Virus record (IMG/VR): IMGVR_UViG_3300034356_002301
Location: 1 to 38,274 of that record
Reading direction: 5' to 3' (one strand)
Length of the DNA: 38,274 nt
Source of the DNA: a virus
This document shows, piece after piece, positions 1-38,274 of the stretch. Both the position numbers and the translations under genes were made by a program. The notes under the pieces were generated by a model that searched no databases, had not been told where the DNA came from, and saw only the letters and a program-made list of their open reading frames with translations. Positions within the stretch are counted from its first letter, which is position 1; each line of letters starts with the position of its first letter.

Positions 1-785
1 TTCCTTCCCAGGGGGTTTCTTGCCTTCTGTAGTTCGGTAGTACGGTAGAACCGCATGACTTCCTCAAAAGCCTTGGGTTCCATGTAGTTCGGACGAAAGG
101 TGTACGGCTTGCCCTTGTCTTTGGGCGGGCCTATTGACACTACTGCCGCACCCTCAGTCTCGATGCCCCAACGCTCACAGGCAAGTTGGTACGCGCACAG
201 TTGGTAAAGGTGCTGTTCGTACACGGCTTTCTGCTTGTTGGTCTTGAAGTCAAACAGGATTCGCTTGCCTGTTAGATCGTCGCCCCTGGCACCCTTTGGC
301 CGGGCTGTGACTTTGCCAATGGCATCGAAGGTGCCCGCGTACCCGAGTTCAGGATGGACAATCCTTACTTCGGCTTCCTCAAATACCGGCTGGTAGTCAA
401 GCATCCATTCGGCAAACGACTGAGCGTACAAAGCGTGTTCGGGGTTGTCGAAATCTGACACGCTAAGAATGTCGCCAGTACGAATCATGGACTCAATAGC
501 AAGGTGGAGGGCAGAACCGCGATCTCCGCCTTCTTTCTTTTCATCCTCGCAGGTAAGCCCGGAATCTCGGACCATCTGCTTGAGTTCCGCCATGTTGTCG
601 GGCAACGATCCTGTTTGTTCATAGATCGTCAGCGCGGCCTTCTGTCCCACGCCTTCTGCCCACGGTGCCAGGTACGGCGGCAGAACCTTGTGGATTACAT
701 CGGTGACGCGCATAAAGTCCTCACCGTTGTAGAGGTAGCACTTGCCGTCCTGACTGAGTTCTATCTGATTGAGTTCGGGGATCAT
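1..785 (-). CDS. RecB/Cas4-type PD-(D/E)XK nuclease, C-terminus cut by window edge
   Basis: The open frame starts at ATG 785 and runs off the left edge after 261 codons, so the C-terminus is missing. The motifs fit a RecB-family exonuclease: GDRGSALH at about residues 88-95 (the early histidine), GYAGTFDAIG in the middle (metal-binding Asp), ILFDFKTNK (the D-x-K pair) and YEQHLYQLCAYQLA (the QxxxY-type helix). Such proteins cut or resect DNA during phage recombination and replication, often working beside a single-strand-annealing or ssDNA-binding protein. The OB-fold-like gene at 1024-1689 lies in the same operon. The start overlaps the upstream stop as ATGA, so translation is probably coupled. 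The family call is firm; whether it is an exonuclease or a Cas4-like nuclease is open. No cysteine cluster is visible in the part present. Confidence 0.85.
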   Translation of the reverse strand, partial: MIPELNQIELSQDGKCYLYNGEDFMRVTDVIHKVLPPYLAPWAEGVGQKAALTIYEQTGSLPDNMAELKQMVRDSGLTCEDEKKEGGDRGSALHLAIESMIRTGDILSVSDFDNPEHALYAQSFAEWMLDYQPVFEEAEVRIVHPELGYAGTFDAIGKVTARPKGARGDDLTGKRILFDFKTNKQKAVYEQHLYQLCAYQLACERWGIETEGAAVVSIGPPKDKGKPYTFRPNYMEPKAFEEVMRFYRTTELQKARNPLGR

Positions 786-976
786 GCCCCGAGCCTCTTT
801 TTTTCTGCCTCAATGAAGTCCATATCAAGTTCCTGAATCTTCGTGGTAGCGGGTTTTGGCCCGCCAGCCCAGGGAGCGGTTTCCATTTTGTCAGTAATCA
901 AATCAAGAACCTTAGAAGCAGCGTTCAGCCGCTCCCTAAGTTCTTGAACCTCATTTTCCAGTTCTTCGTGTTTCAT
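782..976 (-). CDS. small coiled-coil protein, unknown function
   Basis: A 64-residue protein. I chose ATG 976 because AGGAGG sits six bases upstream; a longer frame to 1027 begins inside a promoter-like element and has no such site. Residues 1-32 (MKHEELENEVQELRERLN...) show a heptad pattern typical of a short coiled coil, so it may dimerise or act as an accessory subunit. It overlaps the RecB-type nuclease start by ATGA and follows the OB-fold-like gene. That position suggests a helper in DNA recombination or replication, but this is inference from neighbours only. I do not recognise the family. Confidence 0.72.
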   Translation of the reverse strand: MKHEELENEVQELRERLNAASKVLDLITDKMETAPWAGGPKPATTKIQELDMDFIEAEKKRLGA

Positions 977-1014
977 GCGTTGCCTCCTGTTGTGGTGGTC
1001 ATGTAACAACCATA

Positions 1015-1027
1015 TGGCATATGTCAA
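1015..1027 (-). promoter_or_regulatory. TTGACANATGCCA element, site 1
   Basis: Reading the minus strand, the 13-base word TTGACATATGCCA begins about 50 bases before the ATG at 976 and overlaps the stop of the upstream gene. TTGACA is a perfect sigma-70-type -35 box. A weak -10 candidate (TTACAT) follows at a short 15-base spacing. The same word with one variable base occurs at 3026-3038 and 36025-36037, each time before a gene start and with the same polarity. It could be an internal promoter for the nuclease pair, an operator, or both. Confidence 0.5.
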
Positions 1028-1689
1028 ATGGAGTTGAAGAAATCGAGGATTTGCCGCTTCTGCTCTGGGGTTGCGGCTTCTACGGAATCAATCCCAAGTG
1101 CGGTTTTCTTGAGTTGAATGTTCATCGTGGCTGCCTCTTGGGTTAGCCCGATTGCCGTAGCCCCGTTGAGGTAGGCATGGTAGCCTGCGGTGAGTTCTTC
1201 CTTAGTAGGCCCGGGATCTGGGGCGGTTGGGGCAGCGGGGGTCGGTGCCTGTGGGGTCGCGGGCTTGCCCTGTAGCAGCGTGAGGCTGAAATCAAACAGG
1301 TGTGCGACTGCCGCCTCAATCTGGGCACTACCGCTCTGTACGCCGCCCGCGCCCAACTGCGCGGCCACCAAATCAACCGCACCCTTGTAGGCGACGGCCC
1401 GCTCAATCGAATCCTGGTCGGCCTTGCTTTTGCCCATAGGGGGTCGGCCTCCACCGCCTGCCCCCATTGCCTTCTTCAACTTCGGGGGGAACTTGGGGTT
1501 GCTCTTGTCTAGGGTGCCTTCAATGGATTGCCCGGGAGTTGGTGCCGGAGTCGCGGGCTTTTGAGCAATCTCAGCCGGGCCTTGGTACCCATCGTCACCC
1601 TTGATCGTCAGCTTGTAAGAAATAAGCGGTCCATTCTTGGACTCAAACTCCCGAGTCCCGGTTACTCCCTCTACAGTGTAATTGCTCAT
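1024..1689 (-). CDS. OB-fold-like ssDNA-binding candidate with low-complexity linker
   Basis: A 221-residue protein. I chose ATG 1689 over a frame start at 1749 because it overlaps the upstream stop as ATGA and has GGAAGG just before it. Residues 1-70 carry alternating beta-like segments (YTVEGVTGTREFES, ISYKLTIKG, SIEGTLDKS) that resemble small OB-fold modules in phage ssDNA-binding proteins. A Gly/Pro-rich basic stretch follows (KLKKAMGAGGGGRPPMGKSK). The middle is helical. A Pro/Ala/Thr linker of about 20 residues leads to a helical C-terminal domain. The nearby RecB-type nuclease fits a recombination module. The OB-fold call is by eye and unproved. Confidence 0.6.
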   Translation of the reverse strand: MSNYTVEGVTGTREFESKNGPLISYKLTIKGDDGYQGPAEIAQKPATPAPTPGQSIEGTLDKSNPKFPPKLKKAMGAGGGGRPPMGKSKADQDSIERAVAYKGAVDLVAAQLGAGGVQSGSAQIEAAVAHLFDFSLTLLQGKPATPQAPTPAAPTAPDPGPTKEELTAGYHAYLNGATAIGLTQEAATMNIQLKKTALGIDSVEAATPEQKRQILDFFNSI

Positions 1690-1844
1690 GTTTCCTTCCT
1701 GTATGCGTCTATCGCTTTGTCTACTGCCTTGTCGAAAGTTGTGTGGCACTTGATTAGCATTGCCGCTCGACGGGTAGCGTCTTTATCCAAAAGTGCTTCA
1801 ATCACGCCAGGCGAAAAACCAATTTCGATTACAAAACCATTCAT
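1686..1844 (-). CDS. small unknown protein, 52 residues
   Basis: The start at ATG 1844 overlaps the upstream stop as ATGA, and its own stop overlaps the next start the same way, which is strong evidence that this short frame is translated. The track's longer version from 1997 is mostly antifactual: its first 51 residues overlap the ribbon-helix-helix gene in another frame. The protein (MNGFVIEIGFSPGVIEALL...) looks like a short strand followed by two charged helices, with a basic C-terminal end. No family recognised. It is the middle member of a run of very short coupled genes, so an accessory role to the flanking DNA-binding proteins is possible. Confidence 0.68.
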   Translation of the reverse strand: MNGFVIEIGFSPGVIEALLDKDATRRAAMLIKCHTTFDKAVDKAIDAYRKET

Positions 1845-2038
1845 TTCTTCCCCGCTGCTAGTGCGGCCAGATTTGCGGGGTCGAAATAACCTTGATCGGT
1901 AAAGTAATGAGCGAGCGCGAGCCGACAAATTGCTGATTCGCTTCGGTGTTCGTAGCGGGCTGCTGCGCCAAGCATTACTGAAAGATCGTCCGAACATTTG
2001 AAACTGACCCTAGCATTGCCTGTGTAGGGATCATTCAT
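1841..2038 (-). CDS. ribbon-helix-helix (Arc/MetJ-like) DNA-binding candidate
   Basis: A 65-residue protein. ATG 2038 is preceded by GGAGG seven bases upstream and overlaps the previous stop (ATGA), so I prefer it to the longer frame from 2077. The pattern is a short strand (NARVSFKCS) followed by two helices (DDLSVMLGAAARYEHRS and SESAICRLALAHYFTDQ). That is the layout of Arc/MetJ-type ribbon-helix-helix proteins, where the strand pairs in a dimer and contacts DNA. It could be a small regulator of this operon or of an operator such as the 13-base element nearby. Function is inferred from fold pattern only. Confidence 0.6.
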   Translation of the reverse strand: MNDPYTGNARVSFKCSDDLSVMLGAAARYEHRSESAICRLALAHYFTDQGYFDPANLAALAAGKK

Positions 2039-2406
2039 GTTTGATCCTCCTTTCTGTAAACCTGTTCCATTTCCCACTCGAGGTCATATGCGAATATGAA
2101 GTCGTGGGTGAAGCCCGGGAGTTGGTGGTAGTAGACCCGCATGAAGCCGTTGTCCAGTTTGTGATGATACGCCCGGCAGCCGGGCACACCGTTTCGGGCA
2201 TCCCAGACCATAGCCAGCGTTTCGGCCTCATCGTATCCTCGGTCCCTGGCTATCCGCTTCAACTTCTGTTTGCTCAGTAGGTGGCAGGGATCTATCGGGC
2301 CGTCGCAAGCATGGGGGGTGATCGTATTCAGCCAGCACGGACCCCGACCTAGTACGGCGCGGTAGAAATCGTGCCTGGCTTCCCGGGCTGCTTTAGTTTC
2401 TCTCAC
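2035..2406 (-). CDS. HNH-type endonuclease
   Basis: A 123-residue protein. I start it at GTG 2406, which overlaps the upstream stop as GTGA and has GGAGG eight bases before it. The core has a Cys at PHACDGPID, then DPCHLL (first conserved His), then WDARNGVPGCRAYHHKLDNG, giving the H...N...H pattern with Cys residues able to hold a structural zinc. That is the layout of many phage HNH nucleases. Near a terminase such proteins help packaging, but this copy lies far from the terminase in the DNA-metabolism cluster, so recombination or host DNA cleavage is as likely. Family call good, role open. Confidence 0.75.
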   Translation of the reverse strand: MRETKAAREARHDFYRAVLGRGPCWLNTITPHACDGPIDPCHLLSKQKLKRIARDRGYDEAETLAMVWDARNGVPGCRAYHHKLDNGFMRVYYHQLPGFTHDFIFAYDLEWEMEQVYRKEDQT

Positions 2407-2708
2407 TCCCACTTCCTCCTTCCAAGGGCTTCCAAGTGTGCCTTGAAAACCCCGGCCTCCTGTTGCTTGTTGGTATCCAGTAGCCATTGCCATACTTCCC
2501 AGCCCGAATACAGGTGGGATTTGCCCGCAAGCCAAGCGTGGTCAGGAAACTCTTTATGGCTAGGCCAGTTACGCGCCCTGGCACCAAACAATTCGTCTAA
2601 TGCCCCGCCCGTCCACAATCCACCCATGCGGGCGATCAACTTGCGGAACTCGTAAGCGGTCAGCATGTTCATCTGCGGTGCGACCTTGGAAGGGTACTTG
2701 TCTCCCAT
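2403..2708 (-). CDS. AlpA/MerR-like winged-helix candidate
   Basis: A 101-residue protein. ATG 2708 overlaps the upstream stop as TAATG and has GGGAG five bases before it; an ATG at 2720 is possible but lies inside the neighbour. The centre reads like a degenerate excisionase-type winged helix: LTAYEFRKLIAR, then ALDELFGARARNWPSHKEFP, then a strand and SGWEVWQWL, echoing the usual pattern of a helix pair, a wing starting with FP, and a closing helix ending in W-x-x-W-L. Such domains bind DNA. The call is weak because the central helix lacks the typical spacing. Confidence 0.45.
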   Translation of the reverse strand: MGDKYPSKVAPQMNMLTAYEFRKLIARMGGLWTGGALDELFGARARNWPSHKEFPDHAWLAGKSHLYSGWEVWQWLLDTNKQQEAGVFKAHLEALGRRKWE

Positions 2709-2983
2709 TACTGCTCCCATCCGGCAGCGCGGGCTTCGGCGGTTTCTGCCAACCGTTCTGCTCCGTAGTCAATATCCTCGCGGCGGCGGTTGAACAAGCC
2801 CCTAGCGGCCTGCCATGGCTTAGGATCATTAGCCCCGTCTTGGCATCCCCAATGAATCGGGCTTTCAGGCGTGGCCGAACTTGCCTTCGCTTGGCTCCGC
2901 TTTATTGGTTGCCCGCACTTGACGCAAGTTGTGCCATCAAATGACGCGACCCTCTCTCTGTGCCTTGCTGCGTAGTCTCTCAT
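2708..2983 (-). CDS. small Cys-rich (zinc-binding) protein
   Basis: A 91-residue protein starting at ATG 2983 with AGGAAGG four bases upstream. It has CVKCG near residue 20 and HWGC near residue 44, a CxxC...HxxC set able to bind one zinc. The N-terminus is basic (MRDYAARHRER) and the C-terminal third is a charged helix. It is the first gene of the leftward DNA-metabolism cluster and faces the rightward HTH gene across 71 bases that hold the 13-base element. Probably a small nucleic-acid-binding protein; no specific family recognised. Confidence 0.65.
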   Translation of the reverse strand: MRDYAARHRERVASFDGTTCVKCGQPIKRSQAKASSATPESPIHWGCQDGANDPKPWQAARGLFNRRREDIDYGAERLAETAEARAAGWEQ

Positions 2984-3054
2984 GGTGCCTTCCTGTGGTG
3001 GTTGAATCTTCTAGGTCTTACCTTATGGCATCTGTCAAGGGGTATGCTGTATCT
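2984..3054. promoter_or_regulatory. divergent promoter/operator with TTGACANATGCCA site 2
   Basis: This short gap separates a leftward zinc protein from a rightward HTH gene. On the minus strand TTGACAGATGCCA (3026-3038) gives a perfect -35 box 55 bases before the leftward ATG; its -10 is weak. On the plus strand TATGCT (3043-3048) lies six bases before ATG 3055, a spacing that would place the transcript start at the start codon. The 13-base element therefore lies just upstream of the rightward -10, so a protein bound there could control both directions. The HTH product of the rightward gene is a natural candidate, by inference. Confidence 0.5.
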
Positions 3055-3591
3055 ATGGAAATTGAAGCCCGGAAACCGGCTACCCCACAAGATATGACCG
3101 AACTTGACATTGCGGAGGGGCTTCGGATGCTTGCGCTTTACGGCGGAAACTCGGCCAAAGCATCGGCAGCCTTGCTTTCGGAAGGCCGTCCAATCTCAGC
3201 CAGCACCCTACAGCGTTGGAAATCGGAAACCTACCCCGTTCAATACGAGGACATTGTTTACCGGCTGCGCCAGGACATAGGCCAAAAAGTGTCGGATGGC
3301 GCTATGGAAACCGCAACCGCTGCCCACGCGCTCGAGGCGGAAATGATCGCACAGGCCCAACAGAACCTCCATGAAATCCCGGCCAAGGATCTGCCCAAGG
3401 CGGCGCTCAACATGGCACAAGTCAAACGAACGAACATTGAAGTAGCCCGGCTGCTTAGAAACGAACCGACTGCGATCACAGAAGTACGCGACTACTCTGA
3501 ATCCCTTGACGAACTCAAGGCGCTTGGGATCATCGAGGTTGAGGCAGAAGAAGTGGAGAACGACGAACGGCCAGCCCCACCACCAGGCTGA
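3055..3591 (+). CDS. HTH protein, terminase-small-subunit-like or regulator
   Basis: A 178-residue protein and the only rightward gene in the left 34 kb. I chose ATG 3055 because of the TATGCT box six bases upstream (leaderless start); an ATG at 3025 is also in frame but falls inside the operator. Residues about 17-55 form a helix-turn-helix-like unit (AEGLRMLALYGGNSAKASAALLS, then ISASTLQRW). Two long helices follow and the tail is acidic (EVEAEEVENDERP). This build, an N-terminal HTH plus helical body plus acidic tail, occurs in phage terminase small subunits and in regulators. Its isolation, opposite direction and promoter overlap favour a regulator. A second HTH protein sits beside the terminase. 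Confidence 0.6.
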   Translation: MEIEARKPATPQDMTELDIAEGLRMLALYGGNSAKASAALLSEGRPISASTLQRWKSETYPVQYEDIVYRLRQDIGQKVSDGAMETATAAHALEAEMIAQAQQNLHEIPAKDLPKAALNMAQVKRTNIEVARLLRNEPTAITEVRDYSESLDELKALGIIEVEAEEVENDERPAPPPG

Positions 3592-3607
3592 CCGTTGCGC
3601 CTCCCAC

Positions 3608-3660
3608 AAGCCTGACTTTCCCGCATGGACGGACGGGAAACGAAGGAAGGTGTCAGGCTT
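3608..3660. terminator. nested inverted repeat between convergent genes
   Basis: An outer perfect 9-base inverted repeat (AAGCCTGAC at 3608-3616 with GTCAGGCTT at 3652-3660) encloses a second perfect 7-base repeat (TTTCCCG at 3617-3623 with CGGGAAA at 3634-3640). An 11-base bulge lies on one side. It sits between the rightward HTH gene (ends 3591) and the leftward gene ending at 3682, the normal place for a two-way terminator. Neither strand has a T-tract after the stem, so it is not a textbook intrinsic terminator. It may be a structural or protein-bound stop, or an RNA fold. Confidence 0.5.
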
Positions 3661-3681
3661 AGAACAACCTTACCAAGAGTG

Positions 3682-4083
3682 TCAAGTTTTCCAGCGTTTT
3701 CGTTGTAGGGCGGCGTGGGCAAGGGAAAAATGGTGAACGGCCTCGAGCAAGTCTGGGTCAATATCTTCTATGCCTTTGCGCCGGTCATTGAGCCAGTCAA
3801 AAAAAGCGTAGTTCATGCCGTCAGCGGCTTCTTCTAAGCCTTCGCCGCAGTTGTCCCGACCTATGTATTTCATGCCAAATGAGAACCTGCCTGCCAACTC
3901 CCTTTGCTGGGCTTGTCGGATTGATTGGGCTGAAAAGCCCGGGAGGTCGGCCAGCATCCCGAAAAACTCTGCGAAGGTATCGTCCGAGGATTGAATGTTT
4001 GGCGCATGACGCATACCGCATCGAAGGCAATGGTCGGGTCGGCGGTCGTTTAGGCGAGGGCGGTCACACCGGCAATACTTCAT
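3682..4083 (-). CDS. zinc-ribbon protein, unknown function
   Basis: A 133-residue protein starting at ATG 4083, which overlaps the upstream stop as ATGA. The N-terminus has CRC at residues 4-6 and CLRC about 13 residues later, a compact four-cysteine zinc ribbon. The remaining 110 residues are predicted helical and carry no motif I recognise. It follows the HTH-metallophosphatase gene and is coupled to it, so it may be a partner or DNA adaptor of that enzyme. The role is inferred from position only. Confidence 0.65.
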   Translation of the reverse strand: MKYCRCDRPRLNDRRPDHCLRCGMRHAPNIQSSDDTFAEFFGMLADLPGFSAQSIRQAQQRELAGRFSFGMKYIGRDNCGEGLEEAADGMNYAFFDWLNDRRKGIEDIDPDLLEAVHHFSLAHAALQRKRWKT

Positions 4084-5279
4084 TCGCACTCAAGGAATGA
4101 AACATCGGTAAGGCCGCGCTTCGGATGGAAGGTTGAAAGAACCTGGCACGGCGGCTGTCCACCACCAAACGCTTTGAGGGAATATTCGTCTACTCCCTTG
4201 ATTGAACCGTTCACGATAATCCTTCCCTGCTCTACAGCGTTAGCTTGATGAAAATGCCCGTTGTGAAAATAATCAACCGGGATGCCGCCCGAAACATACT
4301 GATTGCGAAGCGCATTGACTCGGCGGCTAACCCCGCCCCACGGAATCCCGGGCATACTTGACCGAACACCGTCACCATGCCACAGCAGGTTCGCAAACCT
4401 GTCGGCTACCATAACCCTGTGCTGATTGGCTTTGGGAATGTCGAAAGAAATCCTTTTGTTTCTTTTCAGCGAGGTAGCCATAACATGATAGGCCGTCCAG
4501 TCTGCGTTGTCGTAGCCCTGCTTGGCCCACGGTTTCTTGTGCGCCCTGGGGTGATTACCTACAACGCCCGCAAACTCGATCAACTCAAACCGCTCGGTCA
4601 AAGATTCCAGCCACTCGGCACCGTCTAGGCCCAATTGAACCGTCGCCTCTGCCAAGGGGATTTCGTTGGTCGCTTCCAGTTCGCCATGAATGTTCCCTGA
4701 AAGCATATCCCCAAGCGCAAATACATGGAGTTTGCGAACCGGGTATGGGCGGTTGTCCTGATACGAGAAAAGCGCCTCACGCAAGCGGTCCTGCCGCTTC
4801 AACATGATTTCCCAATTGTATTCGTTCAACCCGCCCGTTTCCTCGAGGGAAACGACTTCCCCGGCATGAAGGTCCGACCAATCCAGCACGAACACATGCT
4901 CAGTTTTCTTGCGGTGAGACTTGGGGATTACCTGCGGGGAATATTTAGATTTACAGCGGCCCGCTGCGTCCTCTACAGCCCGGGCAACCCGTTCGTCATA
5001 AACATTGTCTTTGCGATCTTTGCGAAGGGCTGATTCAAGTTCTTTGATTCGCTGTTGAGCAATTTCAAGCTCAGAAACTTCTTCCCTTGCCTCGGGCTGG
5101 GGGCTTGGAGGTTTAGCGGTTGGCTTTTTAGCCGTATTCAAACCATGCTTTTGAGCATGGTCGCTGAGGGTACTTCTTGATATTCCCAAGTCCCGCGCAA
5201 CTTGCGAAACTCCTTTTTCATCTAATTGCGCTTGAAGTTTTTCAAGGCTCGGGTAAACATGAATGGTTTGACCGCCCAC
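4080..5279 (-). CDS. HTH-fused calcineurin-like metallophosphatase
   Basis: A 399-residue protein from GTG 5279 (AGGG four bases upstream). Residues about 23-46 form a helix-turn-helix (SQVARDLGISRSTLSDHAQK). A Pro-rich linker and a short coiled coil (about 68-92) follow. The phosphoesterase domain starts near 128 and shows the family metal ligands in order: D136 and H138 in DWSDLHAG, GD at 190-191, GNH at 241-243, the later HGD, and GHFH near the C-terminal side. Members with these motifs cut phosphodiester or phosphomonoester bonds with two metals; Mre11/SbcD nucleases are relatives. A DNA-binding head fused to such a domain suggests a DNA-end or DNA-repair role, but the substrate cannot be read. 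Confidence 0.85.
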   Translation of the reverse strand: MGGQTIHVYPSLEKLQAQLDEKGVSQVARDLGISRSTLSDHAQKHGLNTAKKPTAKPPSPQPEAREEVSELEIAQQRIKELESALRKDRKDNVYDERVARAVEDAAGRCKSKYSPQVIPKSHRKKTEHVFVLDWSDLHAGEVVSLEETGGLNEYNWEIMLKRQDRLREALFSYQDNRPYPVRKLHVFALGDMLSGNIHGELEATNEIPLAEATVQLGLDGAEWLESLTERFELIEFAGVVGNHPRAHKKPWAKQGYDNADWTAYHVMATSLKRNKRISFDIPKANQHRVMVADRFANLLWHGDGVRSSMPGIPWGGVSRRVNALRNQYVSGGIPVDYFHNGHFHQANAVEQGRIIVNGSIKGVDEYSLKAFGGGQPPCQVLSTFHPKRGLTDVSFLECE

Positions 5280-5322
5280 TATTCCCTTTCAGTTGTACGA
5301 AACGGCTGACGAATTGTAGGAT

Positions 5323-5487
5323 TCAGTCAGTCAGCCTGGGATCGTTGGGCACTAGGTAAACCAAGAGCGCGGTAATCAGCGTCGTTACTGCTACAACAAT
5401 TTCTGGCTCCACAGAAACACCCTGCGTTGCTAGAATTGTAACAATCGCACCGATCACAGCAGCGACCGTCTTTCGGTATTCGCTCAT
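5323..5487 (-). CDS. holin candidate, small two-helix membrane protein
   Basis: A 54-residue frame with AGAAAGG a few bases before ATG 5487. It has two hydrophobic segments (about 8-22, VAAVIGAIVTILATQ, and 29-46, EIVVAVTTLITALLVYLV), a short basic N-terminus and a hydrophilic tail (PNDPRLTD). Size, topology and position directly after the M15 endolysin fit an actinophage-type holin, which forms membrane holes to time lysis. Two other small membrane proteins just upstream of the endolysin are alternative holins or antiholins. The family is judged by layout, not by a diagnostic motif. Confidence 0.65.
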   Translation of the reverse strand: MSEYRKTVAAVIGAIVTILATQGVSVEPEIVVAVTTLITALLVYLVPNDPRLTD

Positions 5488-5499
5488 CTGTTTCCTTTC

Positions 5500-5997
5500 T
5501 TACCAAGAGTTCCAACGCGCACGATACGGGCGAGCGTCAGTATGAATGTTGCCACCAGGGTATACACCAATACCGTTGTTCTTCCAAATGGCTTCACAGG
5601 CTGCGAGAAACTTGTCACGGCCAAAACGGTTGATTGTGCTTATGTCCCAATCGCAAGCGTCGGCTTGCATGTGGCGGGATTGGCTTGCTCCACCTACGGC
5701 AGCGTTGTGGGCCGGGGAGCGGTAATAGGAAAGAGCGCCAAGGGGTTTGTCTCCAAGGCGATGCCGTAGCCGTTCGCACTTGAACGCTTGCCGCTGTGCG
5801 TTTTCCCGCAAGTTGCTAGGTACAGGGCTGCCGTCTTTTGACTCCCACTCATTGCGGGTAAAATTGGGTGAAACATACCCATTTCGCCAGCAAAACTTTT
5901 GAAACTTGCCAGAACGCTTTGCCAACGGACCATATGGGTATTTCCACATGCGACGAAAAGGATGAAGCCTGCCGTGTTTGCCTGGGAACTTTGCCAT
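5500..5997 (-). CDS. endolysin, peptidase M15 (D-Ala-D-Ala type)
   Basis: A 165-residue protein. ATG 5997 has AGGAGA just upstream; a TTG start at 6057 would lie inside the previous gene. The C-terminal half carries the M15 zinc-peptidase signature: YRSPAHN at about 92-98, SRHMQADACD at 107-116 (H109 and D116 as ligands) and IHTD at 151-154 (catalytic His). The usual glycine in SxHxxGxAxD is alanine here. The N-terminus is very basic (KHGRLHPFRR), possibly for wall binding. The enzyme would cut peptide links in peptidoglycan at lysis. It is flanked by small membrane proteins and a holin candidate, a typical lysis cassette. Confidence 0.85.
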   Translation of the reverse strand: MAKFPGKHGRLHPFRRMWKYPYGPLAKRSGKFQKFCWRNGYVSPNFTRNEWESKDGSPVPSNLRENAQRQAFKCERLRHRLGDKPLGALSYYRSPAHNAAVGGASQSRHMQADACDWDISTINRFGRDKFLAACEAIWKNNGIGVYPGGNIHTDARPYRARWNSW

Positions 5998-6044
5998 TAC
6001 TCTCCTGAAATTGCCTGTACGCAATCTATCGCATTTGCCGGTTG

Positions 6045-6137
6045 TTACAAAATCCAACGGAAATTCATCGCCGCAAGAATCAACGAAACTACAACGACAT
6101 AAACACTTGTGCGTGGGTAGCGGCGCAGGTCGCTCAT
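6045..6137 (-). CDS. tiny single-helix membrane protein (lysis region)
   Basis: A 30-residue frame whose ATG 6137 overlaps the upstream stop as ATGA, with GGGAAG about nine bases before it. The first 11 residues are basic and the rest is one hydrophobic helix (VYVVVVSLILAAMNF), giving an N-in membrane topology. It lies between the giant virion gene and the endolysin. That place and its form suit an accessory lysis protein such as an antiholin or pinholin-like peptide, but no family can be assigned at this size. Confidence 0.55.
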   Translation of the reverse strand: MSDLRRYPRTSVYVVVVSLILAAMNFRWIL

Positions 6138-6304
6138 GGCTTGTGACTTCCCTTGTCTCGGGCCAGAATAGCTGGTAGCCCGCACATTGCGGCGAACAGT
6201 ACGAGTAACTGGGGGTCGGAGGACGGAGTGATTACCGTTTCGTGGATGATCCCCGCTAACCCCGTCACGAATAGGGCTAAGTCTCGGCTTGGTCGCCATT
6301 TCAT
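6134..6304 (-). CDS. small membrane protein of actinophage type (lysis region)
   Basis: A 56-residue protein starting at ATG 6304 in a frame different from the longer 6045-6311 frame. I prefer this frame because it yields a sensible membrane protein: MKWRPSRD start, a hydrophobic helix (LALFVTGLAGII), a short acidic/polar loop (HETVITPSSDP) and a second hydrophobic helix (QLLVLFAAMCGLPAIL) before a charged tail. It ends in an ATGA overlap with the next tiny gene. Small proteins with this two-helix build and loop are common beside actinophage endolysin genes. It may be a holin or a membrane accessory. Confidence 0.62.
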   Translation of the reverse strand: MKWRPSRDLALFVTGLAGIIHETVITPSSDPQLLVLFAAMCGLPAILARDKGSHKP

Positions 6305-6332
6305 CCTTCACCGTTTTTCTGCCCTTGTCGTT

Positions 6333-9300
6333 TCATCGTTTTTTTGGTTTCGGTTTGACATATTTTGGTAGTCCAGCAAGGGACTCTGCGACAGATTTTA
6401 CCTTGTCTGACTCACTATTCTGGCTGGCTTCTGACACATTGACAGCGGCAGAAGGTAGATCCATTTCTGTGCCCGTTCCCCAATTGAGTATTGAACCGTC
6501 AGGGTTACGGAAGTTTTGAAGGTTGTTGATGGCGTTACTTTGGGTGCCCGGGGTTTCGGTAGTGCTGCTGGTAGTGCCGCCTGTGGTACCGCCACCAGTC
6601 GTGCCGGAAGCGGCTGCGGCTTTTGCCCGCGCTGCGGCCTTGACTTGCTGCATGGGGGAGGTCGGCGTACTTTGCGGCATACCATCCGTGTACGCATTGG
6701 CGGCATCACCGACAAGTTCAACATGCCAATCTTCGCCCGGTACGGGAAGCCCGAGTCCAAATTGCGAGAGAAGTTCACGCTGTTTGTCGGTGAGGTTTAC
6801 ATCTGCGGCCCTACCGAACTCATGGTTAGAGGTTCCTGGCACCGCCGCAAGTGCGCCGCCCGCTTGGTAGTCGGCGTAAGCCGCTTCCTGTTCTGCCCTA
6901 GTTCGGAAACCTGAGTTGAATGAGATAGGTTCGCCGGAAGCCTTAGCGAGTTGTAGCAGGGCATTGGCAAGCGGCGGCTGGAATCGCAACAAAGTGTTTT
7001 CATCTGGGGCGAACCACTCTGTTTTGCTGGTTCCCTGTTTACCGCCCTGTGAGAAGTCGCCCGTAGCCTGGGGGTTTGTTGGGGCATCTTCGGGCACTTC
7101 GTACACACCCATGCGCTTGCCACGCTCAACCATTTGCCAGAACCTTTCTTTGGCTTGCTGTTGGTTGCCTGTATTGATGGGTGTTGCTGTTACATCTTGC
7201 CAAGGGATGCCGTCTTGGTAGCCCGCCGCATCCCATCCAGAACCGCGTAGCACTTCAACCTGTTCCTCTGGGGATTTGCCTACAGCGTTAGGCAGGATGC
7301 CGGGAATACCTGCCCCTGCGCCCCATTTCTCGCCTCGCAAGAACGCTGCGGTCGCCTTAGCCGCAGTCGCGGGGCTACCAAACTCCGGTGCTTCCATATG
7401 CGGGCCTATGTTCAACCAATTGTGATAATCGCGGGCTTCATAATCGCCCGATGCGTAGCCCTGCTCTGCCAGCACCCAACCGCCAACAACCTTTGGGTCA
7501 AGGCCGGTTTCTTTAGCAAGAACTTGTGCGAAAGTGCGTTGTGATTTTGACAAACCGGGTGCTGAAATCTTTGCGCTACCGCTTCCAAACGCCTTGACTT
7601 TTTGGGCACGGATCTTCTTGGCAAAGGCAACCTGACGCTTACGGGGAACATTCTTCATCGGTTCAATGCCCGCGCCTGCCGGGATGCGCTCGGCTGGGGG
7701 CGTGTTCGCGGGCTGATCCCTGTAGGTCGTGATCGGTGTCTTGGGCGTGTAGCCAGGCTGCGTAGCGTCGTAGTTGTAGCCGCCGCTTGACAATGATGCC
7801 TGTGTGGTTCGGGGGGTGTTGCTTAGACCTTCGCCTAATGAATCGCCAGCATTGCCGGTTTGTGCCAGCATCTTCTTTGCCTGCCTGTAGCCCGGGTATT
7901 CGGTCCCGCCCCATCTTTGCATGTATTGCTGTTTTACCTGATCTTGTTCGTCATAACGGGCTTGTACGACTTCCTGTTTGATCGTTGAATCGTTGGGCAA
8001 CGGTGCGCCTACCTTCTTTGCGTACTCCACGATCTGACGATTGAGTTTTTCTACCCTGTCGGAGCCATATTTGTTCATGCCCGAAAGTTTGATGTACCGT
8101 TTTGCCAATCTTTTTTCTTCGGCAGTACGAGGTTCGCCCGACAAACCTTCTGCCTCTTGTGCCCGGCGTTCGGCAGCCAGTTTTCGGCCAACATCGTAAA
8201 GACTTTGATTCTTGCGGCCTCGGAAAGTGACACGCGGGTACTTGCCCCTGGCCGTAGTCTGAGCGTCCTCGCGGGCACGGTACAGGCGGTCAAGTTCCTG
8301 TTCCTGCTGCTTTCCTTCTACGGGTTCCGGGGTTAAGGCAAACAGGTTGCGTCGGATGCGGTCGCGGGTCAGGTTCGGATCGTCGCCAGCCTTCGGTTCT
8401 CTGCCGGGTGCGTTGGAGAAGATACTGAGGGGTTTCGTAAGATCAAACCCGTCGAGGCTGAGTTCGGGTGCGTCCTGCTCACCTTGGATAATTTCCTTCG
8501 GTGAGTAGCCGGTTTCGCGCAATATCTCGCGGGGAGGGGCGGCAAGCAACAGGAATTCTTCAATCCATTGCCCGACCTTTGTTTTCATGCCCGGGTCAGG
8601 ATTGGTAATGTCATCGTCTGGGTCAGACAGGCGGTTGCCGTACTGGTCTTTTTCACTTAGGAAGATTCGGGGAGCGCCGGAGGTCAGGGGCACTACTGCC
8701 TTGAACAAGTTACTGATGAGATCGCCTTCTTTTGAGAAGCCTGCTTCCATAAAGATATTGCCCGCGATTCCGGTACGGCTGAGAGGGGAAAGCATCGTCG
8801 GGTCGCCGTCCGGCCCGCCGTAAAGAACCGCTACCGCCCAATCATTCATCCAGCGGGGGTCGTAGTTCATCAGCCGCTCGAGGATTTCCGCGTTGAATTG
8901 TCCAAACATCGTTGCCAGTTGCCAGCGAACCGGGTGACGCTTGGGGAAGGTGCGAAGTGTCCAATCTAGCGAGAACCGGACAAATGGGTAGAAGAAAACG
9001 ACGCTGCCGATTTCGCGCTCGTAGCCGGGCTTCAAGTCGGTCCAGTTGCCGTAGAGTTCGTCAAGGTTCTTGGCGAGTAGCTGACCGGCTTCCATGCCTT
9101 CCCTTGAGTTGAGCCACTTGATCTGCTCGGCCCGGTTCATCTTCATAAGGATTCCCGAGGACCGTTCGATTACATCGTAGTTGCCCTGAATCGCCTTGGC
9201 GGTACGGCGCAAGGTAGACAACTCACGGTCGAGTTCGGCAAGCAATCCTGCCTCACGGATAAGGCTACCCTTCCACCTGTCAAACTTGCCCAACTGCTCG

Positions 9301-12300
9301 AGCGCAACGGTTTCTTTGACCATTCGCCACCCTGGGTATTCACGCTCTACCTTGAGCGCGGCGTTTATGTCCTTTTGGGCAGTTTTGGCGTTGCTGTATT
9401 CGCGGGCTATTCCGAGACTTGTACCTGCCAAATGTGCTTGCCCGCGAGCAACTGATGTGTCGGGGTTCTTGCGGTTTGCTGCCGCCTCGCGGTAGGCGCG
9501 GATCAACCTTCTGGGGTTCGGGTTGTCGGAAACTTGTACGAGTAGTTCTGCTATCGGCTGAGCAAGTGCCCATGAGGGAGAAGTTCCAAGTACCACGCGG
9601 GAAGTAAAGCGGTTGAGTTCATAAAACGCCTTCATTAGGCCCGTAGGCATATCCTTCATGTGGGCTTCAATCTTGAGCGGCCCTTCATCTACGAGGACAT
9701 ACATATCGCCTTCGCCCTCTGTGGCTAGGCGGTCGGTCAGAATATCCTCGTCGCTGCGGTACTTCTTCGCATCATCGGATGAAATCTCCCGAATCCCGTC
9801 CGTCACCTTGCCGTCATTGGAATCTACGGCCCGGCTAATCGGTCCAAGGTTTGCCGGGTCGGTGAGCATCCGTTGGTTGAGTAGCACTTTGCCGGTCGGG
9901 TCTATTTCACCGTTCTTGACGCGCCGATAGAATCCCGCCTTAGAGTCAACAATGACCTTGCCCTTGTCCTTGCCTGTAGTGTGACGAGCGACGGCCTGTG
10001 ACATTAGCCATTGGGTCTTGCGGGTGTTTGCCAAAGCGTCGTTTGCTTTCCTAACGGTGTCGAGGAACGCTTTTTGGGAGCGGTCTACTGTGCCTGACCG
10101 GGAAAGGCTGCCGGTCTTGACCTTGGGGGCGGGGCTACCAAATACTGAATTGAAGCCCGGGTTCCCAGAAGGTATGCCCGGGTCTACCGCTTCGTTGCCG
10201 GTAATGAAGAATCCCGAACTCATAATGTTGGCTTCGCTGGCTTCGCGGTTGAACTCGTCAAACACTACCTCGTACTGCTTGCGGTATTCCCGCAACCTGG
10301 CTTCCTTTTTGGCACCTTCGGCCATTTGGATAGTTGCCCGGATTTCGGCAGTACGGAGTGCGGCGGCGTTGTCCATGACTGCCAGTTTCCGCTCTTGCGT
10401 TATGGCAGCGATTTCTTCCATTACTAGCCGCTTCTGTTCGCCGTCTGGCAAACTGTCCCGTTCTTCTTGGAGCCGTTTCAGTTTGTTGTCGTATGCGGCT
10501 ACCTTTGTAGCGGCGCTCTGTCCGGCCTTGACACCCTTGCCTCGCTCTTGACTAAGCCGCTGTTGGGCATTGAGGATTGCCAAGGTGTCCGGCTTGGCGG
10601 TTTCTTGAAGCGCCTTGATTTCGGCCTCTAGCGCGTCAATCTTTGCGTAGTCGGGGCCGGTGCCTAGTTTCTCGTCGGCGCGACGGACTGCCGCCTTGCG
10701 CTCGGCGGGGGTCAGTCGGAAAGCAATCTCATCTTGGAACGCCTGGGTGTTTTCGATGGCTGCGGCTACCCGCTTGGCGGCGGCTTCCTTGCGACCCTTG
10801 AGTTCTTGAACATGCGCTCGAAGGGGTTCAAGTCTGGGATCGGGCTTCACATACAGATCCTTGATCCGCTTTTCGTGTGCCCTGATCTTCTTCTTTTCCT
10901 CGCCAAAGGCTCGTTTGGCCTTGTCACGCTCGTTGCGCTGTACCGTCTTTTCTTTTTCGATTTCCTCAAGCCGGGCCTTGATTTCTTCCTGCCTCTTAGC
11001 GCCCGGCTTCTGACGGGCTGCCTTCTTATCGGACTGCTCCAAACTGTCGAGTGCCCTGCGGCTCCTGCTGATTTTCAGTAAGTTCTCGTTCAACCGATCC
11101 AGCGTGACCAAATCATTGCTTGCCCTAGCCGCTGCCGCCTGCTCCATGAGGTCGGTTTGCTGCGCGTCGAGTTCGGCCCGTTTTGCGGCGGTGTCGGTTA
11201 CGCCTGCGGATTCCCCGGTGTTCCCGTCCCGTTCATCCCGTAATGCTCTGGCTTCGGTGTCGAGTTCTCCAATACGGTTTATAGCTTTGTATTGGTTATT
11301 AGCAAATGCTTGTTGCCGACCTTCGGCGTTCACCTTGTCTATCTCTGCCTTGATAGCCCGCCCTTCGCTTTGAAGCCGTACCCGTTCGCGGGCATCCCTG
11401 GTATCAAGTTTTGCTTGCTTGATCTTGAGTTGCTTTTCAGCCTTTGCTAATGCTGCCCGGCGATTGGCTACGGTGCCCTTTAGACCCGTCAGCACTTGAT
11501 CGTCAGCGGCGGCAAGTTCCTTTGTACCAATGGCTTCTGGGCGAATCGGGTCTGCTTGATCCGTCAGTTGCGCGTAGGTAATGTTGGCTTCCAGTTGATC
11601 GGCCCGGCGTTGCTCGGCTATAACTTTTGCGGCTTCCTCCGGGGTCTTGGCCTGTAGCCGTATCGTGTCCTCCCAAGCATCCTGCGCTACTTTGCTTGCC
11701 TGCCTTGCTTTAGCCCACGCCTGAGCAAATGCGTTGGTAAGTCCCGCGTTCGTGCCGTCGAACAGTTCCGGCGTGTTCAGAATCGCGTTGGCAACTCTAG
11801 CGTCTGCGCTACCGGGTTCTACCTTGCGGCTTACTGCGGCTACTTCGGCAAGTAGGTTAGGCCCGGGCTGTAGTTTCTTGTGGGCAATCCAGCCGATCTT
11901 GTCACCGATGCCTACGGGGGCAATCGTTTCTGCTACTACCTTGGCCTGATCCGGTGTCATACCCTTAGTAGCAGCGGTTACTTCTGCTTGGTACAACTCC
12001 TTGTCTTTCTTGTAGACAGCCCGGATGCCCGGCTGCCGGTTCAACTTCTCAACACCCTCGCGCCATTCCCTTGTGACCTTGCCGAGTATCCAATTACTTT
12101 CACCCTCTGCCCGACCAAACACGCGGGAGGCGTACCAGTCAAGTTTTTTCTTGTTCCAGTTGCGCTCAAGGGTGGGCAGACCGACTGCGCCGCCTAGTGC
12201 GGAATCCGTAGCCGTGCGACCGGCGAACCGAACAGACTTGCCTACAGCGGGTCGGAGTATGTAGGCCGCGCCCATTGCGTTGAGCAGTCCGTAATCATTT

Positions 12301-14018
12301 TTTGTTGCTTCGGCAATCTTGTCTACATCGCCAGAGGTATACACATCTATCATGCGCTTTGTCTCGAAGATCATTTCTTCTCCGAGGCGCTTTACGGGAG
12401 CGGTAATGTAATCCCCGCCTGTTTGGTATTTCGGAGTGTCAGGGTCTAGTGCGCTGAAAGCCCGGGAGCCGGTCATTCCCACATTGGCGGCTAAGGTGAA
12501 GGGGAAGGTAGCGCCTGAGATTAGACCTCGAGCAGAGGTTTCAAGCGTCGTGCCGGGATCATCTATGAAGCCCTTAGCGGTGCCTTCTATAAAGTCCTTG
12601 GTGTAGCCGGGGCCGACATAGGACTCCGTGATTGCCGCACCACCCGTTACCGCCCCTGCGCTAATGCGGGCCTTCTGATAGCGCGGTGACTTGGTGAACT
12701 TCTGTAATGCCTGTAGCGCCTTGTAACTTCTGGGTGCGTTAGCAGCAGCAACGGCGGCTGCTTCTGCGGTTTGGGCTGTTGCTACCGCTGCCCGGGATTT
12801 CGCCACAGCGCCAGGAAGGGTTACTAACGCTCGCCCTGCCCTAAAGGTTGGCAGTACGCTCATAAGGTCTATGGTGTCGCCTACATCTTGGTTGTCTTGC
12901 GATTGGATTGCCACGGCAACTTCGCCTAGAGAGTCAGCATTAGCAACAGCCTCAATCTTTTCCTTGACGGGATCTACCGCGCCACGATAAGCGCCCTTCG
13001 CCATCCCCACAATTGCTTTGTCAATACCTTGGGCTTCGGCATCCCGCATTGCTTGTTCCTCGCGGGCATCTATCGTGCCGTACTCACGAACCGTGTTGAG
13101 AGCAATCTTGCGGGTCTTTGCGTCGGTTTGTTCCGCCTTCTTGATTAGGGCTTGCGCCCTGTTTTCTGCGGCCCGGGCGTTGCTCAATACCTTGTTGTAC
13201 CGATCAACCGACTTCCCGGGCTTTATGAACTTGCCATTGGGGGTGAGAAAAGAATCAAGTTTTTTGATTCGCCTGTCTCGTTTCTCAATCCAATTGTTTG
13301 CCTGCTTGTGAATCTTTTCAATGTCTGGCAAACCGCCGTAGGGATTCTCCCTGGCAATAGGCATTTCGCCTTCTGCCGCTTCTTTATAAGTCCCTTTGGA
13401 GAACTCGCCTACCAATAGGGCGGCGTTTCTAGGCTTGTTGAGATTGGTGCGAACCCTTCTTGCCGCGTCTGCGCCCTCTTGTTTGATCGTTTTTTCTACA
13501 ATGCTGTCAATGAGGGGCTGCGCCTGCTCAACTACCCGATCCCGAGTTTGCTTGCGAAGCTCTGACCGGACGGTGCCGGACTTCTTCATGCCTTTTTTTA
13601 GTTGCCCGATTTCTTTGCCAACATCAATGTCTGGGAAAGAACTGGCTACGGAGATATTGCGAATTCTGCTTTGCGTTGTAGCAGCCGGTGATTTGCCTGA
13701 CCTCTTGCGAAGGGCATTTAGCCTTTGCTGTGGAGTCGGAGCGGGCGGGCCGACGAAACTGCTAGACCCGCTGCTTGAACTACTACTTGAACTTCCGCTG
13801 GAACTTCCGCTTGGTGAGGGAGGACCGCTAATCGGTGGAACATAACCGGGTGCCATCGGAGGATGCCAGCCCGGAGCTTCGGGTTTTGGCTTCGTGCTGC
13901 CATCAACCCAATCTGGCAATCCAAAGGGGTCTTTTTTCTTTTTAGCGTGGCTACGCTCCCAAAAAAGGTCTAGGTCAGCATCCTCATTCCGCCACCGCTT
14001 GCGGTTTTCTTCAAACAT
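6333..14018 (-). CDS. giant internal/ejection-type virion protein with two cell-wall hydrolase domains
   Basis: A 2561-residue protein, by far the largest here. The N-terminus is charged with a Ser/Gly/Pro-rich stretch (about 55-100). Helical regions follow, with a long Lys/Glu/Ala-rich coiled coil at about 850-1240. A region with several hydrophobic segments (about 1500-1900) could meet membrane. Near 2165-2290 a glucosaminidase-like fold is suggested by AKETGLDPKVVGGWVLAEQG and NWLNIG. At about 2340-2440 an M15 peptidase shows SGFRTRAEQ, SNHEFGRAADVNL (His 2399, Asp 2406) and EDWHVEL (His about 2432). The tail is Thr/Gly-rich. It follows two medium internal-type proteins, as in podovirus ejection gene sets, so it probably helps DNA cross the cell wall at entry. 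Confidence 0.8.
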   Translation of the reverse strand: MFEENRKRWRNEDADLDLFWERSHAKKKKDPFGLPDWVDGSTKPKPEAPGWHPPMAPGYVPPISGPPSPSGSSSGSSSSSSSSGSSSFVGPPAPTPQQRLNALRKRSGKSPAATTQSRIRNISVASSFPDIDVGKEIGQLKKGMKKSGTVRSELRKQTRDRVVEQAQPLIDSIVEKTIKQEGADAARRVRTNLNKPRNAALLVGEFSKGTYKEAAEGEMPIARENPYGGLPDIEKIHKQANNWIEKRDRRIKKLDSFLTPNGKFIKPGKSVDRYNKVLSNARAAENRAQALIKKAEQTDAKTRKIALNTVREYGTIDAREEQAMRDAEAQGIDKAIVGMAKGAYRGAVDPVKEKIEAVANADSLGEVAVAIQSQDNQDVGDTIDLMSVLPTFRAGRALVTLPGAVAKSRAAVATAQTAEAAAVAAANAPRSYKALQALQKFTKSPRYQKARISAGAVTGGAAITESYVGPGYTKDFIEGTAKGFIDDPGTTLETSARGLISGATFPFTLAANVGMTGSRAFSALDPDTPKYQTGGDYITAPVKRLGEEMIFETKRMIDVYTSGDVDKIAEATKNDYGLLNAMGAAYILRPAVGKSVRFAGRTATDSALGGAVGLPTLERNWNKKKLDWYASRVFGRAEGESNWILGKVTREWREGVEKLNRQPGIRAVYKKDKELYQAEVTAATKGMTPDQAKVVAETIAPVGIGDKIGWIAHKKLQPGPNLLAEVAAVSRKVEPGSADARVANAILNTPELFDGTNAGLTNAFAQAWAKARQASKVAQDAWEDTIRLQAKTPEEAAKVIAEQRRADQLEANITYAQLTDQADPIRPEAIGTKELAAADDQVLTGLKGTVANRRAALAKAEKQLKIKQAKLDTRDARERVRLQSEGRAIKAEIDKVNAEGRQQAFANNQYKAINRIGELDTEARALRDERDGNTGESAGVTDTAAKRAELDAQQTDLMEQAAAARASNDLVTLDRLNENLLKISRSRRALDSLEQSDKKAARQKPGAKRQEEIKARLEEIEKEKTVQRNERDKAKRAFGEEKKKIRAHEKRIKDLYVKPDPRLEPLRAHVQELKGRKEAAAKRVAAAIENTQAFQDEIAFRLTPAERKAAVRRADEKLGTGPDYAKIDALEAEIKALQETAKPDTLAILNAQQRLSQERGKGVKAGQSAATKVAAYDNKLKRLQEERDSLPDGEQKRLVMEEIAAITQERKLAVMDNAAALRTAEIRATIQMAEGAKKEARLREYRKQYEVVFDEFNREASEANIMSSGFFITGNEAVDPGIPSGNPGFNSVFGSPAPKVKTGSLSRSGTVDRSQKAFLDTVRKANDALANTRKTQWLMSQAVARHTTGKDKGKVIVDSKAGFYRRVKNGEIDPTGKVLLNQRMLTDPANLGPISRAVDSNDGKVTDGIREISSDDAKKYRSDEDILTDRLATEGEGDMYVLVDEGPLKIEAHMKDMPTGLMKAFYELNRFTSRVVLGTSPSWALAQPIAELLVQVSDNPNPRRLIRAYREAAANRKNPDTSVARGQAHLAGTSLGIAREYSNAKTAQKDINAALKVEREYPGWRMVKETVALEQLGKFDRWKGSLIREAGLLAELDRELSTLRRTAKAIQGNYDVIERSSGILMKMNRAEQIKWLNSREGMEAGQLLAKNLDELYGNWTDLKPGYEREIGSVVFFYPFVRFSLDWTLRTFPKRHPVRWQLATMFGQFNAEILERLMNYDPRWMNDWAVAVLYGGPDGDPTMLSPLSRTGIAGNIFMEAGFSKEGDLISNLFKAVVPLTSGAPRIFLSEKDQYGNRLSDPDDDITNPDPGMKTKVGQWIEEFLLLAAPPREILRETGYSPKEIIQGEQDAPELSLDGFDLTKPLSIFSNAPGREPKAGDDPNLTRDRIRRNLFALTPEPVEGKQQEQELDRLYRAREDAQTTARGKYPRVTFRGRKNQSLYDVGRKLAAERRAQEAEGLSGEPRTAEEKRLAKRYIKLSGMNKYGSDRVEKLNRQIVEYAKKVGAPLPNDSTIKQEVVQARYDEQDQVKQQYMQRWGGTEYPGYRQAKKMLAQTGNAGDSLGEGLSNTPRTTQASLSSGGYNYDATQPGYTPKTPITTYRDQPANTPPAERIPAGAGIEPMKNVPRKRQVAFAKKIRAQKVKAFGSGSAKISAPGLSKSQRTFAQVLAKETGLDPKVVGGWVLAEQGYASGDYEARDYHNWLNIGPHMEAPEFGSPATAAKATAAFLRGEKWGAGAGIPGILPNAVGKSPEEQVEVLRGSGWDAAGYQDGIPWQDVTATPINTGNQQQAKERFWQMVERGKRMGVYEVPEDAPTNPQATGDFSQGGKQGTSKTEWFAPDENTLLRFQPPLANALLQLAKASGEPISFNSGFRTRAEQEAAYADYQAGGALAAVPGTSNHEFGRAADVNLTDKQRELLSQFGLGLPVPGEDWHVELVGDAANAYTDGMPQSTPTSPMQQVKAAARAKAAAASGTTGGGTTGGTTSSTTETPGTQSNAINNLQNFRNPDGSILNWGTGTEMDLPSAAVNVSEASQNSESDKVKSVAESLAGLPKYVKPKPKKR

Positions 14019-14043
14019 CTATAGCGCCTAGACCGGCCATAGG

Positions 14044-15084
14044 TTACTTCTTTCCGTAAATCTCTTTGAGTTTCTTGATCGCTTGTCGGCGCTCTGAGGC
14101 AGACCAAGAAATGCCTTCAACCTTGCCAAGTTTGTCAGCGATAATACCCCAATCGGTGACATTTTTATTACCAATCACTTCGGCGGCGGCATCCTTAATT
14201 TGTCTCCACTCGGGCCTTTGGAGTTTGCCGGGGTTATCCCAAAGTTCATAGCCGCCACCTTGATTGCCGTCGCGGTCGTTGTCAATCTTTTGTTGGTTTT
14301 GATCGTTCTCAATAGCGTTCTGCTGCGCTGTGGCAGCAACGGCGGCTCGTTCATTGACAAACGAACGCTCGCCCGCACGAAGATCCAACAGGTACTTCGT
14401 CCTGGTTGCGCCCTTGAGCGCCCTGGTATCAGCAACCTTGCCAGCGGCATCGCGGCGGGCTTCGCCGTAAGCAGAGCGAGTATCTGCCATTCTAGATGCC
14501 AGCATATTCCGTGCCGAACCGCGATCTTCAAGCCCCCGTTGAGCAACTGATGCCCTTTGGTTTTTTGACTCTTGAATGTTTCCTTGCCCGATCATGGTGG
14601 CTAGGTTGCCCCATGCGGCTCCCGTTTCTGCCTGCCTGCCTTGTTGGGCGGTAGCAGTTTGGGCAAGTGCGTTTTGGCTGGCTGAATAGCCGGGCTGAAT
14701 CATTTGATTAGCCAGCGAGTTGATTTGGTCGCCCAACACCGACGATTGAAGGGCTACTTGATCTTCGCTAACGCCCGAGGCAGTATTGCCAATAGCGCCC
14801 GAAAGCTCGGCTGCGCCCGCCCGAGAATCGGCCTCATTCTGCGCCATGATTTTGTCGCCGCCTGCGTAAAGGCCGCTAAGCTGACTGTCTGTGCGACTGC
14901 CAAGATTCCTAAGACCGCGCATATCGCCCTGCTGATCCCGACGCAAACGCGCACCAAGCCGCCTGTAGGCACCTATGGTTGGGTTGAGTTCAATGTTCGC
15001 CAGTTGCCGGGCTGACCGGGCCAGCGCCCTGCCCTTTAGGACTTGGCTAGGATCGTTGAGGGGGTTCTTTTTACCTTTTGCCAT
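14044..15084 (-). CDS. internal virion / ejection protein candidate
   Basis: A 346-residue protein from ATG 15084, overlapping the previous gene by 14 bases. It is almost wholly helical, rich in Ala, Gln, Arg and Asn, with a basic N-terminus (MAKGKKNPL) and no membrane segment. The middle has repeated NxA/QxA-type helices (about 90-260). Composition and place, directly before the giant virion gene, match the middle-sized internal core proteins of podoviruses, which sit in the capsid and are injected with DNA. No sequence family recognised, so this is an inference from size, composition and order. Confidence 0.55.
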   Translation of the reverse strand: MAKGKKNPLNDPSQVLKGRALARSARQLANIELNPTIGAYRRLGARLRRDQQGDMRGLRNLGSRTDSQLSGLYAGGDKIMAQNEADSRAGAAELSGAIGNTASGVSEDQVALQSSVLGDQINSLANQMIQPGYSASQNALAQTATAQQGRQAETGAAWGNLATMIGQGNIQESKNQRASVAQRGLEDRGSARNMLASRMADTRSAYGEARRDAAGKVADTRALKGATRTKYLLDLRAGERSFVNERAAVAATAQQNAIENDQNQQKIDNDRDGNQGGGYELWDNPGKLQRPEWRQIKDAAAEVIGNKNVTDWGIIADKLGKVEGISWSASERRQAIKKLKEIYGKK

Positions 15085-15958
15085 CTTGCCTTACTTGCCT
15101 TGCGGTCGTGGCTCGCTTTTGCCGAATCTCTTTGATCCGTTTCCTAATTCTAGCGGACTGCTTCTTGTTAGCATCAGGAAGTTTTTTCCTCAAGTTTTGT
15201 ATCTGTTTGGTGTAGCCCCGTATTTGCTCCTTGGGGCTGGGCGATCTGTTACCTGTACCAGTAGCCGCTTCCTCTTTGATTTGGGCTGCCTTGCGATCAC
15301 TGGCGTTTAGATATTCGGCCCGCTTTTGATCCTTGAATGAAGTTTTGTAGCCCGCGATTTCAATGTCACGGTTTGCCTTGTCGTTGCCGTAGTCGTAGCC
15401 CAGACGGTTGCGGTCAATCATGTAGTCCTGATCGCGTTCGGTTTGTTCGCGCCTATGCGCTCCCGAACGGATGCCTCCGGTTCCCAGCAATGATTCAGCC
15501 AGGTTGCGCCTTGCCCTTGCCCTATCGGTACCCATGCGCTCGCTGTTTTCAGCAAACGCATTGTTGGCAAGTTGTTGATCCAGCAAAGCACCGGCAATGT
15601 TTTGACCCAGCATGTTTGAAAGGGCAGCGGTATTTGCGTAGTAGGTTGAATCTCGAGGATCAATGTACGGCTGGTATGTGGGTGCTGACTTTGGCGGCGT
15701 TGATTTGCCGGGCGTTGGCTTAGGTTGGTTTGGCTGTCCTTGTGGGGATGGGCCAATACCGCCGCTGTTGCCTTTTGGCGTGTTTGTCTTGGGAACATTA
15801 CTTGCGCCCGCTGTTCCGGTATTCGCCGTAGTAGTAGGCTTGGTGTATTGATTAGCGTTCGGAGTTGAAGGACCGGACACAGAGGGAGCAGAAGGGGCTG
15901 ACGGGGCTTGATTGATAGAGCGTTCAAGCGGTGTGATTGGTTGAATGATGCGACTCAT
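15071..15958 (-). CDS. internal virion protein candidate with Pro/Thr-rich N-terminus
   Basis: A 295-residue protein from ATG 15958. Residues about 15-95 are low-complexity Pro/Ser/Thr/Asn/Gly sequence, probably disordered. Residues 100-190 are helical with an RxxAxxLLG segment, and the last 60 residues are very basic (KKLPDANKKQSARIRKR..., ending RQVRQDGKR), suited to binding DNA. It sits between the GT4 glycosyltransferase and another internal-type protein. Probably part of the ejected core complex. The Ser/Thr-rich head could also be a glycosylation target, which is speculation. Confidence 0.52.
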   Translation of the reverse strand: MSRIIQPITPLERSINQAPSAPSAPSVSGPSTPNANQYTKPTTTANTGTAGASNVPKTNTPKGNSGGIGPSPQGQPNQPKPTPGKSTPPKSAPTYQPYIDPRDSTYYANTAALSNMLGQNIAGALLDQQLANNAFAENSERMGTDRARARRNLAESLLGTGGIRSGAHRREQTERDQDYMIDRNRLGYDYGNDKANRDIEIAGYKTSFKDQKRAEYLNASDRKAAQIKEEAATGTGNRSPSPKEQIRGYTKQIQNLRKKLPDANKKQSARIRKRIKEIRQKRATTARQVRQDGKR

Positions 15959-15961
15959 TGT

Positions 15962-17005
15962 TTAGATTCTACCGCCCAGCAAGGTATCTGCTGCCTCTGA
16001 ATACCAACCTGGCCCAGACAAAGAAAAAAGGCGCTCAAAATAGTTTTCGTATTGCGGTGCTATTGCGCCATACGAGTAGCGTTCAACGGCAGAGCGTCGG
16101 ATTGCGTTGCTGTCAAGTTCGGGTGCCCGGCGCACGGCTTCGCAAAACTCCCCTAGCGTGTGACACCTAAAACCTGTTTCGTTGTGTATGACAGTTTCGG
16201 TGAAAGCTCCCCAATCGGTTGTAATGGCCGGGGTGCCCGCAAGTTGGGCTTCGACTGCTACAAAACCAAACGGTTCAATGTAGAGCGTGGGCATCATTAC
16301 GGCAACTGCCTGTGACATTAGCTTGGAGCGTTCTTCCGGGCCTACCTTTCCTACCTGTGTGCCGTAGGTGGGTTTATATGGCCCGGCTCCAGCAACAATC
16401 AACTCCATGCCTAGTTTTTTAGCAGTTTGCTCTGCCACCATGATTCCCTTGCGTTCCTCGAGTCTGCCGATGTAAAGCAGGTAGTCGCCCTTACCTTTGA
16501 CCCTGGGGTGTTCGTCCGGGTCGAAGTAGGCCGGGATCACGGCGTGGTAGAAACTGCCGTCTGCGCTGTTGGTACCGCGCTGTTGTCCATAGGTGGTGTG
16601 CTGCCACGCTACGGACTCAAAGATTCGGAACGGTGCGAAGCTCCCACCGTAGCCAATGCCGAACTCTACGGGGTACATGAAGGGCAATGAGGCCATCAAA
16701 CTCTCTTGGCATATGCCTCCGATAAGCCCGAGAATATCGCCCGGCTCTGCTCTTTCTGCGATTGCTGCGGCTGCGCTCCGGTTGTATTCTTCCCAAGCCT
16801 CCGGGCTAAAGGCCGGGGGTGCTGTCTCTGGGTAGCAAGCCACATGATCGCCAAGCGAATCGTGCTGCGGATCGCCGTAGACATTTACCTCATGGCCCCG
16901 TGGCACCATCATGTCAGCGAACTTCCTCACCTTCTGCGTGAAGGCGCAAGTCGAGTTAGCCTTTGTGATTGGCTGCCCCGGTAGTGCTGGAAGGTGGAAT
17001 CTCAT
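15962..17005 (-). CDS. GT4-family glycosyltransferase (GT-B fold)
   Basis: A 347-residue protein from ATG 17005. The C-terminal half has the hallmarks of GT4 retaining transferases: DYLLYIGRLEERKG (donor-site strand and turn), the ELIVAGAGPY strand, and EPFGFVAVEAQLAGTPAI, the E(x7)E nucleotide-sugar motif with the usual AxGxP-type follow-up. The N-terminal half keeps PRGHEV and a GDILGLIGG segment typical of the acceptor domain. It would move a sugar from a nucleotide-sugar donor to an acceptor that cannot be read. It lies directly after the collagen-like fibre genes, so virion or fibre glycosylation is the best inference; host-surface alteration is the alternative. Confidence 0.85.
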   Translation of the reverse strand: MRFHLPALPGQPITKANSTCAFTQKVRKFADMMVPRGHEVNVYGDPQHDSLGDHVACYPETAPPAFSPEAWEEYNRSAAAAIAERAEPGDILGLIGGICQESLMASLPFMYPVEFGIGYGGSFAPFRIFESVAWQHTTYGQQRGTNSADGSFYHAVIPAYFDPDEHPRVKGKGDYLLYIGRLEERKGIMVAEQTAKKLGMELIVAGAGPYKPTYGTQVGKVGPEERSKLMSQAVAVMMPTLYIEPFGFVAVEAQLAGTPAITTDWGAFTETVIHNETGFRCHTLGEFCEAVRRAPELDSNAIRRSAVERYSYGAIAPQYENYFERLFSLSGPGWYSEAADTLLGGRI

Positions 17006-17035
17006 GATTGGATGATCCTTTACGAGGTTCCGAAC

Positions 17036-19543
17036 CTAGATGACGATGCTCTTCTGGAACCTACGCCGGAATGTCTGCGTAGCTGTAGTGTTCTGGCCGT
17101 GACAAGTTATTTGAATTGTCGGAGTGCCTGTCAAGTCATTTGTTGTCAAAGCATAAATCGCTCCTGATGTAGTCGTGGCGATAGCCTGTCTCGCATTTGC
17201 GGCAGTAGGAGCGTAGCGATTGATACTCATCTGCAAATAGGCGCTGCCTGAAGAATGAGTGACAATGGCGGCAGATATTTCCACAATCGAAAAGTTTGTG
17301 GCTGAGTTTGTGAGAGTCGCGCCATCGGTGTGGGTCAGGTAAGTGACTCCATCAACTACGAGGGTGAATACATAAGTCCTTGCGGCCCCAGAGTTGTTTA
17401 TCAGGTATCCCTTTACTTCTGTTTCGATTGCCTTCCCTGAAGCTAAAGCAGTATTCGGTATAAAAGTGGCAATCGTCTGGGCGGAAGTAGAGTTTACCGA
17501 TATCGAAGTATCTGAGAGGTTGGTCGCATCTACAATAGGACCAGTTGCTCCCGTTGCTCCGGTGCTACCTGCCGGGCCGCTTGGTCCCGATGGACCGCTA
17601 GGACCAGAAGGACCGCCGCCTGCCGCTACCCATTCAAGATTCCAGTCATCGGCATCAACCTTTGCCAGAACCTCGCCTGTGCTGCCGCCCGGAGGAACGG
17701 GGAAGGCAATAAAGGATATGCCCGAATCAACCCAATCAGTACCGTCATAGGTCCAAATATCAAAGAGTGGTGAGCCGTCAATCTCGATGTAGTAATCACC
17801 GGATGAGCCGGGATCAGTCGGGGGTCCGTAGTCAAAGGTAAGTGTGCCGCTGCCCCCCGCAGGACCGGATGGGCCGCTGGGTCCGGTGGCTCCTGCCGTA
17901 CCCGGTGTTCCGCTTGCTCCCGCCGCTCCGGTAGCCCCGGTTACTCCTGTCGGTCCCGTTGCGCCTGTAAGTCCTGTGGGTCCGCTCGGTCCCGTGGCTC
18001 CTGCGATGCCCGCTGGTCCCGATGGTCCGCTTGGACCCGCTGCGCCAGTCACACCAGTTGGTCCTGTAGCTCCGGCTGGTCCGGTTGCGCCTGTAACTCC
18101 TGTGGGTCCGGTGGCACCATCTGCGCCTGCTGCCCCGGTTACGCCAGATGGTCCTGTCGCCCCGGTAAGTCCTGTGGGTCCGCTAGGGCCGGTTGCGCCG
18201 GTTGTGCCTGCGGCTCCGCTTGGCCCGGTTGCTCCCGTTGCTCCGGTGCTACCTGCCGGGCCGCTTGGTCCCGATGGACCGCTAGGGCCAGAAGCACCGC
18301 CGCCTGCCGCCACCCATTCAAGATTCCAGTCAGAGGCATCAACCTTTGCCAGAACTTCGCCTGTGCTGCCGCCTGCCGGGACAGGGTAGGTCAAAAGGCT
18401 AACGCCGCTTGCGGTCCAATCCGTACCGTCGTAAGCCCATATTTCCCAGATTACGGGTGTGCTATCTAGCTCTACATAAACTGAGCCGCTGCTGGGTGAA
18501 TAGGTCGGCGTTCCGTTGCCGAACACAATGTCTCCCGCTTCACCTTCGGGTCCAGAAGGACCGGATGGGCCGGAGGGTCCGGTAGCTCCGGTTACTCCAG
18601 AAGGCCCGGTGGCTCCTGTGGCTCCTGCCGTACCCGGTGTTCCGCTTGCTCCTGGTGTCCCGCTCGCCCCCGTTGCTCCGGTTACTCCGGTTGGCCCGGT
18701 CGGGCCGGGAACCGTTGAGGCAGCGCCGCTTGGCCCGGTGGCTCCTGCGGGACCGCTCGGCCCCGTTGGTCCTGGCACGGTTGAAGCCGCACCAGTAGGG
18801 CCAGTTGCGCCTGCGGGTCCGGTTGATCCGACATTTCCAGAGGGCAAAAAGTCCACTGAAAGAAAGCCCGGCGAAACACCAGGAATGTCACCTGAGATGT
18901 AGTCAACGCCGATTTTGTAGTAGCCCGTTGCTGCGGTAACGCTTGTAACCGCCAGAACCATTGTTGCTGAGCTTGTAGCGGTTTGGATAAGAAGGTTGCC
19001 CTTTATTGCGCTGGTTGAATCATCCCAGGTGTCATACCATGCGGTTTGACTAGTGGTATTGAGGTCTTGGTTGTCAATGAATACCTGAGTCACCGAAGCA
19101 GCCGTTGAGTTATTGAGCTTTAGGTTGCCTGCGCCGGGGTCAGAATCAGCCGTTGTGCTGTTGAAGGTGTACCTAAGCCCACCGCGAGCGCCAGAAGGAC
19201 CGGATGAACCGCTCGGGCCGGTGGCTCCTGCGGGTCCAGAAGGCCCGGTGGGACCAGAAGGCCCGGTGGCTCCGGTGGCTCCGGTAGGTCCGGTTACGCC
19301 AGTGGCTCCTGCTAAACCGCTAGGGCCAATAATTCCGCTGGGGCCGGTCGCTCCAGTGACTCCTGTTGGGCCGGTGGGACCAGCAAGCCCGCCGTATGGA
19401 AGTGAGTTCCAAGCAGTTGCACCGTCACCAACCTTGAACTTGTCAGTGTCGGTTTCTAGCGCCATTTCACGCTCTGCCAAAATAGGGTTATTGGCAATCC
19501 AATTGGCTGCCGTGTCGCCTCTAAGTTGGATTCGTACCGCCAT
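17036..19543 (-). CDS. large collagen-like tail fibre
   Basis: An 835-residue protein whose ATG 19543 overlaps the upstream stop as TGATG. Residues 1-50 ([25 protein letters not shown]..., [17 protein letters not shown]) match the N-terminal attachment module seen in phage receptor-binding proteins. Several collagen-like Gly-X-Y blocks follow (GPTGPTG, GATGPSG), broken by a globular insert (about 120-240) and two related modules of about 70 residues containing YDGTDW and [11 protein letters not shown]. The last 160 residues form a beta-rich knob ending in [12 protein letters not shown]. Gly-X-Y blocks form trimeric stalks, so this is probably the main host-binding fibre. Internal DNA duplication is described separately. 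Confidence 0.85.
17544..17689 (-). repeat. 146-base direct repeat, copy 1 (fibre gene)
   Basis: This stretch matches 18228-18373 at about 140 of 146 positions by hand alignment, offset by 684 bases (228 codons, so in frame). It covers the end of a collagen block and the conserved [11 protein letters not shown]...EWVAAGGG linker. The collagen parts alone would give loose similarity, but near-identity through the non-collagen linker points to a recent duplication or gene conversion inside the fibre gene. Confidence 0.8.
18228..18373 (-). repeat. 146-base direct repeat, copy 2 (fibre gene)
   Basis: Second copy of the repeat at 17544-17689. The six differences I see are mostly third-position or single-residue changes (for example Ala/Asp and Ser/Asp swaps near the linker). 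Repeats of this length allow loss or gain of whole 228-codon fibre segments by recombination, a known route for changing fibre length and specificity. Confidence 0.8.
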
Positions 19544-19782
19544 CAGCCAATTCCTCCGTTGATACCACCGTCAAACAAAATAGAGGTTGAAGTGCCTCCG
19601 TCTACATTGACAAAACTTGCTCCGGTGGCTCCGGTGGCTCCGGTGGCTCCTGCGGGTCCGCTTGGCCCCGTAGCACCAGTAGCTCCGGTTGGCCCGCCAG
19701 CCGGTCCAGTGGGACCAGGTGCCCCGATAAGCACCTTTTCCCACGCGCTCGTAACGGGATTGTATTGCTTTATAACCGTCAT
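19543..19782 (-). CDS. small collagen-like fibre protein
   Basis: A 79-residue protein. ATG 19782 overlaps the previous stop as ATGA; the longer frame from 19851 would overlap the neighbour deeply. The first 20 residues ([20 protein letters not shown]) form a short strand-rich head, then about 35 residues of Gly-X-Y sequence (GPTGPAGG..., [10 protein letters not shown]), then a Gly-rich tail. It is a minor or linker fibre lying between two larger collagen-like fibres, and may join them into one appendage. Confidence 0.72.
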
Positions 19783-20525
19783 GTGAGTTTGACCGCTTTT
19801 TGCGTTTTGCGCGTGAAGGTCTGAGTGGCTGTTGTATTTTGACCGTGACAATAAAGTGCCAACGATCCTCCATCCGTAAAATCGTTTGCCGTGTTATTCC
19901 AAATCTGACCGCTGGCAGTAGTTGTCATATCTTGGCGAGTGTTAGCAGTAGACGGACTTGAGCGATTTAGGGTCATTTGAATGTGACTATCAAATTGATC
20001 GTAGACGGCTACAACAATTTTTACATCTACAACCGAGGATGTAGCCGAGTTTGTAAGAGCGGCACCTTCTGTGTAAGTCAAATAAGTTGTGCCATCAAAT
20101 TGAACTGTCCAAACATAGGTTCTACTCGCACCTGAATCATTCTTAAGCAAACCTCGCACATCAAGTTCAAACATTGTGTTGGCTGCTAGGTTCGAAGTTG
20201 GGGCAGCAAGTGCGACTAACACAGGCGTTGTTGAGTTCACATTGTAAGAAGTGCTTGTAACTAGGGCATCGTCAAAACCTGCGCCCGTTGGACCGGAGGG
20301 ACCGGATGGACCGGATGGGCCTATACCAACATCCCCTGCCTCTGTGGTGTCAGCCCAAAGGCTATCTGTATCGTCTGGAGGCGTGTCGGAAATGATAATG
20401 CCCGGATCGCCCTCTGGCCCGGTAGGTCCGGTTGGCCCGGTAACGGCAACCTCAACTTTTTTGTCTAAGTATTCAAAGTTGAGCGTCGAAGCCCGGTCTG
20501 GGACTGTTCGATGCGGTAACTCCAT
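19779..20525 (-). CDS. tail fibre with short collagen stalks and knob related to the large fibre
   Basis: A 248-residue protein. Its start overlaps the upstream stop as TAATG. Two short Gly-X-Y stalks (VTGPTGPTGPEGDPG and [15 protein letters not shown]) flank a link with DTPPDDTDSLWADTT. The last 155 residues form a beta-rich knob clearly related to the knob of the large fibre: both share NSGA/SRTYV-type strands, a TYLT-H/Y-T-x-GAxLTNSAT segment and the exact [12 protein letters not shown] end. The paralogous knobs may trimerise alike or bind different receptors. Confidence 0.8.
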   Translation of the reverse strand: MELPHRTVPDRASTLNFEYLDKKVEVAVTGPTGPTGPEGDPGIIISDTPPDDTDSLWADTTEAGDVGIGPSGPSGPSGPTGAGFDDALVTSTSYNVNSTTPVLVALAAPTSNLAANTMFELDVRGLLKNDSGASRTYVWTVQFDGTTYLTYTEGAALTNSATSSVVDVKIVVAVYDQFDSHIQMTLNRSSPSTANTRQDMTTTASGQIWNNTANDFTDGGSLALYCHGQNTTATQTFTRKTQKAVKLT

Positions 20526-21133
20526 TAGGTAGCCGCAATACCAAAGACATATACATTGCCTACAAACGATGAGGTTACAACCGTAGCTGACAAAGTAATT
20601 GTGGTTGTAGATGTTACGACAACCATAGCTACTTGAACTCCTGCCGCATACTTATCGCCAGCCTCGCCAGTCAATCGTTCAAGATTTGTAAAAGCCGATG
20701 TTGGCTGCGTAACTGTGGCTGCCCCCCCAGAACTACCAATAGAAAAACTGTGTGCTTGTCCGTTCGTGGTTCCTTGCCCTATGACAAGGTAGGTGCCTGG
20801 GGGTACATTTGAAACGCTTCCCGAAACTTGAGGGCTGCCACTAGATGTGATTACCGTTCCGCGATTTGACTCAAAAACAAACTTGACACTTCCGCTAAGC
20901 ACAGAAAGGGCTGCCATTTTTGCGGCAGTTACCGCTCCGTCAGCAATTTTGCCCGTAGGAACAGAAGTATTTGCTAATTTCGATCCAACGATTCCTGCGT
21001 TATCGGCAATGTTTGCGTTATCCAAACCGCCGTTTATCGCGTCACGGATTGTGCCAATCGCAGAAGCAATCTTGGGATCTTCTGTGTCGTTTGGCTTTCC
21101 TACGACTGGAACTTGCGGGTCAATTGTTGCCAT
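20525..21133 (-). CDS. tail/fibre protein with beta-rich head domain
   Basis: A 202-residue protein from ATG 21133. Residues about 30-72 have the repeated IADNAGIVGSKLANTSVPTGKI pattern, followed by ADGAVTAAKMA, seen at the shaft start of many phage fibre proteins. The remaining 120 residues are beta-rich with Ser/Thr/Val strands (FVFESNRGTVI, GTYLVIGQGTT, STTTITLSATVV), like a small head domain. It has no collagen segment. It leads the fibre cluster and probably joins the other fibres to the tail hub. Confidence 0.7.
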   Translation of the reverse strand: MATIDPQVPVVGKPNDTEDPKIASAIGTIRDAINGGLDNANIADNAGIVGSKLANTSVPTGKIADGAVTAAKMAALSVLSGSVKFVFESNRGTVITSSGSPQVSGSVSNVPPGTYLVIGQGTTNGQAHSFSIGSSGGAATVTQPTSAFTNLERLTGEAGDKYAAGVQVAMVVVTSTTTITLSATVVTSSFVGNVYVFGIAAT

Positions 21134-21146
21134 TGTCTAATCCTAC

Positions 21147-22925
21147 CTAGTCTGATCGTGGTCGCAGGAAACCCGCTATTGAGTAGATTTCCATTGTGTT
21201 TGCGTTTATTTCTTCGTCGTAAATGCGAAGCGACCAGGCTCGGCCCCAGCCATCAGTCGGGGTGTAGTAACGCTTTTGAGTAATAGTCGGCGTGGCTCCA
21301 AAGGTGCCCTCGTCGCCAAAGTCTGTGCCAGAGTCGCCAAAATCGCCGCCAGTTGAAGCGCCAGATTCCCAAGGTATCCAGTCTAGGCGTTGGCGGGTGT
21401 CGCCAAAAGTGGTGCCTGCGTCTAGTTCCCAATAACCCACGCCATCAATGCGGTACTGGCTGATTCGTTTGTTCAACTGTGGAGCGCCCCAAGTCCAGTA
21501 CGGACCTTCCCAATACGACTGATACGGCAAGGCGTTGTCTGTGTAGACATTTTTGACAAGCATTTGATCCATGCCCGCGATCTGGGGAACCGCACCGTAC
21601 AGCTTAGCGCCGCTGCCCAAGTCAAGTATTGCGTAGTCGGCTGCGGCTAGTGAATGAATCCACCACGCCCCGGTATCAAGTTGGTATTGAAGCGTGACCG
21701 TGTTTTTGTTGTCAGCGTATGGGATTGACAACCAATACGAGTCCTGAAAATAAACACCTACTGACCGTTTGTAAGCGATTGGTTGAGTTTCCGAAATGGT
21801 GGCAAGCAGCGGCTTGATCTTGTCCGATACCACGCGAATGTTGCTGCCGTCAGTAATACATACGCCCAAGTCCTCTGAAAGAAACAAGGTACCCTGGGTT
21901 GTCTCCACAATAGAGCGATGTGAAGAACATCCAATGCTCGAGGACAAAGTGCGGTAAATCCCAGAAGCGCCGTCTGAAATGACATAGGACTTGCGTTCTT
22001 TGAATACAATTACATACGGGCCTACTGTGCCAAGCCCGGTTGTTACTTGCCCATCATCCGGGTCTATATCGTCAATGAGGTCGGTATCCCAATTACAGGG
22101 GTCAGGTAGCGGTGTGGAATCGTCGTTGATTCCTGTTTTCCAAATGCGGCCCGGATAATCGGGGTCGCCGGTAGCCCACATGCGATCTTGAGCGTAGATC
22201 AAATAGGGAGTGCCATCGGGCACTTCACCCTGTGACGCATCGGCTTCCCAATCCTCCGTAGTCGCAGAAACCCCGTCCCAATACTGCGGGGTGTTTACGC
22301 CGTTCATGCCGTAATACGGTCCTTGGTCTGGGCTTTCGTCTGTAGCAAGTGGTCCCTGTACCCATTCCCACGGTTTGTTAGCGGCTTGATTGCTTTTCAG
22401 CGTTGTAGTGGTGCCGCCCGTAGTAATCTTGACTATCGAATCCGTTGCGGCCCCGGGGCTGACCGGGCCAACCCCGATGAATCCTTGAAAGGCTCCTGTC
22501 GTAGCGAACAGGGTGTGGGCACTCAGGATCGCGCCGTCAAGTGCCGTAACCATTGCCCCGTCGTTATGCGCCGCTGCGGTCGTACTCAGGGATGCCCGGG
22601 TACAGCCCGCAAAGGTGGTTGAGGTCTTGCTTGCGTATTGAATCTTCTCGTTGTCAATCAGTATGTAGCCGGAGGCCGCTGCGCCGGTAGTGCTAGTGAC
22701 TGTGATCGTGGTAACAGCGGCGTTGATCGCGCCGTTGAGGGTAGTGTTGATATTCCCGTATGTTCCGGTGCGGGTACTACCGTTGCGCTTGTTTAGAGCG
22801 CCTGTGCGGTTCGCGTATACATTGCGGCAATCCTGGCATTGGTTGTCCTCGAGCAAATATGGCCCGGCTTCAAGATTGAGTCCACCTGAGAAATCGGTGT
22901 ATAGGACCGGGTTGCCGGTAGCCAT
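21147..22925 (-). CDS. tail protein, podovirus stabilisation-type
   Basis: A 592-residue protein whose ATG 22925 directly follows the TAG of the adaptor gene. The N-terminus (LYTDFSGGLNLEAGPYLLEDNQCQDCRNV) is the signature of a large family of podovirus tail or head-stabilisation proteins, where FSGGLN, a short spacer, then NQ..D..N are conserved. The rest is beta-rich with many short WxxG/YxWD-type blades (EDWEADA, WATGDPDYPGRIWKT), suggesting a propeller. In relatives it closes the portal channel or forms the tail tube. The place after the adaptor fits that role. Confidence 0.72.
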   Translation of the reverse strand: MATGNPVLYTDFSGGLNLEAGPYLLEDNQCQDCRNVYANRTGALNKRNGSTRTGTYGNINTTLNGAINAAVTTITVTSTTGAAASGYILIDNEKIQYASKTSTTFAGCTRASLSTTAAAHNDGAMVTALDGAILSAHTLFATTGAFQGFIGVGPVSPGAATDSIVKITTGGTTTTLKSNQAANKPWEWVQGPLATDESPDQGPYYGMNGVNTPQYWDGVSATTEDWEADASQGEVPDGTPYLIYAQDRMWATGDPDYPGRIWKTGINDDSTPLPDPCNWDTDLIDDIDPDDGQVTTGLGTVGPYVIVFKERKSYVISDGASGIYRTLSSSIGCSSHRSIVETTQGTLFLSEDLGVCITDGSNIRVVSDKIKPLLATISETQPIAYKRSVGVYFQDSYWLSIPYADNKNTVTLQYQLDTGAWWIHSLAAADYAILDLGSGAKLYGAVPQIAGMDQMLVKNVYTDNALPYQSYWEGPYWTWGAPQLNKRISQYRIDGVGYWELDAGTTFGDTRQRLDWIPWESGASTGGDFGDSGTDFGDEGTFGATPTITQKRYYTPTDGWGRAWSLRIYDEEINANTMEIYSIAGFLRPRSD

Positions 22926-23576
22926 CTAAAGCACCCAGGAAGTCGGAGCCAGTGGGTCAATACGATTGTCGCCTACCCTTTTGGCTTGCGTGTAATCATC
23001 AGAGTCGTATTGAACCTCGCCACGGCACTTCATAATGTCCTCGTCAAAGCGGCCCTTGTGGTACATGGCTGAGTTGTAGTCGTTCTCGCGCTCGTAGCAA
23101 TGCCAGAGGGCGTAGGAAACGAGCAGGTGGTGATAGGTGCCCGGGATCTGGGGAGTGTCGCCCGCATTGGCAAGCGTGGCTGGCTTGGCGTAGTAACGAA
23201 GCCTGAGTGTGTAAACAGTGTCCGGCGTGGGCCAAAGGTTGATTTCGTCATTGGTGATCGCATAGTGGGTAGGTATTCCACTACTAAACGGCAGCGCGTC
23301 TAGGTCGCCTTGGGAAACTTCTTGAAGCGGGTAGGAATCCGTTGCCGTGCGGGTATACATGAGAGAGTAAACCCGCATGAAATTCTCGGGCAAATCGTAG
23401 GCAGCATCGTTGTTGGCCGTAATGATCTCCTGAGAGGAAAACAGTTCGCGGAAATCAGTCTGAGCGGCAACATACGCCTGCCCCTGGTTGAGCCGCGCCT
23501 GCACATAGTTTGTGTATTGCACAGGGGAGAACTGGTGGCTCAGTACCTCGTCTGTAAGTTCGGAAAAAGTTGGCAC
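22926..23576 (-). CDS. head-to-tail adaptor (connector) protein
   Basis: A 216-residue protein from GTG 23576, with AGGGGA close upstream. The N-terminal helices (SELTDEVLSHQFSPVQYTNYVQARLNQGQAYVA) lead to the family pattern YDLPENFMRVYSL and YPLQEVSQGDLDAL, then GIPTHYAI-x-NDEINLWPTPDTVYTLRLRYYAKP. This is the usual sequence of phage adaptor proteins that dock under the portal as a ring. The C-terminal part is helical (HHLLVSYALWHCYEREND). It lies between the capsid gene block and the tail genes, as expected. Confidence 0.78.
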   Translation of the reverse strand: MPTFSELTDEVLSHQFSPVQYTNYVQARLNQGQAYVAAQTDFRELFSSQEIITANNDAAYDLPENFMRVYSLMYTRTATDSYPLQEVSQGDLDALPFSSGIPTHYAITNDEINLWPTPDTVYTLRLRYYAKPATLANAGDTPQIPGTYHHLLVSYALWHCYERENDYNSAMYHKGRFDEDIMKCRGEVQYDSDDYTQAKRVGDNRIDPLAPTSWVL

Positions 23577-23588
23577 TCCCCTATGGTA

Positions 23589-24308
23589 CTAGGCAGCCTT
23601 GGAGATTACCGACGCGGCAGGTTCGTCTGGCACCATGCGTTCCAGGGTATCCGCCATTTCGGGGATGCGGTTCTTGTACGGCTTGGAGTCTTTCCACATC
23701 GAGTAAACTTTATCGTCCTTGCGGTCCATATGGCCGCAAAGGATTGAGCCGTTACAAAACACCTTGCCGCCTGCCTCATACAGCTTGCGGAAAAAATGAA
23801 GATCCTCGCCTTCCTTCTCGCTGTTCATGCCGTCCGAGGACTCTACGAAAGCGAAGTAAGGTTCCTCGATCTTGTCAAAGGCTGATACGCGGATTACACA
23901 GCATCCCAGCCCGGCTCCCCAAACAGGGAAGGTTTCACCCATTTTCCAATCCCAATAAGGCCCGGAAACATCTTCTGGCTTGCCTCCAAAAATCAGCGGC
24001 TCGGGCGGGATGGTTTTCGTACAGTAAACCCCCGTAATCGCGTCCCAATCGTCATTTTGCTCCATTTGATAGAGCATCAGTTTCATGGCGCTGTCAGGAA
24101 TCAACACATCATCGTCAATGAAAACGAGGTATTTACAGTCGCGCTCTTTGGCGGCAATGGCACAGTTGTTGCGGGCTGTGGCAATCGGCACCTTGATTGG
24201 GACAATCGTGTTGCGCTCCCCCGATACCGGCCATTGAAGTTGTGAATACATGATGGCCCATGCGATATGAACCGGGCCGTTTGAGGGAATTGCTACAGCG
24301 TATTTCAC
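23589..24308 (-). CDS. GT2-like glycosyltransferase (GT-A fold)
   Basis: A 239-residue protein from GTG 24308, overlapping the upstream stop as GTGA. The N-terminal strand AVAIPSNGPVH, the conserved PIATARNNCA helix and LVFIDDDVLIP (D65-D67, the metal/UDP-sugar DxD site) define a GT-A enzyme. Later come WGAGLGCCVIR (acceptor loop) and GEDLHFFRKL (ED plus catalytic-base-type motif). It lies among structural genes between the capsid block and the adaptor, so a virion protein or the nearby collagen-like fibres are possible targets. Substrate and sugar unknown. Confidence 0.83.
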   Translation of the reverse strand: MKYAVAIPSNGPVHIAWAIMYSQLQWPVSGERNTIVPIKVPIATARNNCAIAAKERDCKYLVFIDDDVLIPDSAMKLMLYQMEQNDDWDAITGVYCTKTIPPEPLIFGGKPEDVSGPYWDWKMGETFPVWGAGLGCCVIRVSAFDKIEEPYFAFVESSDGMNSEKEGEDLHFFRKLYEAGGKVFCNGSILCGHMDRKDDKVYSMWKDSKPYKNRIPEMADTLERMVPDEPAASVISKAA

Positions 24309-24781
24309 TCAGAGTCTTTCTTGTCGGGAATGTCCTTGCTGATTACAGCCGTGTCCTGGTTGTAGCCAAGATCCCTACGAATAGCAAAAGCCAGTTTTTC
24401 TGCGTTTTCACCGATCTTTTGCGAAAACTCCCAATCGCGGGCTGCTTCTGCCAACTCATGCTGTTTTTCCAGTTCGTCAGCGTAGGAGTAGTCGGGCTGC
24501 TGATTGAGCCAGTTGATCCGCTCGAGGTCGCGCACAATGCGTCCGTCAAGTTCCTGATAGGTAGCAACCATGTAGCCGCTGCCCGCTTCTTGATTGTGTT
24601 CGCGGGCGTAAACGACATAGTATTGCCCGACTTCTGAGTACCGCAGGTGAAGCCGCTCGTCAATCTCTTGAAGGCGCTGTGCGATTCCCCCCGCATCCTG
24701 GGTGATTAGGTGCATCTTCCCGTCACGGCCAGACTTGATTTGTTCAATCGAAGCCGGTTCTATTTCACCAGTCCACTCCAT
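24305..24781 (-). CDS. conserved-type phage protein, unknown function
   Basis: A 158-residue protein from ATG 24781; the upstream extension to 24814 would start in the terminator tail. The N-terminus has short strands (EWTGEIEPASIEQIKSGRDGKMHLI). The middle is a long charged helix region (QRLQEIDERLHLRYSEVG, ELEKQHELAEAARDWEFSQ) and the C-terminus is acidic. It is the first gene after the capsid terminator and ends coupled to the GT2 enzyme. It might be a head-completion protein or a partner of the transferase; neither is shown by motif. Confidence 0.6.
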   Translation of the reverse strand: MEWTGEIEPASIEQIKSGRDGKMHLITQDAGGIAQRLQEIDERLHLRYSEVGQYYVVYAREHNQEAGSGYMVATYQELDGRIVRDLERINWLNQQPDYSYADELEKQHELAEAARDWEFSQKIGENAEKLAFAIRRDLGYNQDTAVISKDIPDKKDSE

Positions 24782-24812
24782 TACGACTGCCAGCCTACCA
24801 CATCGTTCTGTC

Positions 24813-24852
24813 AAACGAAAACGAGGGGCCGGGCTAAATACCCGACCCCTCG
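24813..24852 (-). terminator. intrinsic terminator after the capsid gene
   Basis: A 12-base stem (24822-24833 with 24841-24852, one mismatch, very GC-rich, 7-base loop) is followed on the minus strand by TTTTCGTTT. This is a clear Rho-independent terminator just after the major capsid protein stop at 24875. It would reduce transcription of the tail genes relative to capsid and scaffold. A TTGACA word follows at once (24809-24814), but no good -10 stands at the right distance, so I cannot claim a restart promoter. Confidence 0.85.
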
Positions 24853-24874
24853 CTGTTCGTCGTGGTGCCTGTGA

Positions 24875-26146
24875 CTAGGCAGTTACGCTCGGAGCATCGT
24901 CCGTGGCGAACTGCAACTTGCCGAGGCGGTTCGGCGCTACAGCACCAAGGGTGGCGTACCACCCGAGGTATGCCTGCCAGGTTGCCTCATGCGTACCGGC
25001 AACCGAACCGTTCTTGAGTTGGAACACAGTACCATCCTGGGGGCTTTCGAGGAAGCCCGGACCCCACTGTTGGAACCAACGAAGCGCCGACTTGTCAATG
25101 GCGAACACATTACCCTTGGGGCAATCATCGTCAATGACAACCGGAACCTCACCGCTGCCAGAAGCGACCATGATCGCGGAGTAACCTCCGTGGATCTGGA
25201 CGGCCTGGTTGTTGGTGAACCGCTTGGTGGATTGGAAAGTGTCAGCAAGCCTGCGACGGATGCCGCGACTCGTAACAAACACTTCCGTATCACCTTGGCC
25301 GGTCTGACCAACATCGTCTGAGATAAGCTCAAACGAGGTTTCGCCAGCGGTGGCCGGTGAAGCGGCCTGAGTACCGACATTACGAACCTGGGAGTTCCAG
25401 AACTCGTTTCCGGCGGTGCCTGAGTTGATTGAGTGGAGCGTCCTGCTGGTAGCGACAATGCTCTGCATTCCCTGCATCTCCTGGCCGTATGAACCGGCGA
25501 GGTAGATACCGAATGTAGTAGCAATGGTGCCACCAACCGCTGCCGAGAAGGTAACGGTCTTGTTGGCTGCGTCCAGAGCAGTAACGAGATTTCCCGAACC
25601 GCCCGCCAGAGTGCTTGCGTCGGTGCGCCTAAGCACATCAACGGGGTCGCCCACATGGAGGTACTGGATCGAATCAACCGTGACAGGTCCGACCGTAGTA
25701 GAAGCCGTAGCCGCGACAGAAGCAAGCAGACCATCTCCGGTTCCCCAGATTTGACGGTTTACATCCTTCTTCATGTCCTTGGTCGCACCCTTGACTTCGG
25801 CATCAAGCAGGTTCACAAAGGCTCCGGTGTTGGAACTTGTGGCTCTGATTGAAGCGTCGGTCAGTTCAATGGACTGGTAGTGACGGGTGATCGGAATGAT
25901 CGCGTCCTCCCAGACTTGAGTGCCAGCAACCGGCAGAACTCCGCCGTCACCCCTGGAACCACGACCCCTGTTTCGGGCCTTGTGAACCGGGACGATTGCC
26001 CGCCGACCGTGATGGTCTACGGTGAACTCCGTCTGCCGTTCGATTTGGTCAATCATGTAGGACTTGTGGTTGAGTTGTTCAACGACAGGTCCGACATACA
26101 GATCCTTGAGGATCGCGTCTGCGTTTGTCAGTGTTTGAGTAGCCAT
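24875..26146 (-). CDS. major capsid protein
   Basis: A 423-residue protein from ATG 26146 with AGGAG nine bases upstream. The N-terminus (TLTNADAILKDLYVGPVVEQLNHKSYMIDQIER) and the following basic loop (VPVHKARNRGRGSRGDGG) are typical of tailed-phage coat proteins with the HK97 fold. Later come the ITRHYQSIELTDASIRA and EVKGATKDMKKDVNRQIWG spine-helix region, and beta-rich A-domain strands up to the end. The gene follows the scaffold and precedes a strong terminator, an order usual for a highly made capsid protein. The specific coat subfamily is not identified. Confidence 0.85.
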   Translation of the reverse strand: MATQTLTNADAILKDLYVGPVVEQLNHKSYMIDQIERQTEFTVDHHGRRAIVPVHKARNRGRGSRGDGGVLPVAGTQVWEDAIIPITRHYQSIELTDASIRATSSNTGAFVNLLDAEVKGATKDMKKDVNRQIWGTGDGLLASVAATASTTVGPVTVDSIQYLHVGDPVDVLRRTDASTLAGGSGNLVTALDAANKTVTFSAAVGGTIATTFGIYLAGSYGQEMQGMQSIVATSRTLHSINSGTAGNEFWNSQVRNVGTQAASPATAGETSFELISDDVGQTGQGDTEVFVTSRGIRRRLADTFQSTKRFTNNQAVQIHGGYSAIMVASGSGEVPVVIDDDCPKGNVFAIDKSALRWFQQWGPGFLESPQDGTVFQLKNGSVAGTHEATWQAYLGWYATLGAVAPNRLGKLQFATDDAPSVTA

Positions 26147-26158
26147 GCTTGGAATCTC

Positions 26159-27001
26159 CTAGCCGAGTAGTTGTTTCTCTTTTTCTAGGCGTTCCCTTGC
26201 GATCTGCGCGACATTGTTTGAAGTGATTGGCTCAGGTGTCGTAGCGGCAGGTCCAGAACCTTCGGGAAGGCCCGGCTGTTGACGCTTCTTGTCAAACAAC
26301 TGGCTTTCGCCCTTGCTGACAAGTGACTTGTATTTCTCAAAACCTGCGGCAATAGGATCATCAGATGAATCAATGAACATTTCCGCGAGTTCAAGAACCT
26401 CGCCTATGACTTCATCGGGCAGGTCAGGATTTTCTGTTTTGAGGGCAGAAATAGACTCGTCAATCTGCGCTTCCGCAGCGGCAAGTGCTTCCTTTTCCTG
26501 CTGGCTGGTTTGTTGCTGCTGAACATACTCAGCAATAGGGCCAACCATTTCCTGAACTTGGTTTTGGAGCAGACTGGTGAGTTGGTTCTTGTCAAACGGG
26601 TCAAAGTCCTCATCGGACATATCGCCCGAATCTTCCTCGCCCTGCCCGGCTTCATAAAAACCGAGTTGTTCGCCTACCTGATCCCACCATTCATGTACCG
26701 ACTCCTGCGCTTGTTCGTCGCCTTCTGCGGCGGCTTCAAGTGCGTTAGCCAATCCCAGGTATCCGCCGACTTGCTCAGGGTCCATATCGAACACCCCAAG
26801 TTCTTCAAACGGTTTCGTTTTCTCAGAGAGAGATTGAAACCGTTTAGTGAACGAGGCATCCTGGGCCTTGAGCGCCGGGATAACTGTGTCGTGCATCTCC
26901 GGGGAAATGCCATCAAGGAACGCGCTGTAAAGATCGTTCCCTTCTTGTGTCTCAGCACCTTGGCCCTCTACTTCTGCGGGCTGTGTGGCTTCGTCACTCA
27001 T
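26159..27001 (-). CDS. scaffold protein
   Basis: A 280-residue, very acidic protein from ATG 27001 (ATGA overlap, GGAAG upstream). It is helical throughout, with an acidic stretch near residues 120-140 (GEEDSGDMSDEDFDPFD), a coiled-coil stretch rich in Gln/Glu (about 155-185) and a charged C-terminal helix (NVAQIARERLEKEKQLLG) that could contact the coat. Size, acidity and place directly upstream of the capsid gene match phage scaffold proteins, which guide procapsid assembly and then leave. No protease domain is visible. Confidence 0.8.
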   Translation of the reverse strand: MSDEATQPAEVEGQGAETQEGNDLYSAFLDGISPEMHDTVIPALKAQDASFTKRFQSLSEKTKPFEELGVFDMDPEQVGGYLGLANALEAAAEGDEQAQESVHEWWDQVGEQLGFYEAGQGEEDSGDMSDEDFDPFDKNQLTSLLQNQVQEMVGPIAEYVQQQQTSQQEKEALAAAEAQIDESISALKTENPDLPDEVIGEVLELAEMFIDSSDDPIAAGFEKYKSLVSKGESQLFDKKRQQPGLPEGSGPAATTPEPITSNNVAQIARERLEKEKQLLG

Positions 27002-27180
27002 TTACTTCCTTTCGACTGTGGTTTGCCCACGCACGGCTGTACCTGCTGCCGCAGGTCTTGGCCGAAACTGTGTGCGTACTCTTGGTCACAATAGACACAG
27101 AGTACCTGAATGAATGGAAGTTTACTCAGGGGTAGGGTCGGGGGCTGTTTTAGCCACTTCCCAATCGCCGGGACTGGCAA
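26998..27180 (-). CDS. small CxxC protein, start uncertain
   Basis: The C-terminal part of this frame (LPFIQVLCVYCDQEYAH... to KPQSKGSK) contains a CVYC pair and an H, like half of a zinc ribbon, and its stop overlaps the scaffold start as ATGA with GAAAGGAAG just upstream. That coupling supports translation. No ATG or GTG is in frame: the listed start is a TTG at 27180 inside the neighbouring gene, and a CTG at 27129 is another option. It fills the gap between two structural-region genes. Confidence 0.48.
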   Translation of the reverse strand: MPVPAIGKWLKQPPTLPLSKLPFIQVLCVYCDQEYAHSFGQDLRQQVQPCVGKPQSKGSK

Positions 27181-27280
27181 GTTCCATTTGTAACTGTTGT
27201 ACCAGTTCAGTTACATCATTAGGAGGCCCGGCTTCAAGGTACTCCCTAAGCGCGGCCTTTAGTTCATGCTCCGTTACCAT
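27122..27280 (-). CDS. small acidic protein, 52 residues
   Basis: A short frame from ATG 27280 that begins inside the end of the previous gene. The product (MVTEHELKAALREYLEAG..., VTELVQQLQMELASPGDWE) looks like two amphipathic helices with a Pro-rich acidic tail, which is a believable small phage protein and unlike a chance frame. It covers a gap that would otherwise be empty in a very tightly packed operon. No clear ribosome site is visible before the ATG, so translation may depend on coupling. Function unknown. Confidence 0.55.
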   Translation of the reverse strand: MVTEHELKAALREYLEAGPPNDVTELVQQLQMELASPGDWEVAKTAPDPTPE

Positions 27281-27593
27281 TGGTTGCCATCGCAGAAGCG
27301 GCTTCGCGCATTTGCTCTACTGCCTTTTCAAACTCTTGCTGACCAGGGGAGGGTTTATCTTCCCCAAGGGCTGCCTTGGAGTAGTGATTGCCGGTGCCTT
27401 CCGTAACACCACCGGCTTCCAACGCCTGCTTTTGGCCGGGTGAAACTTCGCCTACGGTATGACCCTTGAGCGCAGTAGCAACTTCTTTGAGTTGACCTAT
27501 TGCGGTATCAGGAAGATCCCTGGGCGGGTTCTCCATAAAGTCATTGAGTGCGGCAAGAAATTTGCCTGTTCCGGGGTCTGGGAGATTAGGCAC
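27264..27593 (-). CDS. small helical protein next to the portal
   Basis: A 109-residue protein from GTG 27593, overlapping the portal end by eight bases, with AAAGGA five bases before the start. The N-terminus is Pro/Asn/Gly-rich, the centre has a short helix (GQLKEVATALKG) and the C-terminal half is helical and charged (QEFEKAVEQMREAASAMA). No recognised domain. Its position between portal and scaffold is often taken by a small head or maturation protein, but there is no motif to back a specific call. Confidence 0.62.
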   Translation of the reverse strand: MPNLPDPGTGKFLAALNDFMENPPRDLPDTAIGQLKEVATALKGHTVGEVSPGQKQALEAGGVTEGTGNHYSKAALGEDKPSPGQQEFEKAVEQMREAASAMATNGNGA

Positions 27594-29589
27594 TTGATTC
27601 CTTTGCTTGTTGTTTGTCTAGCTCTGCTTGGAAAGCCATACTTTCTTCTTCGGTAGCCAACTGTTGATCTTCGGCTGCCTGTTGTTCTTGGGCTTGCTGT
27701 GCGATCTGTTGATTGACCATTTCTACCATGTATGTACGGTGTGCGGCAACATGAGCGTCAAAAATCATCTTTAGTTGATCGTCAAGGCCATCGTAACGCG
27801 AGGTTTTTTGGAACTCAGTGTGTTCCGCAATGTGGAACTCATGGTTGTCAAACGAGTTGATACCCACCGGATTACCTTGTAGCAACTGGCGGTTTTCACG
27901 ATTGACTTGCTTGGCATCTTCGCTAAAGCCTTCAAACAACCGATCCAGACCGCCAACCTCGTAATCCTTGAGGAACTTGCGAAGGTTGCGCTCATCAATA
28001 GGTACGCCGTATTGAAGCATAAGCCCGAGAACTTCGGTCATGGCTGCTTGCTTGGCTGCCTTGGAGCGGGGCATTTGCGATCCGGCCTGTACCTCTACTT
28101 GCGGATCTTCCCCAAGCATTTCACCCTTGAAAGCAAAAATGTCCCAATTGCCGTCCTCACCTGCGATTTTGATGAGGCGTTCGTCGGAGTTGTAGGCAGC
28201 CCGGTTTTTGAGGATCTTTGTACCCAAGTGACCGAGCGATTGTTCCATCTGCTGAATTTCCGGGCCGAGCCTAGTTTCATCTGCCTCTTGAAGCAGGTTG
28301 ATTGCGCTTGCGGCTGTAACGCCGGGCGGGACCGTTGCGCGGCTGACCTCATGCATGCCCGAGATTTCTTCAATGCTTTTCTCAATCCGAGCCACTTCAT
28401 TTTCTACATAGACAGGGATGCTGGGGGGCTGCATGAACTGCGGAATGGGATCTTGAACCGTTGAATCGTATTCGACCAACTCACCAGGGGTGCCGTCATA
28501 GCGCACATTGGCTTGGCGGGAAATGGCAACAGCCGGGTTTCCAAGCCTGCGGGCATTTTCTTTGATCTGGGTGCGAATAATGTTTAGGTCTTGCTGAGGC
28601 CCGCGAAGATCGGTAACTACAGCGTGACTCCAAAAGCGTCCCGGCACCTGTACCGAGCCAAACTTGACATAGGGCATCGGGTCAAACGGTTCCTCTGAAA
28701 CAAGCAGGTTGTCGTTGGCCCACACAGCCCGCCAGCCGTTCGGGTACTTGCTGCTGGGTTTACACCAGTATTCCCGCACCTTTACGCCACGATAGGAGCC
28801 GGTAGCGCCTCCGGTGACATAAACCCCACCTGTCCAGCCTTCTGAAACGGCAGAAGGGATCTCAGAATCGGGAATGGGATCGTAGGGAGCGCCGGATGCG
28901 TCGGCAGGATAACGGCGGCGGCAGTATTCGACTGAGCGCACCTTTTCTTCTATTAGCCACTCAATATCGTCCATAGAAGTAGCCAGCGGGTCTGGAAAAA
29001 TCTCAAATACTGACATTGCTTCTACGCAAAGGTCGCCTGCGGCAATTTCCTTGACTTCTACTTGTTCAAGGATTTCGGGCGGTAGTTGTTGCGCGGCTTC
29101 GGCGCGTAGCGGGGCACCGTTTTCATCAGTTAGCGGGCCGTCCGGTCCCTCGAGGTATTGAATCTTCTCACCCTTGGTTTTATCCCAATAGATTTTGAGA
29201 AATCCGTCAGAACACACATCTGCCCACAACAAAGCCATGAACAACTTGCTTTGAATAGCAAGTGCTTCCCAATCGTTTTCCAGTATGCGCTCACCTACGC
29301 GAGCAGCGTCAATAGCCTTATCATCGGCACCTTGCGGCGTAGCCGAGAACATGGGGCGATTCTTCGATTTCCGGGCAACCCTGGAAGTAACAACAGGAGT
29401 AATGCGGTTATCGGTTACAAGCTGGCGGCGGGAATCAATTCTTGGGGTTGATACTCGACCGCCTGCGTACATGACCCATTGTTTGCCCGCGAAGAAAGCG
29501 CGGTTGAGCATCCAATCGGGTTCATGGACGAATCGAGCAGATTTGGCTTGCTCGTATTTCTCATTGAGTTCTGCGACATTTACACTCAT
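27586..29589 (-). CDS. portal protein
   Basis: A 667-residue protein from ATG 29589 (ATGA overlap). The N-terminus fits the portal pattern: helical start, then EPDWMLNRAFFAGKQWVMY, TDNRITPVVTSRVARKSKNRPMFSATP and WEALAIQSKLFMALLWADVCSDGFLKIYWD. The centre has wing strands and the clip/stem region (LRGPQQDLNIIRTQIKENARRLGNP, then EISGMHEVSR). The C-terminus is a long Gln/Glu-rich helix (about 600-667), like the barrel of P22-type portals. Portals form the dodecameric DNA gate and packaging motor dock. Its place between terminase and scaffold agrees. Confidence 0.85.
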   Translation of the reverse strand: MSVNVAELNEKYEQAKSARFVHEPDWMLNRAFFAGKQWVMYAGGRVSTPRIDSRRQLVTDNRITPVVTSRVARKSKNRPMFSATPQGADDKAIDAARVGERILENDWEALAIQSKLFMALLWADVCSDGFLKIYWDKTKGEKIQYLEGPDGPLTDENGAPLRAEAAQQLPPEILEQVEVKEIAAGDLCVEAMSVFEIFPDPLATSMDDIEWLIEEKVRSVEYCRRRYPADASGAPYDPIPDSEIPSAVSEGWTGGVYVTGGATGSYRGVKVREYWCKPSSKYPNGWRAVWANDNLLVSEEPFDPMPYVKFGSVQVPGRFWSHAVVTDLRGPQQDLNIIRTQIKENARRLGNPAVAISRQANVRYDGTPGELVEYDSTVQDPIPQFMQPPSIPVYVENEVARIEKSIEEISGMHEVSRATVPPGVTAASAINLLQEADETRLGPEIQQMEQSLGHLGTKILKNRAAYNSDERLIKIAGEDGNWDIFAFKGEMLGEDPQVEVQAGSQMPRSKAAKQAAMTEVLGLMLQYGVPIDERNLRKFLKDYEVGGLDRLFEGFSEDAKQVNRENRQLLQGNPVGINSFDNHEFHIAEHTEFQKTSRYDGLDDQLKMIFDAHVAAHRTYMVEMVNQQIAQQAQEQQAAEDQQLATEEESMAFQAELDKQQAKESSA

Positions 29590-29909
29590 GCGGCTCCGTC
29601 AGGCGGTTGGCCGTTGGATTCTACGATTTGTCCTACCAAGTGTAGTTCGTCGTGGATACTGTTGTCGGGAAGGGGAGGCCCGGTTGTTGGTGAGGGAGGA
29701 ATGTATTCGGGGCGTTGAATGCGTTCCAGCAAATTGTTTCGCTCTACCATCCACTCCTGTTCACGCTGCCTAGCGTGTTCATCGGTGCGAATAATCAAGT
29801 CCGTTAGCATTTTGGCATTGAGGTCAGCCGACTTTCGGGCTTCCCGATTGTTCCAAACCAAAGCGCCTACTACGCTAATTATTACTGCTGTGGTCAATAT
29901 TTCAACCAT
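29586..29909 (-). CDS. membrane-anchored coiled-coil protein
   Basis: A 107-residue protein from ATG 29909, with AAGGA four bases upstream; the frame's longer start at 30002 would overlap the repeat-protein gene. One N-terminal membrane helix (ILTTAVIISVVGALVWNN) is followed by a charged helix (REARKSADLNAKMLTDLIIRTDEHARQREQEWMVERNNLLERI) likely to be coiled coil, and a Pro-rich tail. Small proteins of this build occur in phage late operons as holin-like or virion-membrane accessory proteins. Position just before the portal gives no further clue. Confidence 0.6.
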   Translation of the reverse strand: MVEILTTAVIISVVGALVWNNREARKSADLNAKMLTDLIIRTDEHARQREQEWMVERNNLLERIQRPEYIPPSPTTGPPLPDNSIHDELHLVGQIVESNGQPPDGAA

Positions 29910-29919
29910 GTAATCCTTT

Positions 29920-30294
29920 CTACGCCAACCCGGTAACGGCAAGGGCACCATTTGAGTTGCGAAGTAGCCCGCCATCCCATGTAGGTGAATCTGCTGCGCC
30001 AACTATAAGGTAGCCGTTGGCAGTAGTAGTAAAGCCCGGGACTACGCCGTTTACTGGTGTGCCGGATTCTGTGATTACCAAAGCACCATCGGGGGTTCTA
30101 ACAAATCCCCCGGAAAAAGCAGCATCAGTCGTAGTCTCAGTGACAAGCAACCGTCCATCTGGGTCAGTTATAAAACCGGGCACAATCCCGTAACCAGCCC
30201 CTACATCGTCGGTAGTTACAGCCAGGCTACCGTCAAGATCAGTAACAAAACCCGGGACTACGGTGCCAAAGGTTTCAGTTCCCGTCAGCGCCAC
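29920..30294 (-). CDS. five-repeat protein (about 23-residue GF..DG.L.VT units)
   Basis: A 124-residue protein from GTG 30294, overlapping the previous gene by 20 bases, with AAGG six bases upstream. It is almost entirely five tandem units of about 20-27 residues, each with a core of GF, a short spacer, D/N-G, then L-x-V-T: GFVTDLDGSLAVT, GFITDPDGRLLVT, GFVRTPDGALVIT, GFTTTANGYLIV, GLLRNSNGALAVT. The pattern suggests a beta-rich solenoid or small blade array. Such repeats can serve as a capsid decoration or assembly part. No family recognised. Confidence 0.7.
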   Translation of the reverse strand: MALTGTETFGTVVPGFVTDLDGSLAVTTDDVGAGYGIVPGFITDPDGRLLVTETTTDAAFSGGFVRTPDGALVITESGTPVNGVVPGFTTTANGYLIVGAADSPTWDGGLLRNSNGALAVTGLA

Positions 30295-30763
30295 TCGCTA
30301 CCTTCCGCTTTGCCTTGCTGATTTTTTCAGCCTTGGAGCGGTTGGAACGGAGTTGCTTGATTTCTTTGTCATGCGACTCCGGGCCTTGAAGTTGGGGCTT
30401 GCCTGCGGGCCGTTTTACCGGATGGTCAATCAAGGTGCCGACCGTATGGGTCAGGTCAGAAATAGCGCGGTCCTTTTTGCGGGCCTCGCGCTCAGATTCC
30501 TTGAGTTGTTCCCGGGCTGCCTCGAGTTCGGCCTGGTATCGCTCAACATGATCCATGCCGAGCATTCGGGCACTTTCCCTGACGCAATCCTCACAAATTA
30601 CGATCTTGTCAAGGTACGGCGTGACTTCTGACTGAGGATCAGTAACAACCGGCCCTTCGTAAATCGCCTCAAAGTCCACATATTCAGGTTGCGGCTCCCG
30701 AACCATCGGGGGCTGAAAGCAGACCGAGCATCGGATGGGTTTGTCTGCGCCCGCGAGTCTCAC
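30275..30763 (-). CDS. zinc-ribbon plus coiled-coil protein
   Basis: A 162-residue protein from GTG 30763 (GTGA overlap). It has CSVC at 12-15 and CEDC near 57-60, a four-cysteine zinc ribbon, followed by a charged coiled coil at about 72-115 (RYQAELEAAREQLKESEREARKKD) and a basic tail (KIKQLRSNRSKAEKISKAKRK-like). It looks like a nucleic-acid or head-associated adaptor. It lies in the small-gene cluster after the terminase; its role is not readable. Confidence 0.65.
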   Translation of the reverse strand: MRLAGADKPIRCSVCFQPPMVREPQPEYVDFEAIYEGPVVTDPQSEVTPYLDKIVICEDCVRESARMLGMDHVERYQAELEAAREQLKESEREARKKDRAISDLTHTVGTLIDHPVKRPAGKPQLQGPESHDKEIKQLRSNRSKAEKISKAKRKVASGADGN

Positions 30764-31071
30764 CTGAGCGTAGCCCTGCCCTTGATTGGCTTCATTGGCT
30801 TCGGCTTACGACCCCACGCGCTTTCTTTTGGACGGTAGCCCTTACGGGTCGCTTTCTTCTGTACCAGCACCTTAGCGAGTTGCTGAATGGCCTGTGACTG
30901 GTTGAGTTTTGTGCCAGATTGCCTTTTCCCCGTCTGGGGAGGAAGCGGGCGAGTCATTCCGCCGCCTGCGGGCTTGGGCCGTCCGATTGGATAAAGGCCA
31001 CCGGGGAACTTGGGGCGCTTACTAGCCATTTTGCGGCGCGGGGGAGCGCCCTTCGCTGGGTAGTAACGCAT
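30760..31071 (-). CDS. very basic small protein
   Basis: A 103-residue protein starting at ATG 31071 (or GTG 31074, which overlaps the upstream stop as GTGA). It is rich in Lys, Arg and Pro, with segments such as GAPPRRKMASKRPKFPGG and RKGYRPKESAWGRKPKPMK and only one short helix (NQSQAIQQLAKVLVQKK). It is probably disordered and nucleic-acid binding, possibly a DNA-associated virion protein. A frame of this composition on a compact late operon is believable, but no family is known to me. Confidence 0.6.
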   Translation of the reverse strand: MRYYPAKGAPPRRKMASKRPKFPGGLYPIGRPKPAGGGMTRPLPPQTGKRQSGTKLNQSQAIQQLAKVLVQKKATRKGYRPKESAWGRKPKPMKPIKGRATLR

Positions 31072-31301
31072 CACGAAATGATGAAGCTGTAGTTGCCGCC
31101 TTGCGGAATCTTGTCCGTCTGGACGGTCCCGAGAGTCTGGATCGCATCGTTGATAAGCGCCGGGTTGATACTAACGCCGTCAAATACGAGCGTGATATGA
31201 ACTTCGCCGCGCTTGTCTGTACGAACCGGGTTGCGGGCGGTGTCATCCATCATTGCCGTTGTCTGAGCGGCGGTGTATACGACTTCGGTTGTAGCTGCCA
31301 T
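31071..31301 (-). CDS. small protein downstream of terminase, unknown function
   Basis: A 76-residue protein from ATG 31301, with AGGAG six bases upstream. The middle has strand-like stretches (GEVHITLVFDGVSINPALINDAIQTLG) and the end is TDKIPQGGNYSFIIS. It follows the large terminase after a 38-base gap and ends with a TGATG overlap into the basic-protein gene. No recognised domain. A small head or packaging accessory protein is possible from order only. Confidence 0.6.
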   Translation of the reverse strand: MAATTEVVYTAAQTTAMMDDTARNPVRTDKRGEVHITLVFDGVSINPALINDAIQTLGTVQTDKIPQGGNYSFIIS

Positions 31302-31339
31302 CACTTGCTCCTGGGTTGAAGGTTAGTAGAAGGGTATCA

Positions 31340-32857
31340 CTAGGCGACGGGGATTTCGGGGCGCGATACTGACTCAAAGTGTTCGCGGGCCATTCGTTCC
31401 TGTTGTGTCTCTGTAACTCGTTCAAACTCATGGGGTAGGTACGGGCGGCTCATTACCGCAAGGCGCGTGGCATCCATAAGGTGATCGTGCGACTTGACGG
31501 GAGCTTCTTTACCGTCATTTTCACCCGCTCGAGGGGGTTTCTTCCAACGGTAGGTGCGAATCTCTTTCAGGAAGTTCACGCAGTTTTCACCGATCAAAAG
31601 GCGGTCGGTTTGAAATCGCTCGCGTACACGGTTAATTCCAGCGGTAACAGAGTTTTGCCCGGGAATAGTGACTACGCCGTGGTCGGCAAACTCCATTTGA
31701 TCTGAGCGTCCAGTCTGAGAGTTCCGGTTCCTGGCCGCAGGGTCAATGACATAATAAATCGGCTGGCAATCGTAGTGCGCGTTGGTCTTGTGGATTTCGT
31801 CGCACACTTCCCGAATGGTCATATCCTTGAAATATCCTTCCTCAAACATGACCATTTTATCGTCAGAGGTCAGGTAGTACCAGCCGACCGCACAGGCATA
31901 ACGGATGCCCGGGTCTATGGAGACAACGACATTGACATTCTCGGGCAAGGGGTCTACCGGGGGCACGGTGTGTTCTTCTCTTTTGAAGTCCTTGTAAACG
32001 AGTCCTGACATAGCGACGAACTTGCCTTCTTTACGAGCAAGTCTTTCTTCATTGGAAAGCCCGCGAAGTGCCTCTACCTTCTCAGCCTCCCCGAGCCAAG
32101 GGTTATCGTCCATATCCACAATGACCAGGCCCATGCCGTCGTGCTGAATGATCCCGCCGTTGTCCTGGGCCAACTCCATTGAGTCAGAGAGTTCGTCGTA
32201 CATATGGGTCAGACCGTTTACGGGGGTCATGGTGAATAGCAGATCCCCGCGCCGACGCATAACTCGTAGCCGGGCTTCCTGTAGGTGTTCTCTGCCCGGT
32301 TCTTCGTCCATATGAACGCGATCTAGGGTCGAACCTCCCCACTGCTGGGCTTCCTGTTGAAAAGTCTTGAACGAGTAGTAGGTGCCGTTCTGTAGGTGTA
32401 GAACATGGTTCAACTTGTCATAGGCCGACTTCCAGTTACCTCCGACCAACTGGTTTGGCGGCAGCCACTCCCTCAATTTCTCAAAAATGAAGTCCTCAAT
32501 TTCTGAGCGACCCTGAGCGGCGATCCGGCAGCGGAACGGTGCGTTGTACCGCTTGAATTGCCGCAGGTGTTCGGGCACCATATCCGCGTCAATGCCTTGG
32601 ATAATATCGTCCACGATTCCCCAAGTAGTCTTGCCTGACTGGTTGCCTCCAATGTAGGCGATACGGCGGTCTGTAAAGCCGTGGCCGATCATCTGCTTGG
32701 GATGAACAGGCCCGAAGGCCGGGTTGTTGTAGCGAATCAGAGGATTGTGCTTTACCGAATCCTCGAGGTTCTTGATTGCCTGAATCGCACGGTCCCGCTT
32801 GGCGGGCGGCAGAAGGTCAATGCGATCCTTGGCAATCGTGAGTGCGCTTTTGGTCAC
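31340..32857 (-). CDS. terminase large subunit (packaging ATPase and nuclease)
   Basis: A 505-residue protein if started at GTG 32857, which overlaps the previous stop as GTGA; a TTG at 32878 is the other option. The ATPase part has Walker A GGNQSGKTT (about residues 70-78) and Walker B-type VHMDEEPG, followed by the coupling motif TMTPVNG. The C-terminal nuclease has VVSIDPGIR (first acidic residue), YVIDPAARNRNSQTG (second) and HLMDATRLAVM (third), the RNase H-like set. The enzyme drives DNA into the procapsid at the portal and cuts unit lengths. The HTH protein upstream may be its small partner. Confidence 0.9.
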   Translation of the reverse strand: MTKSALTIAKDRIDLLPPAKRDRAIQAIKNLEDSVKHNPLIRYNNPAFGPVHPKQMIGHGFTDRRIAYIGGNQSGKTTWGIVDDIIQGIDADMVPEHLRQFKRYNAPFRCRIAAQGRSEIEDFIFEKLREWLPPNQLVGGNWKSAYDKLNHVLHLQNGTYYSFKTFQQEAQQWGGSTLDRVHMDEEPGREHLQEARLRVMRRRGDLLFTMTPVNGLTHMYDELSDSMELAQDNGGIIQHDGMGLVIVDMDDNPWLGEAEKVEALRGLSNEERLARKEGKFVAMSGLVYKDFKREEHTVPPVDPLPENVNVVVSIDPGIRYACAVGWYYLTSDDKMVMFEEGYFKDMTIREVCDEIHKTNAHYDCQPIYYVIDPAARNRNSQTGRSDQMEFADHGVVTIPGQNSVTAGINRVRERFQTDRLLIGENCVNFLKEIRTYRWKKPPRAGENDGKEAPVKSHDHLMDATRLAVMSRPYLPHEFERVTETQQERMAREHFESVSRPEIPVA

Positions 32858-33066
32858 ACGGTAAGTGTACGCATCCAAACCTTTCGATTCCCGGGCACCC
32901 TATCCAGACCCTTCATATGAGGACCAGCCATACACCAGTCAGGAACATCGTTCAAGTGGAGAAAATCAGTCTTACAACAGAAATGGTCTACGGATTCTTC
33001 CTTGGGATTTACCCCCGAGCGCCAATGTCTGACCGTCCGGGCCTGATCCTCCGGTACTAAACGCAT
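32854..33066 (-). CDS. small protein upstream of terminase
   Basis: A 70-residue protein starting at ATG 33066, with AGGAAG eight bases upstream. It has two adjacent cysteines (HFCCKTDFLHL) and a later WCMAG, with His residues nearby, so a zinc site is possible but not a standard layout. Its stop overlaps the terminase start as GTGA, so it is probably translated with it. A longer frame to 33246 would cover two other tiny genes and is rejected. Function unknown. Confidence 0.6.
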   Translation of the reverse strand: MRLVPEDQARTVRHWRSGVNPKEESVDHFCCKTDFLHLNDVPDWCMAGPHMKGLDRVPGNRKVWMRTLTV

Positions 33067-33113
33067 GTAGTTTTCTTCCTCGAGCCAGAGAACCAGGGAA
33101 GGGCCGTGGTAGG

Positions 33114-33200
33114 TCAAAGCGCCAGAACAAAAAAGATCAGCGCACAAACCAAACCGGCTACGGCTATTTGCCACACCCACAGGTTTTCGGGAGGGATCAT
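33114..33200 (-). CDS. tiny single-helix membrane protein
   Basis: A 28-residue frame too short for most gene finders. Its ATG 33200 overlaps the previous stop as ATGA. The sequence is a short polar head (MIPPENLWVWQ) followed by one hydrophobic helix (IAVAGLVCALIFFVLAL). A chance frame of this kind, in exact coupling with a neighbour and without break, is unlikely. Phages often carry such single-pass peptides; no function can be given. Confidence 0.5.
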   Translation of the reverse strand: MIPPENLWVWQIAVAGLVCALIFFVLAL

Positions 33201-33418
33201 GCGAACAGGGCTGTTTGGGGGTCTTTGACCAAGGCGTAGCGGGCACCGTAGCGCCCTGGGGAGTCCTCGTATCGCTCTGATTGGATTTGGTAGCCCGCGT
33301 CTACGAGTTCCTTGATTCGCTGAGAGGGATTGCCCGAGAATCCTTGCTTTCGCAGGTAGAAGCTAGTTACCGATCCTTGGGTTTCCAGCAGTTCCAAAAT
33401 GCGGTCTTTGTCGCTCAC
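33197..33418 (-). CDS. winged-helix DNA-binding protein
   Basis: A 73-residue protein from GTG 33418, overlapping the previous stop as GTGA, with AAGGA upstream. The pattern is classic for a small winged helix: DRILELLETQGSVTSFYLRKQGFSGNPSQRIKELVDAGYQIQ, i.e. helix, turn, recognition helix with S/R/I-x-E-L, then a wing with ARYAL. Such proteins occur in many phages and bind DNA as regulators or as parts of packaging or replication complexes. It may act on the promoter region just to the right. Confidence 0.72.
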   Translation of the reverse strand: MSDKDRILELLETQGSVTSFYLRKQGFSGNPSQRIKELVDAGYQIQSERYEDSPGRYGARYALVKDPQTALFA

Positions 33419-33513
33419 TTGTTTTTTCCTTTCTCAGTCCAAATATTCAGGTATGAAACGAGTGTGGCTCGGTAGCCGGGCTTTGTCCACTTCAGAATCG
33501 GTTTCTTGTCCAT
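33415..33513 (-). CDS. tiny basic protein, 32 residues
   Basis: A short frame from ATG 33513 to a TGA that overlaps the next GTG start (GTGA). AGGAGG lies about 12 bases before the ATG, inside the end of the HTH gene, a little far but usable. The product (MDKKPILKWTKPGYRATL...) is basic with a short aromatic helix. The overlap with a strong neighbour and the fill of the gap support translation. Function unknown. Confidence 0.45.
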   Translation of the reverse strand: MDKKPILKWTKPGYRATLVSYLNIWTEKGKNK

Positions 33514-33517
33514 AGGT

Positions 33518-34042
33518 TCAACTTACCTCCTGTGTCAAGGCTTCCGCCCTCCAGCGGTTTACCGTTCGACGGCTGATTTTCAAGGCTTGGCTTACTTTTC
33601 GCACAGAAATACCGTCCTCGAGCATTTTCAGCCCCTCGGATCGCCGGGCATCTACTATGGGACTCCTTTTGCGTAGATACCTTTGATCGGCTGACCATAC
33701 ATCGTCGGGGATCATGCGTTCTGAAATCAAGTTTTCTGTCATTACGCGGTCGGCGGCTCCATATCTGTCAGCCCGACCACCACGCTCCCAATCACTCCAA
33801 CGCCGAATAGTCGCGTCAGGTTGTTGGTTTTTGACAACGCCCTCAGAAAGCAGGAAAGCAATGAACCTGGGGCCATCCAACCAGCGGGGGAGTTCTTCGG
33901 GTTTGTCCATGAAATAAACACTAGCGAGCTTGTCAAATGGTGGTGGTCTGGAAGGTGGTTCTGCCTGATCCCAATTTGGGAAGCCCGGGAATTGGTTAGC
34001 CCCCTGGAACGGCAAAGGGGCCGCACGGCCCTTGACTGCCAT
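33518..34042 (-). CDS. HTH protein, possible small terminase subunit or regulator
   Basis: A 174-residue protein, first gene of the long leftward block. I chose ATG 34042 over the frame start at 34075 (TTG). The N-terminal third is Pro-rich. The middle has the pattern IRRWSDWERGGRADRYGAADRVMTENLISERMIPDDVW, much like a motif common in actinophage small proteins (RxWRxGxxADxYxxDRxL...LPDxxW). The C-terminus is a clear helix-turn-helix (RRSEGLKMLEDGISVRKVSQALKISRRTVNRWRAEAL). It lies five genes ahead of the terminase, so it may be the small subunit that recognises the packaging site, or a late-gene regulator. Confidence 0.65.
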   Translation of the reverse strand: MAVKGRAAPLPFQGANQFPGFPNWDQAEPPSRPPPFDKLASVYFMDKPEELPRWLDGPRFIAFLLSEGVVKNQQPDATIRRWSDWERGGRADRYGAADRVMTENLISERMIPDDVWSADQRYLRKRSPIVDARRSEGLKMLEDGISVRKVSQALKISRRTVNRWRAEALTQEVS

Positions 34043-34354
34043 ACGACCCCGTTTGCTATGCTTCCAGCAGATCAACGAAGAAAGCGAGGAAAGCGTATCA
34101 AATAGCAGAACTTGACAACTCCATGGCGCGAGTCCCGGCAGAGTGACCTATGAACGGGGCGGTGAATCGGATTCTGACGGCTACCTACTCTAGCGAGGCA
34201 AGGAAAGCGCGATCCCCGGCTAACTGACATTGAACCAGGCTCTAGTACGCAGACAGCATCATGGAGAAAAGCCTAGCCTCGGGAGAAGGGGCGCTAGTGG
34301 GGGGCTACCCCAGAGAGGGTCGAACTGTGCCCAATTTCCTGTAAACTAGGCGGT
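34043..34354. other. divergence gap with weak micro-frames, no firm gene
   Basis: This 312-base stretch separates the leftward block from a rightward small gene. I see only very short rightward frames: ATG 34059 (15 residues, basic), ATG 34150 (25 residues) and ATG 34261 (27 residues, stop at 34342), none with a ribosome site. A truncated relative of the 13-base element (TTGACTGCCATA, 34032-34043) overlaps the start of the HTH gene. A TTGACA word at 34111 lacks a fitting -10. GGAAAGCG occurs twice (about 34093 and 34201). The DNA may hold control sites or a small RNA; nothing is proved. Confidence 0.4.
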
Positions 34355-34561
34355 ATGGAACAGCGCAAACAACTGGCCCGAGCAATGGCTACCAGGAAGA
34401 AGTTGAGGCCCATCAAGGCCAAGTTTGAGGATTCCCTGGGGCCGCAGAGAAGTGCTCAGCTAGTCAACCGTGGCTACACCTACAGCAACGGATACTGGCG
34501 GCAAACCAGACCTCCTTACCGTAGACCCGCGCCTTTTACGCCGTCCCAACTTCCTGCGTAA
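34355..34561 (+). CDS. small basic protein, leaderless start candidate
   Basis: A 68-residue basic protein (MEQRKQLARAMATRKKLRPIKAKFEDSLG..., GYWRQTRPPYRRPAPF). TGTAAACT (extended -10 form, hexamer 34342-34347) lies seven bases before the ATG, so the transcript could begin at the start codon, as in leaderless genes. No ribosome site is visible. Its TAA ends at 34561, directly beside the tRNA gene on the other strand, so it is convergent with it. The charge suggests RNA or DNA binding; no family known. Confidence 0.6.
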   Translation: MEQRKQLARAMATRKKLRPIKAKFEDSLGPQRSAQLVNRGYTYSNGYWRQTRPPYRRPAPFTPSQLPA

Positions 34562-34632
34562 CTCGGGGTAGAGGACTCGAACCCCTATTGCCGGGACCAA
34601 AACCCGGTGTCTTACCGTTAGACGAACCCCGA
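34562..34632 (-). tRNA. tRNA-Gln (anticodon UUG)
   Basis: The minus strand folds as a full cloverleaf. The acceptor stem TCGGGGT pairs perfectly with ACCCCGA (34563-34569). The D-arm is GTCT/AGAC. The anticodon stem CCGGG/CCCGG holds loop TTTTGGT, so the anticodon is TTG (reads CAA). The T-arm AGGGG/CCTCT encloses TTCGAGT. The discriminator base is G and CCA is not encoded. The gene ends flush with a rightward gene at 34561 and starts flush with the stop of a small leftward gene at 34633, so no spare bases remain on either side. Confidence 0.93.
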
Positions 34633-34728
34633 TCAACTACAGCGGTAACACCTGCCGCCCTTGAGGTCAGCGACGGGGAAGTAGACCCCGCACTTCCCAC
34701 AGGCCGCGTATGAAGTGGAAACGGTCAT
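34633..34728 (-). CDS. tiny zinc-ribbon protein, 31 residues
   Basis: A short frame from ATG 34728 to TGA 34633, missed by length filters. It reads MTVSTSYAACGKCGVYFP..., ending CYRCS, with CGKC and CYRC about 14 residues apart: a complete minimal zinc ribbon. AGGG lies a few bases before the ATG, and the gene follows the previous TAG closely. Its stop directly abuts the tRNA 5' end, so processing of the tRNA would cut at the end of this message. Probably a small nucleic-acid-binding protein. Confidence 0.68.
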   Translation of the reverse strand: MTVSTSYAACGKCGVYFPVADLKGGRCYRCS

Positions 34729-34734
34729 TGAACC

Positions 34735-34962
34735 CTAGTACCGGGAACCTTCGTGAAAACTCTCCAGGATCGCCTCTATGCGCTTGGCAGGCACTCCCTG
34801 CTTCCGTGCGTGAGTGATAGCAGCAGCCACAGCGTCCTCGCAGTCGTGGTATTGGATTCGGGCTGACTCCCTTTTGGAGAGGGACCGGGTAAGTCTGACA
34901 ATCCACGAATCAAACTCGCGGCCCTCCACAAACTCCTTGCCGTCATTGTTCTTGATCGTCAT
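34735..34962 (-). CDS. small helical protein
   Basis: A 75-residue protein from ATG 34962, which overlaps the upstream stop as ATGA and has AGGAAG eight bases before it; the GTG at 34968 would be too near that site. The N-terminus is charged, and three helices follow (SWIVRLTRSLSKRESAR, DCEDAVAAAITHARKQG, AKRIEAILESFHEG). The last two resemble a short helix pair with a turn at GVPAK, which could be a DNA-binding unit. No family recognised. It lies in a three-gene leftward set with two zinc ribbons and a tRNA. Confidence 0.62.
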   Translation of the reverse strand: MTIKNNDGKEFVEGREFDSWIVRLTRSLSKRESARIQYHDCEDAVAAAITHARKQGVPAKRIEAILESFHEGSRY

Positions 34963-35150
34963 AGCCACAACTTCCTGGTCAGGTGTTTCCAGATTCTAGA
35001 TCGAATAGGAACCCTACGACACTCAGGACACAAGGCACCCCAATAACGCTTTCCTATTTGGTCGTACCGAATGTAGCGCCGGTCAACGCGGTTCTGGCAC
35101 CCATCGCATTTCAGGTGGCTAGAAGGAAATCTCGGGGGAATGTCAAGCAC
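34959..35150 (-). CDS. zinc-ribbon protein, 63 residues
   Basis: The frame starts at GTG 35150, with AGGA seven bases upstream. It has CDGC near residues 15-18 and CPEC near 41-44, spaced by about 22 residues with basic and aromatic residues (RRYIRYDQIGKRYWGAL), a standard zinc ribbon. The C-terminal tail is very basic (RRVPIRSRIWKHLTRKLW). It is the first gene of the set running left into the tRNA. Two CTTGACA words stand near the start (35141-35147 and 35170-35176). Probably RNA- or DNA-binding. Confidence 0.65.
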   Translation of the reverse strand: MLDIPPRFPSSHLKCDGCQNRVDRRYIRYDQIGKRYWGALCPECRRVPIRSRIWKHLTRKLWL

Positions 35151-35245
35151 CTACTCATCCTAATCCCTCTGTCAAGAGTATTCACAGGTCGGCTGCCGGG
35201 AGTTTGTCAGGTACGCCTTCCCTGTTCATCTTTAGGGGGCATCTA

Positions 35246-35407
35246 GTGGGCCTGGCAGTAAAAGCGTTTCCCCGTGTTTCTGGAGGCTATCTGGCTCTAG
35301 CAAGCCAAGTAGGGCCGGGGAGAAAGGGCTGCCGGGTTTTCAGGGTTAGTTTCCTGTTCTTGGCTCTAGTCCTACCTGTTTTGGCTTGTAGCCTAGTGAT
35401 CGGGTAG
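35246..35407 (+). CDS. possible small membrane protein
   Basis: A 53-residue frame from GTG 35246 with AGGGGG six bases upstream. Its last third is one strongly hydrophobic stretch (VSFLFLALVLPVLACSLVIG) with an LVLPVLAC-like run, and the preceding part is basic, giving a possible N-in anchor. Five bases of T follow a weak hairpin at 35401-35419 but are nine bases away, so it is not a clear terminator. The frame lies in CTAG-rich DNA and codon use is unremarkable, so it could be chance. Confidence 0.33.
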   Translation: MGLAVKAFPRVSGGYLALASQVGPGRKGCRVFRVSFLFLALVLPVLACSLVIG

Positions 35408-36024
35408 TGATCTAGCCCGTGAGGGGGGTTTTTGTGCTGTTGGTACCCATATATAAACATCCATACATCACATCACTTCACCGCCTCCCCTCCCCTTCTG
35501 CCTACCTGTGAACATGTGCGTACTAGCACGAGGATGGACCCCCGGACACCTAGTTCACGATGAAACAAGCCGTACAGATAGCCTAACCTCGAGGCCAGCA
35601 AGCCTAGTCCTGATGCCAGATGCCGGGCACCTAGTCGCCTGAGTGAATGAGTAGGTGAGAGGGTTTACCCTAGTCAACAAGCCACCTAGCTCAGCCACCT
35701 AGCTCAGCCAACAGGCGACCATGCCACCTAGCACTAGCCCCTAGTCCCTAGTGAGTGAGAGCAGGTAGAGAGGGAAGCCCGCGAAGTCAGGCAGCCAAGC
35801 CAGGCCGAGCCGACCTAGTGCTATCTAACCCTCAAGGATGCCGACCCGATGCCAGCCACCACGCCACCTAGCGAACGCAGCCGAGCCGCTGCCAGGAGCG
35901 CAGAGAATGGACACCCAAGCCCCTAGCACTACAGGAGCAGGAGCAGGAGGGAAGCCCGGAAGCCCGCGCCATTATTCGCCGCAGATGCCCGAGCCGATGC
36001 CCGCAGATTCTTTGCTCCCAGCCC
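35408..36024. repeat. CCTAGY-rich, mainly non-coding divergence region
   Basis: No convincing gene lies here; the best frame is 42 residues (35514-35642) without a ribosome site. The stretch is marked by CTAG words: about 19 between 35240 and 35930 by hand count, against roughly 14 in the first 10 kb. Most read CCTAGT or CCTAGC in the plus orientation. There is also an AT-rich patch (about 35452-35480, with CATATATAAACATCC), a run of purine-free bases (about 35478-35505) and a 13-base tandem repeat at 35681. It looks like a binding-site array, such as an origin or control region. Confidence 0.6.
35681..35706 (+). repeat. tandem 13-base repeat GCCACCTAGCTCA
   Basis: Two exact, adjacent copies (35681-35693 and 35694-35706). 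A third, shortened copy begins at 35723 (GCCACCTAGCACTAG), and GCCACCTAGCG recurs at about 35862. All keep GCCACCTAGC, the longest form of the CCTAGY word of this region. Direct repeats of this size can serve as iterons for an initiator protein or as sites for a regulator. Confidence 0.75.
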
Positions 36025-36059
36025 TTGACAAATGCCAGCGGAGGGTATACTTTCCCCGC
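36025..36059 (+). promoter_or_regulatory. early rightward promoter with TTGACANATGCCA site 3
   Basis: TTGACAAATGCCA (36025-36037) supplies a perfect -35 box. TATACT (36046-36051) follows at a 15-base spacing, or TACTTT (36048-36053) at 17. The ATG at 36060 lies eight or six bases after the -10, so the transcript probably starts at or next to the start codon. The extended match with site 2 on the opposite strand is TGGCATNTGTCAAGGG. This is the best promoter in the window and would drive the zinc-finger, small-protein and clamp genes. Confidence 0.7.
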
Positions 36060-36704
36060 ATGAGTCAGACAACGACAGACACCGCCGCCCCAGCCATGCA
36101 CAAAACCACCACAGGAGGAACCGCACCGATGCCCGCACTATATGGACGAAAGAACGGTGGCAAATGGCACCGCGTCAGCACCGACGCAACCCACCGCGCC
36201 CACTGCAACCAGCGCAACCAGGCGACCACCACCAGCACCGAGCGCCCGACCGCCAACCTTTGCGGCCAATGTTTCAAGACCGCACAAGACACCACAGCCG
36301 CCCAGGACAGCAAGCACCTCGAGGAACTTTGGACCGAGAACGACCGCAAGCACCAAGCAACGACAGACGAAGGAGCCGCAAGAATGGACAGCAAGCCCGA
36401 CGAATGGCAGCCCAGAGCCGCCACCAAAGCAGAAACCGCCAAGCACCTAGCAGACAACGAAGCCCGGAGGATGGACACCGCAGCGGACCCCGCTTGGATG
36501 AAAAACCAAATCTATGTAGTGGAAGCCCGCCCGCACCACGACGCACCGCACGACGGAGCGACTTTGACCCATTGGACCTACCACGCCAAGCAGATCACAG
36601 ACGCACGGATGCGGAAGCACCACAAGGACCGAGGCGTGAAGTTCTACGGATACCGTGAAGCCGAAGCCGAAGCCAGCCGCGCCAACCGCAGCCAGGAGGC
36701 ATAA
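36060..36704 (+). CDS. zinc-finger-type early protein
   Basis: A 214-residue protein from ATG 36060, which follows the early promoter so closely that the message would be leaderless. A second start at ATG 36129 has AGGAGG ten bases upstream and may give a shorter form (MPALYGRKNGGKWHRV...). After this point come HRAHCNQRN and LCGQCF, a possible His/Cys zinc site, as in many small actinophage proteins. The rest is charged and helical with little hydrophobic core. The frame contains two copies of AGRATGGACA, read as R-M-D-S/T. No specific function known. Confidence 0.65.
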   Translation: MSQTTTDTAAPAMHKTTTGGTAPMPALYGRKNGGKWHRVSTDATHRAHCNQRNQATTTSTERPTANLCGQCFKTAQDTTAAQDSKHLEELWTENDRKHQATTDEGAARMDSKPDEWQPRAATKAETAKHLADNEARRMDTAADPAWMKNQIYVVEARPHHDAPHDGATLTHWTYHAKQITDARMRKHHKDRGVKFYGYREAEAEASRANRSQEA

Positions 36705-36706
36705 GA

Positions 36707-36916
36707 ATGGACAGCGCCTACGGATACACGCCCGCATACACGACGCAAGCCGCCCGCGATGCGTTCAGGTGGCAAGGGAAGCGATACGCCGACCACATAG
36801 AGCAAAGCGCCCTAGAGATGGCCGCCCGATTCAAAGCCCGAGGACAGCACGACGAAGCCCGGAAGATGGTAACGCGCACCATTGGCGAAGCCCTACAGGG
36901 TAACGACGGAATCTAA
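36707..36916 (+). CDS. small early protein, unknown function
   Basis: A 69-residue protein from ATG 36707 with AGGAGG seven bases upstream. The start codon lies inside a copy of AGRATGGACA. The product (MDSAYGYTPAYTTQAARDAF..., HIEQSALEMAARFKARGQHDEARKMVTRTIGEAL) is helical after residue 12 and mildly basic. No domain recognised. It follows the zinc-finger gene with a two-base gap and precedes the clamp, so it is probably co-transcribed. Confidence 0.65.
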   Translation: MDSAYGYTPAYTTQAARDAFRWQGKRYADHIEQSALEMAARFKARGQHDEARKMVTRTIGEALQGNDGI

Positions 36917-37019
36917 ACCGCAGCCAGGCGACAGGGAGAAAGACCCCGAGCGGATCACGCCCGCAGTCGCCCTTGCCCATACCGGGCAGACCAAACCACC
37001 ACAACGCAAGGATGGACAC

Positions 37020-38129
37020 ATGAGCGCAAGCACCAAACAGATCAAAGAAGCCGTGGCAATGGCCCGGAAGTTCGAGAAAGAATTCGGACCAAGCACCAGC
37101 AGCACCGACCCGGGCACCATTGCCCACATGAACAGCCGAGGAATTACAGTTTCACACGGCCAGAATTGGCTGCGGATAAAGTTTGCCGAGCCTATCGGCG
37201 GACTGTGGGAAGTACCGCAGCCCGTTCGCCTCGAGGATGCCGCGAAGGTAGCCGGAGAATGGACAGCGAAGGACACGCCGAAAGCCCACGCGACCCCGGG
37301 CGGAGGATGGACAGCCGCAGGGATTGAGTTCCCGCCCGCAGAAGCGAGCGATACCAGCGACCCGACCACGGAAGCCAGGACGCAGGGAGCAGCAACCTAC
37401 GCAACCGCAGACCTGCACGACCTTGCAGCGAAGGTAGCGAGCAAGGACGATATGCGCCCCGTTCTGACAGGCGTAAGGTTCGAGCCTGATGCAATGGTGG
37501 CGACGGACAGTTACAGGCTTGGAGTCATTACCGCAGATGGCCCGAGCGCAGGCATAACCGTGCCCGGAGCAGCCGTAAGGATCGTGACCGAGAAGGCCGG
37601 AGAATGGACAGCACTACGGACGGAGCCGGAAGCCGACCCCGAGAAGCCGGGCACCGTTGCCGGACTTGAGACAGTCACCAAAGCGGGCAACAGCGTAACG
37701 GTTGAAGTCGGAGCAATCAGCGGGCAGTTCCCGAATTACACGCAACTATTCCCAGAGTATTACGAGTGCAGCGCCAGGATGGACACCGCCGCAGCACTAG
37801 CCGCAGCGAAGAAGGTCAAGAGATGGGCAGCGAATAACAAGCCCGCAGTGATCGAGTGGAGCGCCGGAGCCGTGACCCTCGAGTTTCCGAACGAGAACGG
37901 CCCGAGCGTAAAGCCGCAGCCAATCACCAACGGAAGCCCGCCCAGGTATCAAGTAAGACAGGACGGGGACGAGTTCCCGAGGATCGGCATAAACCCCGAA
38001 TTCTTGCACGACGGCCTCGAGTTCACCGGAGAAAATGCCACGCTCGAGGCCACCGGCCCGCTTCGCCCCGTAAATCTCAACAGCGGAAACCGCCGCTATC
38101 TTCTGATGCCCGTAAGGATCGGAGCATGA
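37020..38129 (+). CDS. DNA polymerase III beta-clamp-like protein (sliding clamp)
   Basis: A 369-residue protein from ATG 37020, with AAGGA seven bases upstream; this length is close to cellular DnaN (about 366). The frame extends to 36882 upstream but that part lacks a start signal. The diagnostic parts are DMRPVLTGVRFEPDAMVATDSYRLGV in the middle (the beta-clamp KxxxRPxLxGVxF...T-D-S-YRL signature) and the C-terminal NRRYLLMPVRIGA (the MPxR-type end). The N-terminal third is weaker. A clamp tethers a polymerase to DNA. Its presence suggests a replication module further right. The gene carries four AGRATGGACA copies in two frames. Confidence 0.85.
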   Translation: MSASTKQIKEAVAMARKFEKEFGPSTSSTDPGTIAHMNSRGITVSHGQNWLRIKFAEPIGGLWEVPQPVRLEDAAKVAGEWTAKDTPKAHATPGGGWTAAGIEFPPAEASDTSDPTTEARTQGAATYATADLHDLAAKVASKDDMRPVLTGVRFEPDAMVATDSYRLGVITADGPSAGITVPGAAVRIVTEKAGEWTALRTEPEADPEKPGTVAGLETVTKAGNSVTVEVGAISGQFPNYTQLFPEYYECSARMDTAAALAAAKKVKRWAANNKPAVIEWSAGAVTLEFPNENGPSVKPQPITNGSPPRYQVRQDGDEFPRIGINPEFLHDGLEFTGENATLEATGPLRPVNLNSGNRRYLLMPVRIGA

Positions 38130-38274
38130 GAAACCCGGGCAGATTCTACGCAGCCTGCACAGTTGCCGTATCGGTTGCGATGTTCGCAGCCGTTCAATTC
38201 GACGGATGGAAGGATGGACAAAGCCAGCCCAGAACAGCGGAAGAAATAGCCCGCGCACATGAGCAGCACGAACA
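38126..38274 (+). CDS. membrane-anchored protein, C-terminus cut by window edge
   Basis: The frame begins at ATG 38126, overlapping the clamp stop as ATGA, and is open to the window edge (49 codons). A basic start (MRNPGRFY) is followed by one hydrophobic segment (AACTVAVSVAMFAAVQF) and then a charged stretch (TAEEIARAHEQHE). It may be a single-pass membrane or secreted protein. It includes the last AGRATGGACA copy, read as K-D-G-Q. No family can be named from this part. Confidence 0.6.
   Translation, partial: MRNPGRFYAACTVAVSVAMFAAVQFDGWKDGQSQPRTAEEIARAHEQHE

Follow-up and report, generated by a model that had tools for sequence, protein, structure and literature searches.

What does a small protein made largely of tandem repeats contribute to a virus that encodes it among its head genes, and do the repeats fold as separate units or together? 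We addressed these questions for a 124-residue protein encoded in a viral record of 38,274 bases, which is taken over its whole length and referred to here as the window. The gene, supported by its open frame and by orthologues, lies at 29920-30294 on the minus strand; the plus strand across this interval is riddled with stop codons. Translation starts at a GTG codon at 30294, every orthologue begins with MAL, and a likely ribosome-binding site read from the sequence, GGAAGG at 30301-30306 on the same strand, would leave a spacer of 6 nt to the GTG. The five units, each located by HMM and by profile search and all on the minus strand, are VVPGFVTDLDGSLAVT (unit 1, 30208-30270), IVPGFITDPDGRLLVT (unit 2, 30133-30195), FSGGFVRTPDGALVIT (unit 3, 30064-30126), VVPGFTTTANGYLIVG (unit 4, 29992-30054) and WDGGLLRNSNGALAVT (unit 5, 29926-29988).

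The motif G[FL]x[TRK][DTN]xxGxLx[VI], which is post hoc in that it was derived after the window protein had been seen, occurs at residues 15, 40, 63, 87 and 109, and of 100,000 shuffled versions of the protein, 99,970 contain no copy of it and the other 30 contain one. A unit HMM built solely from clade B, a divergent set of relatives described below, provides a test independent of the window sequence; it scores the window protein at 33.2 bits, against 9.0 bits for the best of 1000 shuffles, and separates just three of the five units as distinct stretches. All five are detected by a two-clade HMM and by an alignment-based profile search of genomes, the alignments behind both of which contain the window units. 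Motif, shuffles and clade B HMM thus agree that the five tandem units, first proposed in an earlier note on this DNA, are real, and the measured spacing of 25, 23, 24 and 22 residues is compatible with the unit length of 20-27 residues given there. Between orthologues, dN is 0.22-0.46 and dS is at least 1.6 in the eight of ten pairs where it could be estimated, which gives dN/dS values of about 0.07-0.25 for pairs with the window protein and for other pairs; by this measure the gene is under purifying selection.

The repeat gene was correctly placed by the earlier note between the terminase and portal genes, with a small gene on either side. The gene for the terminase large subunit (31340-32878; PHROG 2, E 1.6e-31), that for the portal protein (27586-29589; P22_portal, E 1.3e-11, and PHROG 156) and that for the major capsid protein (24875-26146; SU10_MCP, and PHROG 14242, E 8.5e-65) are all on the minus strand, as are the two small neighbours. 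The upstream neighbour (30275-30763) has, as read from its sequence, two CxxC pairs and a C-terminal half that is charged; it overlaps the repeat gene at the start of the latter and is kept upstream of this slot in relatives. Searches of Pfam and PHROGs gave nothing beyond weak coiled-coil-type matches for its product. The downstream neighbour (29586-29909), in which a hydrophobic N-terminus followed by an LLERIQRPE motif is seen by eye, had no significant family match in the same two libraries, and even distant relatives have a gene with this RIQ.PE-type motif directly before that for the portal. Elsewhere in the window, the minus strand encodes several collagen-like GPTG/GPSG repeat proteins at 17036-20525, a region in which a stretch of 169 bases is directly repeated at 17538 and 18222 with 92% identity, as well as a single 2561-residue open frame at 6333-14018, possibly a giant virion protein. 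A tRNA-Gln (ttg) gene is found at 34562-34632 on the minus strand, close to the end of the structural gene block at which the terminase lies.

Searches of Pfam, PHROGs and the PDB sequences gave no significant match to the window protein, and tblastn with this protein and with that of L064, a homologue about 36% identical to it, produced no hits among 50,697 phage records. Five-unit versions belonging to the same clade as the window protein (clade A) are present in nine other contigs, eight of them viral, with three of these 99% identical, and one from a Verrucomicrobia metagenome bin; in a further viral contig (L035/L047) the repeat gene is cut by the contig end. Orthologues within the window clade share 54-65% identity. 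The pattern GGFxRDxxGRLV retrieved nine stretches, all with exactly five units, which constitute clade B, and the two clades are homologous as judged by hhalign (probability 98.6, E 5.5e-16, 116 columns). The genes of the relatives adjoin terminase and portal genes in related podovirus-like contigs. Portal-based searches yielded 30 viral contigs, among them two of the nine clade B contigs; a five-unit gene is present in 13, a cut gene in one, and one to three units, spread over one or two frames, in six, while seven have the slot without units and three do not include the slot in their sequence. In L013, whose portal is 75% identical to that of the window, the two flanking genes abut with the repeat gene missing, and this record, a fragment, contains no repeat gene elsewhere. 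In L016 a different 94-residue protein (5407-5691) occupies the slot, and inspection by eye of the terminase-portal genes of Jasmine, Shocker, DS1, ctEqG8 and ctLwi270, relatives found via the portal, revealed no unit. A few candidates were set aside: the sole match to GFLRxxDGxLxVT in viral contigs (L021) is an isolated copy within an unrelated protein, and three of the 287 other genomes in the phylum of G001 gave matches, namely an RHS protein identified by eye (L111), an unidentified long frame (L112) and a sequence not readable as a repeat protein (L110). From these comparisons, the repeat protein belongs to a wider family that is absent from Pfam, PHROGs and the phage records searched.

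The number of units in this family is well supported as five. Exactly five are found in 22 contigs, 20 by HMM (10 from the window clade with the window included, nine from clade B, and L049) and two, L054 and L060, by PSSM. For L054 and L060 the fifth peak and the next score are 12.0 versus 3.3 and 7.9 versus 1.8, respectively. Compared with the maxima of 1000 shuffles, the weakest peaks lie above the 95th percentile (8.0 and 6.6) and below the highest value (17.0 and 13.1). The bare five-unit architecture recurs in two divergent clades, the window clade and clade B. The L049 protein consists of five units followed by a C-terminal domain of about 150 residues with no family assignment, and in L054 about 300 residues precede five C-terminal units in a protein of 413 residues. 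In the L060 open frame, units at residues 13, 39 and 61 are separated by about 225 other residues, likewise unassigned, from units at 289 and 311, and this sum of three and two is what would be expected if five units form one domain. The L060 gene follows the portal gene and the L054 five-unit gene precedes the terminase gene, so that neither is in the slot used by the window. The L049 and L060 proteins each had a single match in the phage records, which we rejected; the former (E 0.7) is to a protein that reads by eye as a PRPP synthetase, and the latter (E 0.07) covers only the inserted middle part. Units pair preferentially with the unit at the same position within each clade (rank 1) and show no such preference between clades A and B (diagonal rank 48 of 120). 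Because the clades are homologous and their units do not pair by position, the count appears to have been kept although the units were homogenised or re-amplified.

Other relatives carry fewer units, some of them below significance in the HMM scan. In L050 two units stand ahead of a β-helix spike-like protein (PHROG tail spike, E 3.2e-5; Beta_helix, E 0.0057, under the cut-off of that family), and L057 has two plus one units in successive frames, with one unit joined to a tail-fibre match (E 7.1e-4). The L056 record has three units across two frames, and single units are found in L059, in a 156-residue protein of L054/L055 and in the L017 record, where the unit (L088:1495-1869) is followed by about 100 residues with no assignment. 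Most of the fused domains had no family match in Pfam or PHROGs. Genes beside the portal in relatives include matches to glycosyl hydrolase 26 in L052 (E 6.2e-11), to a glycine-rich domain in L061 (E 3.8e-10) and to a tail fibre in L017 (E 3.5e-7).

The predicted fold is well supported. AlphaFold2 modelling of the L064 homologue from a 14-sequence alignment that includes the window protein gave a pLDDT of 93.0 and a pTM of 0.84, with four of the five models above 91, and DSSP assigns to this model five repeats of three short strands each, in keeping with the regular β structure anticipated in the earlier note. A run on the window protein itself with four sequences reached a pLDDT of 33.9 and was discarded. 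Each unit has the layout strand-(xG)-strand-(DxxG)-strand, and the sole invariant residue over 24 aligned units is the glycine that precedes Phe, Leu or Trp. Foldseek searches of the PDB with the L064 model matched no solved structure (best E 2) and VIA-align found none with Z ≥ 2 among 82 chains, results that do not prove a new fold. Matches of the unit profile to the PDB (3leq, insect paralytic peptides) span 10-15 residues and were taken as chance. The model suggests that the five near-identical β units probably fold into one compact domain with a shape unmatched among solved structures.

We consider it about evenly balanced whether the five units form a compact domain of an accessory protein of the virion, one that mounts possible adhesin domains in relatives. 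In such an arrangement, five repeats of one small unit, each made of a strand, a two-residue turn ending in Gly, a second strand, a D-x-x-G-type turn and a third strand, would build a single compact all-β domain. Five units would be needed to complete it, and its simplest form would be a closed ring or barrel with five-fold pseudo-symmetry; ring closure is inferred. As an accessory virion component, the bare domain of the window phage and of clade B may serve as a small decoration or cap, and in relatives where it carries other domains, or has them inserted, it may serve as a mount. Counting against a five-unit domain, the relatives with one to three units cannot form one alone. The low score of the window protein's own model, the lack of a family match for most fused domains and the location of the L060 and L054 genes outside the slot also speak against this reading. 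The protein is probably part of the virion because in related viruses these units occur on proteins that may serve attachment. The gene is near the terminase, portal and capsid genes and is absent from the L013 fragment, as may be expected of a dispensable accessory gene. A decoration-type structural role, proposed in the earlier note, is made plausible by the position in the head-gene block and by the fusions to tail-fibre- and spike-like domains.

A different origin would make the unit a YD-type β hairpin and the protein a shrunken or recruited piece of the RHS/YD repeat family with no link to virion decoration, a reading that we regard as rather unlikely. RHS_repeat matches 7 of 14 family members at E ≤ 0.1 (the cut-off is 22 bits, and the five clade B members with printed scores reach 22.5-28.1), YD_repeat_2x matches 6 of 14, and hhalign with an RHS protein from the same search gave 66% over 53 columns. 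However, no RHS match at E ≤ 3 came from the window protein or from the four further members of its clade that were scanned, and no solved RHS structure is among the Foldseek matches up to E 10. The window protein does not reach the PF05593 cut-off, contains no Tyr-Asp pair, and with 124 residues in five units does not form a large cocoon of many antiparallel strands, whereas published RHS domains are cocoons of roughly 100 kDa (PMC8765631). The family, described as unfamiliar in the earlier note, is therefore without a match in Pfam, PHROGs and the PDB for the window protein itself but not for its clade B relatives, which exceed the RHS_repeat cut-off; the match to a well-known repeat family that the note had named as counting against it was found in part, by way of clade B.

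Improbable, in our estimation, is a five-fold β-flower, a shallow barrel of five hairpins with ten short strands (cf. PF21784-PF21786). In the published account (PMC10584680), four to six hairpins make up a closed barrel of 8, 10 or 12 strands; its petals show four-, five- or six-fold symmetry, the loops on one face are nine residues long, and the hairpins carry [DNEQ]xxG at their tips. The five hairpins counted here agree with the five-fold version in that account, [DN]xxG tips occur in three of the five window units (DLDG, DPDG, NSNG), the loops between successive L064 units have 9, 10, 5 and 9 residues, and one of 14 members gives a weak Bflower match (E 0.076). That match, at 13.8 versus 25 bits, is the only one, so that no member of the 14 passes the cut-off, and hhalign against β-flower sequences from other genomes returned a probability of 0.1. 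Moreover, DSSP of the L064 model shows 5 × 3 short strands, with three per unit rather than two. We found no literature that links the β-flower to phage or a five-bladed protein to a phage decoration protein, a result that concerns the literature searched and not all print.

Doubtful to a greater degree is the view that the protein acts by itself as a small lectin or as a receptor-binding protein. A lectin family is weakly matched by one of the 14 members (BP39L, E 0.021), the PDB search with the unit profile met a lectin at no better than E 6, and hydrolase- and fibre-like genes stand beside the portal in relatives; these lectin matches are at noise level, however, and no binding-site motif was identified. 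The head plug, neck or head-completion protein suggested in the earlier note fits the position between terminase and portal but is very unlikely, since the close relative L013 lacks the gene and its flanking genes abut, the slot is also without units in six other slot-bearing contigs (7 of the 30 portal-bearing contigs in all) where conservation in all close relatives would be expected, and in some relatives spike- or fibre-like domains are joined to the units, a combination of position, absence and fusion that would favour an accessory decoration or mount.

A more specific and decidedly speculative form of the accessory-protein reading would have a single chain close into a fold that is new and five-fold pseudo-symmetric; one chain would then cap one penton with a unit for each capsid subunit and would mount single attachment domains, the one-unit relatives acting as homopentamers. 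If so, the fixed count of five would match the five-fold vertices of the capsid. More generally, this is a phage domain family with no match in the libraries searched whose repeat number is five across divergent architectures, and a count that stays fixed while the units are homogenised or re-amplified offers a clean case for what sets repeat number. If the domain is a virion mount, it would show podovirus-like phages swapping attachment domains beside the portal gene and would provide a small scaffold for displaying single domains.

Among known systems, RHS/YD repeats (PF05593, TIGR01643) resemble the family in a D-x-x-G-R-L turn unit of similar spacing, and clade B passes the Pfam cut-off; they differ in that the window protein, with five units only, has neither the family match nor the Tyr-Asp pair, and solved RHS structures gave no structural match. 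The β-flower (PF21784-PF21786; PMC10584680) is alike in its pseudo-symmetric hairpin repeats and the existence of a five-fold version, with its [DNEQ]xxG tip seen in three of the five window units, and unlike in that profile homology and a Pfam match above cut-off are lacking, the folds themselves being compared by description. The closest likenesses in fold are three uncharacterised phage proteins, A0A6J5PC56, A0A6J7X4R2 and A0A6J5MWA9, matched by Foldseek in the viral model library BFVD with a probability of 1.00; they have the same predicted fold (TM 0.59-0.67 by query length) and differ in sequence, with 16-18% identity. For the proposed role, head fibres are known at the capsid vertices of other phages (PMC12796354); in phage 7-7-1, a linker protein that contains an Ig-type domain is present five times on each pentamer, with fibre density at the centre of the pentamer. 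The window protein would be comparable to these head-fibre and vertex proteins of 7-7-1 as an accessory protein on an HK97-type shell.

Follow-up and report, generated by a model that had tools for sequence, protein, structure and literature searches.

A dense array of CTAG words, most of them CCTAGY, occupies 691 bases (35240–35930) of the 38,274-nucleotide stretch of viral DNA analysed here (IMG/VR record IMGVR_UViG_3300034356_002301; hereafter the window), and we consider it most likely to be a terminal short-repeat array of the T7 kind, built on a new word. Expressed as a rough probability, we give about 57% to the reading in which a podovirus-like phage that has direct terminal repeats (DTRs) carries its genome ends, joined in the concatemer, in this stretch, CCTAGY being the word of its terminal array. 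The array is real, strand-fixed and non-coding, and it lies between a leftward late operon and a rightward early operon, where it probably acts in cis. The first-pass annotation had correctly placed it at this divergence of transcription and was justified in treating it as a genuine non-coding and probably cis-acting element; the origin and operator roles it offered are less likely than a genome terminus, a packaging-related reading that it missed.

The density of the array is borne out by counting. Nineteen CTAG words fall within the 691 bases (27.5 per kb), as the annotation had estimated, against 73 in the other 37,583 bases of the window (1.9 per kb). When the array stretch itself was shuffled with its dinucleotides kept (n=2,000), the mean was 6.7 CTAG and 1.33 CCTAGY, and none of the 2,000 shuffles attained the observed 19 or 13. 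Orientation is equally strict, with 13 CCTAGY on the + strand and no RCTAGG, in agreement with the earlier claim of a one-strand bias. All 19 words have the form HCTAGY, the preceding base being C in 13 cases, T in four, A in two and never G; the following base is T or C in 19 of 19 across both arms of the array, compared with a pyrimidine in 38 of 73 elsewhere. Also present is the tandem 13-base repeat first noted there (GCCACCTAGCTCA, + strand), with two full copies at 35681..35706 and 2.4 copies in all over 35680–35710, and the many stops in all three + frames bear out the view that the stretch holds no convincing gene. What did not survive was the premise that CTAG is scarce, since for this genome overall 92 were observed against 96 expected. 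Many leftward late ORFs end in a TAG that lies inside CTAG (at 17036, 21147, 23300, 23589, 24875, 26159, 26185, 31022 and 31340), so that part of the background CTAG of the structural block consists of stop codons. A search of viral contigs with the array DNA returned no further copy. Two other accounts of the words were rejected: TAG as a sense codon, because the words are spread over all three frames and the sole tRNA is Gln-ttg, with no suppressor, and the words as −10 elements, because they mismatch TANNNT.

An array of this kind might have no function, having arisen by drift and by local duplications in non-coding sequence, where codon-level depletion of TAG and CTA does not apply. CTAG is indeed lower in genes, a second non-coding stretch (34076–34561) has six CTAG, the 13-mer is tandemly duplicated and relatives do not conserve the word. 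Nevertheless, the excess persists against the dinucleotides of the stretch itself, the orientation is kept in every word of both arms, and most words sit in dissimilar flanks, which makes this account an improbable one. Moreover, the second non-coding stretch shows no CCTAGY excess, and the array excess is therefore more than a by-product of non-coding DNA.

The words are arranged in two + strand arms around a word-free central block of ∼105 bases (35416..35522). The left, late-side arm (35243..35415) has five words, four TCTAGY and one CCTAGT, whereas the right, early-side arm (35523..35926) has 14, twelve CCTAGY and two ACTAGC. Within the central block are a G-run (35423–35428), an AT element (CCCATATATAAACATCCATACATCACATCAC, 35446–35476) and a C-run (35484–35495). 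The AT element is the AT-rich patch that the annotation had described, lying not next to the array but inside it, between the five words and the 14. The central block is kept in part in three relatives and is a candidate terminal-repeat core. Its secondary structure gave z-scores near 0 and no net covariation. Word spacing was irregular in period analysis, with a best period of 6.8 (p∼0.014) and a single exact interval of 13.

Repeats beside a partly conserved AT-rich element, in a non-coding stretch on the early side, are also what would be expected of a replication origin, the words being initiator-binding sites and the AT patch a melting element, much as in lambda-type iteron origins. The lambda origin, however, has four 18-bp iterons within gene O, whereas the array has many irregularly spaced six-base words and no long direct repeats (about 17–22 bp), the longest being the 13-mer. 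No initiator was recognised among the genes searched, although the early region is incomplete in the window and an initiator could lie outside it. A change of GC skew had been proposed as a check at 35.4–35.9 kb, and we found no origin-marking sign change there; the change in AT skew at the divergence goes with the switch of coding strand. We therefore regard an origin as unlikely, while noting that a terminus may also serve replication. From 35500 to 38000, A greatly outnumbers T on the early coding strand (AT skew between +0.4 and +0.58), which is also richer in GC than the late block.

The genes on either side define the position of the array. The late operon, leftward, includes a P22-like portal and capsid and a large terminase subunit (31340..32878, − strand), followed by a small winged-HTH protein (33197–33418, leftward) and a 185-residue HTH protein (33518..34075, − strand; HTH_23, E 4.5e-8). 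The latter is a candidate small terminase subunit, its versions in relatives having sub-threshold matches to Phage_terminase (PF10668) and Terminase_5. Beyond it are a tRNA-Gln (ttg; 34562..34632, − strand), which also occurs at the matching place in related contigs L005, L006 and L011, and two leftward ORFs of 77 (34735–34968) and 63 residues (34959–35150), the second zinc-ribbon-like. Between these and the array, a − strand element, GTATTCACAG (35178..35187), contains GTATTCACA, which is common to three relatives, and is probably part of a leftward promoter. On the early side, a candidate promoter at 36025..36053 (+ strand), albeit absent from the list of a strict promoter scan, pairs TTGACA (36025–36030) with either TATACT (36046–36051, spacer 15) or TACTTT (36048–36053, spacer 17). 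It precedes the first early gene (36060..36704, + strand; 214 residues from the ATG at 36060, no Pfam match), downstream of which lies a sliding-clamp-like gene. Further into the late side, a − strand ORF of 2,561 residues (6333–14018) with no PHROGs match is found where Jasmine-like phages encode their giant internal virion protein.

This arrangement bears on whether the words are an operator array, bound by an early HTH or zinc protein that controls the divergent promoters. The array does lie between two divergent operons, with small HTH and zinc-ribbon-like ORFs nearby. However, the array ends ∼100 bases upstream of the early promoter, no CTAG word falls within 35927–36060, where that promoter lies, and most words are 100–500 bases upstream. 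Furthermore, the strand of the words is identical in both arms though the promoters face opposite ways, and no repressor was recognised, small HTH proteins notwithstanding. An operator array consequently seems to us marginally less probable than an origin, and none of the origin, partition and operator readings is the best fit to the data.

A genome terminus, by contrast, has close precedents among phages with known ends. In T7, 13 CCTAAAG words surround the 160-bp terminal repeat, 13 to 0 on one strand, many of them 13 bases apart (best period 13.1), and T3 has nine CCTAAAG around its repeat; these arrays go by the names SRL and SRR. The terminal short repeats of T7 are suspected of a role in concatemer processing and packaging, although to our knowledge the role of T7-type arrays is not settled. 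The window resembles T7 and T3 in having more than ten short non-coding words that begin with CCTA, clustered and nearly all on one strand, which flank a word-poor centre between the terminase (late) end and the early promoters. It differs in the word itself (CCTAGY rather than CCTAAAG), in its weak left arm of mostly TCTAG, in a 13-bp spacing that is only a faint echo of that in T7, in a terminal repeat that is predicted, and in operons that diverge at the array, the T7 genes all running in one direction. The word need not be the same from phage to phage, as gh-1 (L037) illustrates: eight CATAGG, mostly within CCATAGGA, lie around its terminal repeat and flanks (0 of 2,000 shuffles), so that the place is fixed while the word changes between T7/T3 and gh-1. 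The word of gh-1, phage-specific and different in sequence from CCTAGY, lies on both sides of the repeat, as is proposed for the window, its array being known here from sequence alone.

The nearest named relatives with high coverage, Arthrobacter phages Jasmine and Adat and Microbacterium phage Shocker (24–30% in capsid and terminase), all have direct terminal repeats at the early/late divergence, of 1330, 1551 and 484 bp, respectively. Podovirus shape and a terminal repeat have also been reported for Jasmine (PMC5513430). In Jasmine and Adat, related to the window phage by capsid and terminase, an array of CTATCC words lies early-side of the repeat and ends ∼30 bases from the repeat edge; the divergence at which it sits corresponds to that of the window. 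In contrast to the one-strand array of the window, CTATCC occurs in both orientations, its strand with respect to the early genes is the reverse of that in the window, and a hairpin marks the repeat edge, whereas no comparable hairpin of note was found in the window stretch. In LUZ24 and tf, the ends of the latter having been determined experimentally by sequencing (PMC3517423), a leftward late operon (portal–TerL–TerS) is followed by the terminal repeat, ∼0.8–0.9 kb of non-coding DNA and rightward early genes, which sets the repeat between the small terminase and the early promoters as proposed for the window; unlike the window, these phages have no strong T7-like word array, CCTA and CTAG words being moderately clustered at most. 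Two further observations concern other phages. In Shocker (L027; 522–885 and 44320–44400), TACCCTAA words lie a few bases upstream of start codons; rather than a terminal array, they look like extended −10 promoters that serve near-leaderless genes. In Cellulosimicrobium phage DS1 (L028), a circularly assembled relative, a CCTAGG cluster near an intergenic gap at ∼33.6 kb is a possible terminus.

We also scanned nine phages with known terminal repeats for their strongest short-word clusters, with no word preselected. At k=5, a cluster ≤1.1 kb from the terminus ranked first in seven of the nine and second in the other two, some of these clusters being poly-T or promoter-like and unlike T7 words. 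In the window, the CCTAG array led at k=5 with a score of 16.2, whereas at k=6 it came second to a nine-base-periodic coding repeat of the tail region. Such repeats (collagen-like coding, 17577–20442, in tail-region genes) are the sole word clusters that rival the array. Lambda and HK97 served as the two cos controls: no leading cluster fell at the ends of lambda, and in HK97 a weak one lay near its end. Word clusters are thus a suggestive, albeit unspecific, indicator of termini.

Capsid and terminase searches yielded related contigs with ∼65–74% identity across parts of the structural block, three lineages of which (L005/L017, L007 and L011/L018) extend to the matching divergence. None of the three has a CCTAGY array there. 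What they keep is GTATTCACA, the central element and the C-run, the central element being TATATAAACATCC in the window and nearly so in L018 and L007, with AACATCC in all four. To the right of it, L018 has six CCTGA (shuffle mean 0.9, 0/2,000), L007 has seven CCTGY (1/2,000) and three CCACCCAG (0/2,000), and L017 a weak excess of ACTAG (8/2,000), tests that are lenient because the words were picked after inspection, post hoc in the case of L018 and L007. The layout is kept in the three relatives while the word differs. An even CTAG density, without conservation, in the matching region of close relatives had been named by the first-pass annotation as grounds for abandoning its reading; CCTAGY is indeed missing from the three relatives, but this is no clean refutation, because two of them have a strand-biased word of their own in that position and the third a weak excess. 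The HTH proteins also differ among the four phages, and their co-variation with the word is mixed, four being too few to establish it. Conserved-element scans returned the known relatives and, besides them, two unrelated large contigs; the clamp protein used as a probe for relatives gave no matches, and no prophage was found in genome contigs by terminase alignment. In L018, a block that is nearly the same each time, TAAAATGGGTGTgaACgCACACACGAGAGGAGCAacaccATG, stands before every one of the early genes concerned (about 7236–7304, 7720–7784, 8346–8390, 8712–8749 and 9238–9285), in two cases with TTGACA upstream; it is a repeated promoter- or start-associated sequence.

Assemblers are known from P-SSP7 to conceal such terminal repeats (PMC3350473), and the window record, which is linear, has no end repeats, a point against the terminus reading, as are the low similarity of the named relatives and the reversed word strand in Jasmine. 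As an assembly shows a terminal repeat once, the junction would read late operon, five words, central block, 14 words and early promoter, with the predicted repeat located in or around the central G/AT/C block. On a replicated concatemer, terminase would bind the one-strand words through its HTH small subunit, for which we propose the HTH protein at 33518..34075 as candidate reader. The bound words would fix the place and direction of packaging, a cut would be made near the central block, and duplication of the repeat would leave a copy at both ends.

It is conceivable, though doubtful, that DTR phages commonly carry a phage-specific, strand-fixed terminal word array which the small terminase reads, its HTH changing in step with the word, and we would be equally tentative in assigning the window array to such a terminus 'address code', for whose discovery sequence alone would suffice. 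With a stable layout and a word that varies from one relative to the next, the group offers a natural experiment for learning which protein reads the array. As the nine-phage scan suggests, word clusters could serve as an inexpensive initial test for the termini of metagenomic phages. If the terminus reading is true, sequence alone would have located the ends of the genome in a group of uncultured phages, and the T7-type terminal array would extend, with a different word, to actinophage-like podoviruses whose operons diverge.
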